DNA from: Winogradskyella sp.
Lineage (GTDB): Bacteria > Bacteroidota > Bacteroidia > Flavobacteriales > Flavobacteriaceae
Direction: 5' to 3'
DNA: 50,059 nucleotides
Assembly (NCBI GenBank): GCA_030149175.1
Contig: JASBSA010000025.1
Span: forward strand, 1 to 50,059
Positions 1 through 50,059 of the stretch are shown here, in pieces. The notes beneath the pieces were generated by a model that was not told the origin of the DNA, did no database searches, and saw only the letters and a list, made by a program, of their open reading frames with translations. The number at the start of each line of letters is the position of its first letter. Within the stretch, counting starts at the first letter, position 1. Made by a program: the position numbers and the translations under genes.

Positions 1-774
1 ATGATAAAATTCTTTAGGAAAATTAGACAAAAAATGCTGACTGAAAATAAATTCAGTAAATATCTGATTTATGCGATTGGGGAAATAGTGCTTGTGGTTA
101 TTGGAATTTTGATTGCTTTGTCTATTAACAATTGGAATGACAATAGAAAGAACATAAAAGCGGAACTTAATTATTATAACAGAATCTTGGACGATTTAGA
201 AATGGACAAGCAACTAATTGTCCAATCTTTAGAAAAAGCCGATAAAAGGATTGAAACAAGTAAAGAGCTTTTGTTGGAATTAGATTCAGGAACAAAGAGC
301 AAGAAATATCTTTTGAACAAATTTTTAATAGCTATCAGAGGTGATGTTTTTGTGGTTCGCGATGTTACATTCAAAGATTTAATCTCATCAGGAAACATTA
401 AGTTGCTTAATGACATCAAAATTAAAAATAGCCTAATTCAATATTATAGTGAATTGGAAAACGTACAGACTCAAATGAAACAAAATAGAGATGAAAATCT
501 AAAAAACATATTTGGATTGTTCAACAGTTCAATCGAATTTGGTGGTACACAAGAATTGGAATACGTGAATCAAATCATTGGACCAGAGATTCTTCATACT
601 TTAAAGCAAGTTGATTGGACAAAGGACAAAGACAACGAATATTACGAAAAATTTCAAATGGAATTATTGTTCAATATTTCAATGACAGATAGAGAGAAAC
701 AGCATTTAACAACAATAAGTAATTTAATGAATTCACCTTATGACTTATTAGTGAAAAAATGTCGAAAAAATTAG
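1..774 (+). CDS. DUF6090-like membrane-anchored hypothetical protein
   Basis: ORF of 257 aa; N-terminal MIKFFRKIRQKMLTENKFSKYLIYAIGEIVLVVIGILIALSINNWND resembles the DUF6090 N-terminus, with a single TM followed by a coiled region. Begins exactly at window base 1. Confidence 0.75.
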   Translation: MIKFFRKIRQKMLTENKFSKYLIYAIGEIVLVVIGILIALSINNWNDNRKNIKAELNYYNRILDDLEMDKQLIVQSLEKADKRIETSKELLLELDSGTKSKKYLLNKFLIAIRGDVFVVRDVTFKDLISSGNIKLLNDIKIKNSLIQYYSELENVQTQMKQNRDENLKNIFGLFNSSIEFGGTQELEYVNQIIGPEILHTLKQVDWTKDKDNEYYEKFQMELLFNISMTDREKQHLTTISNLMNSPYDLLVKKCRKN

Positions 775-787
775 AAATAACGAAAGC

Positions 788-913
788 ACAACACCGTGTA
801 TAGCTCATTGCGGCTGAATTCTCTTTCGAAAATTCCTTGCAATTTGCTATCTTTCGGTTACGTCGGAAAATCCTCGCGGATTTCCCGCAACGAGCCATAC
901 ACAAAACCGTTGT
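788..913. repeat. ~126-bp imperfect palindromic element (attC-like or MITE-like)
   Basis: Left arm ACAACACCGTGTATAGCTCATTGCGG (788-813) matches the reverse complement of right arm CCGCAACGAGCCATACACAAAACCGTTGT (885-913), especially GTGTAT[A/G]GCTC[A/G]TTGCGG; nested hairpin AAATCC-tcgc-GGATTT in the interior. Confidence 0.65.
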
Positions 914-978
914 AAGTAATAGCGGAACACACTCAGACGCAATAAATCTGAAATTAAGTTTGTTTGATATTACACTAA

Positions 979-1240
979 TTACTGTTTTGAGCTCTCTAGA
1001 CCCTCCAAATAATCACGAACTCTTGCCTTCCCTTCTTTTTCTTTTTCATGAAGAACTTTATCAAACTCTAATTGGGTTACAACCTTGCCTCCTTTAGGTT
1101 CTTTAATTTCAATATCATCGTTGAATAATTCTATTTTTTTACATAAATAGGTATACGAATCATCATTTAACTGAAGTATTAAGCCAGGAAGACAATCATA
1201 AATATCAGGCCCATTAGTTATCGAGATTTGAGGTGTCCTC
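979..1240 (-). pseudogene. C-terminal fragment of a GLPGLI-family protein
   Basis: Reverse strand reads ...TPQISITNGPDIYDCLPGLILQLNDDSYTYLCKKIELFNDDIEIKEPKGGKVVTQLEFDKVLHEKEKEGKARVRDYLEGLESSKQ* (stop at 979-981). ITNGPxxYxxLPGLIL is the signature region of GLPGLI proteins. No N-terminal part; the segment is absent from the ORF track. Confidence 0.75.
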
Positions 1241-1386
1241 GATAAAACTCAAAAGCCTTATGATATCATAGGTTTTTTTTGATTTCAGGAAATTAGGGTA
1301 CTTTAAAAAAGCTCGTTTTATTTATTTTTGAGTTTTGTTAATTTATTTAATTTCGAGACGTAAATTATTTCATTGCAATAGTTTAG

Positions 1387-3162
1387 TTGAAAACCAATTC
1401 AAAATCCATAGCTGTACTTCCCTTTGTCAATATGAGCAATGATATTGATAATGAGTTTTTCTGTGATGGTATTAGCGAAGAAATCATAAATGCCCTAACC
1501 AAAATAAAGGGTTTAAAAGTAATTGCAAGAACCTCTTCATTCGTCTTCAAAGGAAAGGATATCGATATTAGAGAAATTGGTAAACAATTAAGTGTCAATA
1601 CAATTCTTGAAGGTAGTATAAAAAAGTCTCAGGATAATATTAGAATAACAGCACAGTTAATCGACGTCAAAGATGGCATACATTATTGGTCCAAAAAGTA
1701 TGACAGAAAACTAGTAAATATCTTCGATTTAGAGGATGAGATTAGTTTAGCTATTGCAGATGAAGTTCGAAATAATTTTGGGCACTTTGAAGTACAAGAC
1801 CAATTAATAAAACAACCAACTAATAGTATTGATGCCTATCAATTATTTTTAAAGGGACGCTCACTACAATTAAAATGGACACCAGAAAGCATCAAAGAAG
1901 CTATTACCTTCTACGACAAAGCTATTGCACTTGATAACAGATATGCAAGAGCCTATTATGCTAATTTGCAATGCTACGGCTTATTGGCAATGTGGGGCTA
2001 TATGCCATATCAAGAAGCTATGGAATTGGCTATAAGCAACCTTTTAATAGCAAAAGAAATAGATACTTCTTTACCAGAATATCCTTTGTCTTTTGTAGGC
2101 AAGTTTTTCTGGGAAGAATGGGATTTTAAAAATGCATACATACATATAAATAAGGTTTTAGCAATAAATCCAAATCACATAGATGGTTTAGAAGCTATGG
2201 CAGAATTGTGTATTGCTCTTGGATTCTTTGATAAGGCTATAATCTTTGCTAATAAGCTATTGGAAGTAGATCCGCTTTCAGCAAATAACCACTACACCTT
2301 AGCACACACTTGCTACTATCAGCGTAAATTTCGTAAAGCTTTAGAGTGTATTGAATACGCATTAACACTTAATCCTCAATTAGAATTAGCGCATCATCTA
2401 AAATGTTTCTGTTTAATATGGTTGAATAAGGCTGAGCAGTTTAAAACTTTTATTCAGAATACATCATTACAAGAAGAAAAAAACATGCTGTTTAATCTTG
2501 TTAATAAAAAGGATACAGTAATAACAAATGAAGCCATTTCAAATTGGTCTAAAGGAGGTAATGAAGCTACAATGCTAGTGCCATATGACGTGTTTATTCT
2601 AAGCAACTCAGATCATAAAGAACTTGGATTTTCGAGATTAAAAGAAATGATTAGTCAAAGACGTGGACAAATTATTAACTACAGACAAGAACCTTTTTTA
2701 CAACCCTTACATAGCATAAAAGAGTTTTCAGAATTGCATCAGTCTAACTTGTTCATCGAAGATATTGAAGTGTCTAAAAAAGAGGAAGAAAAACTAACTT
2801 CAAATATTCTGAATAATCAGCTAATAGAAACTTTAAAAAAAGAGTTACTTACATATTTTGAAGAGGAAGAACCTTATTTAAACCCTCAATTAAGTTTAAA
2901 ATTTGTTGCAGATGTTTTAGGTCTGAACACTAATAAAATGTCGTATTTAATTAACCAAGCGTTTGATACAAATTTTAATGATTTTATTAACCAATATCGT
3001 CTCAACCATTTTAAAACAATAGCGATAGATCCTAAAAACTCGCATTTAACTATTCTTGGTTTAGCCTACGATAGTGGTTTTAATTCTAAAAGTGTGTTTA
3101 ATACATATTTTAAAAAAATAGAAGGACTTACACCGAGAGCTTGGTTAAAAGCCAATTCGTAG
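1387..3162 (+). CDS. AraC-type transcriptional regulator with N-terminal TolB/FlgO-like domain and TPR repeats
   Basis: N-term KSIAVLPFVNMSNDIDNEFFCDGISEEIINALTKIKGLKVIARTSSFVFKGKDIDIREIGKQL (TolB-like), central TPRs, C-terminal AraC HTH (KMSYLINQAFDTNFNDFINQYRLNHFK...SGFNSKSVFNTYFKKIEGLTPRAW). Start is TTG directly after an in-frame TAG. Confidence 0.85.
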   Translation: MKTNSKSIAVLPFVNMSNDIDNEFFCDGISEEIINALTKIKGLKVIARTSSFVFKGKDIDIREIGKQLSVNTILEGSIKKSQDNIRITAQLIDVKDGIHYWSKKYDRKLVNIFDLEDEISLAIADEVRNNFGHFEVQDQLIKQPTNSIDAYQLFLKGRSLQLKWTPESIKEAITFYDKAIALDNRYARAYYANLQCYGLLAMWGYMPYQEAMELAISNLLIAKEIDTSLPEYPLSFVGKFFWEEWDFKNAYIHINKVLAINPNHIDGLEAMAELCIALGFFDKAIIFANKLLEVDPLSANNHYTLAHTCYYQRKFRKALECIEYALTLNPQLELAHHLKCFCLIWLNKAEQFKTFIQNTSLQEEKNMLFNLVNKKDTVITNEAISNWSKGGNEATMLVPYDVFILSNSDHKELGFSRLKEMISQRRGQIINYRQEPFLQPLHSIKEFSELHQSNLFIEDIEVSKKEEEKLTSNILNNQLIETLKKELLTYFEEEEPYLNPQLSLKFVADVLGLNTNKMSYLINQAFDTNFNDFINQYRLNHFKTIAIDPKNSHLTILGLAYDSGFNSKSVFNTYFKKIEGLTPRAWLKANS

Positions 3163-3186
3163 TAAATCGTATTAGTTCGTTTCAGA

Positions 3187-3260
3187 TTATAATTCAGGAC
3201 GATTGTTTTTGCAATCTGATGAATCTTTGCACCATCATTAATAATCAAAAACGAACAGTT
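3187..3260 (+). promoter_or_regulatory. Upstream regulatory block of the serine hydrolase at 3261, shared with 5952-6030
   Basis: ATTATAATTCAGGACGATT...ATCTTTGCACCATCATTAATAATCAAAAACGAACAGTT aligns with the block upstream of 6045. Confidence 0.6.
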
Positions 3261-4340
3261 ATGACAACTTTACACAAATTCTTATTAGTATTTATAGCAG
3301 CAACAGTAATGCTGCTTACATCTTGTTCAAGAGATGACGACAATAACACTTCAACATTTAACTACACAACTACTGAAAATTTATTAACAGAAATTGATTT
3401 TCAAGGGTACGCCATTGTAACTAAAAATGGAAATGATTTAGTACGTCAAGGTTTCGGTTTAGCAAATCAAACCACAACATTGCCACAGGATTATGAATTA
3501 GCATACCGAATTGGTTCGGTATCTAAAACGCTTACAGCAGCAGCTATTATTCAACTAAAGCGTGATGGTTTTATCTCTAATTTCAATCAAACTTTAGACG
3601 AATTTGATTCTGAGTTTCCTAACGGCAATCAAATAACAATCGCACATTTATTATCGCATCAATCAGGTATTCCAGATTATCAATTTGTAGTTGAAGATGC
3701 TTACGAACAAGGCGAAATTATGGACGAAGAAGATATTTATGAAGTTATTACTTATTTGATTTCAGAAAATGGTCTAAACTTTACACCAGGAGCAGGAAAA
3801 CAGTATAGCAATTCTAATTACCTTATCGCAGCTTTATTGGTTCAAGAATTAACTCAAATGCCTTATCATGAGTACATTCAACAAAATATTTTAAATCCTT
3901 TAGTGATGACTAATACCTATAAAGGTACTAATACAATTAACACTAATACACATGCAGAAGGTTATAACAATGGTAGCGCAAACAGTACCTACCCAATAGC
4001 TATTGCATTTGGCGCAGGAGATTTTAGTAGTACACCAAAAGATATGGAAACGTGGACTAATGCAGTAAAAACAAATTGGTTCTCAGCTTCTGAAAAAGAT
4101 GAGATATTCGCCCAAGACGTGCCAAGTGGCTACGTTGATTTTGGCTTGGGTTGGTTCACTACACAAGAAGGTAATACCACACTATACTGGCATGGTGGTG
4201 ATATTAATGGCTATTGGAGTATGATTGGTTTTATACCAGAATACGATGCTACAATTGTACTGTTAAGCAATCAACAAGACGATTCTGGAGAACAGCGTAA
4301 TACCATTATAGAGCAACTTTTAACTAACGAATTCAATTAA
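3261..4340 (+). CDS. Serine hydrolase, class C beta-lactamase/DD-peptidase fold, lipoprotein
   Basis: In-frame ATG at 3261 gives lipoprotein signal MTTLHKFLLVFIAATVMLLTSCS; SVSK (SxxK), YSN and HGG motifs. The ORF-track start at 3141 lies upstream of the conserved regulatory block. Confidence 0.85.
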   Translation: MTTLHKFLLVFIAATVMLLTSCSRDDDNNTSTFNYTTTENLLTEIDFQGYAIVTKNGNDLVRQGFGLANQTTTLPQDYELAYRIGSVSKTLTAAAIIQLKRDGFISNFNQTLDEFDSEFPNGNQITIAHLLSHQSGIPDYQFVVEDAYEQGEIMDEEDIYEVITYLISENGLNFTPGAGKQYSNSNYLIAALLVQELTQMPYHEYIQQNILNPLVMTNTYKGTNTINTNTHAEGYNNGSANSTYPIAIAFGAGDFSSTPKDMETWTNAVKTNWFSASEKDEIFAQDVPSGYVDFGLGWFTTQEGNTTLYWHGGDINGYWSMIGFIPEYDATIVLLSNQQDDSGEQRNTIIEQLLTNEFN

Positions 4341-4365
4341 AATTCAACCTAAAAACGCACAAATA

Positions 4366-5232
4366 ATGCAACACACCAATATATTATTAGCTGGCGCTAC
4401 AGGTTATTTAGGCAGGCATTTATTAAAGGTTTTAATCGAAAAACAAAACCAGGTTGTTGCTATTGTCCGAAAACTAAATCAATTAGAAAATCATAATGAG
4501 AACTATCTAGAGATAAAGCAAGCCGAAGTAACCAAACCTGACACCTTGAAAGATATTTGTAAAGGTATAGATACAGTTATTTCGTGTGTTGGTATTACAC
4601 GACAAAAAGATGGTTTAACCTATATGGATGTGGATTTTAAAGCCAATATGAACTTGCTAGAAGAGGCTAAAAAAAGCGGTGTTAAACACTTTGTGTACAT
4701 CTCAGCTATTAACGGAGATAAATATCGGAATTTGAAAATATTTGAAGCCAAAGAAAAGTTTGTCGATGCCTTAAAAGCCTCAGGATTAAACTATACTGTA
4801 GTAAGACCAAATGGATTTTTCTCTGATATGAAAGACTTTCTACAAATGGCAAAATCTGATCGTGTGTATCTATTTGGATCAGGTCATCAAAAATTTAATC
4901 CCATTCATGGAGAAGATTTAGCAAAAGCTATTGTAGATACTTTAGAGGATTATAATAAAGAGTTAACCGTTGGTGGACCAGATGTTTTAAGTCTTAATGA
5001 CATCAGTAAACTAGCGCTAACTTCATTAAATAAACCTGTTAAAATAACTCATTTACCAGATTGTTTAAGACGATTAACCATTTGGACTTTAAGAACCTTT
5101 ACATCTGTTAAAACCTATGGTCCGATCGAGTTCTTTCTAACCTTAATGGCAGATGATAATATCGCACCAACTTATGGACATTATCATTTAAAAGACTATT
5201 TTAGAGAAGAAGCTAATATACTAGAAATATGA
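4366..5232 (+). CDS. NAD(P)-binding SDR/NmrA-like epimerase family protein
   Basis: [14 protein letters not shown] Rossmann motif, [39 protein letters not shown]. Confidence 0.85.
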
Positions 5233-5846
5233 AAATTCCTGATCCAAACACAGTTTACCCGTTACCTAATTACAAAAAACTTTGTTTTTTGAAAAACTAT
5301 ATCAATAACCCTAATATTGAGATTGGTGATTACACCTATTATGACGATTTTGAAGATGTTTCCAATTTTGAAAAAAATGTGAAATACCATTTTGATTTTA
5401 TTGGTGATAAACTTATAATTGGTAAATTTTGTATGATTGCTTCAGACGCTACATTTATTATGAATGGTGGCAATCATTTAACAGAAGCCACATCTGCTTA
5501 CCCATTTGCCATATTTGGTGGTAATTGGCAACATGCAATGGATGGTAAATCCTATCCAAGCAAAGGCGACACTATCATTGGTAATGATGTTTGGATTGGT
5601 CATGATGCTACCATTATGCCTGGTGTTAAAATTGGAGATGGTGCTATTATCGCAACAAAAGCGGTGGTTACAAAAGACGTAGAACCTTATACCATTGTTG
5701 GAGGTAATCCCGCGAAACCTATCAAAAAACGTTTTTCTGCAGCTACCATTTTAAAACTATTACAGTTAAAATGGTGGGATTGGGATATTGAAAAAATCAC
5801 TAAAAACTTAGAAAAACTAACTTCTCATCCCGAAGCATTGCTTTAG
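5229..5846 (+). CDS. CatB/Vat-like xenobiotic O-acetyltransferase (left-handed beta-helix)
   Basis: [86 protein letters not shown]. Overlaps the previous stop by 4 nt. Confidence 0.85.
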
Positions 5847-5868
5847 GATAAAAACCCTAAGAACTAAT

Positions 5869-5905
5869 AAAAGGCTTAACACTAAACTGTTAAGCCTTTT
5901 TCTTT
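5869..5905 (+). terminator. Rho-independent terminator
   Basis: AAAAGGCTTAACA-ctaaac-TGTTAAGCCTTTT followed by T-rich tract. Confidence 0.85.
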
Positions 5906-5951
5906 TAGTGATAAAATTAAGCATTAGTACTAAATATCAAAAAGGTACCGA

Positions 5952-6030
5952 ATCATAATTCAGAACGATTAGCCTTCATTTCTATCGCATATTTGTAACA
6001 TCAAAATATCAATCAAAAAACGAACAATTA
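5952..6030 (+). promoter_or_regulatory. Upstream regulatory block of the gene at 6045, shared with 3187-3260
   Basis: ATCATAATTCAGAACGATT...CATATTTGTAACATCAAAATATCAATCAAAAAACGAACAATT. Confidence 0.6.
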
Positions 6031-6044
6031 AATACTTATCAAAA

Positions 6045-6689
6045 ATGAAAAAACTATTAATAATCTGCTTAACACTTTTTACACTAAATGTTTTTGCACA
6101 AAACAACACAGAACCATCAAAACACAGTGACACGGATTTAAAATACAGAGTTAGCTTTCCTGCTATTATACTAGGAAATATTGGTAAAGGAGGAGAAAGA
6201 ACCAATACTCAACACATCGAATTTCATATTAAGCGCGAACTAGATGCTAAAAATATCATAGGTCTAAAATTTGCTACATGGAGATTATTTCAGCCTATGG
6301 GTATTCAATGGTGGGACGGACTTACAGACAAAATAGATACGGAAACTGAATTTTATCCGGGTTATTTGCGTGAAACAGGTATAGGAATATCCTATCAACG
6401 CATGCTTTGGAAAGGTTTATTTGCCTCAGTCGAAGTTTTACCATTATACAAAACCTATCTAGACCTTGACAACAAGAAAATAGCCAATGGATTTAAACTC
6501 TACAACTCATACCATGTTGGTTATCATTTTACTTTTGGTAAAAAGAAACAGTTTTTTATAGAACCACAATTTCATTGTAATGTATGGCATTTTGACACCA
6601 ATACGCCAGAATCATTTAAGCAACTCAACAATAAATGGGATTCCTATTTCCTATTTGAACCCAACCTTTATATTGGCATAAAGTTTTAA
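6045..6689 (+). CDS. Secreted or outer-membrane hypothetical protein
   Basis: Signal peptide MKKLLIICLTLFTLNVFAQ; alternating aromatic/polar segments and C-terminal Phe suggest a small beta-barrel; no family recognised. Confidence 0.6.
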   Translation: MKKLLIICLTLFTLNVFAQNNTEPSKHSDTDLKYRVSFPAIILGNIGKGGERTNTQHIEFHIKRELDAKNIIGLKFATWRLFQPMGIQWWDGLTDKIDTETEFYPGYLRETGIGISYQRMLWKGLFASVEVLPLYKTYLDLDNKKIANGFKLYNSYHVGYHFTFGKKKQFFIEPQFHCNVWHFDTNTPESFKQLNNKWDSYFLFEPNLYIGIKF

Positions 6690-6725
6690 CTTATAAAACC
6701 ATCTTATAATTCTAAAACTAACATT

Positions 6726-7841
6726 ATGAAACACATATTTCTAGGTTTAATATTTTTGGTTGGATTATCAGCTATTGCTCAGCAAACAACAGAAACAATA
6801 ATTAAACAACGATTTAAAACTGAATTAGAAAAGGGAAATATAAAAAGTGGAATACTACACGTGTATTCTGAATCTCGTGGGATTGACATTCAAATGGCGG
6901 AAAGTAAAGAAGATTCTATTTCAATAGATTACCCATTTTACACAGCCAGTGTTACCAAAATGTTTACCGCAACAGCAATTGGTATTTTAAAGGATCAAAA
7001 TAAATTGAATTTTGATGATAAAATCGCTCAATATTTACCAGATACATTAATAAACAATCTCCATATTTTGGATGGTAAAGACTATTCAAAAGATTTAACC
7101 ATTGTGCATTTATTACAACATACGTCTGGTTTACCTGATTATTTTACAGACCAAACCAAAGATGGGAGTCCAAACATCATTAATCAGGTATTGATAGATC
7201 CCAACAAATCTTGGCATGCCATAGAAATGATAGAGTTTACTAAAGAAAAAATGACACCTCGTTTTATTCCTGGTGTAGGTTATCATTATACTGATACAGA
7301 ATATGTCCTTTTAGCTTTGATTATTGAAAGCATAAGTGGCTTAACTTTAGACGAGTTCTTTAAGCAGCACATTTTTCAACCATTAAAAATGAATGGTTCT
7401 TATATCAACTTAAAATCATCTCCTTTAGATAATAAGCTTCCAATAGTTAAGTTTTATGCAAGTCAATACGAGTTATCATCACTTAAAAGCTTAAGTGCAG
7501 ATTGGGGAGGCGGCGGATTAGTTGCCACTACTGAAGATTTAATTACTTTTTTAAAAGCTTTTAATAAAGATACCATTTTAAAGAAAGAAACACGCTTAAC
7601 CATGCAAAACTGGTTGTACGAAACTAAAGGTATGGAATACGGATTAGGGATAAGAAAAGTTTCTATTGATAAGTTAACCGATAAAGAATCAGACTTACAA
7701 CTCATTGGTCATCCTGGTGCTACTGCTTCGTTTTTATGGTATTGTCCTCAATTGGATACATATATTTCTGGCACATTAAATCAGCTAGAGGCTTCTAAAA
7801 GCGCAATGATTTTAGTTTATGATATATTAATGGCTATTTAA
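6726..7841 (+). CDS. Serine hydrolase, beta-lactamase-related
   Basis: Signal peptide; SVTK (SxxK), YTDTEY (YxN-like), GHPG motif. Confidence 0.85.
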   Translation: MKHIFLGLIFLVGLSAIAQQTTETIIKQRFKTELEKGNIKSGILHVYSESRGIDIQMAESKEDSISIDYPFYTASVTKMFTATAIGILKDQNKLNFDDKIAQYLPDTLINNLHILDGKDYSKDLTIVHLLQHTSGLPDYFTDQTKDGSPNIINQVLIDPNKSWHAIEMIEFTKEKMTPRFIPGVGYHYTDTEYVLLALIIESISGLTLDEFFKQHIFQPLKMNGSYINLKSSPLDNKLPIVKFYASQYELSSLKSLSADWGGGGLVATTEDLITFLKAFNKDTILKKETRLTMQNWLYETKGMEYGLGIRKVSIDKLTDKESDLQLIGHPGATASFLWYCPQLDTYISGTLNQLEASKSAMILVYDILMAI

Positions 7842-7974
7842 AGTTCTAAATATACCATTTCTAATAAATTAAAATTTAAGTATTAATCAGTGAACACAAA
7901 CCGAACACGATTTAACATTTTACAAATTTTTAAAGTATTGAAAATCTGTTATTTAAAATCTGATTTTATCAATT

Positions 7975-8016
7975 CATAACCTAGAGGTCTCGAGTTCAAA
8001 TCTCGATCCCGCTGCA
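7975..8016 (+). other. 3' fragment of a tRNA gene (likely CAT anticodon), candidate att site
   Basis: CATAACCTAG-AGGTC-TCGAG-TTCAAAT-CTCGA-TCCCGCT-GCA: anticodon loop remnant, variable loop, perfect 5-bp T-stem with canonical T-loop, acceptor 3' strand. Expected 5' acceptor AGCGGGA and D-arm are absent upstream (AT-rich). Confidence 0.75.
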
Positions 8017-8039
8017 AAAGATTGAATTACACGATATCG

Positions 8040-8068
8040 ACGGTTTAGTTCACGCTAAACCGTTTTTT
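8040..8068 (+). terminator. Rho-independent terminator downstream of the tRNA fragment
   Basis: ACGGTTTAG-ttcacg-CTAAACCGT-TTTTT. Confidence 0.75.
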
Positions 8069-8089
8069 ATATATCCTATTTAAGTCAGA

Positions 8090-9466
8090 TTACTCCCAAA
8101 ACTCCTCGATCTCTTCCAAGGATTTTCCTTTCGTTTCTGGAATAAACTTATAAGTTAAAAAGATAATTACAAGAATAAACGCAATGAATATAAAGTATGG
8201 CATTGAACCATTCCAAGGTGCGCTATTATTAGCCTTGCTTTCCATTACCATTGGGAATGTTTGTGATACCAAATAGTTTGCCGCCCATTGCGCTGCTACT
8301 GCTACAGACATTGCCACGCTTCGTATTTTATTCGGGAACATTTCTGAGAGTATAACCCAAACTACAGGTCCCATTGACAACGCAAACGAACCAATAAATA
8401 CCAAAACTCCAATTAAGGATACCAAACCTACAGCGTTTTGTTGAAGTGATACTCCCAGTAACAAAAATCCAACAATCATACCTACAGATCCCACATAAAG
8501 TAGTGGCTTTCTTCCATATTTATCGACGGTGTACATTGCCACAAACGTAAATACAAGGTTTACAAATGCTAATAGTATTTGCTGTGCCAATACATCTTCT
8601 TTACCAAAGCCTAATGCTTTTTCAAAAATATCTGCTCCATAATACAGTACTGCGTTGATACCTGTAAACTGTTGTAAAACAGACAAAGCTGTTCCTATAA
8701 TTATAATAGCTAATATGGCTTTTGAGAAGTAATTAACTTTTACCTTAGGTTCATCCGATTTAAGTGAAGTCTTAATTTCTACCAACTCCTTTTGAGCCAT
8801 ATCCTCTCCGTGAACCTTATTTAAAATATCTAATGCTTGATTGTCTTCGCCTTTAATAGCCAACCATCTTGGACTTTTTGGCACAAAAAACAACAACACT
8901 AAAAACAACAAACTTGGCACGAGTTCTGACCAAAACATCCGCCTCCAACCGAATTGCAAGTTCTGTGCTTCGGTTAAGCTATTTCCAATAAAATAAGTAG
9001 CTAAAAACACAACGAAAAATCCGACCACGATAGCCAATTGGTAATACGTCACCATTTTACCTCTGATGTTACTCGGTGCGATTTCAGCAATATACATTGG
9101 TGCGTTCATCGAAGCGATCCCGATTCCCAGTCCACCAATAATTCTGAACACTACCAACATTGTAACAGTTTCAGGAAGTATTTCTGGCAAACCAGAGCCC
9201 CAAGCAGATATTGAAAATAAAACTGCCGAAATGATTAAGGACCATTTTCTACCAATCTTTATACTCAAAGGTCCTGCTAAAACGGCTCCTACAAAACAAC
9301 CTAATAAAGCACTACCTACAACCCAACCCTTTAAAGTTGCATCGAGTTCAAAGTACTTACTTAGGTAAAATTGTGCACCATTAATAACGCCTGTATCATA
9401 GCCAAATAATAAACCGCCGAGGGCAGAAATAGCCGTAATCAGTAATAAGAAAGATTTTTTGTTCAT
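8090..9466 (-). CDS. Sugar porter family MFS transporter
   Basis: GGLLFGYDTGVINGA, PMYIAEIAPSNIRGKMV, QQFTGINAVLYYG, GRKPLL, PETKGKSLEEIE signatures of sugar porters. Confidence 0.95.
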   Translation of the reverse strand: MNKKSFLLLITAISALGGLLFGYDTGVINGAQFYLSKYFELDATLKGWVVGSALLGCFVGAVLAGPLSIKIGRKWSLIISAVLFSISAWGSGLPEILPETVTMLVVFRIIGGLGIGIASMNAPMYIAEIAPSNIRGKMVTYYQLAIVVGFFVVFLATYFIGNSLTEAQNLQFGWRRMFWSELVPSLLFLVLLFFVPKSPRWLAIKGEDNQALDILNKVHGEDMAQKELVEIKTSLKSDEPKVKVNYFSKAILAIIIIGTALSVLQQFTGINAVLYYGADIFEKALGFGKEDVLAQQILLAFVNLVFTFVAMYTVDKYGRKPLLYVGSVGMIVGFLLLGVSLQQNAVGLVSLIGVLVFIGSFALSMGPVVWVILSEMFPNKIRSVAMSVAVAAQWAANYLVSQTFPMVMESKANNSAPWNGSMPYFIFIAFILVIIFLTYKFIPETKGKSLEEIEEFWE

Positions 9467-9577
9467 ATCGATTTAGTGTTTAGTTAGTTTTCAAAGTTTA
9501 AATGTAGGTGAACTCAATTCAAAAGTGATTTAAAAACTGTCCACAATAGTATGTTTAAAGTCAAAAATCATTGCCTG

Positions 9578-10402
9578 TTACAATGTAATATTTATAAGGA
9601 CTGGTAAATGATCTGATGGATATTTTAAATCCCAGTTATCACTCAATACTGCATATTTGTTCACTTTAACATCTTCTGAAACGAAAATATAATCTATTCT
9701 CCTTGTAACGGGTTGGTCAAAATGAAACCCATTGAATGTGCCTTCTGGACCAAAATCAACCTTAGCAGTCTCTTTTGAATCTCTCAACGCTTCTTTTATA
9801 TGAAGAATACTTTTATGGTTAGGTTCCATATTAAAATCACCGGTTAAAAACACAGGATAATTTTCAGTATTCAAACTTTTGATTTTATCGAGAATTAAAA
9901 TAGCACTATTATTTCTGGCTTCCTTACCAACGTGGTCAAAATGGGTATTGAATACCCAAAACTTTTGCTTGGTTTGTTGATTTTCAAACAACGCATAAGT
10001 ACACACACGATTACAAACGGCATCCCAACCCATACTTACTTTATCTGGTGTTTGCGATAGCCAAAAAGTTGAAGATTGAAGCACTTTCATTTTATTCATA
10101 TTGTAAAAAATAGCCGAAAATTCACCTTCATTTTTTCCGTCGTCCCTGCCTACACCAACAAAGCTGTAACCCGTTAAAAGACTATCCAAATCTTTCATTT
10201 GGTTGGGCATCGCTTCTTGCACACCCAAAACATCAGGTTCATAAAAATTGATTTGATTGACCATAAAAGGTTTACGGTTTGACCAACTGTTTTTACCTTC
10301 TTTTGGGTAATCTAACTTAATGTTGTAGGTCATTATTTTCAAGTCTTGTGATGACACTGAAAATGAAGTTATTACTGATAGTATAATTAGAAAATTTCTC
10401 AT
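9578..10402 (-). CDS. Secreted endonuclease/exonuclease/phosphatase (EEP) family protein
   Basis: Signal peptide; KIMTYNIKLDYP, DVLGVQEAMPNQ, WVFNTHFDHVG, LTGDFNMEPNH, RRIDYIFVSEDV, SDHLPVLINI. Confidence 0.9.
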   Translation of the reverse strand: MRNFLIILSVITSFSVSSQDLKIMTYNIKLDYPKEGKNSWSNRKPFMVNQINFYEPDVLGVQEAMPNQMKDLDSLLTGYSFVGVGRDDGKNEGEFSAIFYNMNKMKVLQSSTFWLSQTPDKVSMGWDAVCNRVCTYALFENQQTKQKFWVFNTHFDHVGKEARNNSAILILDKIKSLNTENYPVFLTGDFNMEPNHKSILHIKEALRDSKETAKVDFGPEGTFNGFHFDQPVTRRIDYIFVSEDVKVNKYAVLSDNWDLKYPSDHLPVLINITL

Positions 10403-12249
10403 TATTCAATAAAAATTAATTGACTTTGTTCTGAAATTCCGTTTTCATTAAACGCTTCGATAGTGAAATAATATGGTGTATCTCTATCCAAACAACGCAT
10501 AAAATGTGAGTTGGTATCATAGACTTGCCAAGATTGATACAGTTTGTCTGTTGCTATTCCCCAACGGATATTATACCCTTGAGCGCCTTCAACGGCATCC
10601 CAAGAGAATGATGCATCTCTTCGATCTTCTTCTCGATTAATTTTGAAATTTGAAACCTTGTTTGGTGCTTCACCTAAACCAAGCCCGAAGACTCTAACTT
10701 CAGACATTGCAAAGTTATTTCCTGGTACTTTTACATTGCTATATCTAACGTATTTTGCTTTTACAGGTTCATCTAAAACTAGGTAAGCGTTTGGCGCATC
10801 AATATCAGTTTTACTTCTGTCTACAACCGTTTTCCAGTTTTTACCATCTTCTGAAGTTTCAATAGTAAATTGATGTTTTAATCCTTCAACACGTGTATAA
10901 ATTCCAGATTCGTGATCGTGATAGTTTAGTTGAATGGCGTGTACGGTTCCTTCATTTAATAATTCGATAGTCATCCATTGTGTATCGTCATTAGCTTCGG
11001 CAACCCAAAATGTTTTTGGGTTTTCGTCAGTTAAAACGTTTGCTATTATTTGTCCTTTAGCATTAGTTTCTGTTGGGATTTCTTTTACTTCAACTTCATC
11101 ATCATTAGACGTAAATTTCATGATTTGTTGAAGCGATGACGATACCGTTACATTTCCTTTATAGGATAGCAGCATCCAACCGTTATGCTGTCCAGCTTTT
11201 GTTGGATGATTTGGACCAAAACGAGGATAATCGCCGTACGAGGTGTTGCTGTACATTAAACCATCGTCGTCAAAATAGGTAGGAAACATGCACAAACGAC
11301 GTTCCCATTGCGCATTAGATGCCAACGCCATAGTCGCAAAATGCCAGTATTGACCGTTGGTTTGCTTTACTGTAATACCGTGTCCTGCACCATTAGTAAA
11401 TCCACCAGGTTTAAAACTCATCGGATTATTTTTCATGTAGGTGAATGGTCCAAGTGGCGAATCGCCTATATACACACCATCTGCATAGACATTAAATTGT
11501 GTGCCTGGTGCGGCGTATTGTAAGTAATATTTTCCGTTGTGTTTGGTCATTGAAGCACCTTCCATATAACCTTCTTTTAAGGTTGGATGAAAGTTGTTTT
11601 CGCCAAAACGTTCCCAACCGTGCTTTTCTTCATCTAAATTTATCAACTCTTCTCTAACGCCAGTTTCTAAAAAGCGGTCGTCTTTATTCAACATTTTTAC
11701 ACGAATAGGATGCACGTTAGAACTTCCCCAATAGAGATACGACTTGCCATCATCGTCAATAAATAATTCGGAATCTTGAATGTTGTTTGAAATTGAAGCC
11801 GTTGGTGTCCATAATCCTTTTTTTGGATCATCGGTGTACAAAATACTGCCATAACCCGCAGGATCACCAGCAAAATAAACCAAGGAATCTTTATAGTTGA
11901 ACGCTGTTGGTGCGTTGCTACCTTCAAAAAACCATTGTTGTGGTTTTATGAATTTCCAATTCACTAAATCTGTAGAATGCCAATAGCCGAACGAACGTGT
12001 AACGAACATATAGTACTCACCTTTAAACTCGATGACTGCTGGATCTGCACCAGAACGATAAGATTGGTTTCTAGCAGAATTATAAACCATATAGGTGTAA
12101 TCGATGTCAAGCGGATTGATGTAAGTTTCTGAGTATGTTTCAGATGTTTCCTTTTCCGCTGAAAGAGAAGTATTATCTGTACTCTTATTGATGTCTTCTT
12201 TACAGGAAAATATAGTTGCTGTTATGAATAGCAAAAGAAGGTTTCTCAT
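10402..12249 (-). CDS. GH43-like glycoside hydrolase with discoidin (F5/8C) and fibronectin III domains, lipoprotein
   Basis: SGADPAVIEFKGEYYMF, QDSELFIDDDGKSYLYWG and EGYMEGASM carry the GH43-type Asp/Asp/Glu; C-term discoidin-like and FnIII-like. Start at 12249 (MRNLLLLFITATIFSC) fits a lipoprotein signal better than the 12288 ORF start. Confidence 0.8.
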   Translation of the reverse strand: MRNLLLLFITATIFSCKEDINKSTDNTSLSAEKETSETYSETYINPLDIDYTYMVYNSARNQSYRSGADPAVIEFKGEYYMFVTRSFGYWHSTDLVNWKFIKPQQWFFEGSNAPTAFNYKDSLVYFAGDPAGYGSILYTDDPKKGLWTPTASISNNIQDSELFIDDDGKSYLYWGSSNVHPIRVKMLNKDDRFLETGVREELINLDEEKHGWERFGENNFHPTLKEGYMEGASMTKHNGKYYLQYAAPGTQFNVYADGVYIGDSPLGPFTYMKNNPMSFKPGGFTNGAGHGITVKQTNGQYWHFATMALASNAQWERRLCMFPTYFDDDGLMYSNTSYGDYPRFGPNHPTKAGQHNGWMLLSYKGNVTVSSSLQQIMKFTSNDDEVEVKEIPTETNAKGQIIANVLTDENPKTFWVAEANDDTQWMTIELLNEGTVHAIQLNYHDHESGIYTRVEGLKHQFTIETSEDGKNWKTVVDRSKTDIDAPNAYLVLDEPVKAKYVRYSNVKVPGNNFAMSEVRVFGLGLGEAPNKVSNFKINREEDRRDASFSWDAVEGAQGYNIRWGIATDKLYQSWQVYDTNSHFMRCLDRDTPYYFTIEAFNENGISEQSQLIFIE

Positions 12250-12253
12250 CTGT

Positions 12254-13957
12254 TTAAAGTTTTTTGTCGGTGTCTGTAATTGGATCATAAGATGTTCCTG
12301 TTTTACCTCTCAGTTTTTCAAACTGTTTGTAAGCGCGCTCAACTTGTTCTTTTGGCCCTTGCTTAAATTCCTCGTCAGTGACTTTATATTTTTCTTGAAG
12401 TTCGGCAAGTTGTGTTCTTAGTTCAGATTCAATCTCATCGTATTCAGGATTATTAATTTGATTGTTTATTTCCTTTGGATCTTCTTCTAAATCGTACAAT
12501 TCCCAAGTATCAATATCATCGTAAAAATGCATCAACTTGTAACGCTTGGTTCTAATGCCGTAGTGCTTTTTCACCATATGAAATGCTGGATAGTCATAAT
12601 AATGATAATACACAGCATCTCTAAAATCTTCGTTTTTATTATAGGTTTTTTCTAGCAATGGACGTAACGACTTACCCTGCATATCGTTAGGAATTTCAGC
12701 TTGTGCATAATCCAAAAACGTTTCAGCAAAATCGAGATTTTGGGTTAAATCTTCGATGACCGTTCCCGGTTTAATAGCTTTAGGATACTTTACCAATAAA
12801 GGCATTGCCAACGATTCTTCGTACATATAACGCTTGTCAAACCAGCCTTTTTCACCTAAATAAAAACCTTGATCGGTCGTGTAAATAACGATGGTATTTT
12901 CGGCTAGACCGTTTTCTTCCAAGTAATCCAATACTCTGCCAACACCTTCATCTACCGATGCGATGGTTGCTAAATACTCTTGAAGATAGCGCTGTCCTTT
13001 CCACTCGGCCAATTCCCTACCCGAAAGATTGGCTTTATGAAAGGCATCGTTTTTTGGCTGATAGGCTCTATCCCAAGCGGCGCGTTGTTCTGGTGTCATA
13101 CGTTCAAAATCGGTTTTCCAAGGATTCCAAGCCAGTTCTGGACTTCCTTCTTTTTTAGTCATTTTTAAATCGTGACCTTCATACATATCCTTGTAAATGG
13201 TTTGTTGCTGGTCTTTTGAGCCGAGTGATCCTTCGTGTGCTGTAAAATAAGTTTCCGGTAACGGGAATTTTATAGAATCGAATTTATTGACGTGACGCAA
13301 TGCTGGCATCCAATTTCTATGTGGTGCTTTGTGCTGAAGCATTAACATAAAAGGTTTGTCAGAATCTTTTACACGCTCTAAATACGCCAATCCGTCTTCG
13401 GTGATAATATCTGTAGCATAACCTTCAATTTGAGTGGTATCGGCTTCTTTTGTGGTTTCATTCAAACCGATAAAATCAGGATTGTAATAATTCCCCTGGT
13501 CTTTTAAGATATGCCAATAATCAAAGCCTTCAGGATTGCCGTGCAAATGCCACTTTCCGATCATTGCGGTATTGTAGCCGGCCTCTTGAAGCAACTTAGG
13601 AAAGGTTTGTTGACTGCCATCAAAACGGTTGCCGTTCATTCTAAAGCCATTAACGTGACTAAACTTTCCCGTTAAAATCACAGCACGACTTGGTCCGCAA
13701 ATAGAATTGGTACAAAAGTTATTTTTAAACAACGCACCTTCTTCTGCAATTCGGTCGATGTTTGGTGTTGGTGCCAATTGACTGATGGGATGACCATACG
13801 CACTAATGGCTTGTTCGGCGTGGTCATCTGCCATTATATATACAATGTTTGGTCTTTTTGAGTTCTCGACTGTGCTGGAACTGACATCGTCTTTGGTCTT
13901 TTCTTTACAAGATTGAAAAGTTAAAAGGCCTATTAATAAGATTGAAATATATCGCAT
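12254..13957 (-). CDS. Sulfatase (S1 family, Cys-type formylglycine)
   Basis: RPNIVYIMADDHAEQAISAYG, CGPSRAVILTGK (C-x-P-S-R maturation motif), GKWHLHG; lipoprotein signal. Confidence 0.93.
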   Translation of the reverse strand: MRYISILLIGLLTFQSCKEKTKDDVSSSTVENSKRPNIVYIMADDHAEQAISAYGHPISQLAPTPNIDRIAEEGALFKNNFCTNSICGPSRAVILTGKFSHVNGFRMNGNRFDGSQQTFPKLLQEAGYNTAMIGKWHLHGNPEGFDYWHILKDQGNYYNPDFIGLNETTKEADTTQIEGYATDIITEDGLAYLERVKDSDKPFMLMLQHKAPHRNWMPALRHVNKFDSIKFPLPETYFTAHEGSLGSKDQQQTIYKDMYEGHDLKMTKKEGSPELAWNPWKTDFERMTPEQRAAWDRAYQPKNDAFHKANLSGRELAEWKGQRYLQEYLATIASVDEGVGRVLDYLEENGLAENTIVIYTTDQGFYLGEKGWFDKRYMYEESLAMPLLVKYPKAIKPGTVIEDLTQNLDFAETFLDYAQAEIPNDMQGKSLRPLLEKTYNKNEDFRDAVYYHYYDYPAFHMVKKHYGIRTKRYKLMHFYDDIDTWELYDLEEDPKEINNQINNPEYDEIESELRTQLAELQEKYKVTDEEFKQGPKEQVERAYKQFEKLRGKTGTSYDPITDTDKKL

Positions 13958-14844
13958 TACTCTTTGGTTTTTATAATTTTTGTTTGAATGACTTCATCAT
14001 TAAGCATTGTACGTTCAAAAAAATTGAAAACTATATCCAATTCTTCGTATGGGATCCTTGAGATTTCGTGTCGCGCATCTTTAACAATGTTGAAATAGTA
14101 AGACGTTTCAAATTCATCTAATTTATTTGCAATAATTTTAGAACCATCCAACATTATATAACCATCTTTAGTTGAATCGCAGTAGTGATGTGGCGCGTTA
14201 CCAAAAGGCACCAATTGGTCTTTTGTACCGTGATATAAAACCGCAGGAACCGCATTGTCCGTGGTTAGATAACTGGCATCTACCATTGCGCCAGCACAAG
14301 AAAACACTCCTGCAAATTTCACTTCGCTATACGCTTCTGCATTGTCCACAAAATATTCGCGCATAAAAACCGCATTTAAAATGCCTTCTGCACCTGCGCT
14401 ACTGCCACCAGCAATGATTTTCGTGGTATCGATTTGAAGTTCATTAGCGTGTTCAACCACATATTTTGCGGCATCCATATAATCGATTGCAGCTTGTTTA
14501 AAGGTTTCCAATTTTTCGTCTTTGGTACAATTGCAACCAAAACCTGTTGACGTTCCTTTTCTGAGCAAACGATATGAGATTGAAATACCAATATAATTCT
14601 GTTCTTTTGCAGCGTATCTTACCAAGTTTTCATCGTCTATATAATCCCTGTGGCCCACTGCAAATCCGCCACCGTGCATCCAAAGTAACACTGGTAAAGT
14701 ATCTGATTTCTTAATGTTTTCTGGTGTATAAACATCTAGTTTTAGTGTGTCATTCCCTTTTATAGCGTAGGTGTATGTCGCTTTGTTTTGTGCTGAAAGT
14801 GATAACACAAAAAAGAATATAAAAACTTTTATTAAAATTTTCAT
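13957..14844 (-). CDS. Alpha/beta hydrolase (HSL/carboxylesterase-like), secreted
   Basis: Signal peptide; MHGGGFAVG oxyanion motif, GGSSAGAEG nucleophile elbow. Confidence 0.85.
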   Translation of the reverse strand: MKILIKVFIFFFVLSLSAQNKATYTYAIKGNDTLKLDVYTPENIKKSDTLPVLLWMHGGGFAVGHRDYIDDENLVRYAAKEQNYIGISISYRLLRKGTSTGFGCNCTKDEKLETFKQAAIDYMDAAKYVVEHANELQIDTTKIIAGGSSAGAEGILNAVFMREYFVDNAEAYSEVKFAGVFSCAGAMVDASYLTTDNAVPAVLYHGTKDQLVPFGNAPHHYCDSTKDGYIMLDGSKIIANKLDEFETSYYFNIVKDARHEISRIPYEELDIVFNFFERTMLNDEVIQTKIIKTKE

Positions 14845-17445
14845 TTAGTCCAATTTTTCAATTAAAATACCGCTAATCACAGGCAAACCTTTAACGGCAT
14901 TGAGCTTTAAGGTTAAACCTTTTTTCGTTTGAATATTAGTCTTAAGCGTTACGCCATATTTTTCAGGATAAGCTTGGGCTAAATTCAATTGCTTTTCGAT
15001 TAATTTGTCGTTAATATATACATCAAAAATGCGTTGTTTTTTATCCGTTTCAGAAGTGTTACCTGAAAGGTTATAAATGTTTTCGGTTGGTTTTATTTGT
15101 GGCTCAACAAAATATAAGGTCACGTCGTAATTGCCTTCTAGAACGTCCACTTTATATTCTTCACAACCTTCTAGCAAGGTTTGGAACAAAGGTTCTGCAT
15201 TGGTGTTTTTGATATTATGTGGCAGACCTTGATTTTTGTCTTTGGTCATTCTGTAAGCTGTTCCGTTTTTATGACCAAACCAGCCTTCTTTATAAGGTTG
15301 GTCTGGTACAAAAGTGATGTTTTGTTCTTCATCATAAAAATTGAAATGCGACCCAATGTTGATTCCTAGTCGCTTAAAATCAATAAAATCTAATTTTCCA
15401 ACACGATTAACTTTTATTATTTTTTCTTCGGAAATAATTTGAGCTGAAACCTTAATTTTGTTGTTTCCATTTTTGAAAGGCATATCGATAGTTACCGAAC
15501 CATTTTCAACTTTATAATCACCTAAATTATTCTCATTTAAACTTACGCTTACCTCACTTTCATTTGAATATATTTGAACTGGAAATGTTTCATTTTGAAA
15601 CAATGTTAATCCTTTTAAATAATCCGTTGCGATATGAACTACTGGTGTATCATCCTCTAAAACCGATTTGTACCAATAGTAGATATCCTTTGGTGTTCGG
15701 TCGTATTGCACAAGTCCTTTTTGATTAACGTGCGGAATGGCATCACCTCGAAATTCCGAACCAAAATCTGCAAAATTCCAAGCTGTCATTCCCGTTATAA
15801 AAGGTCGGTCGGTAATCTGTTTGTAGTACGATTGATGCAGTTTTGCTTGATAATTGGTAGAAAAATCGAACTTTTTAGGCGTTTTGGTAAAAATCCGAAC
15901 ATCAGCACCAGGACCATATTCTGACAATAAAAGCGAACGATTTGGAAAACGTTTATGCTGCTCATCCAGAAATTTTCCTAAATCTTCGATCTGTTTATCG
16001 TACCAACCAAAATAAAGATTCCAGCCCAAAAGCATTGGTATATCCGCAATACCTGTTTCATTATACACTTCTGAATTATGGCAAGCCATAACTGTTATGT
16101 GATTTGGCGCTAGTGTTCTGGTTAAATCTTCAAGCTGTGTAGCTAATTTTAGTGATGTCTTTTTTAATTCGGTTTTTTCTTCGTCTGTTAAATTTCGGTT
16201 GAAAACCAAACGAATAAAAATTTCATTCATATATCCAAACATTACGACAGAAGGGAAATTGTGATACTGTTTGATATGCTCTTTTTGCATATTTAGACTT
16301 GTTTCAAAATAACTTTCTGAATCTGATACCAGATTTATTACAGGTATTTCTGTCCAAACTAAAATACCGAGTTCATCACAAAGCTGATAGAGTTCTCTGT
16401 TGTGTGGGTAGTGAGCAAATCGAATGACATTTGCGCCCATACTTTTTATGAGGTGAATATCTTGTTTTTGCAACTCGATTGGCACGGCGTTACCGTAGTC
16501 TTTATAATCTTGGTGGCGATTAACACCTATTAATTTAATCGGTTTTCCATTTAAAAAGAAACCTTTTTCTGGGTCTACAGTCGCCCAACGAAAGCCTAAA
16601 TTAGACTCTTTTTGATCTAAAACGGTTCCGTTTTTATCACTTAAGGTCAGTTGTAACTTATACAAATACGGATCGTCTGGTGACCATAATTTTGGATTCT
16701 TAATATCTGGATAATTAACTTCAATGGTTTTTGTTTCGTTTGCTTTCAGTTTAAGTCTTTGATGGTCTTCTCTAAAAAGATTTCCTTCAGCATCAAAAAT
16801 CTTAAGTTCTAAATGTGTTTCGGTTTTTTTATCAAAATTGTCAATTAAAACTTTAACCTTAACACCAGCTTTTTCATTGGAAACATCGTAGTAATTCACA
16901 TAAAAACCTTCGGAAGCAAAATCCTTTAAACTAAAGTGCTGCTTGGGAACTTTTATTAATTCGACATCTCGATAAATTCCACCGTAAAAGGTGAAATCCG
17001 CATCTAATGGTGGAATATTAACGTTATGGGAATTATCGACTTCAACTTCAATTAAGTTATAAGCATCGAAGTTTAAAAACGATGTGATATTTGCATTAAA
17101 AGCTGTGTAACCACCTTTATGATTCACAGCTTTTTTGCCGTTTACAAAAACTGTAGCTTCTTGATTAACCGCATTAAATTTTAAGTAAAATATTTGGTCT
17201 TTGTCTTCTGAAGACACAAAGATTTGCTTCTTGTAATAACCTAATCCACGACGATAGCCACGCTCATCATTAAAGGCATCATCCTTGTTCCAAGTATGAG
17301 GAATGTTTACGATTTCCCAATTGGTTTTATCTTCGGAATATTGCCATCCAGAATTAATAGTTTTTGATTGTGAGACACAAAAAAAAGGGGAAGCCACACA
17401 CAACATAAAGCTTAATAAAAACATTCTATGGTTTATGTGTGGCAT
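14845..17445 (-). CDS. Glycoside hydrolase family 2
   Basis: IPHTWN, GYRRGLGYYKK, GVNRHQDYKDYGNA, MGANVIRFAHYPH, GYMNE (acid/base), LLSEYG (nucleophile); malectin-like C-terminal region. Confidence 0.9.
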   Translation of the reverse strand: MPHINHRMFLLSFMLCVASPFFCVSQSKTINSGWQYSEDKTNWEIVNIPHTWNKDDAFNDERGYRRGLGYYKKQIFVSSEDKDQIFYLKFNAVNQEATVFVNGKKAVNHKGGYTAFNANITSFLNFDAYNLIEVEVDNSHNVNIPPLDADFTFYGGIYRDVELIKVPKQHFSLKDFASEGFYVNYYDVSNEKAGVKVKVLIDNFDKKTETHLELKIFDAEGNLFREDHQRLKLKANETKTIEVNYPDIKNPKLWSPDDPYLYKLQLTLSDKNGTVLDQKESNLGFRWATVDPEKGFFLNGKPIKLIGVNRHQDYKDYGNAVPIELQKQDIHLIKSMGANVIRFAHYPHNRELYQLCDELGILVWTEIPVINLVSDSESYFETSLNMQKEHIKQYHNFPSVVMFGYMNEIFIRLVFNRNLTDEEKTELKKTSLKLATQLEDLTRTLAPNHITVMACHNSEVYNETGIADIPMLLGWNLYFGWYDKQIEDLGKFLDEQHKRFPNRSLLLSEYGPGADVRIFTKTPKKFDFSTNYQAKLHQSYYKQITDRPFITGMTAWNFADFGSEFRGDAIPHVNQKGLVQYDRTPKDIYYWYKSVLEDDTPVVHIATDYLKGLTLFQNETFPVQIYSNESEVSVSLNENNLGDYKVENGSVTIDMPFKNGNNKIKVSAQIISEEKIIKVNRVGKLDFIDFKRLGINIGSHFNFYDEEQNITFVPDQPYKEGWFGHKNGTAYRMTKDKNQGLPHNIKNTNAEPLFQTLLEGCEEYKVDVLEGNYDVTLYFVEPQIKPTENIYNLSGNTSETDKKQRIFDVYINDKLIEKQLNLAQAYPEKYGVTLKTNIQTKKGLTLKLNAVKGLPVISGILIEKLD

Positions 17446-17454
17446 AATTAGCTA

Positions 17455-19677
17455 TTAATCTAATAATTTAAATGTGTGCTCAAACCTGAAATCTGAGCTT
17501 GGCGCAATGGCTATTTCAAACTCACCCGGCTCTACGCCATATTCCATTTTGCTGTTGTAGAATTTTAAATCTTCAACTGAAATTTTAAACGTTACTGTTT
17601 TACTTTCACCTTTTTTCAAGTTTATTTTTTGAAAGCCTTTTAATTCTTTTATAGGTCTTGTAACACTTGCTACTTTATCGTGAATGTAGAGTTGTACTAT
17701 TTCGTGTCCGTCCATACTACCTGTATTTGTTACAGTTACCGAAGCTTCAATAGTTCCTTTTGAATTTAAGGTTTGTGACGATAATTTGAAATCTGAATAG
17801 TTAAACGTTGTATAACTCAGTCCGTGGCCAAAAACAAACAATGGTGTATTTGGCACATCTATATAATTACTTTTATAATCTTCTTTAGGGTTGTCATCTG
17901 GGATTGGTCTTCCCGTATTTTTCATATTGTAATAAATTGGGACTTGCCCAACATTTCTTGGAAATGTTACTGTTAATTTTCCTGAAGGATTTACTTTTCC
18001 AAATAATAAATCAGCCGTTGCCGCACCACCCATTGTACCAGGAAACCAAATCTCTAAAATAGCATCCACCAAATTCACTTCATCCGATAAATTCAATGGA
18101 CGACCATTCATTAATACCAAAGTGATTTTTTTATTCGGGTTGGCTTCTCTTATTTTCTTAATAAGTTCTGGTTGAATACCTGGAATTTTCAAATTAGTTC
18201 TAGAAGCAGCTTCACCACTCATATGATGACCTTCACCCATCACTAAAACAATAGCATCAGCTTGCTTGGATATTGAAATCGCTTCCTCAAAGCCAGACTC
18301 ATCATCCTTTAAAATTTCGCAACCTTTAGCATAAAGAATATGATTAGGGTTTAAATATTCTGAAATACCTTCAAAAATGCTTACTGCTTTTCCGTTCCGA
18401 TCACCTTTTGCCGCCCAATTGCCAATAATATCATATTCGTCTTTCACCAAAGGGCCGATAAAAGCAATCTTTTTTATGTCTTTTGAAAGTGGCAAGGCTT
18501 CATTTTTATTTTGAAGTAAAACTGAAGATGCTGCGGCAATTTCTCTGGCCTTAGTTAAGAATTCGTCTTTGTATTTAGTGTTGTTTTCCCGATCTTGATC
18601 AATATAGCGATAAGGATCATCAAACAGCCCTAACTTAAATTTAGCTAAAAGGATTCTTCGGCAGGCATCATTAACATATGCTTCTGGAACTTTACCTTCT
18701 TTAACCAGGTCTTCTAAAAAATGGTGATATAATTTTCCAACCATATCCATATCCACACCAGCATTCATCCCAATTCTTGCTGCGTCAATACTATCTTTTG
18801 CAAATCCGTGAGGTACCAATTCATTAATAGACGTATAATCTGAAACTACGAAGCCTTTGAATTTCCATTCATCTCGAAGAATATCTCTTAATGTAAATTT
18901 ATTTCCAGAAGTTGGCACACCGTTCAACTCGTTGAATGCCGACATAAATGTTTCCACGCCAGCATCTACCGCAGCTTTGAAGGGTGGTAAATATACATTT
19001 CGCAATTCACCTTCACCCATATTTACGGTGTGATAATCTCTTCCAGCTTGAGCAGCACCGTACGCCACGTAATGCTTTGCACAAGCCAGAATGGTATTTG
19101 ACTTCGATAAATCATCACCTTGAAAACCTTTAATATAGGCTTTGGCCATTTGGCTTCCTAAATACACATCTTCACCTGCACCTTCTGAAATACGTCCCCA
19201 ACGTGGCTCACGAGAAAGATCTACCATCGGTGCAAACGTCCAATGCAAACCTTCAGCAGAAGCTTCTTCAGCAGCAATGCGAGAGCTTTCTTCCACCATT
19301 TTTAAATCCCAACTAGCAGACAATGCTAAATTAATCGGGAAGATGGTACGATGTCCGTGAATGACGTCATAGCCAAACAATAATGGTATGCCTAAGCGTG
19401 TTTCTTCAACTGCAATTTTTTGTAAATCTCGTGTTCCTTTTACTGTAAAGGCATTGAGCATTGCGCCCAAATTACCTTCACGTATATATCTGCCATTGTC
19501 AGTACCAACAATTGGTCCTGTCTGATCCCAACGACCACTATACATTACAGTCTGACCTATCTTTTCTTGAAGCGTCATCAGATTCATCAACGAATCTACT
19601 TTGGCTTCGTAGTTTTGGGACCAACCAATAGTTGAGCAAATAGTAAAAATTATAAGAAGTTGAGATTTAAAATGCAT
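17455..19677 (-). CDS. Glycoside hydrolase family 3 (BglX-type beta-glucosidase)
   Basis: GYDVIHGHRTIFPINLALSASWD, PRWGRISEGAGED, KGFVVSDYTSINEL (nucleophile Asp), C-terminal FnIII-like domain. Confidence 0.95.
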   Translation of the reverse strand: MHFKSQLLIIFTICSTIGWSQNYEAKVDSLMNLMTLQEKIGQTVMYSGRWDQTGPIVGTDNGRYIREGNLGAMLNAFTVKGTRDLQKIAVEETRLGIPLLFGYDVIHGHRTIFPINLALSASWDLKMVEESSRIAAEEASAEGLHWTFAPMVDLSREPRWGRISEGAGEDVYLGSQMAKAYIKGFQGDDLSKSNTILACAKHYVAYGAAQAGRDYHTVNMGEGELRNVYLPPFKAAVDAGVETFMSAFNELNGVPTSGNKFTLRDILRDEWKFKGFVVSDYTSINELVPHGFAKDSIDAARIGMNAGVDMDMVGKLYHHFLEDLVKEGKVPEAYVNDACRRILLAKFKLGLFDDPYRYIDQDRENNTKYKDEFLTKAREIAAASSVLLQNKNEALPLSKDIKKIAFIGPLVKDEYDIIGNWAAKGDRNGKAVSIFEGISEYLNPNHILYAKGCEILKDDESGFEEAISISKQADAIVLVMGEGHHMSGEAASRTNLKIPGIQPELIKKIREANPNKKITLVLMNGRPLNLSDEVNLVDAILEIWFPGTMGGAATADLLFGKVNPSGKLTVTFPRNVGQVPIYYNMKNTGRPIPDDNPKEDYKSNYIDVPNTPLFVFGHGLSYTTFNYSDFKLSSQTLNSKGTIEASVTVTNTGSMDGHEIVQLYIHDKVASVTRPIKELKGFQKINLKKGESKTVTFKISVEDLKFYNSKMEYGVEPGEFEIAIAPSSDFRFEHTFKLLD

Positions 19678-19684
19678 TATATAT

Positions 19685-22027
19685 TTATTCAGTTAATTCA
19701 AATTCTTTCATCAGTTCTGTTGTTGAATCCGTTCCAACGAACACTTGAAATATTCCCGGTTCAGCAACAAAATCTAAATCGTAATTGTAAAATTTTAAAT
19801 CTTCTACTGATATATTGAAGGTCACTGTTTTAGTTTCCCCCTTTTTAATGTTTACCTTTTTGAAACCTTTCAATTCCTTAACTGGCCTTGTTACAGAACC
19901 AACTACGTCTCTTATATAAAGCTGAACGACTTCTTTACCATCATAATCGGCAGAATTAGTGACATCTACTGAAACCGAGATTTCTCCATCCATAGCAATC
20001 GAAGTTTTATCAAGGTTAAAGTTTGAATAATCAAAAGATGTATAGCTCAACCCATAACCAAAAGGATATAATGGCTCATTACGAATATCTAAATAATTCG
20101 TCTTAAATTTCTCGAATTTTCCTTCCTTATTACCTAGTGGTCTTCCTGTATTTTTATGGTTATAAAACAACGGCACTTGACCAACATTTCTTGGGAATGT
20201 TGCCGTTAACTTCCCTGAAGGATTTACATCGCCAAACAGCACATCTGAAATGGACAGACCAGCTTCGCTACCCGGAAACCAAACATTCAAGATTGCAGGT
20301 ACAGTTTTACTTTCTTCGACTAAGGTCAAAGGTCGTCCAGTAAATAAAACTAAAACCACAGGCTTTCCTGTTTTTAACAATGCTTGTAATAAGTCTTTCT
20401 GTACTTGCGGAATTCCGATATCTGTACGACTACTACTCTCTCCGCTGAATTCGGCAGATTCGCCAATTGTTGCCACAATGACATCAGATTTTTTAGCTAC
20501 TGCTAACGCTTCATCTAATAATTGCTGGTCTGTTCTGCCATCTCGTGGGATGGTTTTTCCAAACATTGTAGCTCTTTTTTCCAGCTCTAAATCGTAATCT
20601 AAATTACTGCCTTTGGCGTATAACAAATTAACACTTTCACCAACTGTTTGTAGTAAGCCGTCCCAAACCGAAATGGCTTTGTTATGATCGGAAGACACAC
20701 TCCAAGTACCAGGCATATTATTACCGGCTTTTGCTAAAGGTCCGATTACTGCAACTGTTCCTGACTTTTTTAAAGGTAATAGCTGGTCTTCATTTTTAAG
20801 AAGTACCGTAGATTCGGCACCAACGAGACGTGCAAAATCCCTGTTTTTTTGTGTATAGGTTTCATTTTTTGAACGTTCTTCACTACAATATCTGTAAGGG
20901 TCGTCAAATAAACCTAATTGGTACTTTGCAGTAAGCACACGAGCAACAGCTTTATCAATATCTTCCATCGCTATTTTCCCTTGTTCTAAAGCACCTTTTA
21001 AATGCTTAATGTAAGCTGCGTCTATATTTGGCGAATCACCAGCCATATCCATATCCAGTCCTGCTTTTAAAGCCAAAGACGTTACAGCATATTCATCACC
21101 CATTCCGTGTGCCTTCATTTCGTAAATTCCTGTGTAATCAGACACTACAAAACCATTAAACCCCCAATCATCTCGCAATAAATCAGTTAACAACCATTTA
21201 TTTCCGGTTGCTGGAATCCCATCAATTTCATTGAACGATGCCATTACAGAACCAACACCTTCATCAACAGCTGCTTTGTAGGGTGGTAAATATTCATTGT
21301 ACATTCTTATACGACTCATATCGACCGTATTATAATCTCTACCTGCTTCTGGCGCACCATATAAAGCAAAGTGCTTTACGCAGGACATCAGCGTATTCTT
21401 AGCTGCTAAATCATCTTGTTGATACCCTCTAACCATAGCACGGGCAATTTCACTTCCCAAATACGGATCTTCACCATTCCCTTCGGAAACCCTTCCCCAA
21501 CGCGGATCGCGAGAAATATCTACCATTGGCGAAAACGTCCAATTGATGCCGTTAGCGCTTGCCTCAGATGCTGCAATTTTTGCCGTTTTTTCAATCATTT
21601 CCATATCCCAAGAAGATGACAAACCTAATGGAATTGGGAATGTGGTTTTGAATCCGTGGATAACGTCCATTCCGAAAATTAAAGGAATGCCTAGTCGGCT
21701 TTTTTCAACAGCGATTTTCTGTACTTCATAAATATTTTTCGGATCTCCAAGATTGAAGAGACCACCTATTTTTCCGTCTTCAATTTTCTTGACAACATCT
21801 GTACTTTTTGAAGAACCTGTGGTAATTGGCCCTGTCGCAGGAAGGTTTAACTGACCTAATTTTTCCTCTAAAGTCATAAGACCGATAATGGAATCAACTT
21901 TTTCTTGATATGGATTATCGTTTTTAGAGGATGCTGTTTTGTTTTCACTTGTATTGCAAGATATTGCCGTTAGAAAACAAAAAGCAATTATAAAGGATTT
22001 TATGTTAGAATTTTTGAAAGCTGTCAT
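19685..22027 (-). CDS. Glycoside hydrolase family 3 (BglX-type beta-glucosidase), lipoprotein
   Basis: LTAISCN lipobox, FGMDVIHGFKTTFPIPLGLSSSWD, PRWGRVSEGNGEDPYLG, NGFVVSDYTGIYEM. Confidence 0.95.
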   Translation of the reverse strand: MTAFKNSNIKSFIIAFCFLTAISCNTSENKTASSKNDNPYQEKVDSIIGLMTLEEKLGQLNLPATGPITTGSSKSTDVVKKIEDGKIGGLFNLGDPKNIYEVQKIAVEKSRLGIPLIFGMDVIHGFKTTFPIPLGLSSSWDMEMIEKTAKIAASEASANGINWTFSPMVDISRDPRWGRVSEGNGEDPYLGSEIARAMVRGYQQDDLAAKNTLMSCVKHFALYGAPEAGRDYNTVDMSRIRMYNEYLPPYKAAVDEGVGSVMASFNEIDGIPATGNKWLLTDLLRDDWGFNGFVVSDYTGIYEMKAHGMGDEYAVTSLALKAGLDMDMAGDSPNIDAAYIKHLKGALEQGKIAMEDIDKAVARVLTAKYQLGLFDDPYRYCSEERSKNETYTQKNRDFARLVGAESTVLLKNEDQLLPLKKSGTVAVIGPLAKAGNNMPGTWSVSSDHNKAISVWDGLLQTVGESVNLLYAKGSNLDYDLELEKRATMFGKTIPRDGRTDQQLLDEALAVAKKSDVIVATIGESAEFSGESSSRTDIGIPQVQKDLLQALLKTGKPVVLVLFTGRPLTLVEESKTVPAILNVWFPGSEAGLSISDVLFGDVNPSGKLTATFPRNVGQVPLFYNHKNTGRPLGNKEGKFEKFKTNYLDIRNEPLYPFGYGLSYTSFDYSNFNLDKTSIAMDGEISVSVDVTNSADYDGKEVVQLYIRDVVGSVTRPVKELKGFKKVNIKKGETKTVTFNISVEDLKFYNYDLDFVAEPGIFQVFVGTDSTTELMKEFELTE

Positions 22028-22812
22028 TATTTTTTTGATTTAGAAAAAAGCCATTTTAATAATTCAGGTTCTGCAAAAGTAGAATCCCAACTGTTGTGAT
22101 TATCGTCGGCATATAAGGTAAAGTTTGGTTTACCGCCATATTTTAAAATACCACTGACCATATCTATTGAAAGTTGAGGGTCAACCACATCGTCTTTTGC
22201 TCCGTGAAATACCCAGAGATCAGTAGTATTTGCATATTCTTTTGCAGATTCTGGGTCGCCACCACCACAAATGGCAAAGGCTGCCGCAAACATATCTGGC
22301 CGTCTTGAAAGAATTTCAAAAGTTCCCATGCCACCCATAGACAGGCCACCAACATATATCTTCTCTTTTTTTACAAAAGGTTTTTCAGCAAATTCATCCA
22401 TTAAATCCAAAACCAATGCCATTGCCTTTGTTGGACCAGTTTCATATTCAAACTTTAAACCTATAGGCTTTGTTGATCTATCAACATCTACTTTAGACCA
22501 ATAGTCACTTTTAGGACATTGAGGGAATATTACAATTGCTGGAAATGCACCTCTGTTGGTTTTATCAGCAAACAATTTACTACCGTGAACCAATTGCTTT
22601 TTATTGTCTTTACCTCGTTCTCCTGCACCATGTAGAAACAATACAACTGGATATGTTTCTTCCTCGGAAAAATTTTCGGGATACATAATTCGATACTGCA
22701 AGGTATCTTCATCTTTTACGTGAACTTGTTCTTTGTAAAAATCCTCCTGTGCATTAGAAAACGCCATAAGGCAGACTAAACATAGCGTTAATATATTTTT
22801 AAATAGCTTCAT
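22027..22812 (-). CDS. Secreted alpha/beta hydrolase (prolyl oligopeptidase/PHB depolymerase-like esterase)
   Basis: Signal peptide; VVLFLHGAGERG, GGLSMGGMGTFEIL nucleophile elbow, WVFHGAKDDVV. Confidence 0.85.
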   Translation of the reverse strand: MKLFKNILTLCLVCLMAFSNAQEDFYKEQVHVKDEDTLQYRIMYPENFSEEETYPVVLFLHGAGERGKDNKKQLVHGSKLFADKTNRGAFPAIVIFPQCPKSDYWSKVDVDRSTKPIGLKFEYETGPTKAMALVLDLMDEFAEKPFVKKEKIYVGGLSMGGMGTFEILSRRPDMFAAAFAICGGGDPESAKEYANTTDLWVFHGAKDDVVDPQLSIDMVSGILKYGGKPNFTLYADDNHNSWDSTFAEPELLKWLFSKSKK

Positions 22813-22824
22813 TTTATAAAAAAA

Positions 22825-24171
22825 TTAATAAGTGAATCCTAAAGCATCCAAACCATTTTGTACATCTTCGTTTTGCATAAATAGATTCCATAACAATCCT
22901 GTTCTGTAATTTTCTATCATTATGATTTGCGGTCCTTGGTCAATAGCTAAATAACGTTCAGTCACCCAATTATACTCAGGACTAAAGGCGTCATAAAACC
23001 CTGCAGGTCCCATTAAATCATTTTCATAAAAATAATGCATCGCTGCCAAGGATTTTTCTGGTGTGTAAGGAATAGAGCTCACTGCTGCTGTGGGCGAAAT
23101 GGTGCCATTATCGTTTTCTGGATCGTGTGCAGAGTAGCCCACGGAACCATCTGAATTTCTGGTATAACTTGCTGTTAATCCCCAACAATCTGGTCCATAA
23201 TCTGCAAAATTATTTGGGTTGTTAACGCAGTATTGGTAATTAATATTGGTATGATTAACATTCAAATTCCAATAATTGGCATATTGATCGTTTAAGTTTG
23301 AGGGATTTAAACCCAAATATGAATAGTGTGCCCAAAATAAAGGGCCTGTTCCCGTACCAGCATGATCTAAAATTAAAGGTACACTATATTGACTTGAAGA
23401 AGACACAATGTTTCCGTTATTTGCCCATCCTTGATGGTAGGACTCAGCTAGGATCGGATAATCTGGTGATGCAGCACCCAAAATAAAAGCTATCAAAGTT
23501 TCATTATAACCTCTCAACTCTAAGTTAATTGCAAAACCATTATTAGGACTCCAGTGCCATAACAATTTATTTTGTCCGTTGGTGTACCAATCCCATTCTA
23601 CACCTTTCCAGAGTGTATCAGCTTGGTTTGCCAATGCCTGTTCTTCGGTAGAACCATTTTTTAAATATTCTTTAACGCAAATCAATCCTTGAACGAAAAA
23701 AGCCGTCTCAACTAAATCACCTCCATCGTCTTGTGCACTAAAAGGAATTACTGCACCTGTGCCATCATCAATCCAATGTGACCAAGCGCCGTGAAAACGG
23801 TCCGCACCTTCAAAAAAGTTGAGTATTTGCCGTAACCTCTCGACACCTTCACTTCTTGAAATGTAACCTCTTTCAATACCAACAATAATAGCCATTAAAC
23901 CAAAGCCACTGCCTCCTGTAGTGATAACATTTTGGCTGTTGTTTGGATCATTAGGATGATAACGCTCTTTTGCAGCACCTGAACTAGTGCCTGCAAAGTC
24001 CCAAAAGTACTTAAAGGTTTCCTGTTGGGTTAAATCCATAATTTCTGTGTCTGATAATGGAACGAACGGGTCATCATCGTTTGGATTGTATGGTTCCTGG
24101 TAACCTGGGCCATTATCGCTTGCACAGCTAGTTAAAATAGTTATTAATAATATGAAACTGAGTTTCTTCAT
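22825..24171 (-). CDS. Glucoamylase-family (PF10091/GH144-like) lipoprotein
   Basis: TFKYFWDFAGTSSGAAKERYHPND, TTGGSGFGLMAIIVGIERGYI, DRFHGAWSHWIDDGTG, DNGTISPTAAVSSIPYTPEKSL; lipobox LTSCA. Confidence 0.85.
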   Translation of the reverse strand: MKKLSFILLITILTSCASDNGPGYQEPYNPNDDDPFVPLSDTEIMDLTQQETFKYFWDFAGTSSGAAKERYHPNDPNNSQNVITTGGSGFGLMAIIVGIERGYISRSEGVERLRQILNFFEGADRFHGAWSHWIDDGTGAVIPFSAQDDGGDLVETAFFVQGLICVKEYLKNGSTEEQALANQADTLWKGVEWDWYTNGQNKLLWHWSPNNGFAINLELRGYNETLIAFILGAASPDYPILAESYHQGWANNGNIVSSSSQYSVPLILDHAGTGTGPLFWAHYSYLGLNPSNLNDQYANYWNLNVNHTNINYQYCVNNPNNFADYGPDCWGLTASYTRNSDGSVGYSAHDPENDNGTISPTAAVSSIPYTPEKSLAAMHYFYENDLMGPAGFYDAFSPEYNWVTERYLAIDQGPQIIMIENYRTGLLWNLFMQNEDVQNGLDALGFTY

Positions 24172-25554
24172 TTATTTTTTGTTTTTGTGTATAAAACCTA
24201 GTTTATCCAAACCGTTTTGTACATCTTTGTTTTTCATAAATAAGTCCCAGAACATTCCTGTTCTATAATTCTCAATCATCACCGGAATTGGACCTTGGTC
24301 TATTGCTAAATATCTTGGTGTATACCAATTGTGTTCAAAACTAAAAGCATCATAAGGACCGTACTTGCCAATCAAACTATCATGATTTTTGTAAATATTA
24401 GCTAACATTTTCATACTCTCTTTTGGGGTATAAGGGAATGAAGATAATGCTGCTGTTGGGGATACCACACCCAAATCTAACCCAGGTCTATGGCCTGCAT
24501 ATCCCTTTAAAGAATAACTTGATGTTAAACCCCAAAGACTATCGCCATAGCCCTTAATTTTTTTTGGATTGTCAATAGCGTATTTGTAATGGATTTTAGC
24601 GTGATTTTGAGTGAGTTCCCAATAATCTGCATATTGATCTGATAAGCCCTTTGGATTTAGTCCTAAATAGGAATAATGCGCCCAAAATAATGGGCCTATT
24701 TTGGCATCACTATGTTGGTAATAATCCAGTACTAAATCTTCATCATAATACGATTCATCCGAAACAATTTCACCATTTCTTGCCCAACCTTTTTCATAGA
24801 CTTCCTTTGAAATAGAATGTGTTGGTGAAGCTGCTGCCAGAACATACATAATTAAACATTCATTATATCCTCCTACTGGAAAATCCATTTCCCAACCGTA
24901 TTCTGGAGACCAATGCCAGTACAATACATCTTCACCGTTTTTAGTGTACCAATCCCATTCTACTTCTTGCCATAGTTGATTTATTTTGCTTGCCAATTGC
25001 CTTTCTTGTTCATTGCCGTTTTTAAAATATTCAGCAACCGTCAATAAGCCTTGTACCAAAAATGCCGTTTCAACTAAATCGCCTCCATTATCTTTTTTTC
25101 CAAATGGATAAACTTTACCTGTCTCACCATCAATCCAATGTGACCAAGCACCATGAAAACGATCTGCTTTTTCAAGAAAATCAACAATTCTTGTATATCT
25201 TTTGAGGGCCTCTTCTCTAGAAATCCAACCTCGTTCAACACCAACTAGTATGGCCATTAGCCCAAAACCACTGCCACCTGTTGTTACTGTATTTTTAGGA
25301 GATGTAGGATATACATCATCCATATGCAAACGTTCTCTTGCTAAACCGGAGTTTGGTTCTGCTCCTTCCCAAAAATAGTTGAAGGTTTGGAATTGAATAG
25401 AATCCAATAGTTCTTCTTCGCTCCATTCAACTTTAACATTCTCAGTCAAAGCAACATCAGAACTATCAGCACTTTTCTTATCGTTCTTACAGCTAAATAA
25501 TGATAATATCATTGCTGTCAAAACAAAAAATTTATTTTGATAAATTAAATTCAT
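24172..25554 (-). CDS. Glucoamylase-family (PF10091/GH144-like) lipoprotein, paralogue of the adjacent gene
   Basis: TFNYFWEGAEPNSGLARERLHMDD, TTGGSGFGLMAILVGVERGWI, DRFHGAWSHWIDGETG, VVSPTAALSSFPYTPKESM. Confidence 0.85.
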   Translation of the reverse strand: MNLIYQNKFFVLTAMILSLFSCKNDKKSADSSDVALTENVKVEWSEEELLDSIQFQTFNYFWEGAEPNSGLARERLHMDDVYPTSPKNTVTTGGSGFGLMAILVGVERGWISREEALKRYTRIVDFLEKADRFHGAWSHWIDGETGKVYPFGKKDNGGDLVETAFLVQGLLTVAEYFKNGNEQERQLASKINQLWQEVEWDWYTKNGEDVLYWHWSPEYGWEMDFPVGGYNECLIMYVLAAASPTHSISKEVYEKGWARNGEIVSDESYYDEDLVLDYYQHSDAKIGPLFWAHYSYLGLNPKGLSDQYADYWELTQNHAKIHYKYAIDNPKKIKGYGDSLWGLTSSYSLKGYAGHRPGLDLGVVSPTAALSSFPYTPKESMKMLANIYKNHDSLIGKYGPYDAFSFEHNWYTPRYLAIDQGPIPVMIENYRTGMFWDLFMKNKDVQNGLDKLGFIHKNKK

Positions 25555-25572
25555 TAGTAAGTTTTAGATAAA

Positions 25573-25608
25573 CTTTAGCTGCATTTATGTACATAAATGC
25601 AGCTAAAG
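25573..25608. repeat. 36-bp perfect palindrome in the PUL operon
   Basis: CTTTAGCTGCATTTATGTACATAAATGCAGCTAAAG equals its own reverse complement; lies between the GH144-like start (25554) and the LamG-like gene stop (25671). Confidence 0.95.
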
Positions 25609-25670
25609 CAATAAAGACTAATTCAAAAGTTTACATACACTTAATTTGTGTTTCGGATCAATAATTTATG

Positions 25671-27404
25671 CTAAAGCATAGATTGAATTTCTTGCTGAGA
25701 GAGTGCCTTTTTATAAATTCTTAGATTATCCATTAGGCTTTCATCGGATCTATGATTCCAACCGGTAAACCTTGGTGCTCCAGACATTATTGAGAGAATA
25801 TCGCAATCTGTCCAATCTACACCGGTAAAAGCATTTTGGCTTACTACCTGACCATCAATATATACTACACATTCGGTACTTGAAATTGTAAATGCCATTT
25901 GCACCCATTGTGGATTGTTAGGATCTACGTCTGCCGCAGCACCTCCATCGAACCAAGAATCGCCCGACCCATTACCAACATTTAATTTAAAACGTTGCAT
26001 TCCTCCAGCATTTTCTCGAAAAAATCTAAATCCACTTGTTCTGTTGTTTTGAGCATCTGGATTGTTAGTGTCTGGTGGACCTATTACAAGTACGCCTGCT
26101 CTGTCTGGTGTACCATTAAGCTTGTATCTGAATACTGCAGAAAATTCTTCGTTTAACAAACCGTCCGTTGGGAATGTTAAATATGAATCTGCCGCTCCTT
26201 GATAAGCACTTGTGCCTTCATATGCATCTGAAGAGAAATCTGGACTACCAACTTCAGTACAGTCCTCATCACTATAGCTTTCTGTATAACTACCATTAAA
26301 ATCTAACTTAAATATCTCATCGGCCTGAGCTATTAACTCTATGACTTCCTCTTGAGTTAATGCCATGTTAAACAGCCTTAACTCGTCCATGTAGCTTTCA
26401 TCTGACCTATGGTTCCAACCAGTAAATCTAGGTGCTCCAGACATTATTGAAAGAATATCGCAACCTGTCCAATCTACACCTGTAAATGAATTTTGACTAA
26501 CAACTTCACCGTTTTTATAAACCACACACTGTGAGTCGGATATAGTAAACGCAAAATGTACCCATTGATCTACCGTAGGGTCTACATCGGCAGCTGCACC
26601 ACCATCGAACCAAGAATCACCATCACCTCTACCAACATTCAACTTAAAGCGTTGCATACCTCCAGCATTTTCACGGAAAAATCTAAATCCACTTGTTCTA
26701 TTATTTTGAGCATCTGGATTATTTTCGTCTGGTGGACCAATAACTAATACACCTGCTCTATCTGGTGTTGCATTAACCTTTAACCAAAATGATGCGCTAA
26801 ACTCATTTGCTAAAAGACCATCTGTCGGGAAAGTTAAATAAGAGTCTGGAGATCCAGCGTAAGCACCTGAGCCAACTCTAGCTTCTGGTGCAAAACCAGG
26901 GCTACCAAACTCATCTGCGTCTGTTACACTAACCAACTCACTGTAACTACCATCAAAGTTCATATAGAAAGTCTCTCCTGGATACAGCGGTGTATAAGGA
27001 GGCTCTTTACTAAAATTAGAAACGGAAACAGTTGTGTTGCCTACCAAATCTGTTGCAGAAACTTCTAGTACGTGATCGCCTGTTGTAATATTGTCATATA
27101 CGAACTCTTCAATAAAAATTCTGTAATCCAAGAACTCATCATATGATGCTATTTCCAATCCATCCAATTTAACACTTACCGAAGCAAGTTCAATGTCGTC
27201 TTCTGCTCTAAATTCAATAGGTGTAGAAGTTACTGGGTCTGGTACTTGAATTGAAAAACCATCAACAGGTCTTTCAATTGTTACAATAGGTGCACCTGCA
27301 TCTGGTCCTGGATCTACTTCTGTGATTGGATCTATGCCTTCGTCACATGCTGAAAACAAAAGTAAACAGCAAACCACAAGTTTAAATATATTATTAGTTT
27401 TCAT
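25671..27404 (-). CDS. Tandem LamG/concanavalin-like surface lipoprotein, candidate surface glycan-binding protein
   Basis: Lipobox LFSAC directly downstream of susD; Ig-like N-terminal region then two near-identical LamG-like repeats (SYLTFPTDGLL...TPDRAGVLVIGPPD...MSGAPRFTGWNHRSDES). Confidence 0.8.
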   Translation of the reverse strand: MKTNNIFKLVVCCLLLFSACDEGIDPITEVDPGPDAGAPIVTIERPVDGFSIQVPDPVTSTPIEFRAEDDIELASVSVKLDGLEIASYDEFLDYRIFIEEFVYDNITTGDHVLEVSATDLVGNTTVSVSNFSKEPPYTPLYPGETFYMNFDGSYSELVSVTDADEFGSPGFAPEARVGSGAYAGSPDSYLTFPTDGLLANEFSASFWLKVNATPDRAGVLVIGPPDENNPDAQNNRTSGFRFFRENAGGMQRFKLNVGRGDGDSWFDGGAAADVDPTVDQWVHFAFTISDSQCVVYKNGEVVSQNSFTGVDWTGCDILSIMSGAPRFTGWNHRSDESYMDELRLFNMALTQEEVIELIAQADEIFKLDFNGSYTESYSDEDCTEVGSPDFSSDAYEGTSAYQGAADSYLTFPTDGLLNEEFSAVFRYKLNGTPDRAGVLVIGPPDTNNPDAQNNRTSGFRFFRENAGGMQRFKLNVGNGSGDSWFDGGAAADVDPNNPQWVQMAFTISSTECVVYIDGQVVSQNAFTGVDWTDCDILSIMSGAPRFTGWNHRSDESLMDNLRIYKKALSQQEIQSML

Positions 27405-27409
27405 AGTTA

Positions 27410-28942
27410 TTAATTGTTATTATTAGCGTATTCGCTTAAAATGAAACTTAAATCAAGTTGTTCTAGTGGATATGGTAAGAAGACTTTATCTGATGAAAAC
27501 GTTCTACCATCATAGCTCAACTCATCAAAATTACCGAGTCTTACCATATCATAAAACCTAACACCCCATTCCATTCCTAACTCAGCAAATTTCTCATCCA
27601 TTACATCTTGACTGGTAACATTAGCCAAAGCAGGCATACCTGCTCTAGCCCTAACTATATTGACAGCTTCTGATGCTGTACCAGCGGTACCATTTGCCCC
27701 TCGAGTTAGAGCTTCTGCATACATCAAAAGTACTTCAGCATATCTTAACACTGTATAGTTTTTATTTGTTCCATAAGCTGTTCTACCAGGCGTTAATTGA
27801 TTTGAAGGTAAATAATGCTTACCACTTGCAAAATTAGCTCTTGAGTAGTTATTTATGATGTCCCCATCTCTAGTGGTATTAGAAACAAATGCTGGAAGAT
27901 TTTGATAGTCTGGATCCGTAAGAATTTCGTCAATACCATCATTTGTGAAAAGCACACTAGTTTCAAGTCTAACTGTTTCGTTTCTATCTAACATGAATTT
28001 TATGTACTTAAGGCTTGGCTCATAAAAACCCCAACCACTAGTAGCTTCTTCTACAGCAGCGGTCCAATTCTGAGGTCCATAAAACGCATATAAATGACTA
28101 ACATTCTCACCTGAGGCTTGTCCGAAATCAGAATATTGAATTTCCCAAATATTCTCATTCGCTAATTTTCCAGGAATTTTAAATAGTTCATAATAATCGT
28201 TAAATAGCTGGAATTTTCCAGAATTTATAATCTCTCCTGTTGCATCAGCAACACTTTGATAATCTTCGATTTCTAAGTTTGCAATTGCTTTAACAGTTAA
28301 TGCTGTGTATTTTGTTATACCACCCGGTAAATCTTGACGTTGGTTCGGTGCCACATCTAACAAGAATGGGGTTGCTTCGTCCATTTGATCAGAAATCCAC
28401 TCCATAAGGTCATCTTTTGTTGCGACTTCAATCTGAGTAAAATCAAGGGTATTAATCTTATATACATCTCCAAATAATCTTGATAGCTGTAGCGTCATAA
28501 ACCCTCTTAAAACCTTACATTCAGCAATATATTGGTCAATTAAATCAGAGTCTACTCCACCATCTCTAAACCTTTCTAATGCACTTATCTGAGCTGTTAC
28601 CTGAACAATGTCCTCTGCCCAGTTTTCAAAGAATACATTATACATCCAATAATTATTGTCATAAATGTAATTATCGGTATCAGCAAAACCTTGCTGATCT
28701 CCTTGCCCACCTGCGTTAACATCATCACCTCGAACTGATAATAAGGGAATTTGTTCCCAACCTACACTCTGGAAGTTCTGATAAGCACCTATTAAAGTAC
28801 CAAAAGCAAGTTCTTCACTTGAGTAATCAATCTCGTTAACCAATGTTTGGTTTTCTGGCTCTTCATCTAGTTTTTCTGAACAGGTAAAAAGAAAAACAGA
28901 TAGAGTGAAAAGAATTAATCTAAAATTAAATATTTGTTTCAT
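27410..28942 (-). CDS. susD: RagB/SusD family nutrient uptake outer membrane lipoprotein
   Basis: Lipobox LFTCS, YAEVLLMYAEALTRG, VNIVRARAGMP, typical C-terminus; adjacent to susC. Confidence 0.95.
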   Translation of the reverse strand: MKQIFNFRLILFTLSVFLFTCSEKLDEEPENQTLVNEIDYSSEELAFGTLIGAYQNFQSVGWEQIPLLSVRGDDVNAGGQGDQQGFADTDNYIYDNNYWMYNVFFENWAEDIVQVTAQISALERFRDGGVDSDLIDQYIAECKVLRGFMTLQLSRLFGDVYKINTLDFTQIEVATKDDLMEWISDQMDEATPFLLDVAPNQRQDLPGGITKYTALTVKAIANLEIEDYQSVADATGEIINSGKFQLFNDYYELFKIPGKLANENIWEIQYSDFGQASGENVSHLYAFYGPQNWTAAVEEATSGWGFYEPSLKYIKFMLDRNETVRLETSVLFTNDGIDEILTDPDYQNLPAFVSNTTRDGDIINNYSRANFASGKHYLPSNQLTPGRTAYGTNKNYTVLRYAEVLLMYAEALTRGANGTAGTASEAVNIVRARAGMPALANVTSQDVMDEKFAELGMEWGVRFYDMVRLGNFDELSYDGRTFSSDKVFLPYPLEQLDLSFILSEYANNNN

Positions 28943-28954
28943 AGCTTAAAGTTT

Positions 28955-31900
28955 TTAAAATTTAACTTGTACTCCCAACGAGTAAACTGATGGAGTTGGA
29001 TATGTTTGTGTATCACGGCCATCAAAACCTACTTCTGGATTAAAGCCATTAAAGCTTTTTGTCCATAGAAACGGTCTATCAGCAGTTAGCGTTAGACGTA
29101 TTTCTGGTAATTTTTCTTGTTTCAGGGTATAGCCTAACTGAATATTTTGTATCCTGAAAAAATCACCATCTTGCAAGAAGAACTCTGATAATCGTTGATT
29201 CCAAACTTGTCTATATCCTTCTGAAGATGGGTAAGAATTTGTTGAACCTTCCCCTCTCCATCTATTTATTGCCAAATCAGCATCAATATTCCTTCCTTGT
29301 GTTCTAATTACTTCTTGTCTGTTAGAATTAAATATAACATTGCCACCTTGACCATAGAATGCAATATTTAAATCAAAATCCTTGTAATTAAGGCCTATAT
29401 TACCTCCATAATAAAACGTAGGTATTGGTGAGCCTAAGTAAGTTCTATCCTCCGCATCAAGAATACCGTCTCCATTTCTATCTTTATATCTAAAGTAACC
29501 AGGGCTAATATCAGTACCTTGAGCAATGGCAGCTTGAGCAGCAGGATCTGCAAGAATTTCTGCTTCATTTTGATAAACACCATCTATTTCCCATCCATAA
29601 AATACGTTTATGGGTTGACCTACGATAATTCTTTGTCTTGCTTCTGCTGTGCCAGTTTCTAGAACAGGTTGGCCTGCTAAACTGGTTATTTCATTATCTA
29701 GAGTACTAAAATTACCTGATATAGAGTAACTAAAATCATCTGAGAACTGACCTCTCCAAGTAGCAGCCAATTCAATACCCTTGTTTCTGACACCTCCAAC
29801 ATTTTGACGGCTAGAACCGGTACCTATGAATTGAAGAACATTGATGACTAAATTGTCTGTATCTTTAACAAAATAGTCTGCTTCTAGTGATAACCTATTA
29901 TCAAATAAATAAGCTGATAACCCAATGTTTAACTCATCTGTAAACTCCCAAGAAATATTATCTTCTACTGTTTCAAATTCAATACCGTTATAAAATGTAT
30001 CGTTAAACACTGTAGTTATTGAATTTGCTGATAAAGGGTTACTTGCCCCAACGGCATCGTTAGCAACACGTCCCCAGCTTGCTCTAAGTTTTAAGTAGTT
30101 GACAAAATCAACGTTGCCCATAAATGACTCTTTTGAAATCTCCCATCCTAAACCAAATGCTGGCAGATACACATATGTTTCATCATATTTGTTTGTCCCT
30201 TCTGCTCTAAATGACAAATTCAAAAGATATTTATCCATTAGCTGATATTCAGCTCTACCGAAATAAGAGAAGCCGTAATTTCTAAAACCACCGTCATAGG
30301 CTGTACGGCTATCTGGTGAAGTATTTTGGATGTACCAAGTTTTATCATTATTTCTTACGAAAGATGACTCAGGGCTAAAATTTCCACTAGCACCAAAATT
30401 TCTACCATACTCATCTCTAAAAGAAGTACCTGCAATTAAAGTTAAGTCATGGTCTTCGCCAAAATTATTTTTGTAAGTTAGTATATTATCCCAAATATAA
30501 TTTTCTCCAACACCATTATTTAGAGTTATAGAAGATTGCTCTATGGAGCGTTGATACTCGTCGGTTACAAAATATGGCAATTGAACGATTCTCTCATTGG
30601 TTCCTCTATAAGTATATGAAAGACTACTTTTAAAATTTAATTTTTTTGGTAAAATTTCAAAATCCGTATAGAAGTTTGAGACTATACGTCTTCTTTCCCC
30701 TCTTCTATCTGCATTATCCATTAATGGAAATGGGTTTTGTGATCCTCTATACCCTATCTCTCTAGCGTCTGAATATGGTAATGGGTCTGCTTCGGTAAAG
30801 TTATTATCAAATACAGGTAAAATAGGTACTGCGAAATACGTAAGTTGCCACGCAGACCCTTCATCCCCATATTGTACAGCGTTACTATATAATACATTAC
30901 CACCCACTTTTAACCAATCTGTTGCCTTAGCATCAATTCTTGCACGCAGGTTAGAACGGTTAAAGCTATTTTTCATATCCAAAATACCTTGCTGCGAAAA
31001 AAAGTTGCCCCCAAGTGAGTAAGATATTTTATCTGAACCACCAGTAACTTGAATATCATAATTTTCAATTGGTGCATCTCTCAATACTTCATCGTACCAG
31101 TCTGTATTAACATTTGGAATATTAGGATTAACCCTACTACGACCAAAACGCTGAATCGCTTGCTCCACACTCTCTATTTCCGCTTGTGATCCAGACTCTA
31201 AGGCGAAAGTGGTAAATTGCTCTGCGTTAGCCATTTTTAGAATATTTTGTGCACGTTGAACACCAACGTAGGAAGAAAATGATATTTCTGGCTTCTTATT
31301 ATAACTGCCGCCTCTAGTTGTAATAACTATAACACCATTTGCTGCTCTAACACCATAAATTGATGCTGAAGACGCATCTTTTAGAACAGAAACGCTTTCT
31401 ATTTCACTAGGGTTTAAAAAATCAATGTTGTCGAAAAAGTTTCCGTCAACCACAAAAAGAGGATTATTGGATCCCGATAATGAGTTTGTTCCCCTGATGC
31501 GTATTTGAGGTGTTTCTCCAGGTGAGCCCTGACTGCTTATTTGAACACCAGCTACCTGACCTTGAAAGCCTTGCGTAATTTGAGCCGCTGGTGTACGACT
31601 AATAGCCTCGGTTTTGACAGTGGAGACAGCACCTGTTAAATCTGCTTTTTTCTGCGTACCGTAACCCACTACTACCACTTCATTTAGAGATTCTACATCT
31701 TCTTCTAAAGCTATATTGACTGTAGTTTGATTGGTAATAGCTATACTTTGAGCTTTGAACCCTATATAGCTGAAATTTAATTTTTGACCGCTTTGTATAC
31801 TAATAGTATATTTACCATCAAAGTCGGTAACGGCACCTCTGGAGGTACCCTCTACAATTACACTTACACCAGGCAATGGCATACCATCACTTGCTGAAGT

Positions 31901-31984
31901 TACAACTCCACTTACTTCTATTTGTTGACTCCAAGAAATTAGAGAGAAGAATAAAAGCAATATTAAACTGAATTTAGTTTTCAT
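28955..31984 (-). CDS. susC: SusC/RagA family TonB-linked outer membrane protein
   Basis: N-terminal CarboxypepD-like domain (VSGVVTSASDGMPLPGVSVIVEGTSRG), VVVVGYGTQKKADLTGAVSTV, plug and barrel, C-term VYSLGVQVKF. Confidence 0.97.
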   Translation of the reverse strand: MKTKFSLILLLFFSLISWSQQIEVSGVVTSASDGMPLPGVSVIVEGTSRGAVTDFDGKYTISIQSGQKLNFSYIGFKAQSIAITNQTTVNIALEEDVESLNEVVVVGYGTQKKADLTGAVSTVKTEAISRTPAAQITQGFQGQVAGVQISSQGSPGETPQIRIRGTNSLSGSNNPLFVVDGNFFDNIDFLNPSEIESVSVLKDASSASIYGVRAANGVIVITTRGGSYNKKPEISFSSYVGVQRAQNILKMANAEQFTTFALESGSQAEIESVEQAIQRFGRSRVNPNIPNVNTDWYDEVLRDAPIENYDIQVTGGSDKISYSLGGNFFSQQGILDMKNSFNRSNLRARIDAKATDWLKVGGNVLYSNAVQYGDEGSAWQLTYFAVPILPVFDNNFTEADPLPYSDAREIGYRGSQNPFPLMDNADRRGERRRIVSNFYTDFEILPKKLNFKSSLSYTYRGTNERIVQLPYFVTDEYQRSIEQSSITLNNGVGENYIWDNILTYKNNFGEDHDLTLIAGTSFRDEYGRNFGASGNFSPESSFVRNNDKTWYIQNTSPDSRTAYDGGFRNYGFSYFGRAEYQLMDKYLLNLSFRAEGTNKYDETYVYLPAFGLGWEISKESFMGNVDFVNYLKLRASWGRVANDAVGASNPLSANSITTVFNDTFYNGIEFETVEDNISWEFTDELNIGLSAYLFDNRLSLEADYFVKDTDNLVINVLQFIGTGSSRQNVGGVRNKGIELAATWRGQFSDDFSYSISGNFSTLDNEITSLAGQPVLETGTAEARQRIIVGQPINVFYGWEIDGVYQNEAEILADPAAQAAIAQGTDISPGYFRYKDRNGDGILDAEDRTYLGSPIPTFYYGGNIGLNYKDFDLNIAFYGQGGNVIFNSNRQEVIRTQGRNIDADLAINRWRGEGSTNSYPSSEGYRQVWNQRLSEFFLQDGDFFRIQNIQLGYTLKQEKLPEIRLTLTADRPFLWTKSFNGFNPEVGFDGRDTQTYPTPSVYSLGVQVKF

Positions 31985-32126
31985 ACATTAACATTTAGAT
32001 TGAGATAGTTAGTTTTTTTCTAAACATAAAGTTAAAATCTTAACCTCAATGTAATATAGGTGTAGTTTACATTTTAATTACGCCAACAAATATTAAAACT
32101 TCCGAAAAGCCCTTGAAATCTGATTT

Positions 32127-32201
32127 TGACGTAGTTTAAATATAAACGAAAACGTTGTAAAATCTTAAAGTTTTAACTAAGTGACGTAGTAATGACGTAG
32201 T
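32127..32201. promoter_or_regulatory. Three direct TGACGTAGT repeats between regulator and susC
   Basis: Identical 9-mers at 32127-32135, 32182-32190 and 32193-32201. Confidence 0.7.
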
Positions 32202-32234
32202 AAAAAATATTAAATTAACAACTTTGAGTAGTTA

Positions 32235-35027
32235 TTATTTAATATTTAACAAATAATCTGTCAAAGAAATATCATTTTCTAAACTTAATTTCTTTTTTAG
32301 TCGGTATCTGTGTGTTTCTACACCTCTGACAGAGATATTCATCAATGGCGCAATCTCTTTATTCGCTAAATTCATTTTGATGTAGGCACATACTTTTAAA
32401 TCTTTTGGTGTTAAAACTGAATGACGTGTTTTTAACTTAGTAAAAAATTCATCATGTACTTGATTGAAATTCTCTTCAAAAACTTCCCATTCATCCTTAT
32501 GCTCTATAGAGTTGTTCAATTTCTTGATTAGTTTTTTGTAAGCGTAGTAATCTTTAAACCCTTCCTTGTTAACGGCTAACTCTCTTTTAATATCTTGAAG
32601 CACTTCATTTTTTTTAACTAAGGCCATTGCATTATTAGCTAATTGCTTACTCTTTATTTTCAATTCATTTTGTAATGATTCATTCTTTAACTGTACTATA
32701 TGTTTTTCGTTTTCTAAGGTCTTTTCGCGCAAAAGTTTTTGTTGCTCTCTTTGATATTTAATACGCATTAAGCGCTGCTCTTTTTGAATTTTTCTGTGGT
32801 GCAAATAATAAAACAAGCCAATTAAAGTCAATAATACCAATACATACAGTAGTAGACCAATAGTTCCCTTATACCAAGGTGGACTAACATCTAATTTTAA
32901 CTTTTTAGCTACTGACGTATTGCCAGAATCGTCTATTGTTCGTAGTAAAATATCATATAAGCCATGGTTAATATTGTTTAGTTCAAGATTTCTGTTATCA
33001 ACTTTAAACCAGCCTTCGCTCAAACTAGGTATACTATACTCAAAAAAATGATTAGTAGAATTGGAAGAAGAAAGCTCTAAATTTATACTCTCGTTGTATT
33101 TTATTTTAATAGTACTACCATCTTTTATTGATGATAATTTTATCTCAATACCATTAATCTTAACAGATTCGATTTTAGGCTTAAAAACAATAGTAGTATC
33201 TTTAAATGTCTCGTCTATTAGCATGAAACCATTATCTAAATTCAGAGCAAAAAGAGAGTCATTTATTTTAGAGACATGTTCGTAATCTACGATATACCTA
33301 TTCTTTATTAGCTTGTTGTTTATTTTTGTCTCGACGCTATCATTATTAATGTACTTAAAACTTATAACACCATTTTTATCTTTTAGCACAATTGGGCTCA
33401 TTGATTGCTCTGATATAATATATGAATGCTTGCCAAACTTTTCATTTAATAAATCAAAAGGAACAATGGAATCTAGCAAAGGTTCATACTTTTGCCATCC
33501 ATTATTAGTTTTAAAAACTATATCGTTTCTTAAGTTGTACACTCTTGGATTATACTCAGAATCTAAACCTCTAATTCCATAATTAGTGATTTTTGTTATG
33601 GTATCATAGGACTTGTTAAAATTAACTTTATACACTCCTTTATATGCATGTGCAACCCATGCTGTGTAAGGGTTTTCAAACACTAAAAATCTTGACGGGA
33701 TTGTTGTTTTGCCCATATGTTTGGTTTCCCACTTACCACTCTTTTGCTGAAACTTTACTAAGCCTGCGTAAGTTCCCTGCATGTATAAATTATCATGCTC
33801 CGGTACTTTTTGGATGGTCCATCCTCCTGTAAAATCCGATATCTTGGTTATTTGGTTTTTCTTGACTAAAAAAGTTCCCTCGTTATGACCACAAAACAGA
33901 TTACCATCAATAATTTTCAGATCCCAAACCTGACCTTGCGAGCCGTCAATAAAGTTTAAATTATTACTCTTATCTAAATAAAAAAGCCCTGTATTGGTAC
34001 CGATGTAAAGTAGATCTTGATACTTAACAATATCATACACAGCACCTAATTTACCAGAAACATCATTAAAAAAATAGCTCGTATTCTTTAAGTCTATACT
34101 TGCTATTCCGTTATCTAGACCTAGCCATAGATTATCGTTTTGATCTAAAAATTGCCCCAATACTGTATTATTGAGAAGACCATTCTCCTTACTAATATGA
34201 AATTTAATTTCACCCTTACTATTTGCTATATAAACACCATCTTTTATAGTGCCAAAAGCCATGTCTCCATTTTCTAACTTAGAAAACTTATTTAATTGGT
34301 GCTGCTTTATCTCGTTATTAAAAGCGAATTTTGTAGGCCGTAATTTTTTAGCATTTAAATAGAAACTTCCTTTGAGCGAAGTCAATATTAAATATTGATC
34401 TTCCTTTTTTACTATAGATATAATTTTTGTGTCTTTAAGAACTTCATCAGAAAAAAATGGTACCAAGTTTTTATTTTCAAGCTTATATATACCATTATTT
34501 AAAGTAGACACAAGTAAATCGTTATCTACCAAATTCAGGGATATTACAGCAGAACTTGGTTGAATCCGATCTACGTTTTTAAAATCATAAACATATATAC
34601 TAGAAAATGATCGAAAAATAACTTTATTCTCATAACTTAAAATTTGCCAAATTTCCTCATTAGCAGAAATCTGAGGTTTTATTAAGTCGCTTAAGGATTG
34701 ATAGACTAAATGTCCGTAATCGTTCTCTTCCCAAAAACCAAACTCTTCAAAAGAGCCTGTGAAAATTAAATTATTAAACGCTAAAACAGACCTGACCGTA
34801 GTTTGGTTTGGTAGCTGAAATAACTTCCAATCTAACCCATCATACTCTAATAAACCAATGTTGTTTGCAACATACACTTTTCCATTTTCGGCTCTACAAA
34901 GATCCCAGTTTTGGTTACTGGCCTTATATTCTGCTATAGAGTAGTTATAAATATTTGGTGAAAATTGGCAATGGCATACAAAAGAGAAATAAGAGCTAAA
35001 GAGTAAGAAAAGAAATATTTTTTTCAT
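32235..35027 (-). CDS. SusR-like one-component regulator: beta-propeller repeats, Y_Y_Y domain, TM, LuxR-type HTH
   Basis: Signal peptide from MKKIFLFLLFSSYFSFVCHC (start 35027), propeller-like repeats, TM GTIGLLLYVLVLLTLIGLFYYL, C-term LTPKDLKVCAYIKMNLANKEIAPLMNISVRGVETHRYRLKKKL; no histidine-kinase motifs seen. Confidence 0.85.
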   Translation of the reverse strand: MKKIFLFLLFSSYFSFVCHCQFSPNIYNYSIAEYKASNQNWDLCRAENGKVYVANNIGLLEYDGLDWKLFQLPNQTTVRSVLAFNNLIFTGSFEEFGFWEENDYGHLVYQSLSDLIKPQISANEEIWQILSYENKVIFRSFSSIYVYDFKNVDRIQPSSAVISLNLVDNDLLVSTLNNGIYKLENKNLVPFFSDEVLKDTKIISIVKKEDQYLILTSLKGSFYLNAKKLRPTKFAFNNEIKQHQLNKFSKLENGDMAFGTIKDGVYIANSKGEIKFHISKENGLLNNTVLGQFLDQNDNLWLGLDNGIASIDLKNTSYFFNDVSGKLGAVYDIVKYQDLLYIGTNTGLFYLDKSNNLNFIDGSQGQVWDLKIIDGNLFCGHNEGTFLVKKNQITKISDFTGGWTIQKVPEHDNLYMQGTYAGLVKFQQKSGKWETKHMGKTTIPSRFLVFENPYTAWVAHAYKGVYKVNFNKSYDTITKITNYGIRGLDSEYNPRVYNLRNDIVFKTNNGWQKYEPLLDSIVPFDLLNEKFGKHSYIISEQSMSPIVLKDKNGVISFKYINNDSVETKINNKLIKNRYIVDYEHVSKINDSLFALNLDNGFMLIDETFKDTTIVFKPKIESVKINGIEIKLSSIKDGSTIKIKYNESINLELSSSNSTNHFFEYSIPSLSEGWFKVDNRNLELNNINHGLYDILLRTIDDSGNTSVAKKLKLDVSPPWYKGTIGLLLYVLVLLTLIGLFYYLHHRKIQKEQRLMRIKYQREQQKLLREKTLENEKHIVQLKNESLQNELKIKSKQLANNAMALVKKNEVLQDIKRELAVNKEGFKDYYAYKKLIKKLNNSIEHKDEWEVFEENFNQVHDEFFTKLKTRHSVLTPKDLKVCAYIKMNLANKEIAPLMNISVRGVETHRYRLKKKLSLENDISLTDYLLNIK

Positions 35028-35273
35028 TTTAGTTAATCTAGGTATACGTTGCATGATTGAAGTGCTTAAAATAAAGAATATAATGAACTCTACTAAAACA
35101 ATTAGAAACATTTATATAAATTAATTATTAAAGCCAATTAAATAAAAGTACAACATTCAGTATAATTTTATGTTCAAAAAATAAACCTTATTGTAGTGAT
35201 TACATAAGCGTAATCTTATTGAAAAATATCGTTGTTATAAGTACTTGTTTTTAATGTAAACCGGAACCAAAAT

Positions 35274-35303
35274 ATGCATTTCATCGATTTTTTTTGCTTT
35301 TTG
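35274..35303 (+). promoter_or_regulatory. T9SS-gene upstream motif, copy 1
   Basis: ATGCATTTCATCGATTTTTTTTGCTTTTTG; 24/28 match with copy 2; starts 93 nt upstream of the ATG. Confidence 0.6.
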
Positions 35304-35366
35304 TGGATTATTATTAGAATAAAATGATATATTAGCCACCAAATAAATTCATTAAAACCCCAACTA

Positions 35367-38300
35367 ATGAGAAAAACTACCTACTTTATCTCACTATTGT
35401 TCTTTGTTGTGCTAAATTCTTATGCTCAAGAAAATTACTCTAGAATAAAAATTTTAAACCCTTCTCAAGAAACTATTAATATAATTGCCTCAAACGGTAT
35501 TGATTTGAGTTGCGGTTCACATCATGATCATCAAGAATTAATTCTTGAGTTATCTCAAAATGACATTGATCTTCTTGTTGAAGACAATATTCAATTTTCA
35601 ACAATTATAGATGATGTTTCCTCATTCTATACACAAAGAGCTCAAAGTACAATGCATAGAAGAACTAGAGCTCCTAAAAAAAATAAGACTAACAACATAA
35701 TGTCTAAATCCATATCTAGCGTTGTTCAAGATAACATCATACAATATTATGGTAGTAGTGAAATAGATTTTGTAGAGCCTCAAAATTTCCCAGATGTAAA
35801 TTCACTAAGTATGGGTGGTTGTCTTACGCTTAGCCAGATGAAAGACCAATTAGACGCAATGTATGCTTACTCCCAAACAAATAGTCTTGATATTATATCT
35901 CAAAAGGCAAATGCTTCATCTACTGGTCAAAAAACTTGGGGTAATCCAACTAATAATTTTCCAAATCCACAAAATAACGGTCCATCAACATATTCCGGCA
36001 CAGGAAGTACAAGATGGAATCCAGAAACAATTTGGTATGTGCGTATTACAGGAAACGAAAGTACTACACCTGAAGGGACAAAGCCTCAAATGCTATTCAC
36101 TTCTATGATACATTCTAGAGAGGTAAGTGCTTTAATGAACAATATTTACTTTATGTGGTATCTGCTTGAAAACTATAACACAGATCCTGCTATTAAAGAA
36201 TTGGTAGATAACAATGAATTGTATTTTGTACCTGTAGTTAATCCAGATGGTTTACGCTACAATGAAGTTACTAACCCTTCTGGTGGTGGTATGCAGCGTA
36301 AAAACCTTAGACCCTACAGCGGAACCACAAACCCAAGTAGAGGTGTAGATTTAAACAGAAACTTTGATTATTATTGGGGATTAAACGGTATTGGATCCTC
36401 AGGAACATCAACTAGTGGAACATACAGAGGGCCAAGCCCAGAGTCTGAGCCTGAAACACAGATTATGGTAGATTTTATAACTAGCAGAAACTTTAAGTCT
36501 GCTGTTTGGAATCACTCATATGCTAACTCTGTACCTCACCCATATGGTGGTGACCCTAATGCAAATACAGATAGAGAAGACGAATACTACAGATGGCATG
36601 AGGAAATGACTAGATATAATAGATATCTTTATGGCGCTACTATATTCTATGAATCAAACGGGCTACCAGATGACTGGATGGTCGGTGGTTCCCCTGACAA
36701 TAATGGTTCTACTGGTCTTAATGCTTATGGGCAATCTATTATTGCTACAACACCTGAGCATGGTAGTAGTAGCGATGGTTTTTGGCCAAGCCGTTCTAAT
36801 ATTGTGCCAATTGCTAAGAGATCTATGCGTATATCGCTAGGAACTGCATATTATGGTGGTAAATATGCAAAACTTCATGATTTAACCCAAAGCAATATAA
36901 CTACCACATCTAATGTTGAACTAGACTTTGGTATAGAAAGAATTGGACAAACACCAAGTGATTTTTCTGTAACAGTAACTCCTATTTCATCAAATATAAC
37001 TACAGCTTCTCCAGTAACAGTAACTGCTAGTGGAATTCAGATTAACACAACCACTAATTCTTACAGAAATCAAACAGAAGTAACAGCTCTTATAGATCTA
37101 GACCCATCTATAGCTGCTAATGATAAAATAGAATACAATGTTAAGTTCTCTAATGACGATGGTGTAATATATGAAGCTAACTTTGTAAAATATTATCAAC
37201 CTACAGTATTGTTTAGTAATTCTCCAGATACTGATGGTTTAACTGGTTGGACACAATCTGGCGGTTGGTCAACAACTTCTTCTGATGCTTACTCAGGAAG
37301 TACTTCGATTAACACAGGTACATATTCAACCAATGCAACAAAAACATTAACAACAACAAATAGTTTCGATTTTTCAAATTCAAACGAAGTTCTTATTCAG
37401 TTTTACTCTAAATGGGATATCGAAAGAAACTATGATTATGTAGAAGTATTAGGTTCGCCTGATGGTGGTTCTAACTGGGTATCGTTAAGCGGTAAATACA
37501 CAAAACCAGAAGCTACTAGTACCACAACTAACCATGACAATAAAAGTTCCAGCTATTCAACTTTCCAATCTGGAAGTAGTGGGAATATTTATGATGGAGA
37601 TAGAATGGATAATTGGGTAATGGAAGAGTTTGTTATTGATGACAGCTACTCTACTCTGCTAAATTCTAATGATGTAAGAATTAGATTTAGATTCAGAACA
37701 GATGCTCTTAATGTAAACGAAAGCTACACAACAACAAACGATGGTTACTTTATAGATGATTTTAAAATTATTAGCTTACAGATCCCTTGTGAAACAACAG
37801 TACCGACTAACTTGGCTGCAAATTCAATAACTGCCTCTACTGCAGAAATTACTTGGGATAATATTCCTTCTGCAACATACGATTTAAGATATAGAGAAAC
37901 TGGATCTCCCAGTTGGACAGAATTTACAGATATTACTGGTGCAAGCTATTCTCTAACGGGTTTAAATATTACAACAGATTATGAAGTACAAGTAAGAAGC
38001 AGATGTGTTTCTTCTACTTCTGCTTATTCTGCTTCAGAAAACTTTACCACAACAGATCTAGTGTATTGTACAGCTGGTGGGTCAACCATTGCTGATGAAT
38101 TTATTGGTGGAGTTTCTTTAAATGGAACTTTGAACGATACTTCTGGTAGCACATCTTCTGGATATTCAGACTTTACAGGTTCTTCAATCTTTGAACCTAT
38201 ACAAGTTGGAAGTACAGGAAATAGTTTATCCATCACTAAAATATGGACTGGCTCACAATTTAATGAAGCTGTATCAGTATGGATTGACTTTAACAGAGAT

Positions 38301-40103
38301 GGAGATTTTAATGATACTGGAGAAAAAGTATTTGAAGTTGGTGCAAATCAGACTACACCTGTTAGCGGTTCTTTTTCAGTACCAGTTTCTGCTAGTACAG
38401 GAAATACTAGAATGAGAGTTATAATGGCATATTATAATTCTTCGGGAACGGTACAAAATGACCCTTGTGATAATTTCCAATACGGAGAAGTAGAAGACTA
38501 TGATGTCTTTTTATATGACGGTCTTTTATATACTAATTCTACATGGTATCCAAGTGCACCTTCTGACCTTACAGGATCCGATAATGTTACCATTTTAGAT
38601 GGAACTTATAATATTACTTCCGATATCGCTGTAAATAATGTTACAGTAGCATCAGGTGCAACATTAAATGTAAGTAAAGAAAACGCTATAACTGTTAATG
38701 GTAATATTAGCAATAGCGGAGAATTTGTAATGAATTCAGACTCAAATGAATTTTCAAGCCTTTTATTAACAGGAAGTGCTTCTGATAATTTACAATACAA
38801 CCGTCATGTCAATTCAGTCGCTAACAGAAACGATTTAATAGCAGCACCTTTTAACGGAGAGACTTTTGTAGATTTTATATCAAATAATTCAAATATTGTA
38901 TCAAATACTGGTGCAACACTTTACCTGTTTGGTCCTTTTGATAAAACAACGAGTGATTACTTAACGTATTCTAATACAGAAATAAGTACTTTAGATGCTG
39001 GTAAAGGATATAAAGCAGCTTCTACAGACAATGGCACATTTACATTTACTGGATCACCAACAACTGGTGCTTTAAATGTTCCTATCCTAAAAACTGGTTC
39101 GGCTTATGAAATCTGGAATTTAATAGGAAATCCTTATCCTTCTTATATAAGATTAGATGATTTCTTGACTGCTAACATAACTCAATTTGACGCCTCAACT
39201 GCCGCTATCTATGGTTATGATGCAGACAATTCTAATGGTAGTTATTGGACAATCTGGAATTTTGCATATGCTGCCGCTAATCCAAACACACTAATAGCTC
39301 CTGGACAAGGTTTCTTTGTATCTTCAAAAGATGGTGGAGGCACTGTTTCATTTACGTCTTCTATGCAGACTTCAGGAAACTCTGATGATTTCATTGCTGG
39401 CAGAAGTAATAACACAACACCAGAGCTTGGAAGCATTGTATTAAACACCGTTGATAAAAGTTTCAGCACAGATTTATATTTTATAAATAATGCATCTTTA
39501 GGTCTAGATGTTGGTTATGACGCAAGTCATTTTGATGGTGCACCAACTGATTTTGCCATCTATTCTGAATTAGTTAACGATAACAATGGAAAAGACATGG
39601 CAATACAAGCCATAAGCTTTGACGATGCAAACAACAATACCATTATTCCTTTAGGAGTAAATGCTAATGCAGGAGAGCAAGCTACAATTAGCTTAACAAA
39701 TTCTAACATTAACGTTAACATATACCTTGAAGATGTTGTTACAAATACATTTACACTTTTAAATACATCAGATTACACTTTTACGCCTGTATCAAATATA
39801 TCTGATACCGGAAGATTCTATTTAAGATTTGACACACCTTCATTATCAACAAGTGAATCAAGTTTGGATGTCTTACAAGTGTATAGTAATTATGGCAATG
39901 AACAAATTGTTATAAAAGGATTACTAACTACTGATGCAGATGCAAAGCTATTTGATATACAAGGTAGACAAATATTTAGCGATGTGCTAAAGAATGGAAG
40001 TACCATAAATACCATTGATACAGCTAATTTAAGTGCTGGCGTATATATGGTAAAAATCTCTGATGGAATTTTAAGTATATCTAAAAAAGTAATCATTAAG
40101 TAA
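35367..40103 (+). CDS. Secreted M14 zinc carboxypeptidase with FnIII, GEVED and T9SS sorting domain
   Basis: HSREVSA (Zn ligands), NPDG, VDLNRNFDYYWG, WNHSYANSVPHPYG, TPEHGS (catalytic Glu); FnIII, GEVED (FQYGEVEDYDV), C-term T9SS-type sequence LFDIQGRQIF...LSAGVYMVKIS...KKVIIK. Confidence 0.92.
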   Translation: MRKTTYFISLLFFVVLNSYAQENYSRIKILNPSQETINIIASNGIDLSCGSHHDHQELILELSQNDIDLLVEDNIQFSTIIDDVSSFYTQRAQSTMHRRTRAPKKNKTNNIMSKSISSVVQDNIIQYYGSSEIDFVEPQNFPDVNSLSMGGCLTLSQMKDQLDAMYAYSQTNSLDIISQKANASSTGQKTWGNPTNNFPNPQNNGPSTYSGTGSTRWNPETIWYVRITGNESTTPEGTKPQMLFTSMIHSREVSALMNNIYFMWYLLENYNTDPAIKELVDNNELYFVPVVNPDGLRYNEVTNPSGGGMQRKNLRPYSGTTNPSRGVDLNRNFDYYWGLNGIGSSGTSTSGTYRGPSPESEPETQIMVDFITSRNFKSAVWNHSYANSVPHPYGGDPNANTDREDEYYRWHEEMTRYNRYLYGATIFYESNGLPDDWMVGGSPDNNGSTGLNAYGQSIIATTPEHGSSSDGFWPSRSNIVPIAKRSMRISLGTAYYGGKYAKLHDLTQSNITTTSNVELDFGIERIGQTPSDFSVTVTPISSNITTASPVTVTASGIQINTTTNSYRNQTEVTALIDLDPSIAANDKIEYNVKFSNDDGVIYEANFVKYYQPTVLFSNSPDTDGLTGWTQSGGWSTTSSDAYSGSTSINTGTYSTNATKTLTTTNSFDFSNSNEVLIQFYSKWDIERNYDYVEVLGSPDGGSNWVSLSGKYTKPEATSTTTNHDNKSSSYSTFQSGSSGNIYDGDRMDNWVMEEFVIDDSYSTLLNSNDVRIRFRFRTDALNVNESYTTTNDGYFIDDFKIISLQIPCETTVPTNLAANSITASTAEITWDNIPSATYDLRYRETGSPSWTEFTDITGASYSLTGLNITTDYEVQVRSRCVSSTSAYSASENFTTTDLVYCTAGGSTIADEFIGGVSLNGTLNDTSGSTSSGYSDFTGSSIFEPIQVGSTGNSLSITKIWTGSQFNEAVSVWIDFNRDGDFNDTGEKVFEVGANQTTPVSGSFSVPVSASTGNTRMRVIMAYYNSSGTVQNDPCDNFQYGEVEDYDVFLYDGLLYTNSTWYPSAPSDLTGSDNVTILDGTYNITSDIAVNNVTVASGATLNVSKENAITVNGNISNSGEFVMNSDSNEFSSLLLTGSASDNLQYNRHVNSVANRNDLIAAPFNGETFVDFISNNSNIVSNTGATLYLFGPFDKTTSDYLTYSNTEISTLDAGKGYKAASTDNGTFTFTGSPTTGALNVPILKTGSAYEIWNLIGNPYPSYIRLDDFLTANITQFDASTAAIYGYDADNSNGSYWTIWNFAYAAANPNTLIAPGQGFFVSSKDGGGTVSFTSSMQTSGNSDDFIAGRSNNTTPELGSIVLNTVDKSFSTDLYFINNASLGLDVGYDASHFDGAPTDFAIYSELVNDNNGKDMAIQAISFDDANNNTIIPLGVNANAGEQATISLTNSNINVNIYLEDVVTNTFTLLNTSDYTFTPVSNISDTGRFYLRFDTPSLSTSESSLDVLQVYSNYGNEQIVIKGLLTTDADAKLFDIQGRQIFSDVLKNGSTINTIDTANLSAGVYMVKISDGILSISKKVIIK

Positions 40104-40117
40104 AATCTTATACTTTT

Positions 40118-40153
40118 AAAAAAAGCCGAAGACAAATTCTTCGGCTTTTTTTA
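40118..40153 (+). terminator. Rho-independent terminator
   Basis: AAAAAGCCGAAGA-caaat-TCTTCGGCTTTTTTT. Confidence 0.9.
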
Positions 40154-40215
40154 TAGAAAATTGACAAAATGAATAAACAGCTAGAAACTTTTTTAATATA
40201 AAATTCTTACATAAA

Positions 40216-40243
40216 ATGCATTTCGTCGAATATTTTTGCATTT
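40216..40243 (+). promoter_or_regulatory. T9SS-gene upstream motif, copy 2, overlapping a TAnnTTTG-type -7 element
   Basis: ATGCATTTCGTCGAATATTTTTGCATTT; starts 88 nt upstream of the ATG; contains TATTTTTG. Confidence 0.6.
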
Positions 40244-40303
40244 AAAAGATATAAACACTATGTTTGAAGCATAATTTTAGTCCCAAACTAAACTTAACCG
40301 CTT

Positions 40304-43300
40304 ATGAAAACTTTTACTTTAACCTTCAAAGGTTGTATACTACTTGTATTGACCTTCATGTTATCAACCTCTGCATTTGCGCAGTATTGTTCGTCAAATG
40401 GAAATAGCACAGCTGATGAATATATTAGCAGGTTTCAACTTAACACAATAGATAATTCATCAGGCGTTGGAACGACTAGCACAGGGTACTCAAACTTTAC
40501 GGCTATATCAACAGATTTAGACCTATCGACTAATTACACATTTACAATAACACCCACATGGACGGGAACTATATATGCTGAAGGCTATTCCATTTGGATA
40601 GATTACAACCAAGATGGTGACTTTTCCGATGCAGGAGAACAAGTTTACACTCGATCGGCAACAACGGCAACACCAATTACCAGTAACTTTACAGTTCCTG
40701 TTACTGCAACCTCAGGAAATACAAGGCTAAGGGTATCTATGAAGTATAATGGCATACCTACACAATGTGAGGTTTTTAGCTATGGAGAAGTAGAAGATTA
40801 CACTGTTAATATAGTTGCTAGCTCGCCTTTACAAGAAATAAATATTACGGGTAACACTAATGATATTAACGACGGTGATACCACACCACAAGTTGCAGAT
40901 GGTACTGACTTTGGTAATATAGATATTGCTGGCGGAACAAATGCAAATTCATTTGTCATAGAAAATTTAGGAGGTTTAAATGACTTAAATTTAACAGGTT
41001 CATCACCATATGTAACCATCTCTGGCGCAAATGCAGCAGACTTCTCTGTTACCACAATACCTTCAAATACAATAACAGCAGGAAGCAATACAAGTTTTAC
41101 GATTACCTTTAACCCTAGTGCAGTAGGACTTAGAACAGCAACTTTAACAATTGCTAACGACGACTCAGACGAAAATCCTTACAATTTTAATATTCAAGGA
41201 ACTGGTATCATACCTCCTCCATGTGGGTCTACAGTTCTACATACAGCAGATTTTGAATCTGGTTTAGATGGTTGGACGTCTGGTGGTGTTGATGCAAGTA
41301 GGGTGAACAATGCTACGTGGTCTTATGGAGGTAGCTATAGCTTACGTGTTAGGGATGACGACCCAACGGGATCAGCTTCATCTTTTGATTCACCAGCATT
41401 CGATTTGTCAAATTACGATAAAGTAGATTTTAAATTCTTCTTTGCACCAAATAGTATGGAATCTACATATAGTGGTTCAACCAAAAACACCTTTGAAGAC
41501 TTTATGATAGAATATAGTGATGATAATGGTGCTACATGGACCACTGTACAAGCGTATGAAAGTGGTCAGATAGTCCATAAAAATGCTGACTTTGAAACCT
41601 CTTCTTCAGCAATATTTTATGGTAGAATCGTTACCCTAAAAAGTTCGGACTATTCATTTCCAGCGGCTACCACATCTCGTTTTAGAATACGTTGTGATGC
41701 CAGTGCTGATGATGACCAAGTTTATATTGACAACATTACCATAACTGGTGTTAGTTATTGTACTCCAACTGAAGCACCAGGTGGAGTAACCAGTAATCTA
41801 GATCTTTGGCTTAAAGCTGATATGGTAGATGGTGTTAATGAAAATTCTGATGGCTCATTAGTCTCTGAATGGTACGATAATGGTAAGGGGAATCATGCGT
41901 CTTCTATGGTAAATGGCTTAAGTCCAATTTATAGAAACAATACGACTCGTAATTTCAATTTTAACCCGGTTATAGATTTCGAGAATGATAATACTACAGC
42001 AAATAGAGATTTAACATATATAATAAATGATGGTAGTAGACATGAGCTGACCGGTACAGGTGGATTTAACAGTACTGATATGTTTGTAGTCATTATTCCC
42101 GACCCTACAATTACCACAACCATGATTCCGTTAGATACATTTACAAGTACTGATCCTTCTACACCAGACATACAAACAGAAGATGTTACAGGGTTTGGTT
42201 ATGGAGGATATAGTGCAAGATTTACTGGCGAGTATTTTGCTTATTGTTTAGGAGTAACTTCAGGTACTTCTGGGGGACCAGGTTACGGTAGAGCTGATAC
42301 ATCTGGTAGCAATAATTATAACCAAATAGGTATAGTAAACATTAGGCATGATGCAACCGACACTGGTGTAGAGCTATACCTTAACTCCAATCAAGTTGGT
42401 GACACTACTAATGATGCTGCCGATTTTTCAACAGTTAACAATACCAAATATTGGTTAGGAAGAAGTCAATATTGGAATGGTAGTTTTGATGGTAGAATTG
42501 CTGAGGTCATTACCTATTCTGCTACAAACAACGACGGAGACTTAACACAAGCTAGAAACAGAATCCAATCCTACTTAGCTATTAAATACGGTATTACTCT
42601 TGGTATTAACGGTACATCACAAGATTATGTAGATAGCGATGGTACGGTTATTTGGGATCAATCTGCTAATTCAGGCTATAACTATGACATTGCAGGTATT
42701 GGAAGAGATGATGCCTCTGAACTTAACCAAAAACAATCAAGAAGCGTTAATGATGCTACCGACGGCACTGGTAGGATTCAAGGTGTAATAACCATGGGAC
42801 TAACAGACATATACGATACCAACTCTGAAAACAAAAATCTTAATGCAACATCATTCGGTGATAAAGAATTTTTAATGTGGGGAAGTAATGGTGCTGATCT
42901 AAACCTTGCAGCATCAACAATTACTGTTAATATGAGTGCAGGCATATCACCTGCTTTAACAACAAATGTAACTTTTACCGGTATGCAACGCATTTGGAAA
43001 GTTGTAGAAAATGGTGGTGACATTCCAACAGTTAAGGTGAGAATTCCTCAAGATGCCATAAGAAACATTTCACCTCCAGGTAATTATTATATGTTTATTT
43101 CTAGTACTGGTGTTTTTGATCCAACCGCAGATTATAGAGTTATGACAGCTGATGGTAGCGGTAACTTAGAAGCTGAATACGACTTTGACGGCACTAAATA
43201 TATTACGTTTGGTTATGCACCACAAGTTGAAGTTGTTCGTTCCGTATACTTTGATGGATCTGTTGACTACATTGATGTAGAGGACAATTTAGATTTAGAC

Positions 43301-45790
43301 CCAACTGGTTTTACACTTTCAGCATGGATAAAACGCGATGCTGCAGATAGTGGCACAAAATCCATAATGTCTAAACGACCTACTTCATTTACTGAAGGTT
43401 ACGACTTAAGAATTTTAGATGATAATAGAATTCAGATACGCTGGATTAACGGCGTTACACAAACTAGAACAACCAATACATCTGTACCTGATGACGAATG
43501 GCATCATGTAGCAGTTATTTATAATGGAACAACTGTTTTTATTTATATAGATGGCGTTTTAGATACTTTTGCCGATAGAACTCCTCCTGCTGACACCACC
43601 AACTCTTTTTTAATTGCCGCAGCCGGTAAAGGTTCAACTACTTCTCATTTTAGAGGAAATATAGATGAAGTACGTGTTTGGGACACAGCATTAACAGAAG
43701 ATCAATTACGTTTTGTAATGAATCAGGAAATTGAAGATAATGCTGGCCAAGTAATGGGTAAAGTCTTACCTACTTCTATTACCAGAAATGATATTAATGC
43801 TATACCATGGAGTGATTTAGCAGGCTACTACCCTATGTCTGTTTACACTTATACAAACACAGACGATGCTTCAGGAAACGGTAACCAAGGTGCGTTAAGA
43901 AACTTAGACACCGTTGATAGACAAACAGCTCCATTACCTTACGAGTCTACTCAAAATGGAGATTGGGACACCAACTCAACCTGGACCAACGGAAGCGTAC
44001 AATACATTCCTGGTTCCGCATCCACAGTAAACAGTAATATAACAATTGATTGGAACATTGTTAGAACATCTCATAACGTCACCATGGATAACAGCGCATT
44101 GCCTTCTGGCAATAATGAAAACAGAACTGTGCTCGGACTTTATGTTGATGCTAATGAGTTAACTTTAAATGGTGACAATGCCACAAATACTGGTAATGGT
44201 CTAACAGTGTCTCATTATCTAAGTTTAACAGGTAAGATTGACTTAGAAGGTGATTCCCAGTTAATTCAAACAGAAGACAGTGACTTACTAGTTGCAGTAA
44301 ATGGTGAGCTTGAAAAAGATCAACAAGGCACTGCAGACACTTATACTTATAATTACTGGTCTGCTCCTGTTGGTGATATAGATATTGCAACCAATAACTA
44401 CCGTTACTCAGTACAAGATGTAATGTTTGATGGCACAAACCCTGTGAATTTTTCAGGGTCTGGCTACAACGGTGCTGCAACAAACCCTATCAGAATTGCG
44501 GATTACTGGATTTGGAAATTCGCTAACCTTCCAAGTGACGATTACTCTGCTTGGCAACATGTAAGACGCACAGGAACAATATATGCTGGTGAAGGCTTTA
44601 CTATGAAAGGTCCAGACACTGGAGGCATTTTAGACGATCAAAATTATGTCTTCTTAGGAAAGCCAAATAACGGAGACATTAGTTTAACCATAAATAACGG
44701 TAATGATTATTTAGTAGGCAACCCTTATGCTTCTGCATTAGATGCTGATGAGTTTATCTTTGACAACCCTAACACTACTGGTGCGCTTCAGTTTTGGGAA
44801 CATTGGGGAGGTGGTTCTCACATCTTACAAGAATACCAAGGTGGTTATGCTGTATACAACCTTTCCGGTGGTGTACCAGCACCAGCACCAGACCCAGATG
44901 TGGCACAAGTTGGAGTAGGTACTAAAACACCTGGAAGATATGTACCTGTGAGTCAAGGATTCTTTGTAACTGGTATAAGCGCCGGAACAATAAACTTTGA
45001 AAACGATCAGCGTGCATTTACTAAAGAAGGTGGTAGTTCATCAGTATTTATGAGAACAACTAATTCTTCAAACACTCAAAGCAATAATGAAGATGCAGAT
45101 GACAGAATGAAGTTTAGAATTGGCTACAGAGCTAGTAATACTTTGCACTTACAAAGAGAACTTCTATTAACAATAGATGAAAGTGCGACTGTAGGTGTTG
45201 ATTGGGCTTTTGATGCACATTTAAACGAAGATCAGACAGACGATATGTTCTGGATGATTGGAGATGAAAAATTCATCATTCAGGCTAATGATAATGCTAA
45301 TTTAAGCACAGTTTATCCTTTAGGTGTTAAAACTAGTATTGATGGTATAAACAGCTTTACTATTAATGCCCTAGAGAATGTACCAGATGCTGTTAATATC
45401 TACTTACATGATAAAGCATTAAGCATATTCCATGATTTAAGAGTTAGCGATTACGAAATCTTCCTAACCGAAGGTGAGTATTTAGATCGTTTTGAAATCA
45501 CGTTTAAAATCATGGCTGGTTCACTTGGAATAGATGACGAAAACATCACCAGTCTAGATGTATTATACTCTAATGACAAAGAGAAAATCGTATTAATAAA
45601 TCCTAACCTAGTAGACGTAAAATCTATAGAACTATTTAATATGCTCGGACAATCTGTCCAAAAAATTGAAAGTATTTCAGAGAGCGGTTACTCTGAATAT
45701 GACGTTAAGAATTTAAGCACTGGAACTTATGTAATTAAGTTATATACTGTAAGCGGTTCAGTATCGACTAAGAAAGTTTTAGTAAAGTAA
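40304..45790 (+). CDS. Giant secreted multidomain protein (GEVED, choice-of-anchor-D-like, LamG/concanavalin) with T9SS sorting domain
   Basis: Signal peptide; WIDYNQDGDFSDAGEQVYT...FSYGEVEDYTV (GEVED), FVIENLGGLNDL...NPSAVGLRTATLTIANDDSDENPYNFNIQGTG (HYDIN/ASPM-like), YFDGSVDYIDVEDNLDLDPTGFTLSAWIKR (LamG), C-term LSTGTYVIKLYTVSGSVSTKKVLVK. Confidence 0.9.
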   Translation: MKTFTLTFKGCILLVLTFMLSTSAFAQYCSSNGNSTADEYISRFQLNTIDNSSGVGTTSTGYSNFTAISTDLDLSTNYTFTITPTWTGTIYAEGYSIWIDYNQDGDFSDAGEQVYTRSATTATPITSNFTVPVTATSGNTRLRVSMKYNGIPTQCEVFSYGEVEDYTVNIVASSPLQEINITGNTNDINDGDTTPQVADGTDFGNIDIAGGTNANSFVIENLGGLNDLNLTGSSPYVTISGANAADFSVTTIPSNTITAGSNTSFTITFNPSAVGLRTATLTIANDDSDENPYNFNIQGTGIIPPPCGSTVLHTADFESGLDGWTSGGVDASRVNNATWSYGGSYSLRVRDDDPTGSASSFDSPAFDLSNYDKVDFKFFFAPNSMESTYSGSTKNTFEDFMIEYSDDNGATWTTVQAYESGQIVHKNADFETSSSAIFYGRIVTLKSSDYSFPAATTSRFRIRCDASADDDQVYIDNITITGVSYCTPTEAPGGVTSNLDLWLKADMVDGVNENSDGSLVSEWYDNGKGNHASSMVNGLSPIYRNNTTRNFNFNPVIDFENDNTTANRDLTYIINDGSRHELTGTGGFNSTDMFVVIIPDPTITTTMIPLDTFTSTDPSTPDIQTEDVTGFGYGGYSARFTGEYFAYCLGVTSGTSGGPGYGRADTSGSNNYNQIGIVNIRHDATDTGVELYLNSNQVGDTTNDAADFSTVNNTKYWLGRSQYWNGSFDGRIAEVITYSATNNDGDLTQARNRIQSYLAIKYGITLGINGTSQDYVDSDGTVIWDQSANSGYNYDIAGIGRDDASELNQKQSRSVNDATDGTGRIQGVITMGLTDIYDTNSENKNLNATSFGDKEFLMWGSNGADLNLAASTITVNMSAGISPALTTNVTFTGMQRIWKVVENGGDIPTVKVRIPQDAIRNISPPGNYYMFISSTGVFDPTADYRVMTADGSGNLEAEYDFDGTKYITFGYAPQVEVVRSVYFDGSVDYIDVEDNLDLDPTGFTLSAWIKRDAADSGTKSIMSKRPTSFTEGYDLRILDDNRIQIRWINGVTQTRTTNTSVPDDEWHHVAVIYNGTTVFIYIDGVLDTFADRTPPADTTNSFLIAAAGKGSTTSHFRGNIDEVRVWDTALTEDQLRFVMNQEIEDNAGQVMGKVLPTSITRNDINAIPWSDLAGYYPMSVYTYTNTDDASGNGNQGALRNLDTVDRQTAPLPYESTQNGDWDTNSTWTNGSVQYIPGSASTVNSNITIDWNIVRTSHNVTMDNSALPSGNNENRTVLGLYVDANELTLNGDNATNTGNGLTVSHYLSLTGKIDLEGDSQLIQTEDSDLLVAVNGELEKDQQGTADTYTYNYWSAPVGDIDIATNNYRYSVQDVMFDGTNPVNFSGSGYNGAATNPIRIADYWIWKFANLPSDDYSAWQHVRRTGTIYAGEGFTMKGPDTGGILDDQNYVFLGKPNNGDISLTINNGNDYLVGNPYASALDADEFIFDNPNTTGALQFWEHWGGGSHILQEYQGGYAVYNLSGGVPAPAPDPDVAQVGVGTKTPGRYVPVSQGFFVTGISAGTINFENDQRAFTKEGGSSSVFMRTTNSSNTQSNNEDADDRMKFRIGYRASNTLHLQRELLLTIDESATVGVDWAFDAHLNEDQTDDMFWMIGDEKFIIQANDNANLSTVYPLGVKTSIDGINSFTINALENVPDAVNIYLHDKALSIFHDLRVSDYEIFLTEGEYLDRFEITFKIMAGSLGIDDENITSLDVLYSNDKEKIVLINPNLVDVKSIELFNMLGQSVQKIESISESGYSEYDVKNLSTGTYVIKLYTVSGSVSTKKVLVK

Positions 45791-45820
45791 TTTTGCCCCA
45801 AATCTTAAATCTTAACCACA

Positions 45821-45852
45821 AAAAAGCCCTGATTAAATCAGGGCTTTTTCTA
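45821..45852. terminator. Bidirectional terminator between convergent genes
   Basis: AAAAAGCCCTGAT-taa-ATCAGGGCTTTTT. Confidence 0.9.
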
Positions 45853-45870
45853 TTTTACATGTTTCTAAAT

Positions 45871-47508
45871 TTACTTTAATGTAGATAACAGTTCTTTAAG
45901 ATTTAATTTATGCTGGTCTCCTGTTAGCATGTTTTTAAGGGTGTAAAAACCAGAATTCATTTCCTCTACTCCTACTAAAACCACATAAGGTATATTACGA
46001 CGATTGGCATGCGTCATTTGCTTTTTCATTTTAGCATTATCAGGATATAACTCAGCTTTTACTCCATTTTGTCTCAATTGGGTTACCGCTTGTAAACAAG
46101 CCATTGCTTCTTTATCTACAAACTTGATAAAAAGTACTTTGGTTGCATCTGCATTTGTTTCTTGAAAAAGATTAAGCTCTTCTAATACCAAATAAATACG
46201 ATCTAACCCAAAGCTGATACCTACTCCACTGGTATCTGGTTTTCCAAAAATGCTGGTTAAATCATCATAACGACCTCCACCACCAATAGAGCCCATTTTT
46301 ACACCTTCTGGTGCAGCAACCTCAAAAATAGCACCTGTATAATAATTAAGTCCTCTGGCAAGTGTTACATCTAATTGAAGGTTAGCTGTTTTTAATCCTA
46401 ATTTTGAAATGGCAGCATCTATAAATTCTAATTCTTCAATGCCTTTTAGTCCAACTTCTGAAGTATTAAGTATTGATTTTAAGCTTTCTACCTGAGTACC
46501 AAAATCACCTTTTAAAGAAAATAAAGGTTGAAGTTTAGAAATACCTTCTTCTGAAATGCCTTTGCTACGCATTTCTTCTTTCACCTTCTCCTCACCTATT
46601 TTATCGAGCTTATCTAAAGCTACCGTGAAATCAATAAGTTTATCTTGAGCTCCAATAACTTCTGCAATACCAGATAAAATTTTACGGTTATTGATTTTTA
46701 TGGTCACTCCTTTTAAATCTAAAGCAGTAAACACAGCATCATAAAGCTGAACAAACTCAACTTCTTGAAACAATGATGTAGAACCAACTACATCTGCATC
46801 ACATTGGTAGAACTCTCTAAAACGGCCTTTTTGCGGACGGTCTGCACGCCAAACAGGCTGAATTTGATAACGTTTAAACGGAAATTCAATCTCATTTTGA
46901 TGCTGTACTACATAACGTGCAAAAGGCACTGTAAGGTCGTAACGAAGAGCTTTTTCTGAGATTTTAGAAGTTATATCTTTTGATTTAATATTCAAAAGTA
47001 AGTTAGCATAAATCATAGCCAATGACTTATTCCTTTCTTCTTCATTTTTTAATTTATAACTTGAATTAATGAGAGAAAACACATGTTGCAATACCTCATC
47101 AGCCGGCAAGTTGTTTAATGTTTTATTTTTGCCACTTAACCTTATTGAGTCCTTAAACTTCTCTACAAATTCAAATCTAGAATTTCTTGAATTCCAATCC
47201 GTGGTATCTTCCTTTTCTTCTATGATTTTTCGATAAAATACTTCACCTCCTCTTATTGCAATATCAATTCCCTTTCTGACTTCATCAAAATAATCACCAC
47301 TATTCAAAATTTTAAAAATCAAACGGTCACCTTCATCTCCATATTTACCCATTAAGGTTTCTGAGTTTTCAAAACTTGGAGTTTCAATCGGTTGAAATCC
47401 GTATAACTCAAATTGCTCCTTTATAATATTCATTATATAAGAACGTTTTGCAACCTCTACTGCATTAAAATCTCTGGTACCTTTTGGAATACTTGGTTTT
47501 TGCGCCAT
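45871..47508 (-). CDS. hisS: Histidyl-tRNA synthetase
   Basis: [112 protein letters not shown]. Confidence 0.97.
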
Positions 47509-47512
47509 AACA

Positions 47513-47535
47513 TTTCCTACAAAAGCAGGAATCTC
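47513..47535. repeat. Short REP-like repeat copy 1
   Basis: TTTCCTACAAAAGCAGGAATCTC; shares AAAGCAGGAATCTC with 48922-48944. Confidence 0.5.
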
Positions 47536-47678
47536 TTTTTTAGTGAAACTTCATATTTAAGTCACAAAAATATTATAATTTTTAGAGGCATACCCAAGTA
47601 ATTTTAAATTTATAGTAACTTTATGGTGTTTGGGACGTCTTATGGTTTTAAACAACCCAACTAACTATAGACACAACT

Positions 47679-48920
47679 ATGTTTTCATTAGCTAGAGAAA
47701 ATGTAAAAATTGCTTTTGGCTCTATAAAAAGCCAGTTACTTCGTACCATTTTAACGGTTTTAATCATCGCTATTGGTATTATGGCCTTAGTAGGTATTCT
47801 AAGTGGTGTATCGGCTTTAGAAAATACTATTTCTAGCAATTTTTCGTCAATGGGTGCCAATACCTTTAATTTTCAACGTTACGAGTTTAGAGCGCAACGC
47901 CAAAGTAGTAGAGAGCGTCAAAAAGTTAATCCTGTTATAAGCTACAGAAACGTTAAAGATTTTATTGATAGCTATGACTATCCGTATACCAAAGTTGCGG
48001 TATCTTTCTATGGTTCTGCAACGTCTGAAGTAAAATATGAGAATGAAAAAACAGACCCTGAAGTTGCGGTTATTGGCTCTAATGAGCACTTTATTGAAAA
48101 CTCTGGATTAGAAATAGAAAATGGTCGCTCAATGAATTTTGCAGATGTAGAAAATAATAATGCTGTTTGCGTTATTGGTAGTGACCTACAAAAGGCACTG
48201 TTTCCTGATGAAAACCCAATAGACAAAACGATAAGTGTTAGAGGCTCAAAATTTAAGGTTATTGGTGTTTTAAAAGAAAAAGGATCTACGTTTGGCAACA
48301 ATCAGGATTTAAGAGTCATTATGCCTATTCAGAAAGCGCGATCTATTTTTACAAATCCAAACATCAATTATACACTTAGCGTTAAAGTGGATAAAACTGA
48401 TATGCTAGAAGGCGCACAAGATGACGCTATTATAACCTTTAGAAATGTGCGCGGACTTAACCCTATAGAAGAAAATAATTTTGGCATAGAACGCAGTGAA
48501 GACCTTATAAACCGTGTAGCAGAGAATACTAACACACTTTACATTGCTGCTTGGGTAATTAGTATTATTACCATTTTTGGTTCTACTATTGCCCTAATGA
48601 ATATTATGTTGGTTTCAGTTAGTGAACGTACCAGAGAGATTGGTGTGCGTAAGGCTTTAGGTGCCAAACGAAAAACTATAGCTTTTCAATTTTTTATGGA
48701 AACCATTATTATTGGTCAGCTTGGTGGTATTTTGGGTATAATCCTAGGCATACTAATTGGTTGGGGAGTTGCAGCCGGTTTTAAGTTAGAATTTTCAACA
48801 CCTTGGGTAGCTATGATTTGGGCTACAAGTATCGCCTTTATAGTCGCTATTATTTCTGGGTTGTATCCTGCTACAAAAGCGGCAAAATTAGACCCTATTG
48901 AGTCACTTAGATATGAATAA
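47679..48920 (+). CDS. ABC transporter permease, MacB/FtsX-like
   Basis: N-terminal TM and MacB periplasmic core-like domain; IALMNIMLVSVSERTREIGVRKALGAKRKTIAFQFFMETIIIGQLGGILGIILG; PATKAAKLDPIESLRYE. Confidence 0.95.
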   Translation: MFSLARENVKIAFGSIKSQLLRTILTVLIIAIGIMALVGILSGVSALENTISSNFSSMGANTFNFQRYEFRAQRQSSRERQKVNPVISYRNVKDFIDSYDYPYTKVAVSFYGSATSEVKYENEKTDPEVAVIGSNEHFIENSGLEIENGRSMNFADVENNNAVCVIGSDLQKALFPDENPIDKTISVRGSKFKVIGVLKEKGSTFGNNQDLRVIMPIQKARSIFTNPNINYTLSVKVDKTDMLEGAQDDAIITFRNVRGLNPIEENNFGIERSEDLINRVAENTNTLYIAAWVISIITIFGSTIALMNIMLVSVSERTREIGVRKALGAKRKTIAFQFFMETIIIGQLGGILGIILGILIGWGVAAGFKLEFSTPWVAMIWATSIAFIVAIISGLYPATKAAKLDPIESLRYE

Positions 48921-48921
48921 A

Positions 48922-48944
48922 ATTACTGCGAAAGCAGGAATCTC
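48922..48944. repeat. Short REP-like repeat copy 2
   Basis: ATTACTGCGAAAGCAGGAATCTC with CTGC-gaaa-GCAG hairpin. Confidence 0.5.
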
Positions 48945-48959
48945 CTCATCGCTTAGAAA

Positions 48960-49433
48960 TTAGTTCCTGATTAACTTTTCAAAATATTGAAATAATTCTC
49001 CTTTAGTAATATTAGCTCCTTGCTGAATTAACTTAAAAATATCCTGATGCTTATCGTCTGAGTAGTCTTTCTTAGCGTTGAAAAATTCAATATCATCAGA
49101 CAATAAATTATCTCTCAACCACTGAAACCCTTCTTTTGTAGTTAAATCTGCCTTATCTTCCTTTAACTTGATGGCGATTAGGTGCATGTCATTTTCTCTA
49201 CACTTAAAAAGATGTATTTGATTTGAAGAAATATGCTCTAGGTATTCTACCTTACTCAATACACCATACCATACCAAGTCGCTAAACACATCTAATTCTT
49301 GCTCTGCTGCTTCAGGTTTATTTGTCTTAATATCTTCCCACTCATCTGCAGTAATAGACTGTGTTGCCAAGAAATTAATAAACTCTTGGTGTAACTCTTC
49401 AAATTGTTCTTTTGTTAATCTTGTGTATTTCAT
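48960..49433 (-). CDS. DUF6495-like hypothetical protein
   Basis: MKYTRLTKEQFEELHQEFINFLATQSITADEWEDIK...AEQELDVFSDLVWYGVLSKVEYLEHIS resembles DUF6495 from memory. Confidence 0.7.
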   Translation of the reverse strand: MKYTRLTKEQFEELHQEFINFLATQSITADEWEDIKTNKPEAAEQELDVFSDLVWYGVLSKVEYLEHISSNQIHLFKCRENDMHLIAIKLKEDKADLTTKEGFQWLRDNLLSDDIEFFNAKKDYSDDKHQDIFKLIQQGANITKGELFQYFEKLIRN

Positions 49434-49438
49434 TAGAA

Positions 49439-50059
49439 TTATTGGTTTATTGCTTTATGCGCTTCAAAAGGTCTGTCTGTGGCTAAAATATCTGCACCAA
49501 GTTTTATCCAACTTAAATACATATCGTCACCTCTTGCTTCTGCTTGTCTATCCAAGTTACCAAGTGTGCCTAAAATGCAAACTATATTTTCATTATGAAG
49601 TCTTTGATATAAAGATTTGTCAGACAAACGAGTACCTGTAAAAGCAAGCATGTTTTCGGTAGGTATTTCGGTTTTCAATAATTTATCAAATTCTTCATCG
49701 TTTCTTGCTGAAACCGAAAGTAATAAACCTGGAGCTAATCTATATGCCGATTTAGCTTGCTCAACATCATAAGTTATAATAATGCTTATATCTTTTGCAT
49801 TAGCCAATTCAATAGCTTTTATAACATCTTCTTGACTAACACTTCGCTTAATATCTATTGTTAAAATAACATTGTTATCCCTACTCCATTTTAGAACCTC
49901 TGAAAATAAAGGAATTTTATATTTGGTCTGGTTTCCGTAATCATCTACCAGATTATAACTATTTAATTCATTATAAGTAAGGTTTTTTACCAAACCACTT
50001 CCTGTTGTAGTTCTATCTATAGAATTGTCATGCATTAAGACTAATTTTCCATCTTTGGT
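49439..50059 (-). CDS. Glycerophosphodiester phosphodiesterase family protein, partial (5' end beyond window)
   Basis: Open frame to window end reads ..TKDGKLVLMHDNSIDRTTTGSGLVKNLTYNEL..., the canonical GDPD HDxxxxRTT motif; ILATDRP near C-terminus. Confidence 0.92.
   Translation of the reverse strand, partial: TKDGKLVLMHDNSIDRTTTGSGLVKNLTYNELNSYNLVDDYGNQTKYKIPLFSEVLKWSRDNNVILTIDIKRSVSQEDVIKAIELANAKDISIIITYDVEQAKSAYRLAPGLLLSVSARNDEEFDKLLKTEIPTENMLAFTGTRLSDKSLYQRLHNENIVCILGTLGNLDRQAEARGDDMYLSWIKLGADILATDRPFEAHKAINQ

Follow-up and report, generated by a model that had tools for sequence, protein, structure and literature searches.

A displaced tRNA-Met(CAT) 3′ half as the probable seam between stacked genomic island layers in Winogradskyella sp.

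Tycheposons and similar marine islands carry tRNA-targeted cargo together with tyrosine recombinases and partial tRNA copies. They belong to another phylum, and as generally described they resemble the locus reported here in being tRNA-targeted cargo islands.

The usual hallmark of an island inserted at a tRNA gene is a displaced tRNA 3′ fragment (Islander, PMC4383910; tRNA fragments, PMC9897764). The Islander method calls an island where a 3′ fragment lies downstream of the tRNA gene, in the same orientation, at a distance of 2–200 kb. Islands of its anticodon-centred crossover class have an intact tRNA gene, a displaced co-oriented 3′ fragment and a tyrosine integrase beside the tRNA, as is seen at this locus in complete relatives, whereas the present locus appears to consist of stacked layers, with the integrase of the older layer gone and with the tRNA and the fragment on different contigs of this bin (PMC4383910). 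For the 10K genomic island of Riemerella anatipestifer, which resides at tRNA-Arg, integration and excision have been shown by experiment, and its 53-bp repeat comprises the tRNA 3′ end and a terminator-like hairpin, the latter as read from the printed sequence (PMC6764341). That island has the same order as the locus described here, the integrase lying directly downstream of the tRNA, but it uses tRNA-Arg and is experimentally proven, whereas ours uses tRNA-Met and is known from sequence. In KplE1-type prophages, the tRNA and integrase genes are likewise co-oriented, and the attachment region that follows the tRNA already contains the start of the integrase gene; they possess a dedicated self-repressed promoter, whereas here a hairpin forms the 5′ leader (PMC2951348). 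The event described below is of a well-known kind, here with unusually clear anatomy, and a limited literature search found no description of its stacked structure and attachment-site anatomy.

The window analysed here is a 50,059-nt stretch of Winogradskyella sp. (assembly GCA_030149175.1, contig JASBSA010000025.1, positions 1–50,059 of the forward strand). Genomes, contigs and loci are denoted by G, C and L numbers. As in the Islander islands, the window contains a displaced tRNA end fragment without its other half. This fragment is very probably the 3′ end of a tRNA-Met(CAT) gene displaced by a tyrosine-integrase element, forming the seam between stacked island layers at a single insertion hotspot (Table 1).

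Table 1 Features of the window around the displaced tRNA fragment.
Coordinates	Strand	Feature	Evidence
1387–7841	+	Left block: AraC/TPR regulator, two serine beta-lactamase-fold hydrolases, NmrA-like reductase, hexapeptide transferase, one unknown	Pfam, orthologues
7890–7913	+	Arm-like repeats GTGAACACAAACC and GAACACGATTT, putative P arm of the element attachment site	Same position at 19 of 34 scars; G054/G055 alignment
7972–8015	+	Displaced tRNA-Met(CAT) 3′ half (anticodon loop to 3′ end), without 5′ half	DNA search against C92, ARAGORN, genus survey
8016–8068	+	Spacer and element-type hairpin (stem 8039–8064, T run)	Homology to the C92 spacer and hairpin that separate tRNA-Met from the integrase ATG; fold −13.7 kcal/mol, z −3.1
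8065–8089	+	Stretch from hairpin to transporter stop, perhaps decayed old integrase start (ATATATCCTATTTAAGTCA)	G063 alignment; origin judged by eye
8090–35111	−	Polysaccharide utilization locus (PUL): sugar transporter, GH43, sulfatase, GH2, two GH3, glucoamylase-like protein, TonB-dependent receptor, large protein (32235–35111)	Pfam; synteny with G001 and G063
35270–50059	+	Conserved chromosome downstream of tRNA-Met: two large T9SS-tail proteins, hisS (minus strand), MacB-like permease, others	Alignment with relatives

The tRNA fragment, its intact counterpart and the hairpin

The preliminary description had proposed a tRNA 3′ scar without a 5′ half at 7975–8068. The letters at 7975–8014 were as described (CATAACCTAG, AGGTC, TCGAG/TTCAAAT/CTCGA and TCCCGCT), with the CAT at 7975–7977, and the DNA search revealed an intact tRNA-Met(CAT) gene with the same 3′ sequence in the same genome bin (C92:2348–2422), having 85% identity to window positions 7972–8068 (97 nt, E 3.5e-23). 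Only the part from the anticodon loop onward aligned (query positions 32–127 of 131), and the 5′ half was missing. The proposed scar was right in its letters, with two points amended: the match begins at 7972 (ATTCATAAC) and not at 7975, and homology extends beyond the tRNA 3′ end, across the spacer and hairpin up to 8068. Matches were found in 25 of 40 genomes in the DNA search of relatives, the window’s own genome included. The fragment differs from the C92 copy by point changes such as CCTAG for CCCGG and TCCCGCTG for TCTCGCTA. ARAGORN called no tRNA anywhere in the 50-kb window, and Rfam at a relaxed threshold detected the intact C92 tRNA but gave no tRNA-like match at the fragment. The name tRNA-Met follows ARAGORN, and the CAT anticodon could also mark tRNA-Ile2. 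Judged by these alignments, the fragment is a genuine displaced 3′ half of a methionine tRNA gene. It has decayed by point changes and probably also because an arm repeat was lost, and its activity as an attachment site has probably ceased.

On C92, the ATG of a 467-aa integrase follows directly after the hairpin downstream of tRNA-Met, in agreement with the earlier expectation of a tyrosine recombinase beside the intact tRNA. The protein matched Pfam Phage_integrase (PF00589, E 9.6e-10, above the curated cut-off) and PHROG integrases, and by this catalytic domain match it is a predicted tyrosine recombinase. R313, R410, H440 and Y449 were invariant in an alignment of seven sequences, and the box II histidine position, read by eye from the alignment, is apparently occupied by Tyr407. 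Its relatives in phages and plasmids were distant only, the best being from a Leeuwenhoekiella phage with 38% identity over 63% of the query. No integrase was present in the window at 1–7.97 kb, where the contig ends at base 1, and the window and C92 are not linked.

Across the genus, the recurrent order was tRNA-Met, short spacer, hairpin (ACGGTTTAG...CTAAACCGTTTTTT) and integrase ATG. Another terminator type (CAGTAAAAGTCTAG...CTGGACTTTTT) followed several intact tRNA-Met genes without the element and also lay behind many displaced fragments. This pattern is the one predicted by integration, in which the tRNA would acquire the hairpin carried by the element and the displaced 3′ half would take the old terminator along; the two predicted terminator types tell chromosome from element. 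The window fragment bears the element-type hairpin. The terminator at 8040 had been taken for the original chromosomal one; it is instead of the type that precedes integrase genes, unlike the terminators after many other scars. The stretch following the hairpin is common to the window and G063, and was compared with integrase starts of the genus and with a truncated integrase in G065. By eye, it may be what is left of the first codons of a former integrase gene.

Fragments and arm-like repeats across the genus

A survey of 69 genomes of the genus with the tRNA and hairpin as the query yielded, by a count made by eye, about 36 matches that lack the 5′ half, spread over about 27 genomes, and 35 of these matches were examined. 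All ten fragments on the same contig as their tRNA were located downstream of it on the same strand, 4–36 kb away; the genus-wide order was tRNA, element, scar and core, and the orientation of the window fragment relative to the core is the predicted one. In the single-contig genomes G065 and G059, the integrase lies between tRNA-Met and the fragment, with the same kind of seam as in the window. Both are complete tRNA-Met elements, measuring 27–28 kb from tRNA to fragment (L074–L075 and L086–L087) and carrying type I restriction-modification genes, GmrSD-type genes and KAP or helicase genes. No phage structural gene was recognised among their scanned proteins, and these elements are read as putative defence islands. 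Tandem seams with an intact integrase occur in G066 and G080. Some fragments derive from the initiator tRNA-fMet and not from the elongator gene, with similar hairpins (L019, L047, L106, L114, L116–L119). A related integrase follows tRNA-fMet fragments in G005 and G002, so the integrase family may use both Met tRNA genes. In G041, at about 101480–101510 of C41 (L072), between the left block and the core, ATTCTATAACCTAGCTTTATAG resembles ATTCATAACCTAGAGGTC of the window, and is possibly a worn-out fragment, or a chance resemblance.

The GTGAACACAAACC–GAACACGATTT repeat is located 57–82 nt left of the window fragment. Its 11-mer GAACACGATTT, at 7903–7913 and 69 nt left of the fragment, is the sole match in the window at ≤1 mismatch. 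Significance based on this count was rejected, one match being about the chance level; only the position at many scars is informative. The motif was located between −40 and −130 at 19 of the 34 fragments with enough left flank, with about 0.003 expected at each, an enrichment that is not a clean probability, as the fragments are mutually related and the motif was picked after some of them had been seen. The block in the window is near-identical to those of G054 and G055, which have one more repeat in the alignment. Integrase genes contain two to three tandem copies of the same 12-nt unit near their start, encoding EHDLEHDLEH, and the repeats occur, strongly enriched, on both sides of the core of the attachment site. 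Given the near-constant distance from the fragments and the recurrence inside the integrase gene, the repeats are probably arm-type sites of the integrase; in the simplest reading, those left of the scar and those within the integrase gene represent the two putative arms of attP. The presence of such repeats left of the scar indicates that the left side would be the element end.

A wider model, which we put forward tentatively and consider rather doubtful as a whole, is that the tRNA-Met elements encode candidate arm sites within the N-terminal frame of the integrase (the EHDLEHDLEH repeat) and carry the hairpin directly upstream of the integrase start codon, where it follows the restored tRNA. 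Integration would then place the integrase under tRNA-Met read-through gated by the hairpin, and the family would also use the initiator tRNA-fMet.

Layers on either side of the scar

On the left side, orthologues of the gene at 3141–4340 were found in 14 of the 69 genomes, with the neighbouring genes beside them in most of the regions fetched. The left block is located at the tRNA-Met locus in five relatives (G041, G054, G065, G066 and G072) and elsewhere in G003, G048 and others, and is absent beside the PUL in G063 and G001. Pfam and PHROG searches of the block recognised no genes for phage structure or for transfer. The arm-like repeats and the orthologues at tRNA-Met in five relatives bear out the earlier placement of an element to the left of the scar, and we read the left block as the putative distal cargo of the last element. 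In G054, G065 and G072, however, a scar separates the tRNA side from the block, which is found towards the core; the role of distal cargo of the newest element does not therefore apply in every genome.

On the right side, the core begins near 35.27 kb, where G041, G054, G065, G001, G072 and others join. The core ABC permease was downstream of tRNA-Met on the same strand in all 34 genomes with both on one contig, at 6–91 kb in 33 of them. Within the core, window positions 47292–50059 are 97% identical to G065 and the adjoining 40831–46983 are 82% identical; the sharp identity step suggests a recent recombination near 47.0–47.3 kb.

The 27-kb PUL between the scar and the core has a more varied distribution. 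The closest genome at the PUL is G001, in which the transporter is 96% identical and the PUL ends at the same transporter, followed by ssrA; tRNA-Met of G001 is found on a different contig, where the core follows it and the PUL is missing. The stretch from tRNA-Met to the core likewise lacks the PUL in G041, G054, G065 and G072. In other relatives, the PUL is near tRNA-Phe (G016 and G011) or beside other genes (PUL loci compared: L052, L059 and L060). In the single-contig genome G063, the PUL is positioned between tRNA-Met and the core, as in the window, and the two have in common the transporter-side junction (part of the hairpin and about 20 nt) and the core junction; in G063, however, no tRNA fragment precedes the hairpin next to the PUL. 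The interval from tRNA-Met to the PUL in G063 encodes, at about 12600–16240 (L096), a CarboxypepD-reg/TonB-receptor-like protein (807 aa) and a 377-aa protein with a PepSY-like look. No second scar and no arm repeat were found at the right edge of the PUL (35.1–35.27 kb searched). Since G063 has the PUL in the same place and shares both junctions with the window, the PUL would have adjoined tRNA-Met in this lineage until the last integration took place, and by this comparison it is an older accessory layer. The view that the right side is wholly foreign to the tRNA locus, suggested by the ssrA placement in G001, was dropped after G063. The preliminary description had taken everything right of the scar for original tRNA-downstream chromosome. 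That it was tRNA-downstream before the last integration holds, but 8.09–35.0 kb would be an older island layer and not chromosome.

Order of insertions and alternative explanations

The order of events was inferred from relatives. The attP of the element would contain a tRNA 3′ half, and a tyrosine integrase would recombine it with attB in the anticodon loop; the tRNA would be restored by the element’s copy, leaving the old 3′ half displaced at the opposite end of the element (attR). The locus as it stood before the last integration would have consisted of the tRNA, an element hairpin, the PUL and the core from about 35.27 kb, the hairpin beside the PUL having been left, in this scheme, by an older element whose integrase has since decayed. 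A later element with the left block as distal cargo would then have inserted. From this order of insertions, the scar would be the seam between two island layers.

The idea that the fragment is a chance resemblance or a non-tRNA hairpin gene found no supporting evidence and is refuted by its match to an intact tRNA gene with its flank and by the genus-wide pattern, which leave it a negligible probability. Assembly or binning could in principle have fused sequences that do not belong together at the fragment: the bin, at 75% completeness, is split into 160 contigs, and the hisS/permease core region, which occurs once in nearly every relative, is present twice in it (window 42740–50059 on C28 and G000:C40:1–9720, 83–88% DNA identity). 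The bin therefore mixes two organisms, and C92 may stem from another cell than the window, so that its certain assignment to the window’s own cell was dropped; the mixed bin leaves the identity of the fragment untouched. The PUL-side junction is, however, common to G063, and the same kind of seam is present in the single-contig genomes G065 and G059, making such an artefact very improbable; the 15% difference between the fragment and C92 also means that it is not a collapsed repeat.

More closely related to the stacked-layer reading are two other histories of the same DNA. The account in the preliminary description, in which a single island lies to the left and all DNA from 7.98 kb rightward, with the PUL, is original tRNA-downstream chromosome, agrees with the position of the PUL between tRNA-Met and core in G063. 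It appears unlikely against the element type of the hairpin, the five genomes that run from tRNA-Met to core without the PUL, and the PUL beside ssrA in G001. A stronger competitor, which we consider quite possible though not the favoured explanation, treats the PUL as cargo of its own tRNA-Met element whose integrase by the hairpin was lost, so that two integrase elements would form a true tandem array, with the fragment at their seam. The element-type hairpin and possible integrase start directly left of the PUL are consistent with this, as are the tandem seams in G066 and G080; the right edge of the PUL, lacking both scar and arm repeat, and the location of the PUL beside ssrA, tRNA-Phe or other genes elsewhere argue against it. 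These varied sites indicate that the PUL may have come by another route. We retain the reading of the scar as a seam between stacked layers, very probably created by a tyrosine-integrase element.

For the genus, the locus provides a simple key: the type of hairpin that accompanies a tRNA fragment hints at the nature of the adjoining DNA, either chromosome or an older island layer. The attachment-site anatomy, with putative arm-like repeats inside the integrase gene, is directly testable. A single tRNA-Met locus would serve as a genus-wide stacking site for accessory DNA, including type I restriction islands, a carbohydrate utilization locus and metabolic genes, between tRNA-Met and the conserved hisS block.
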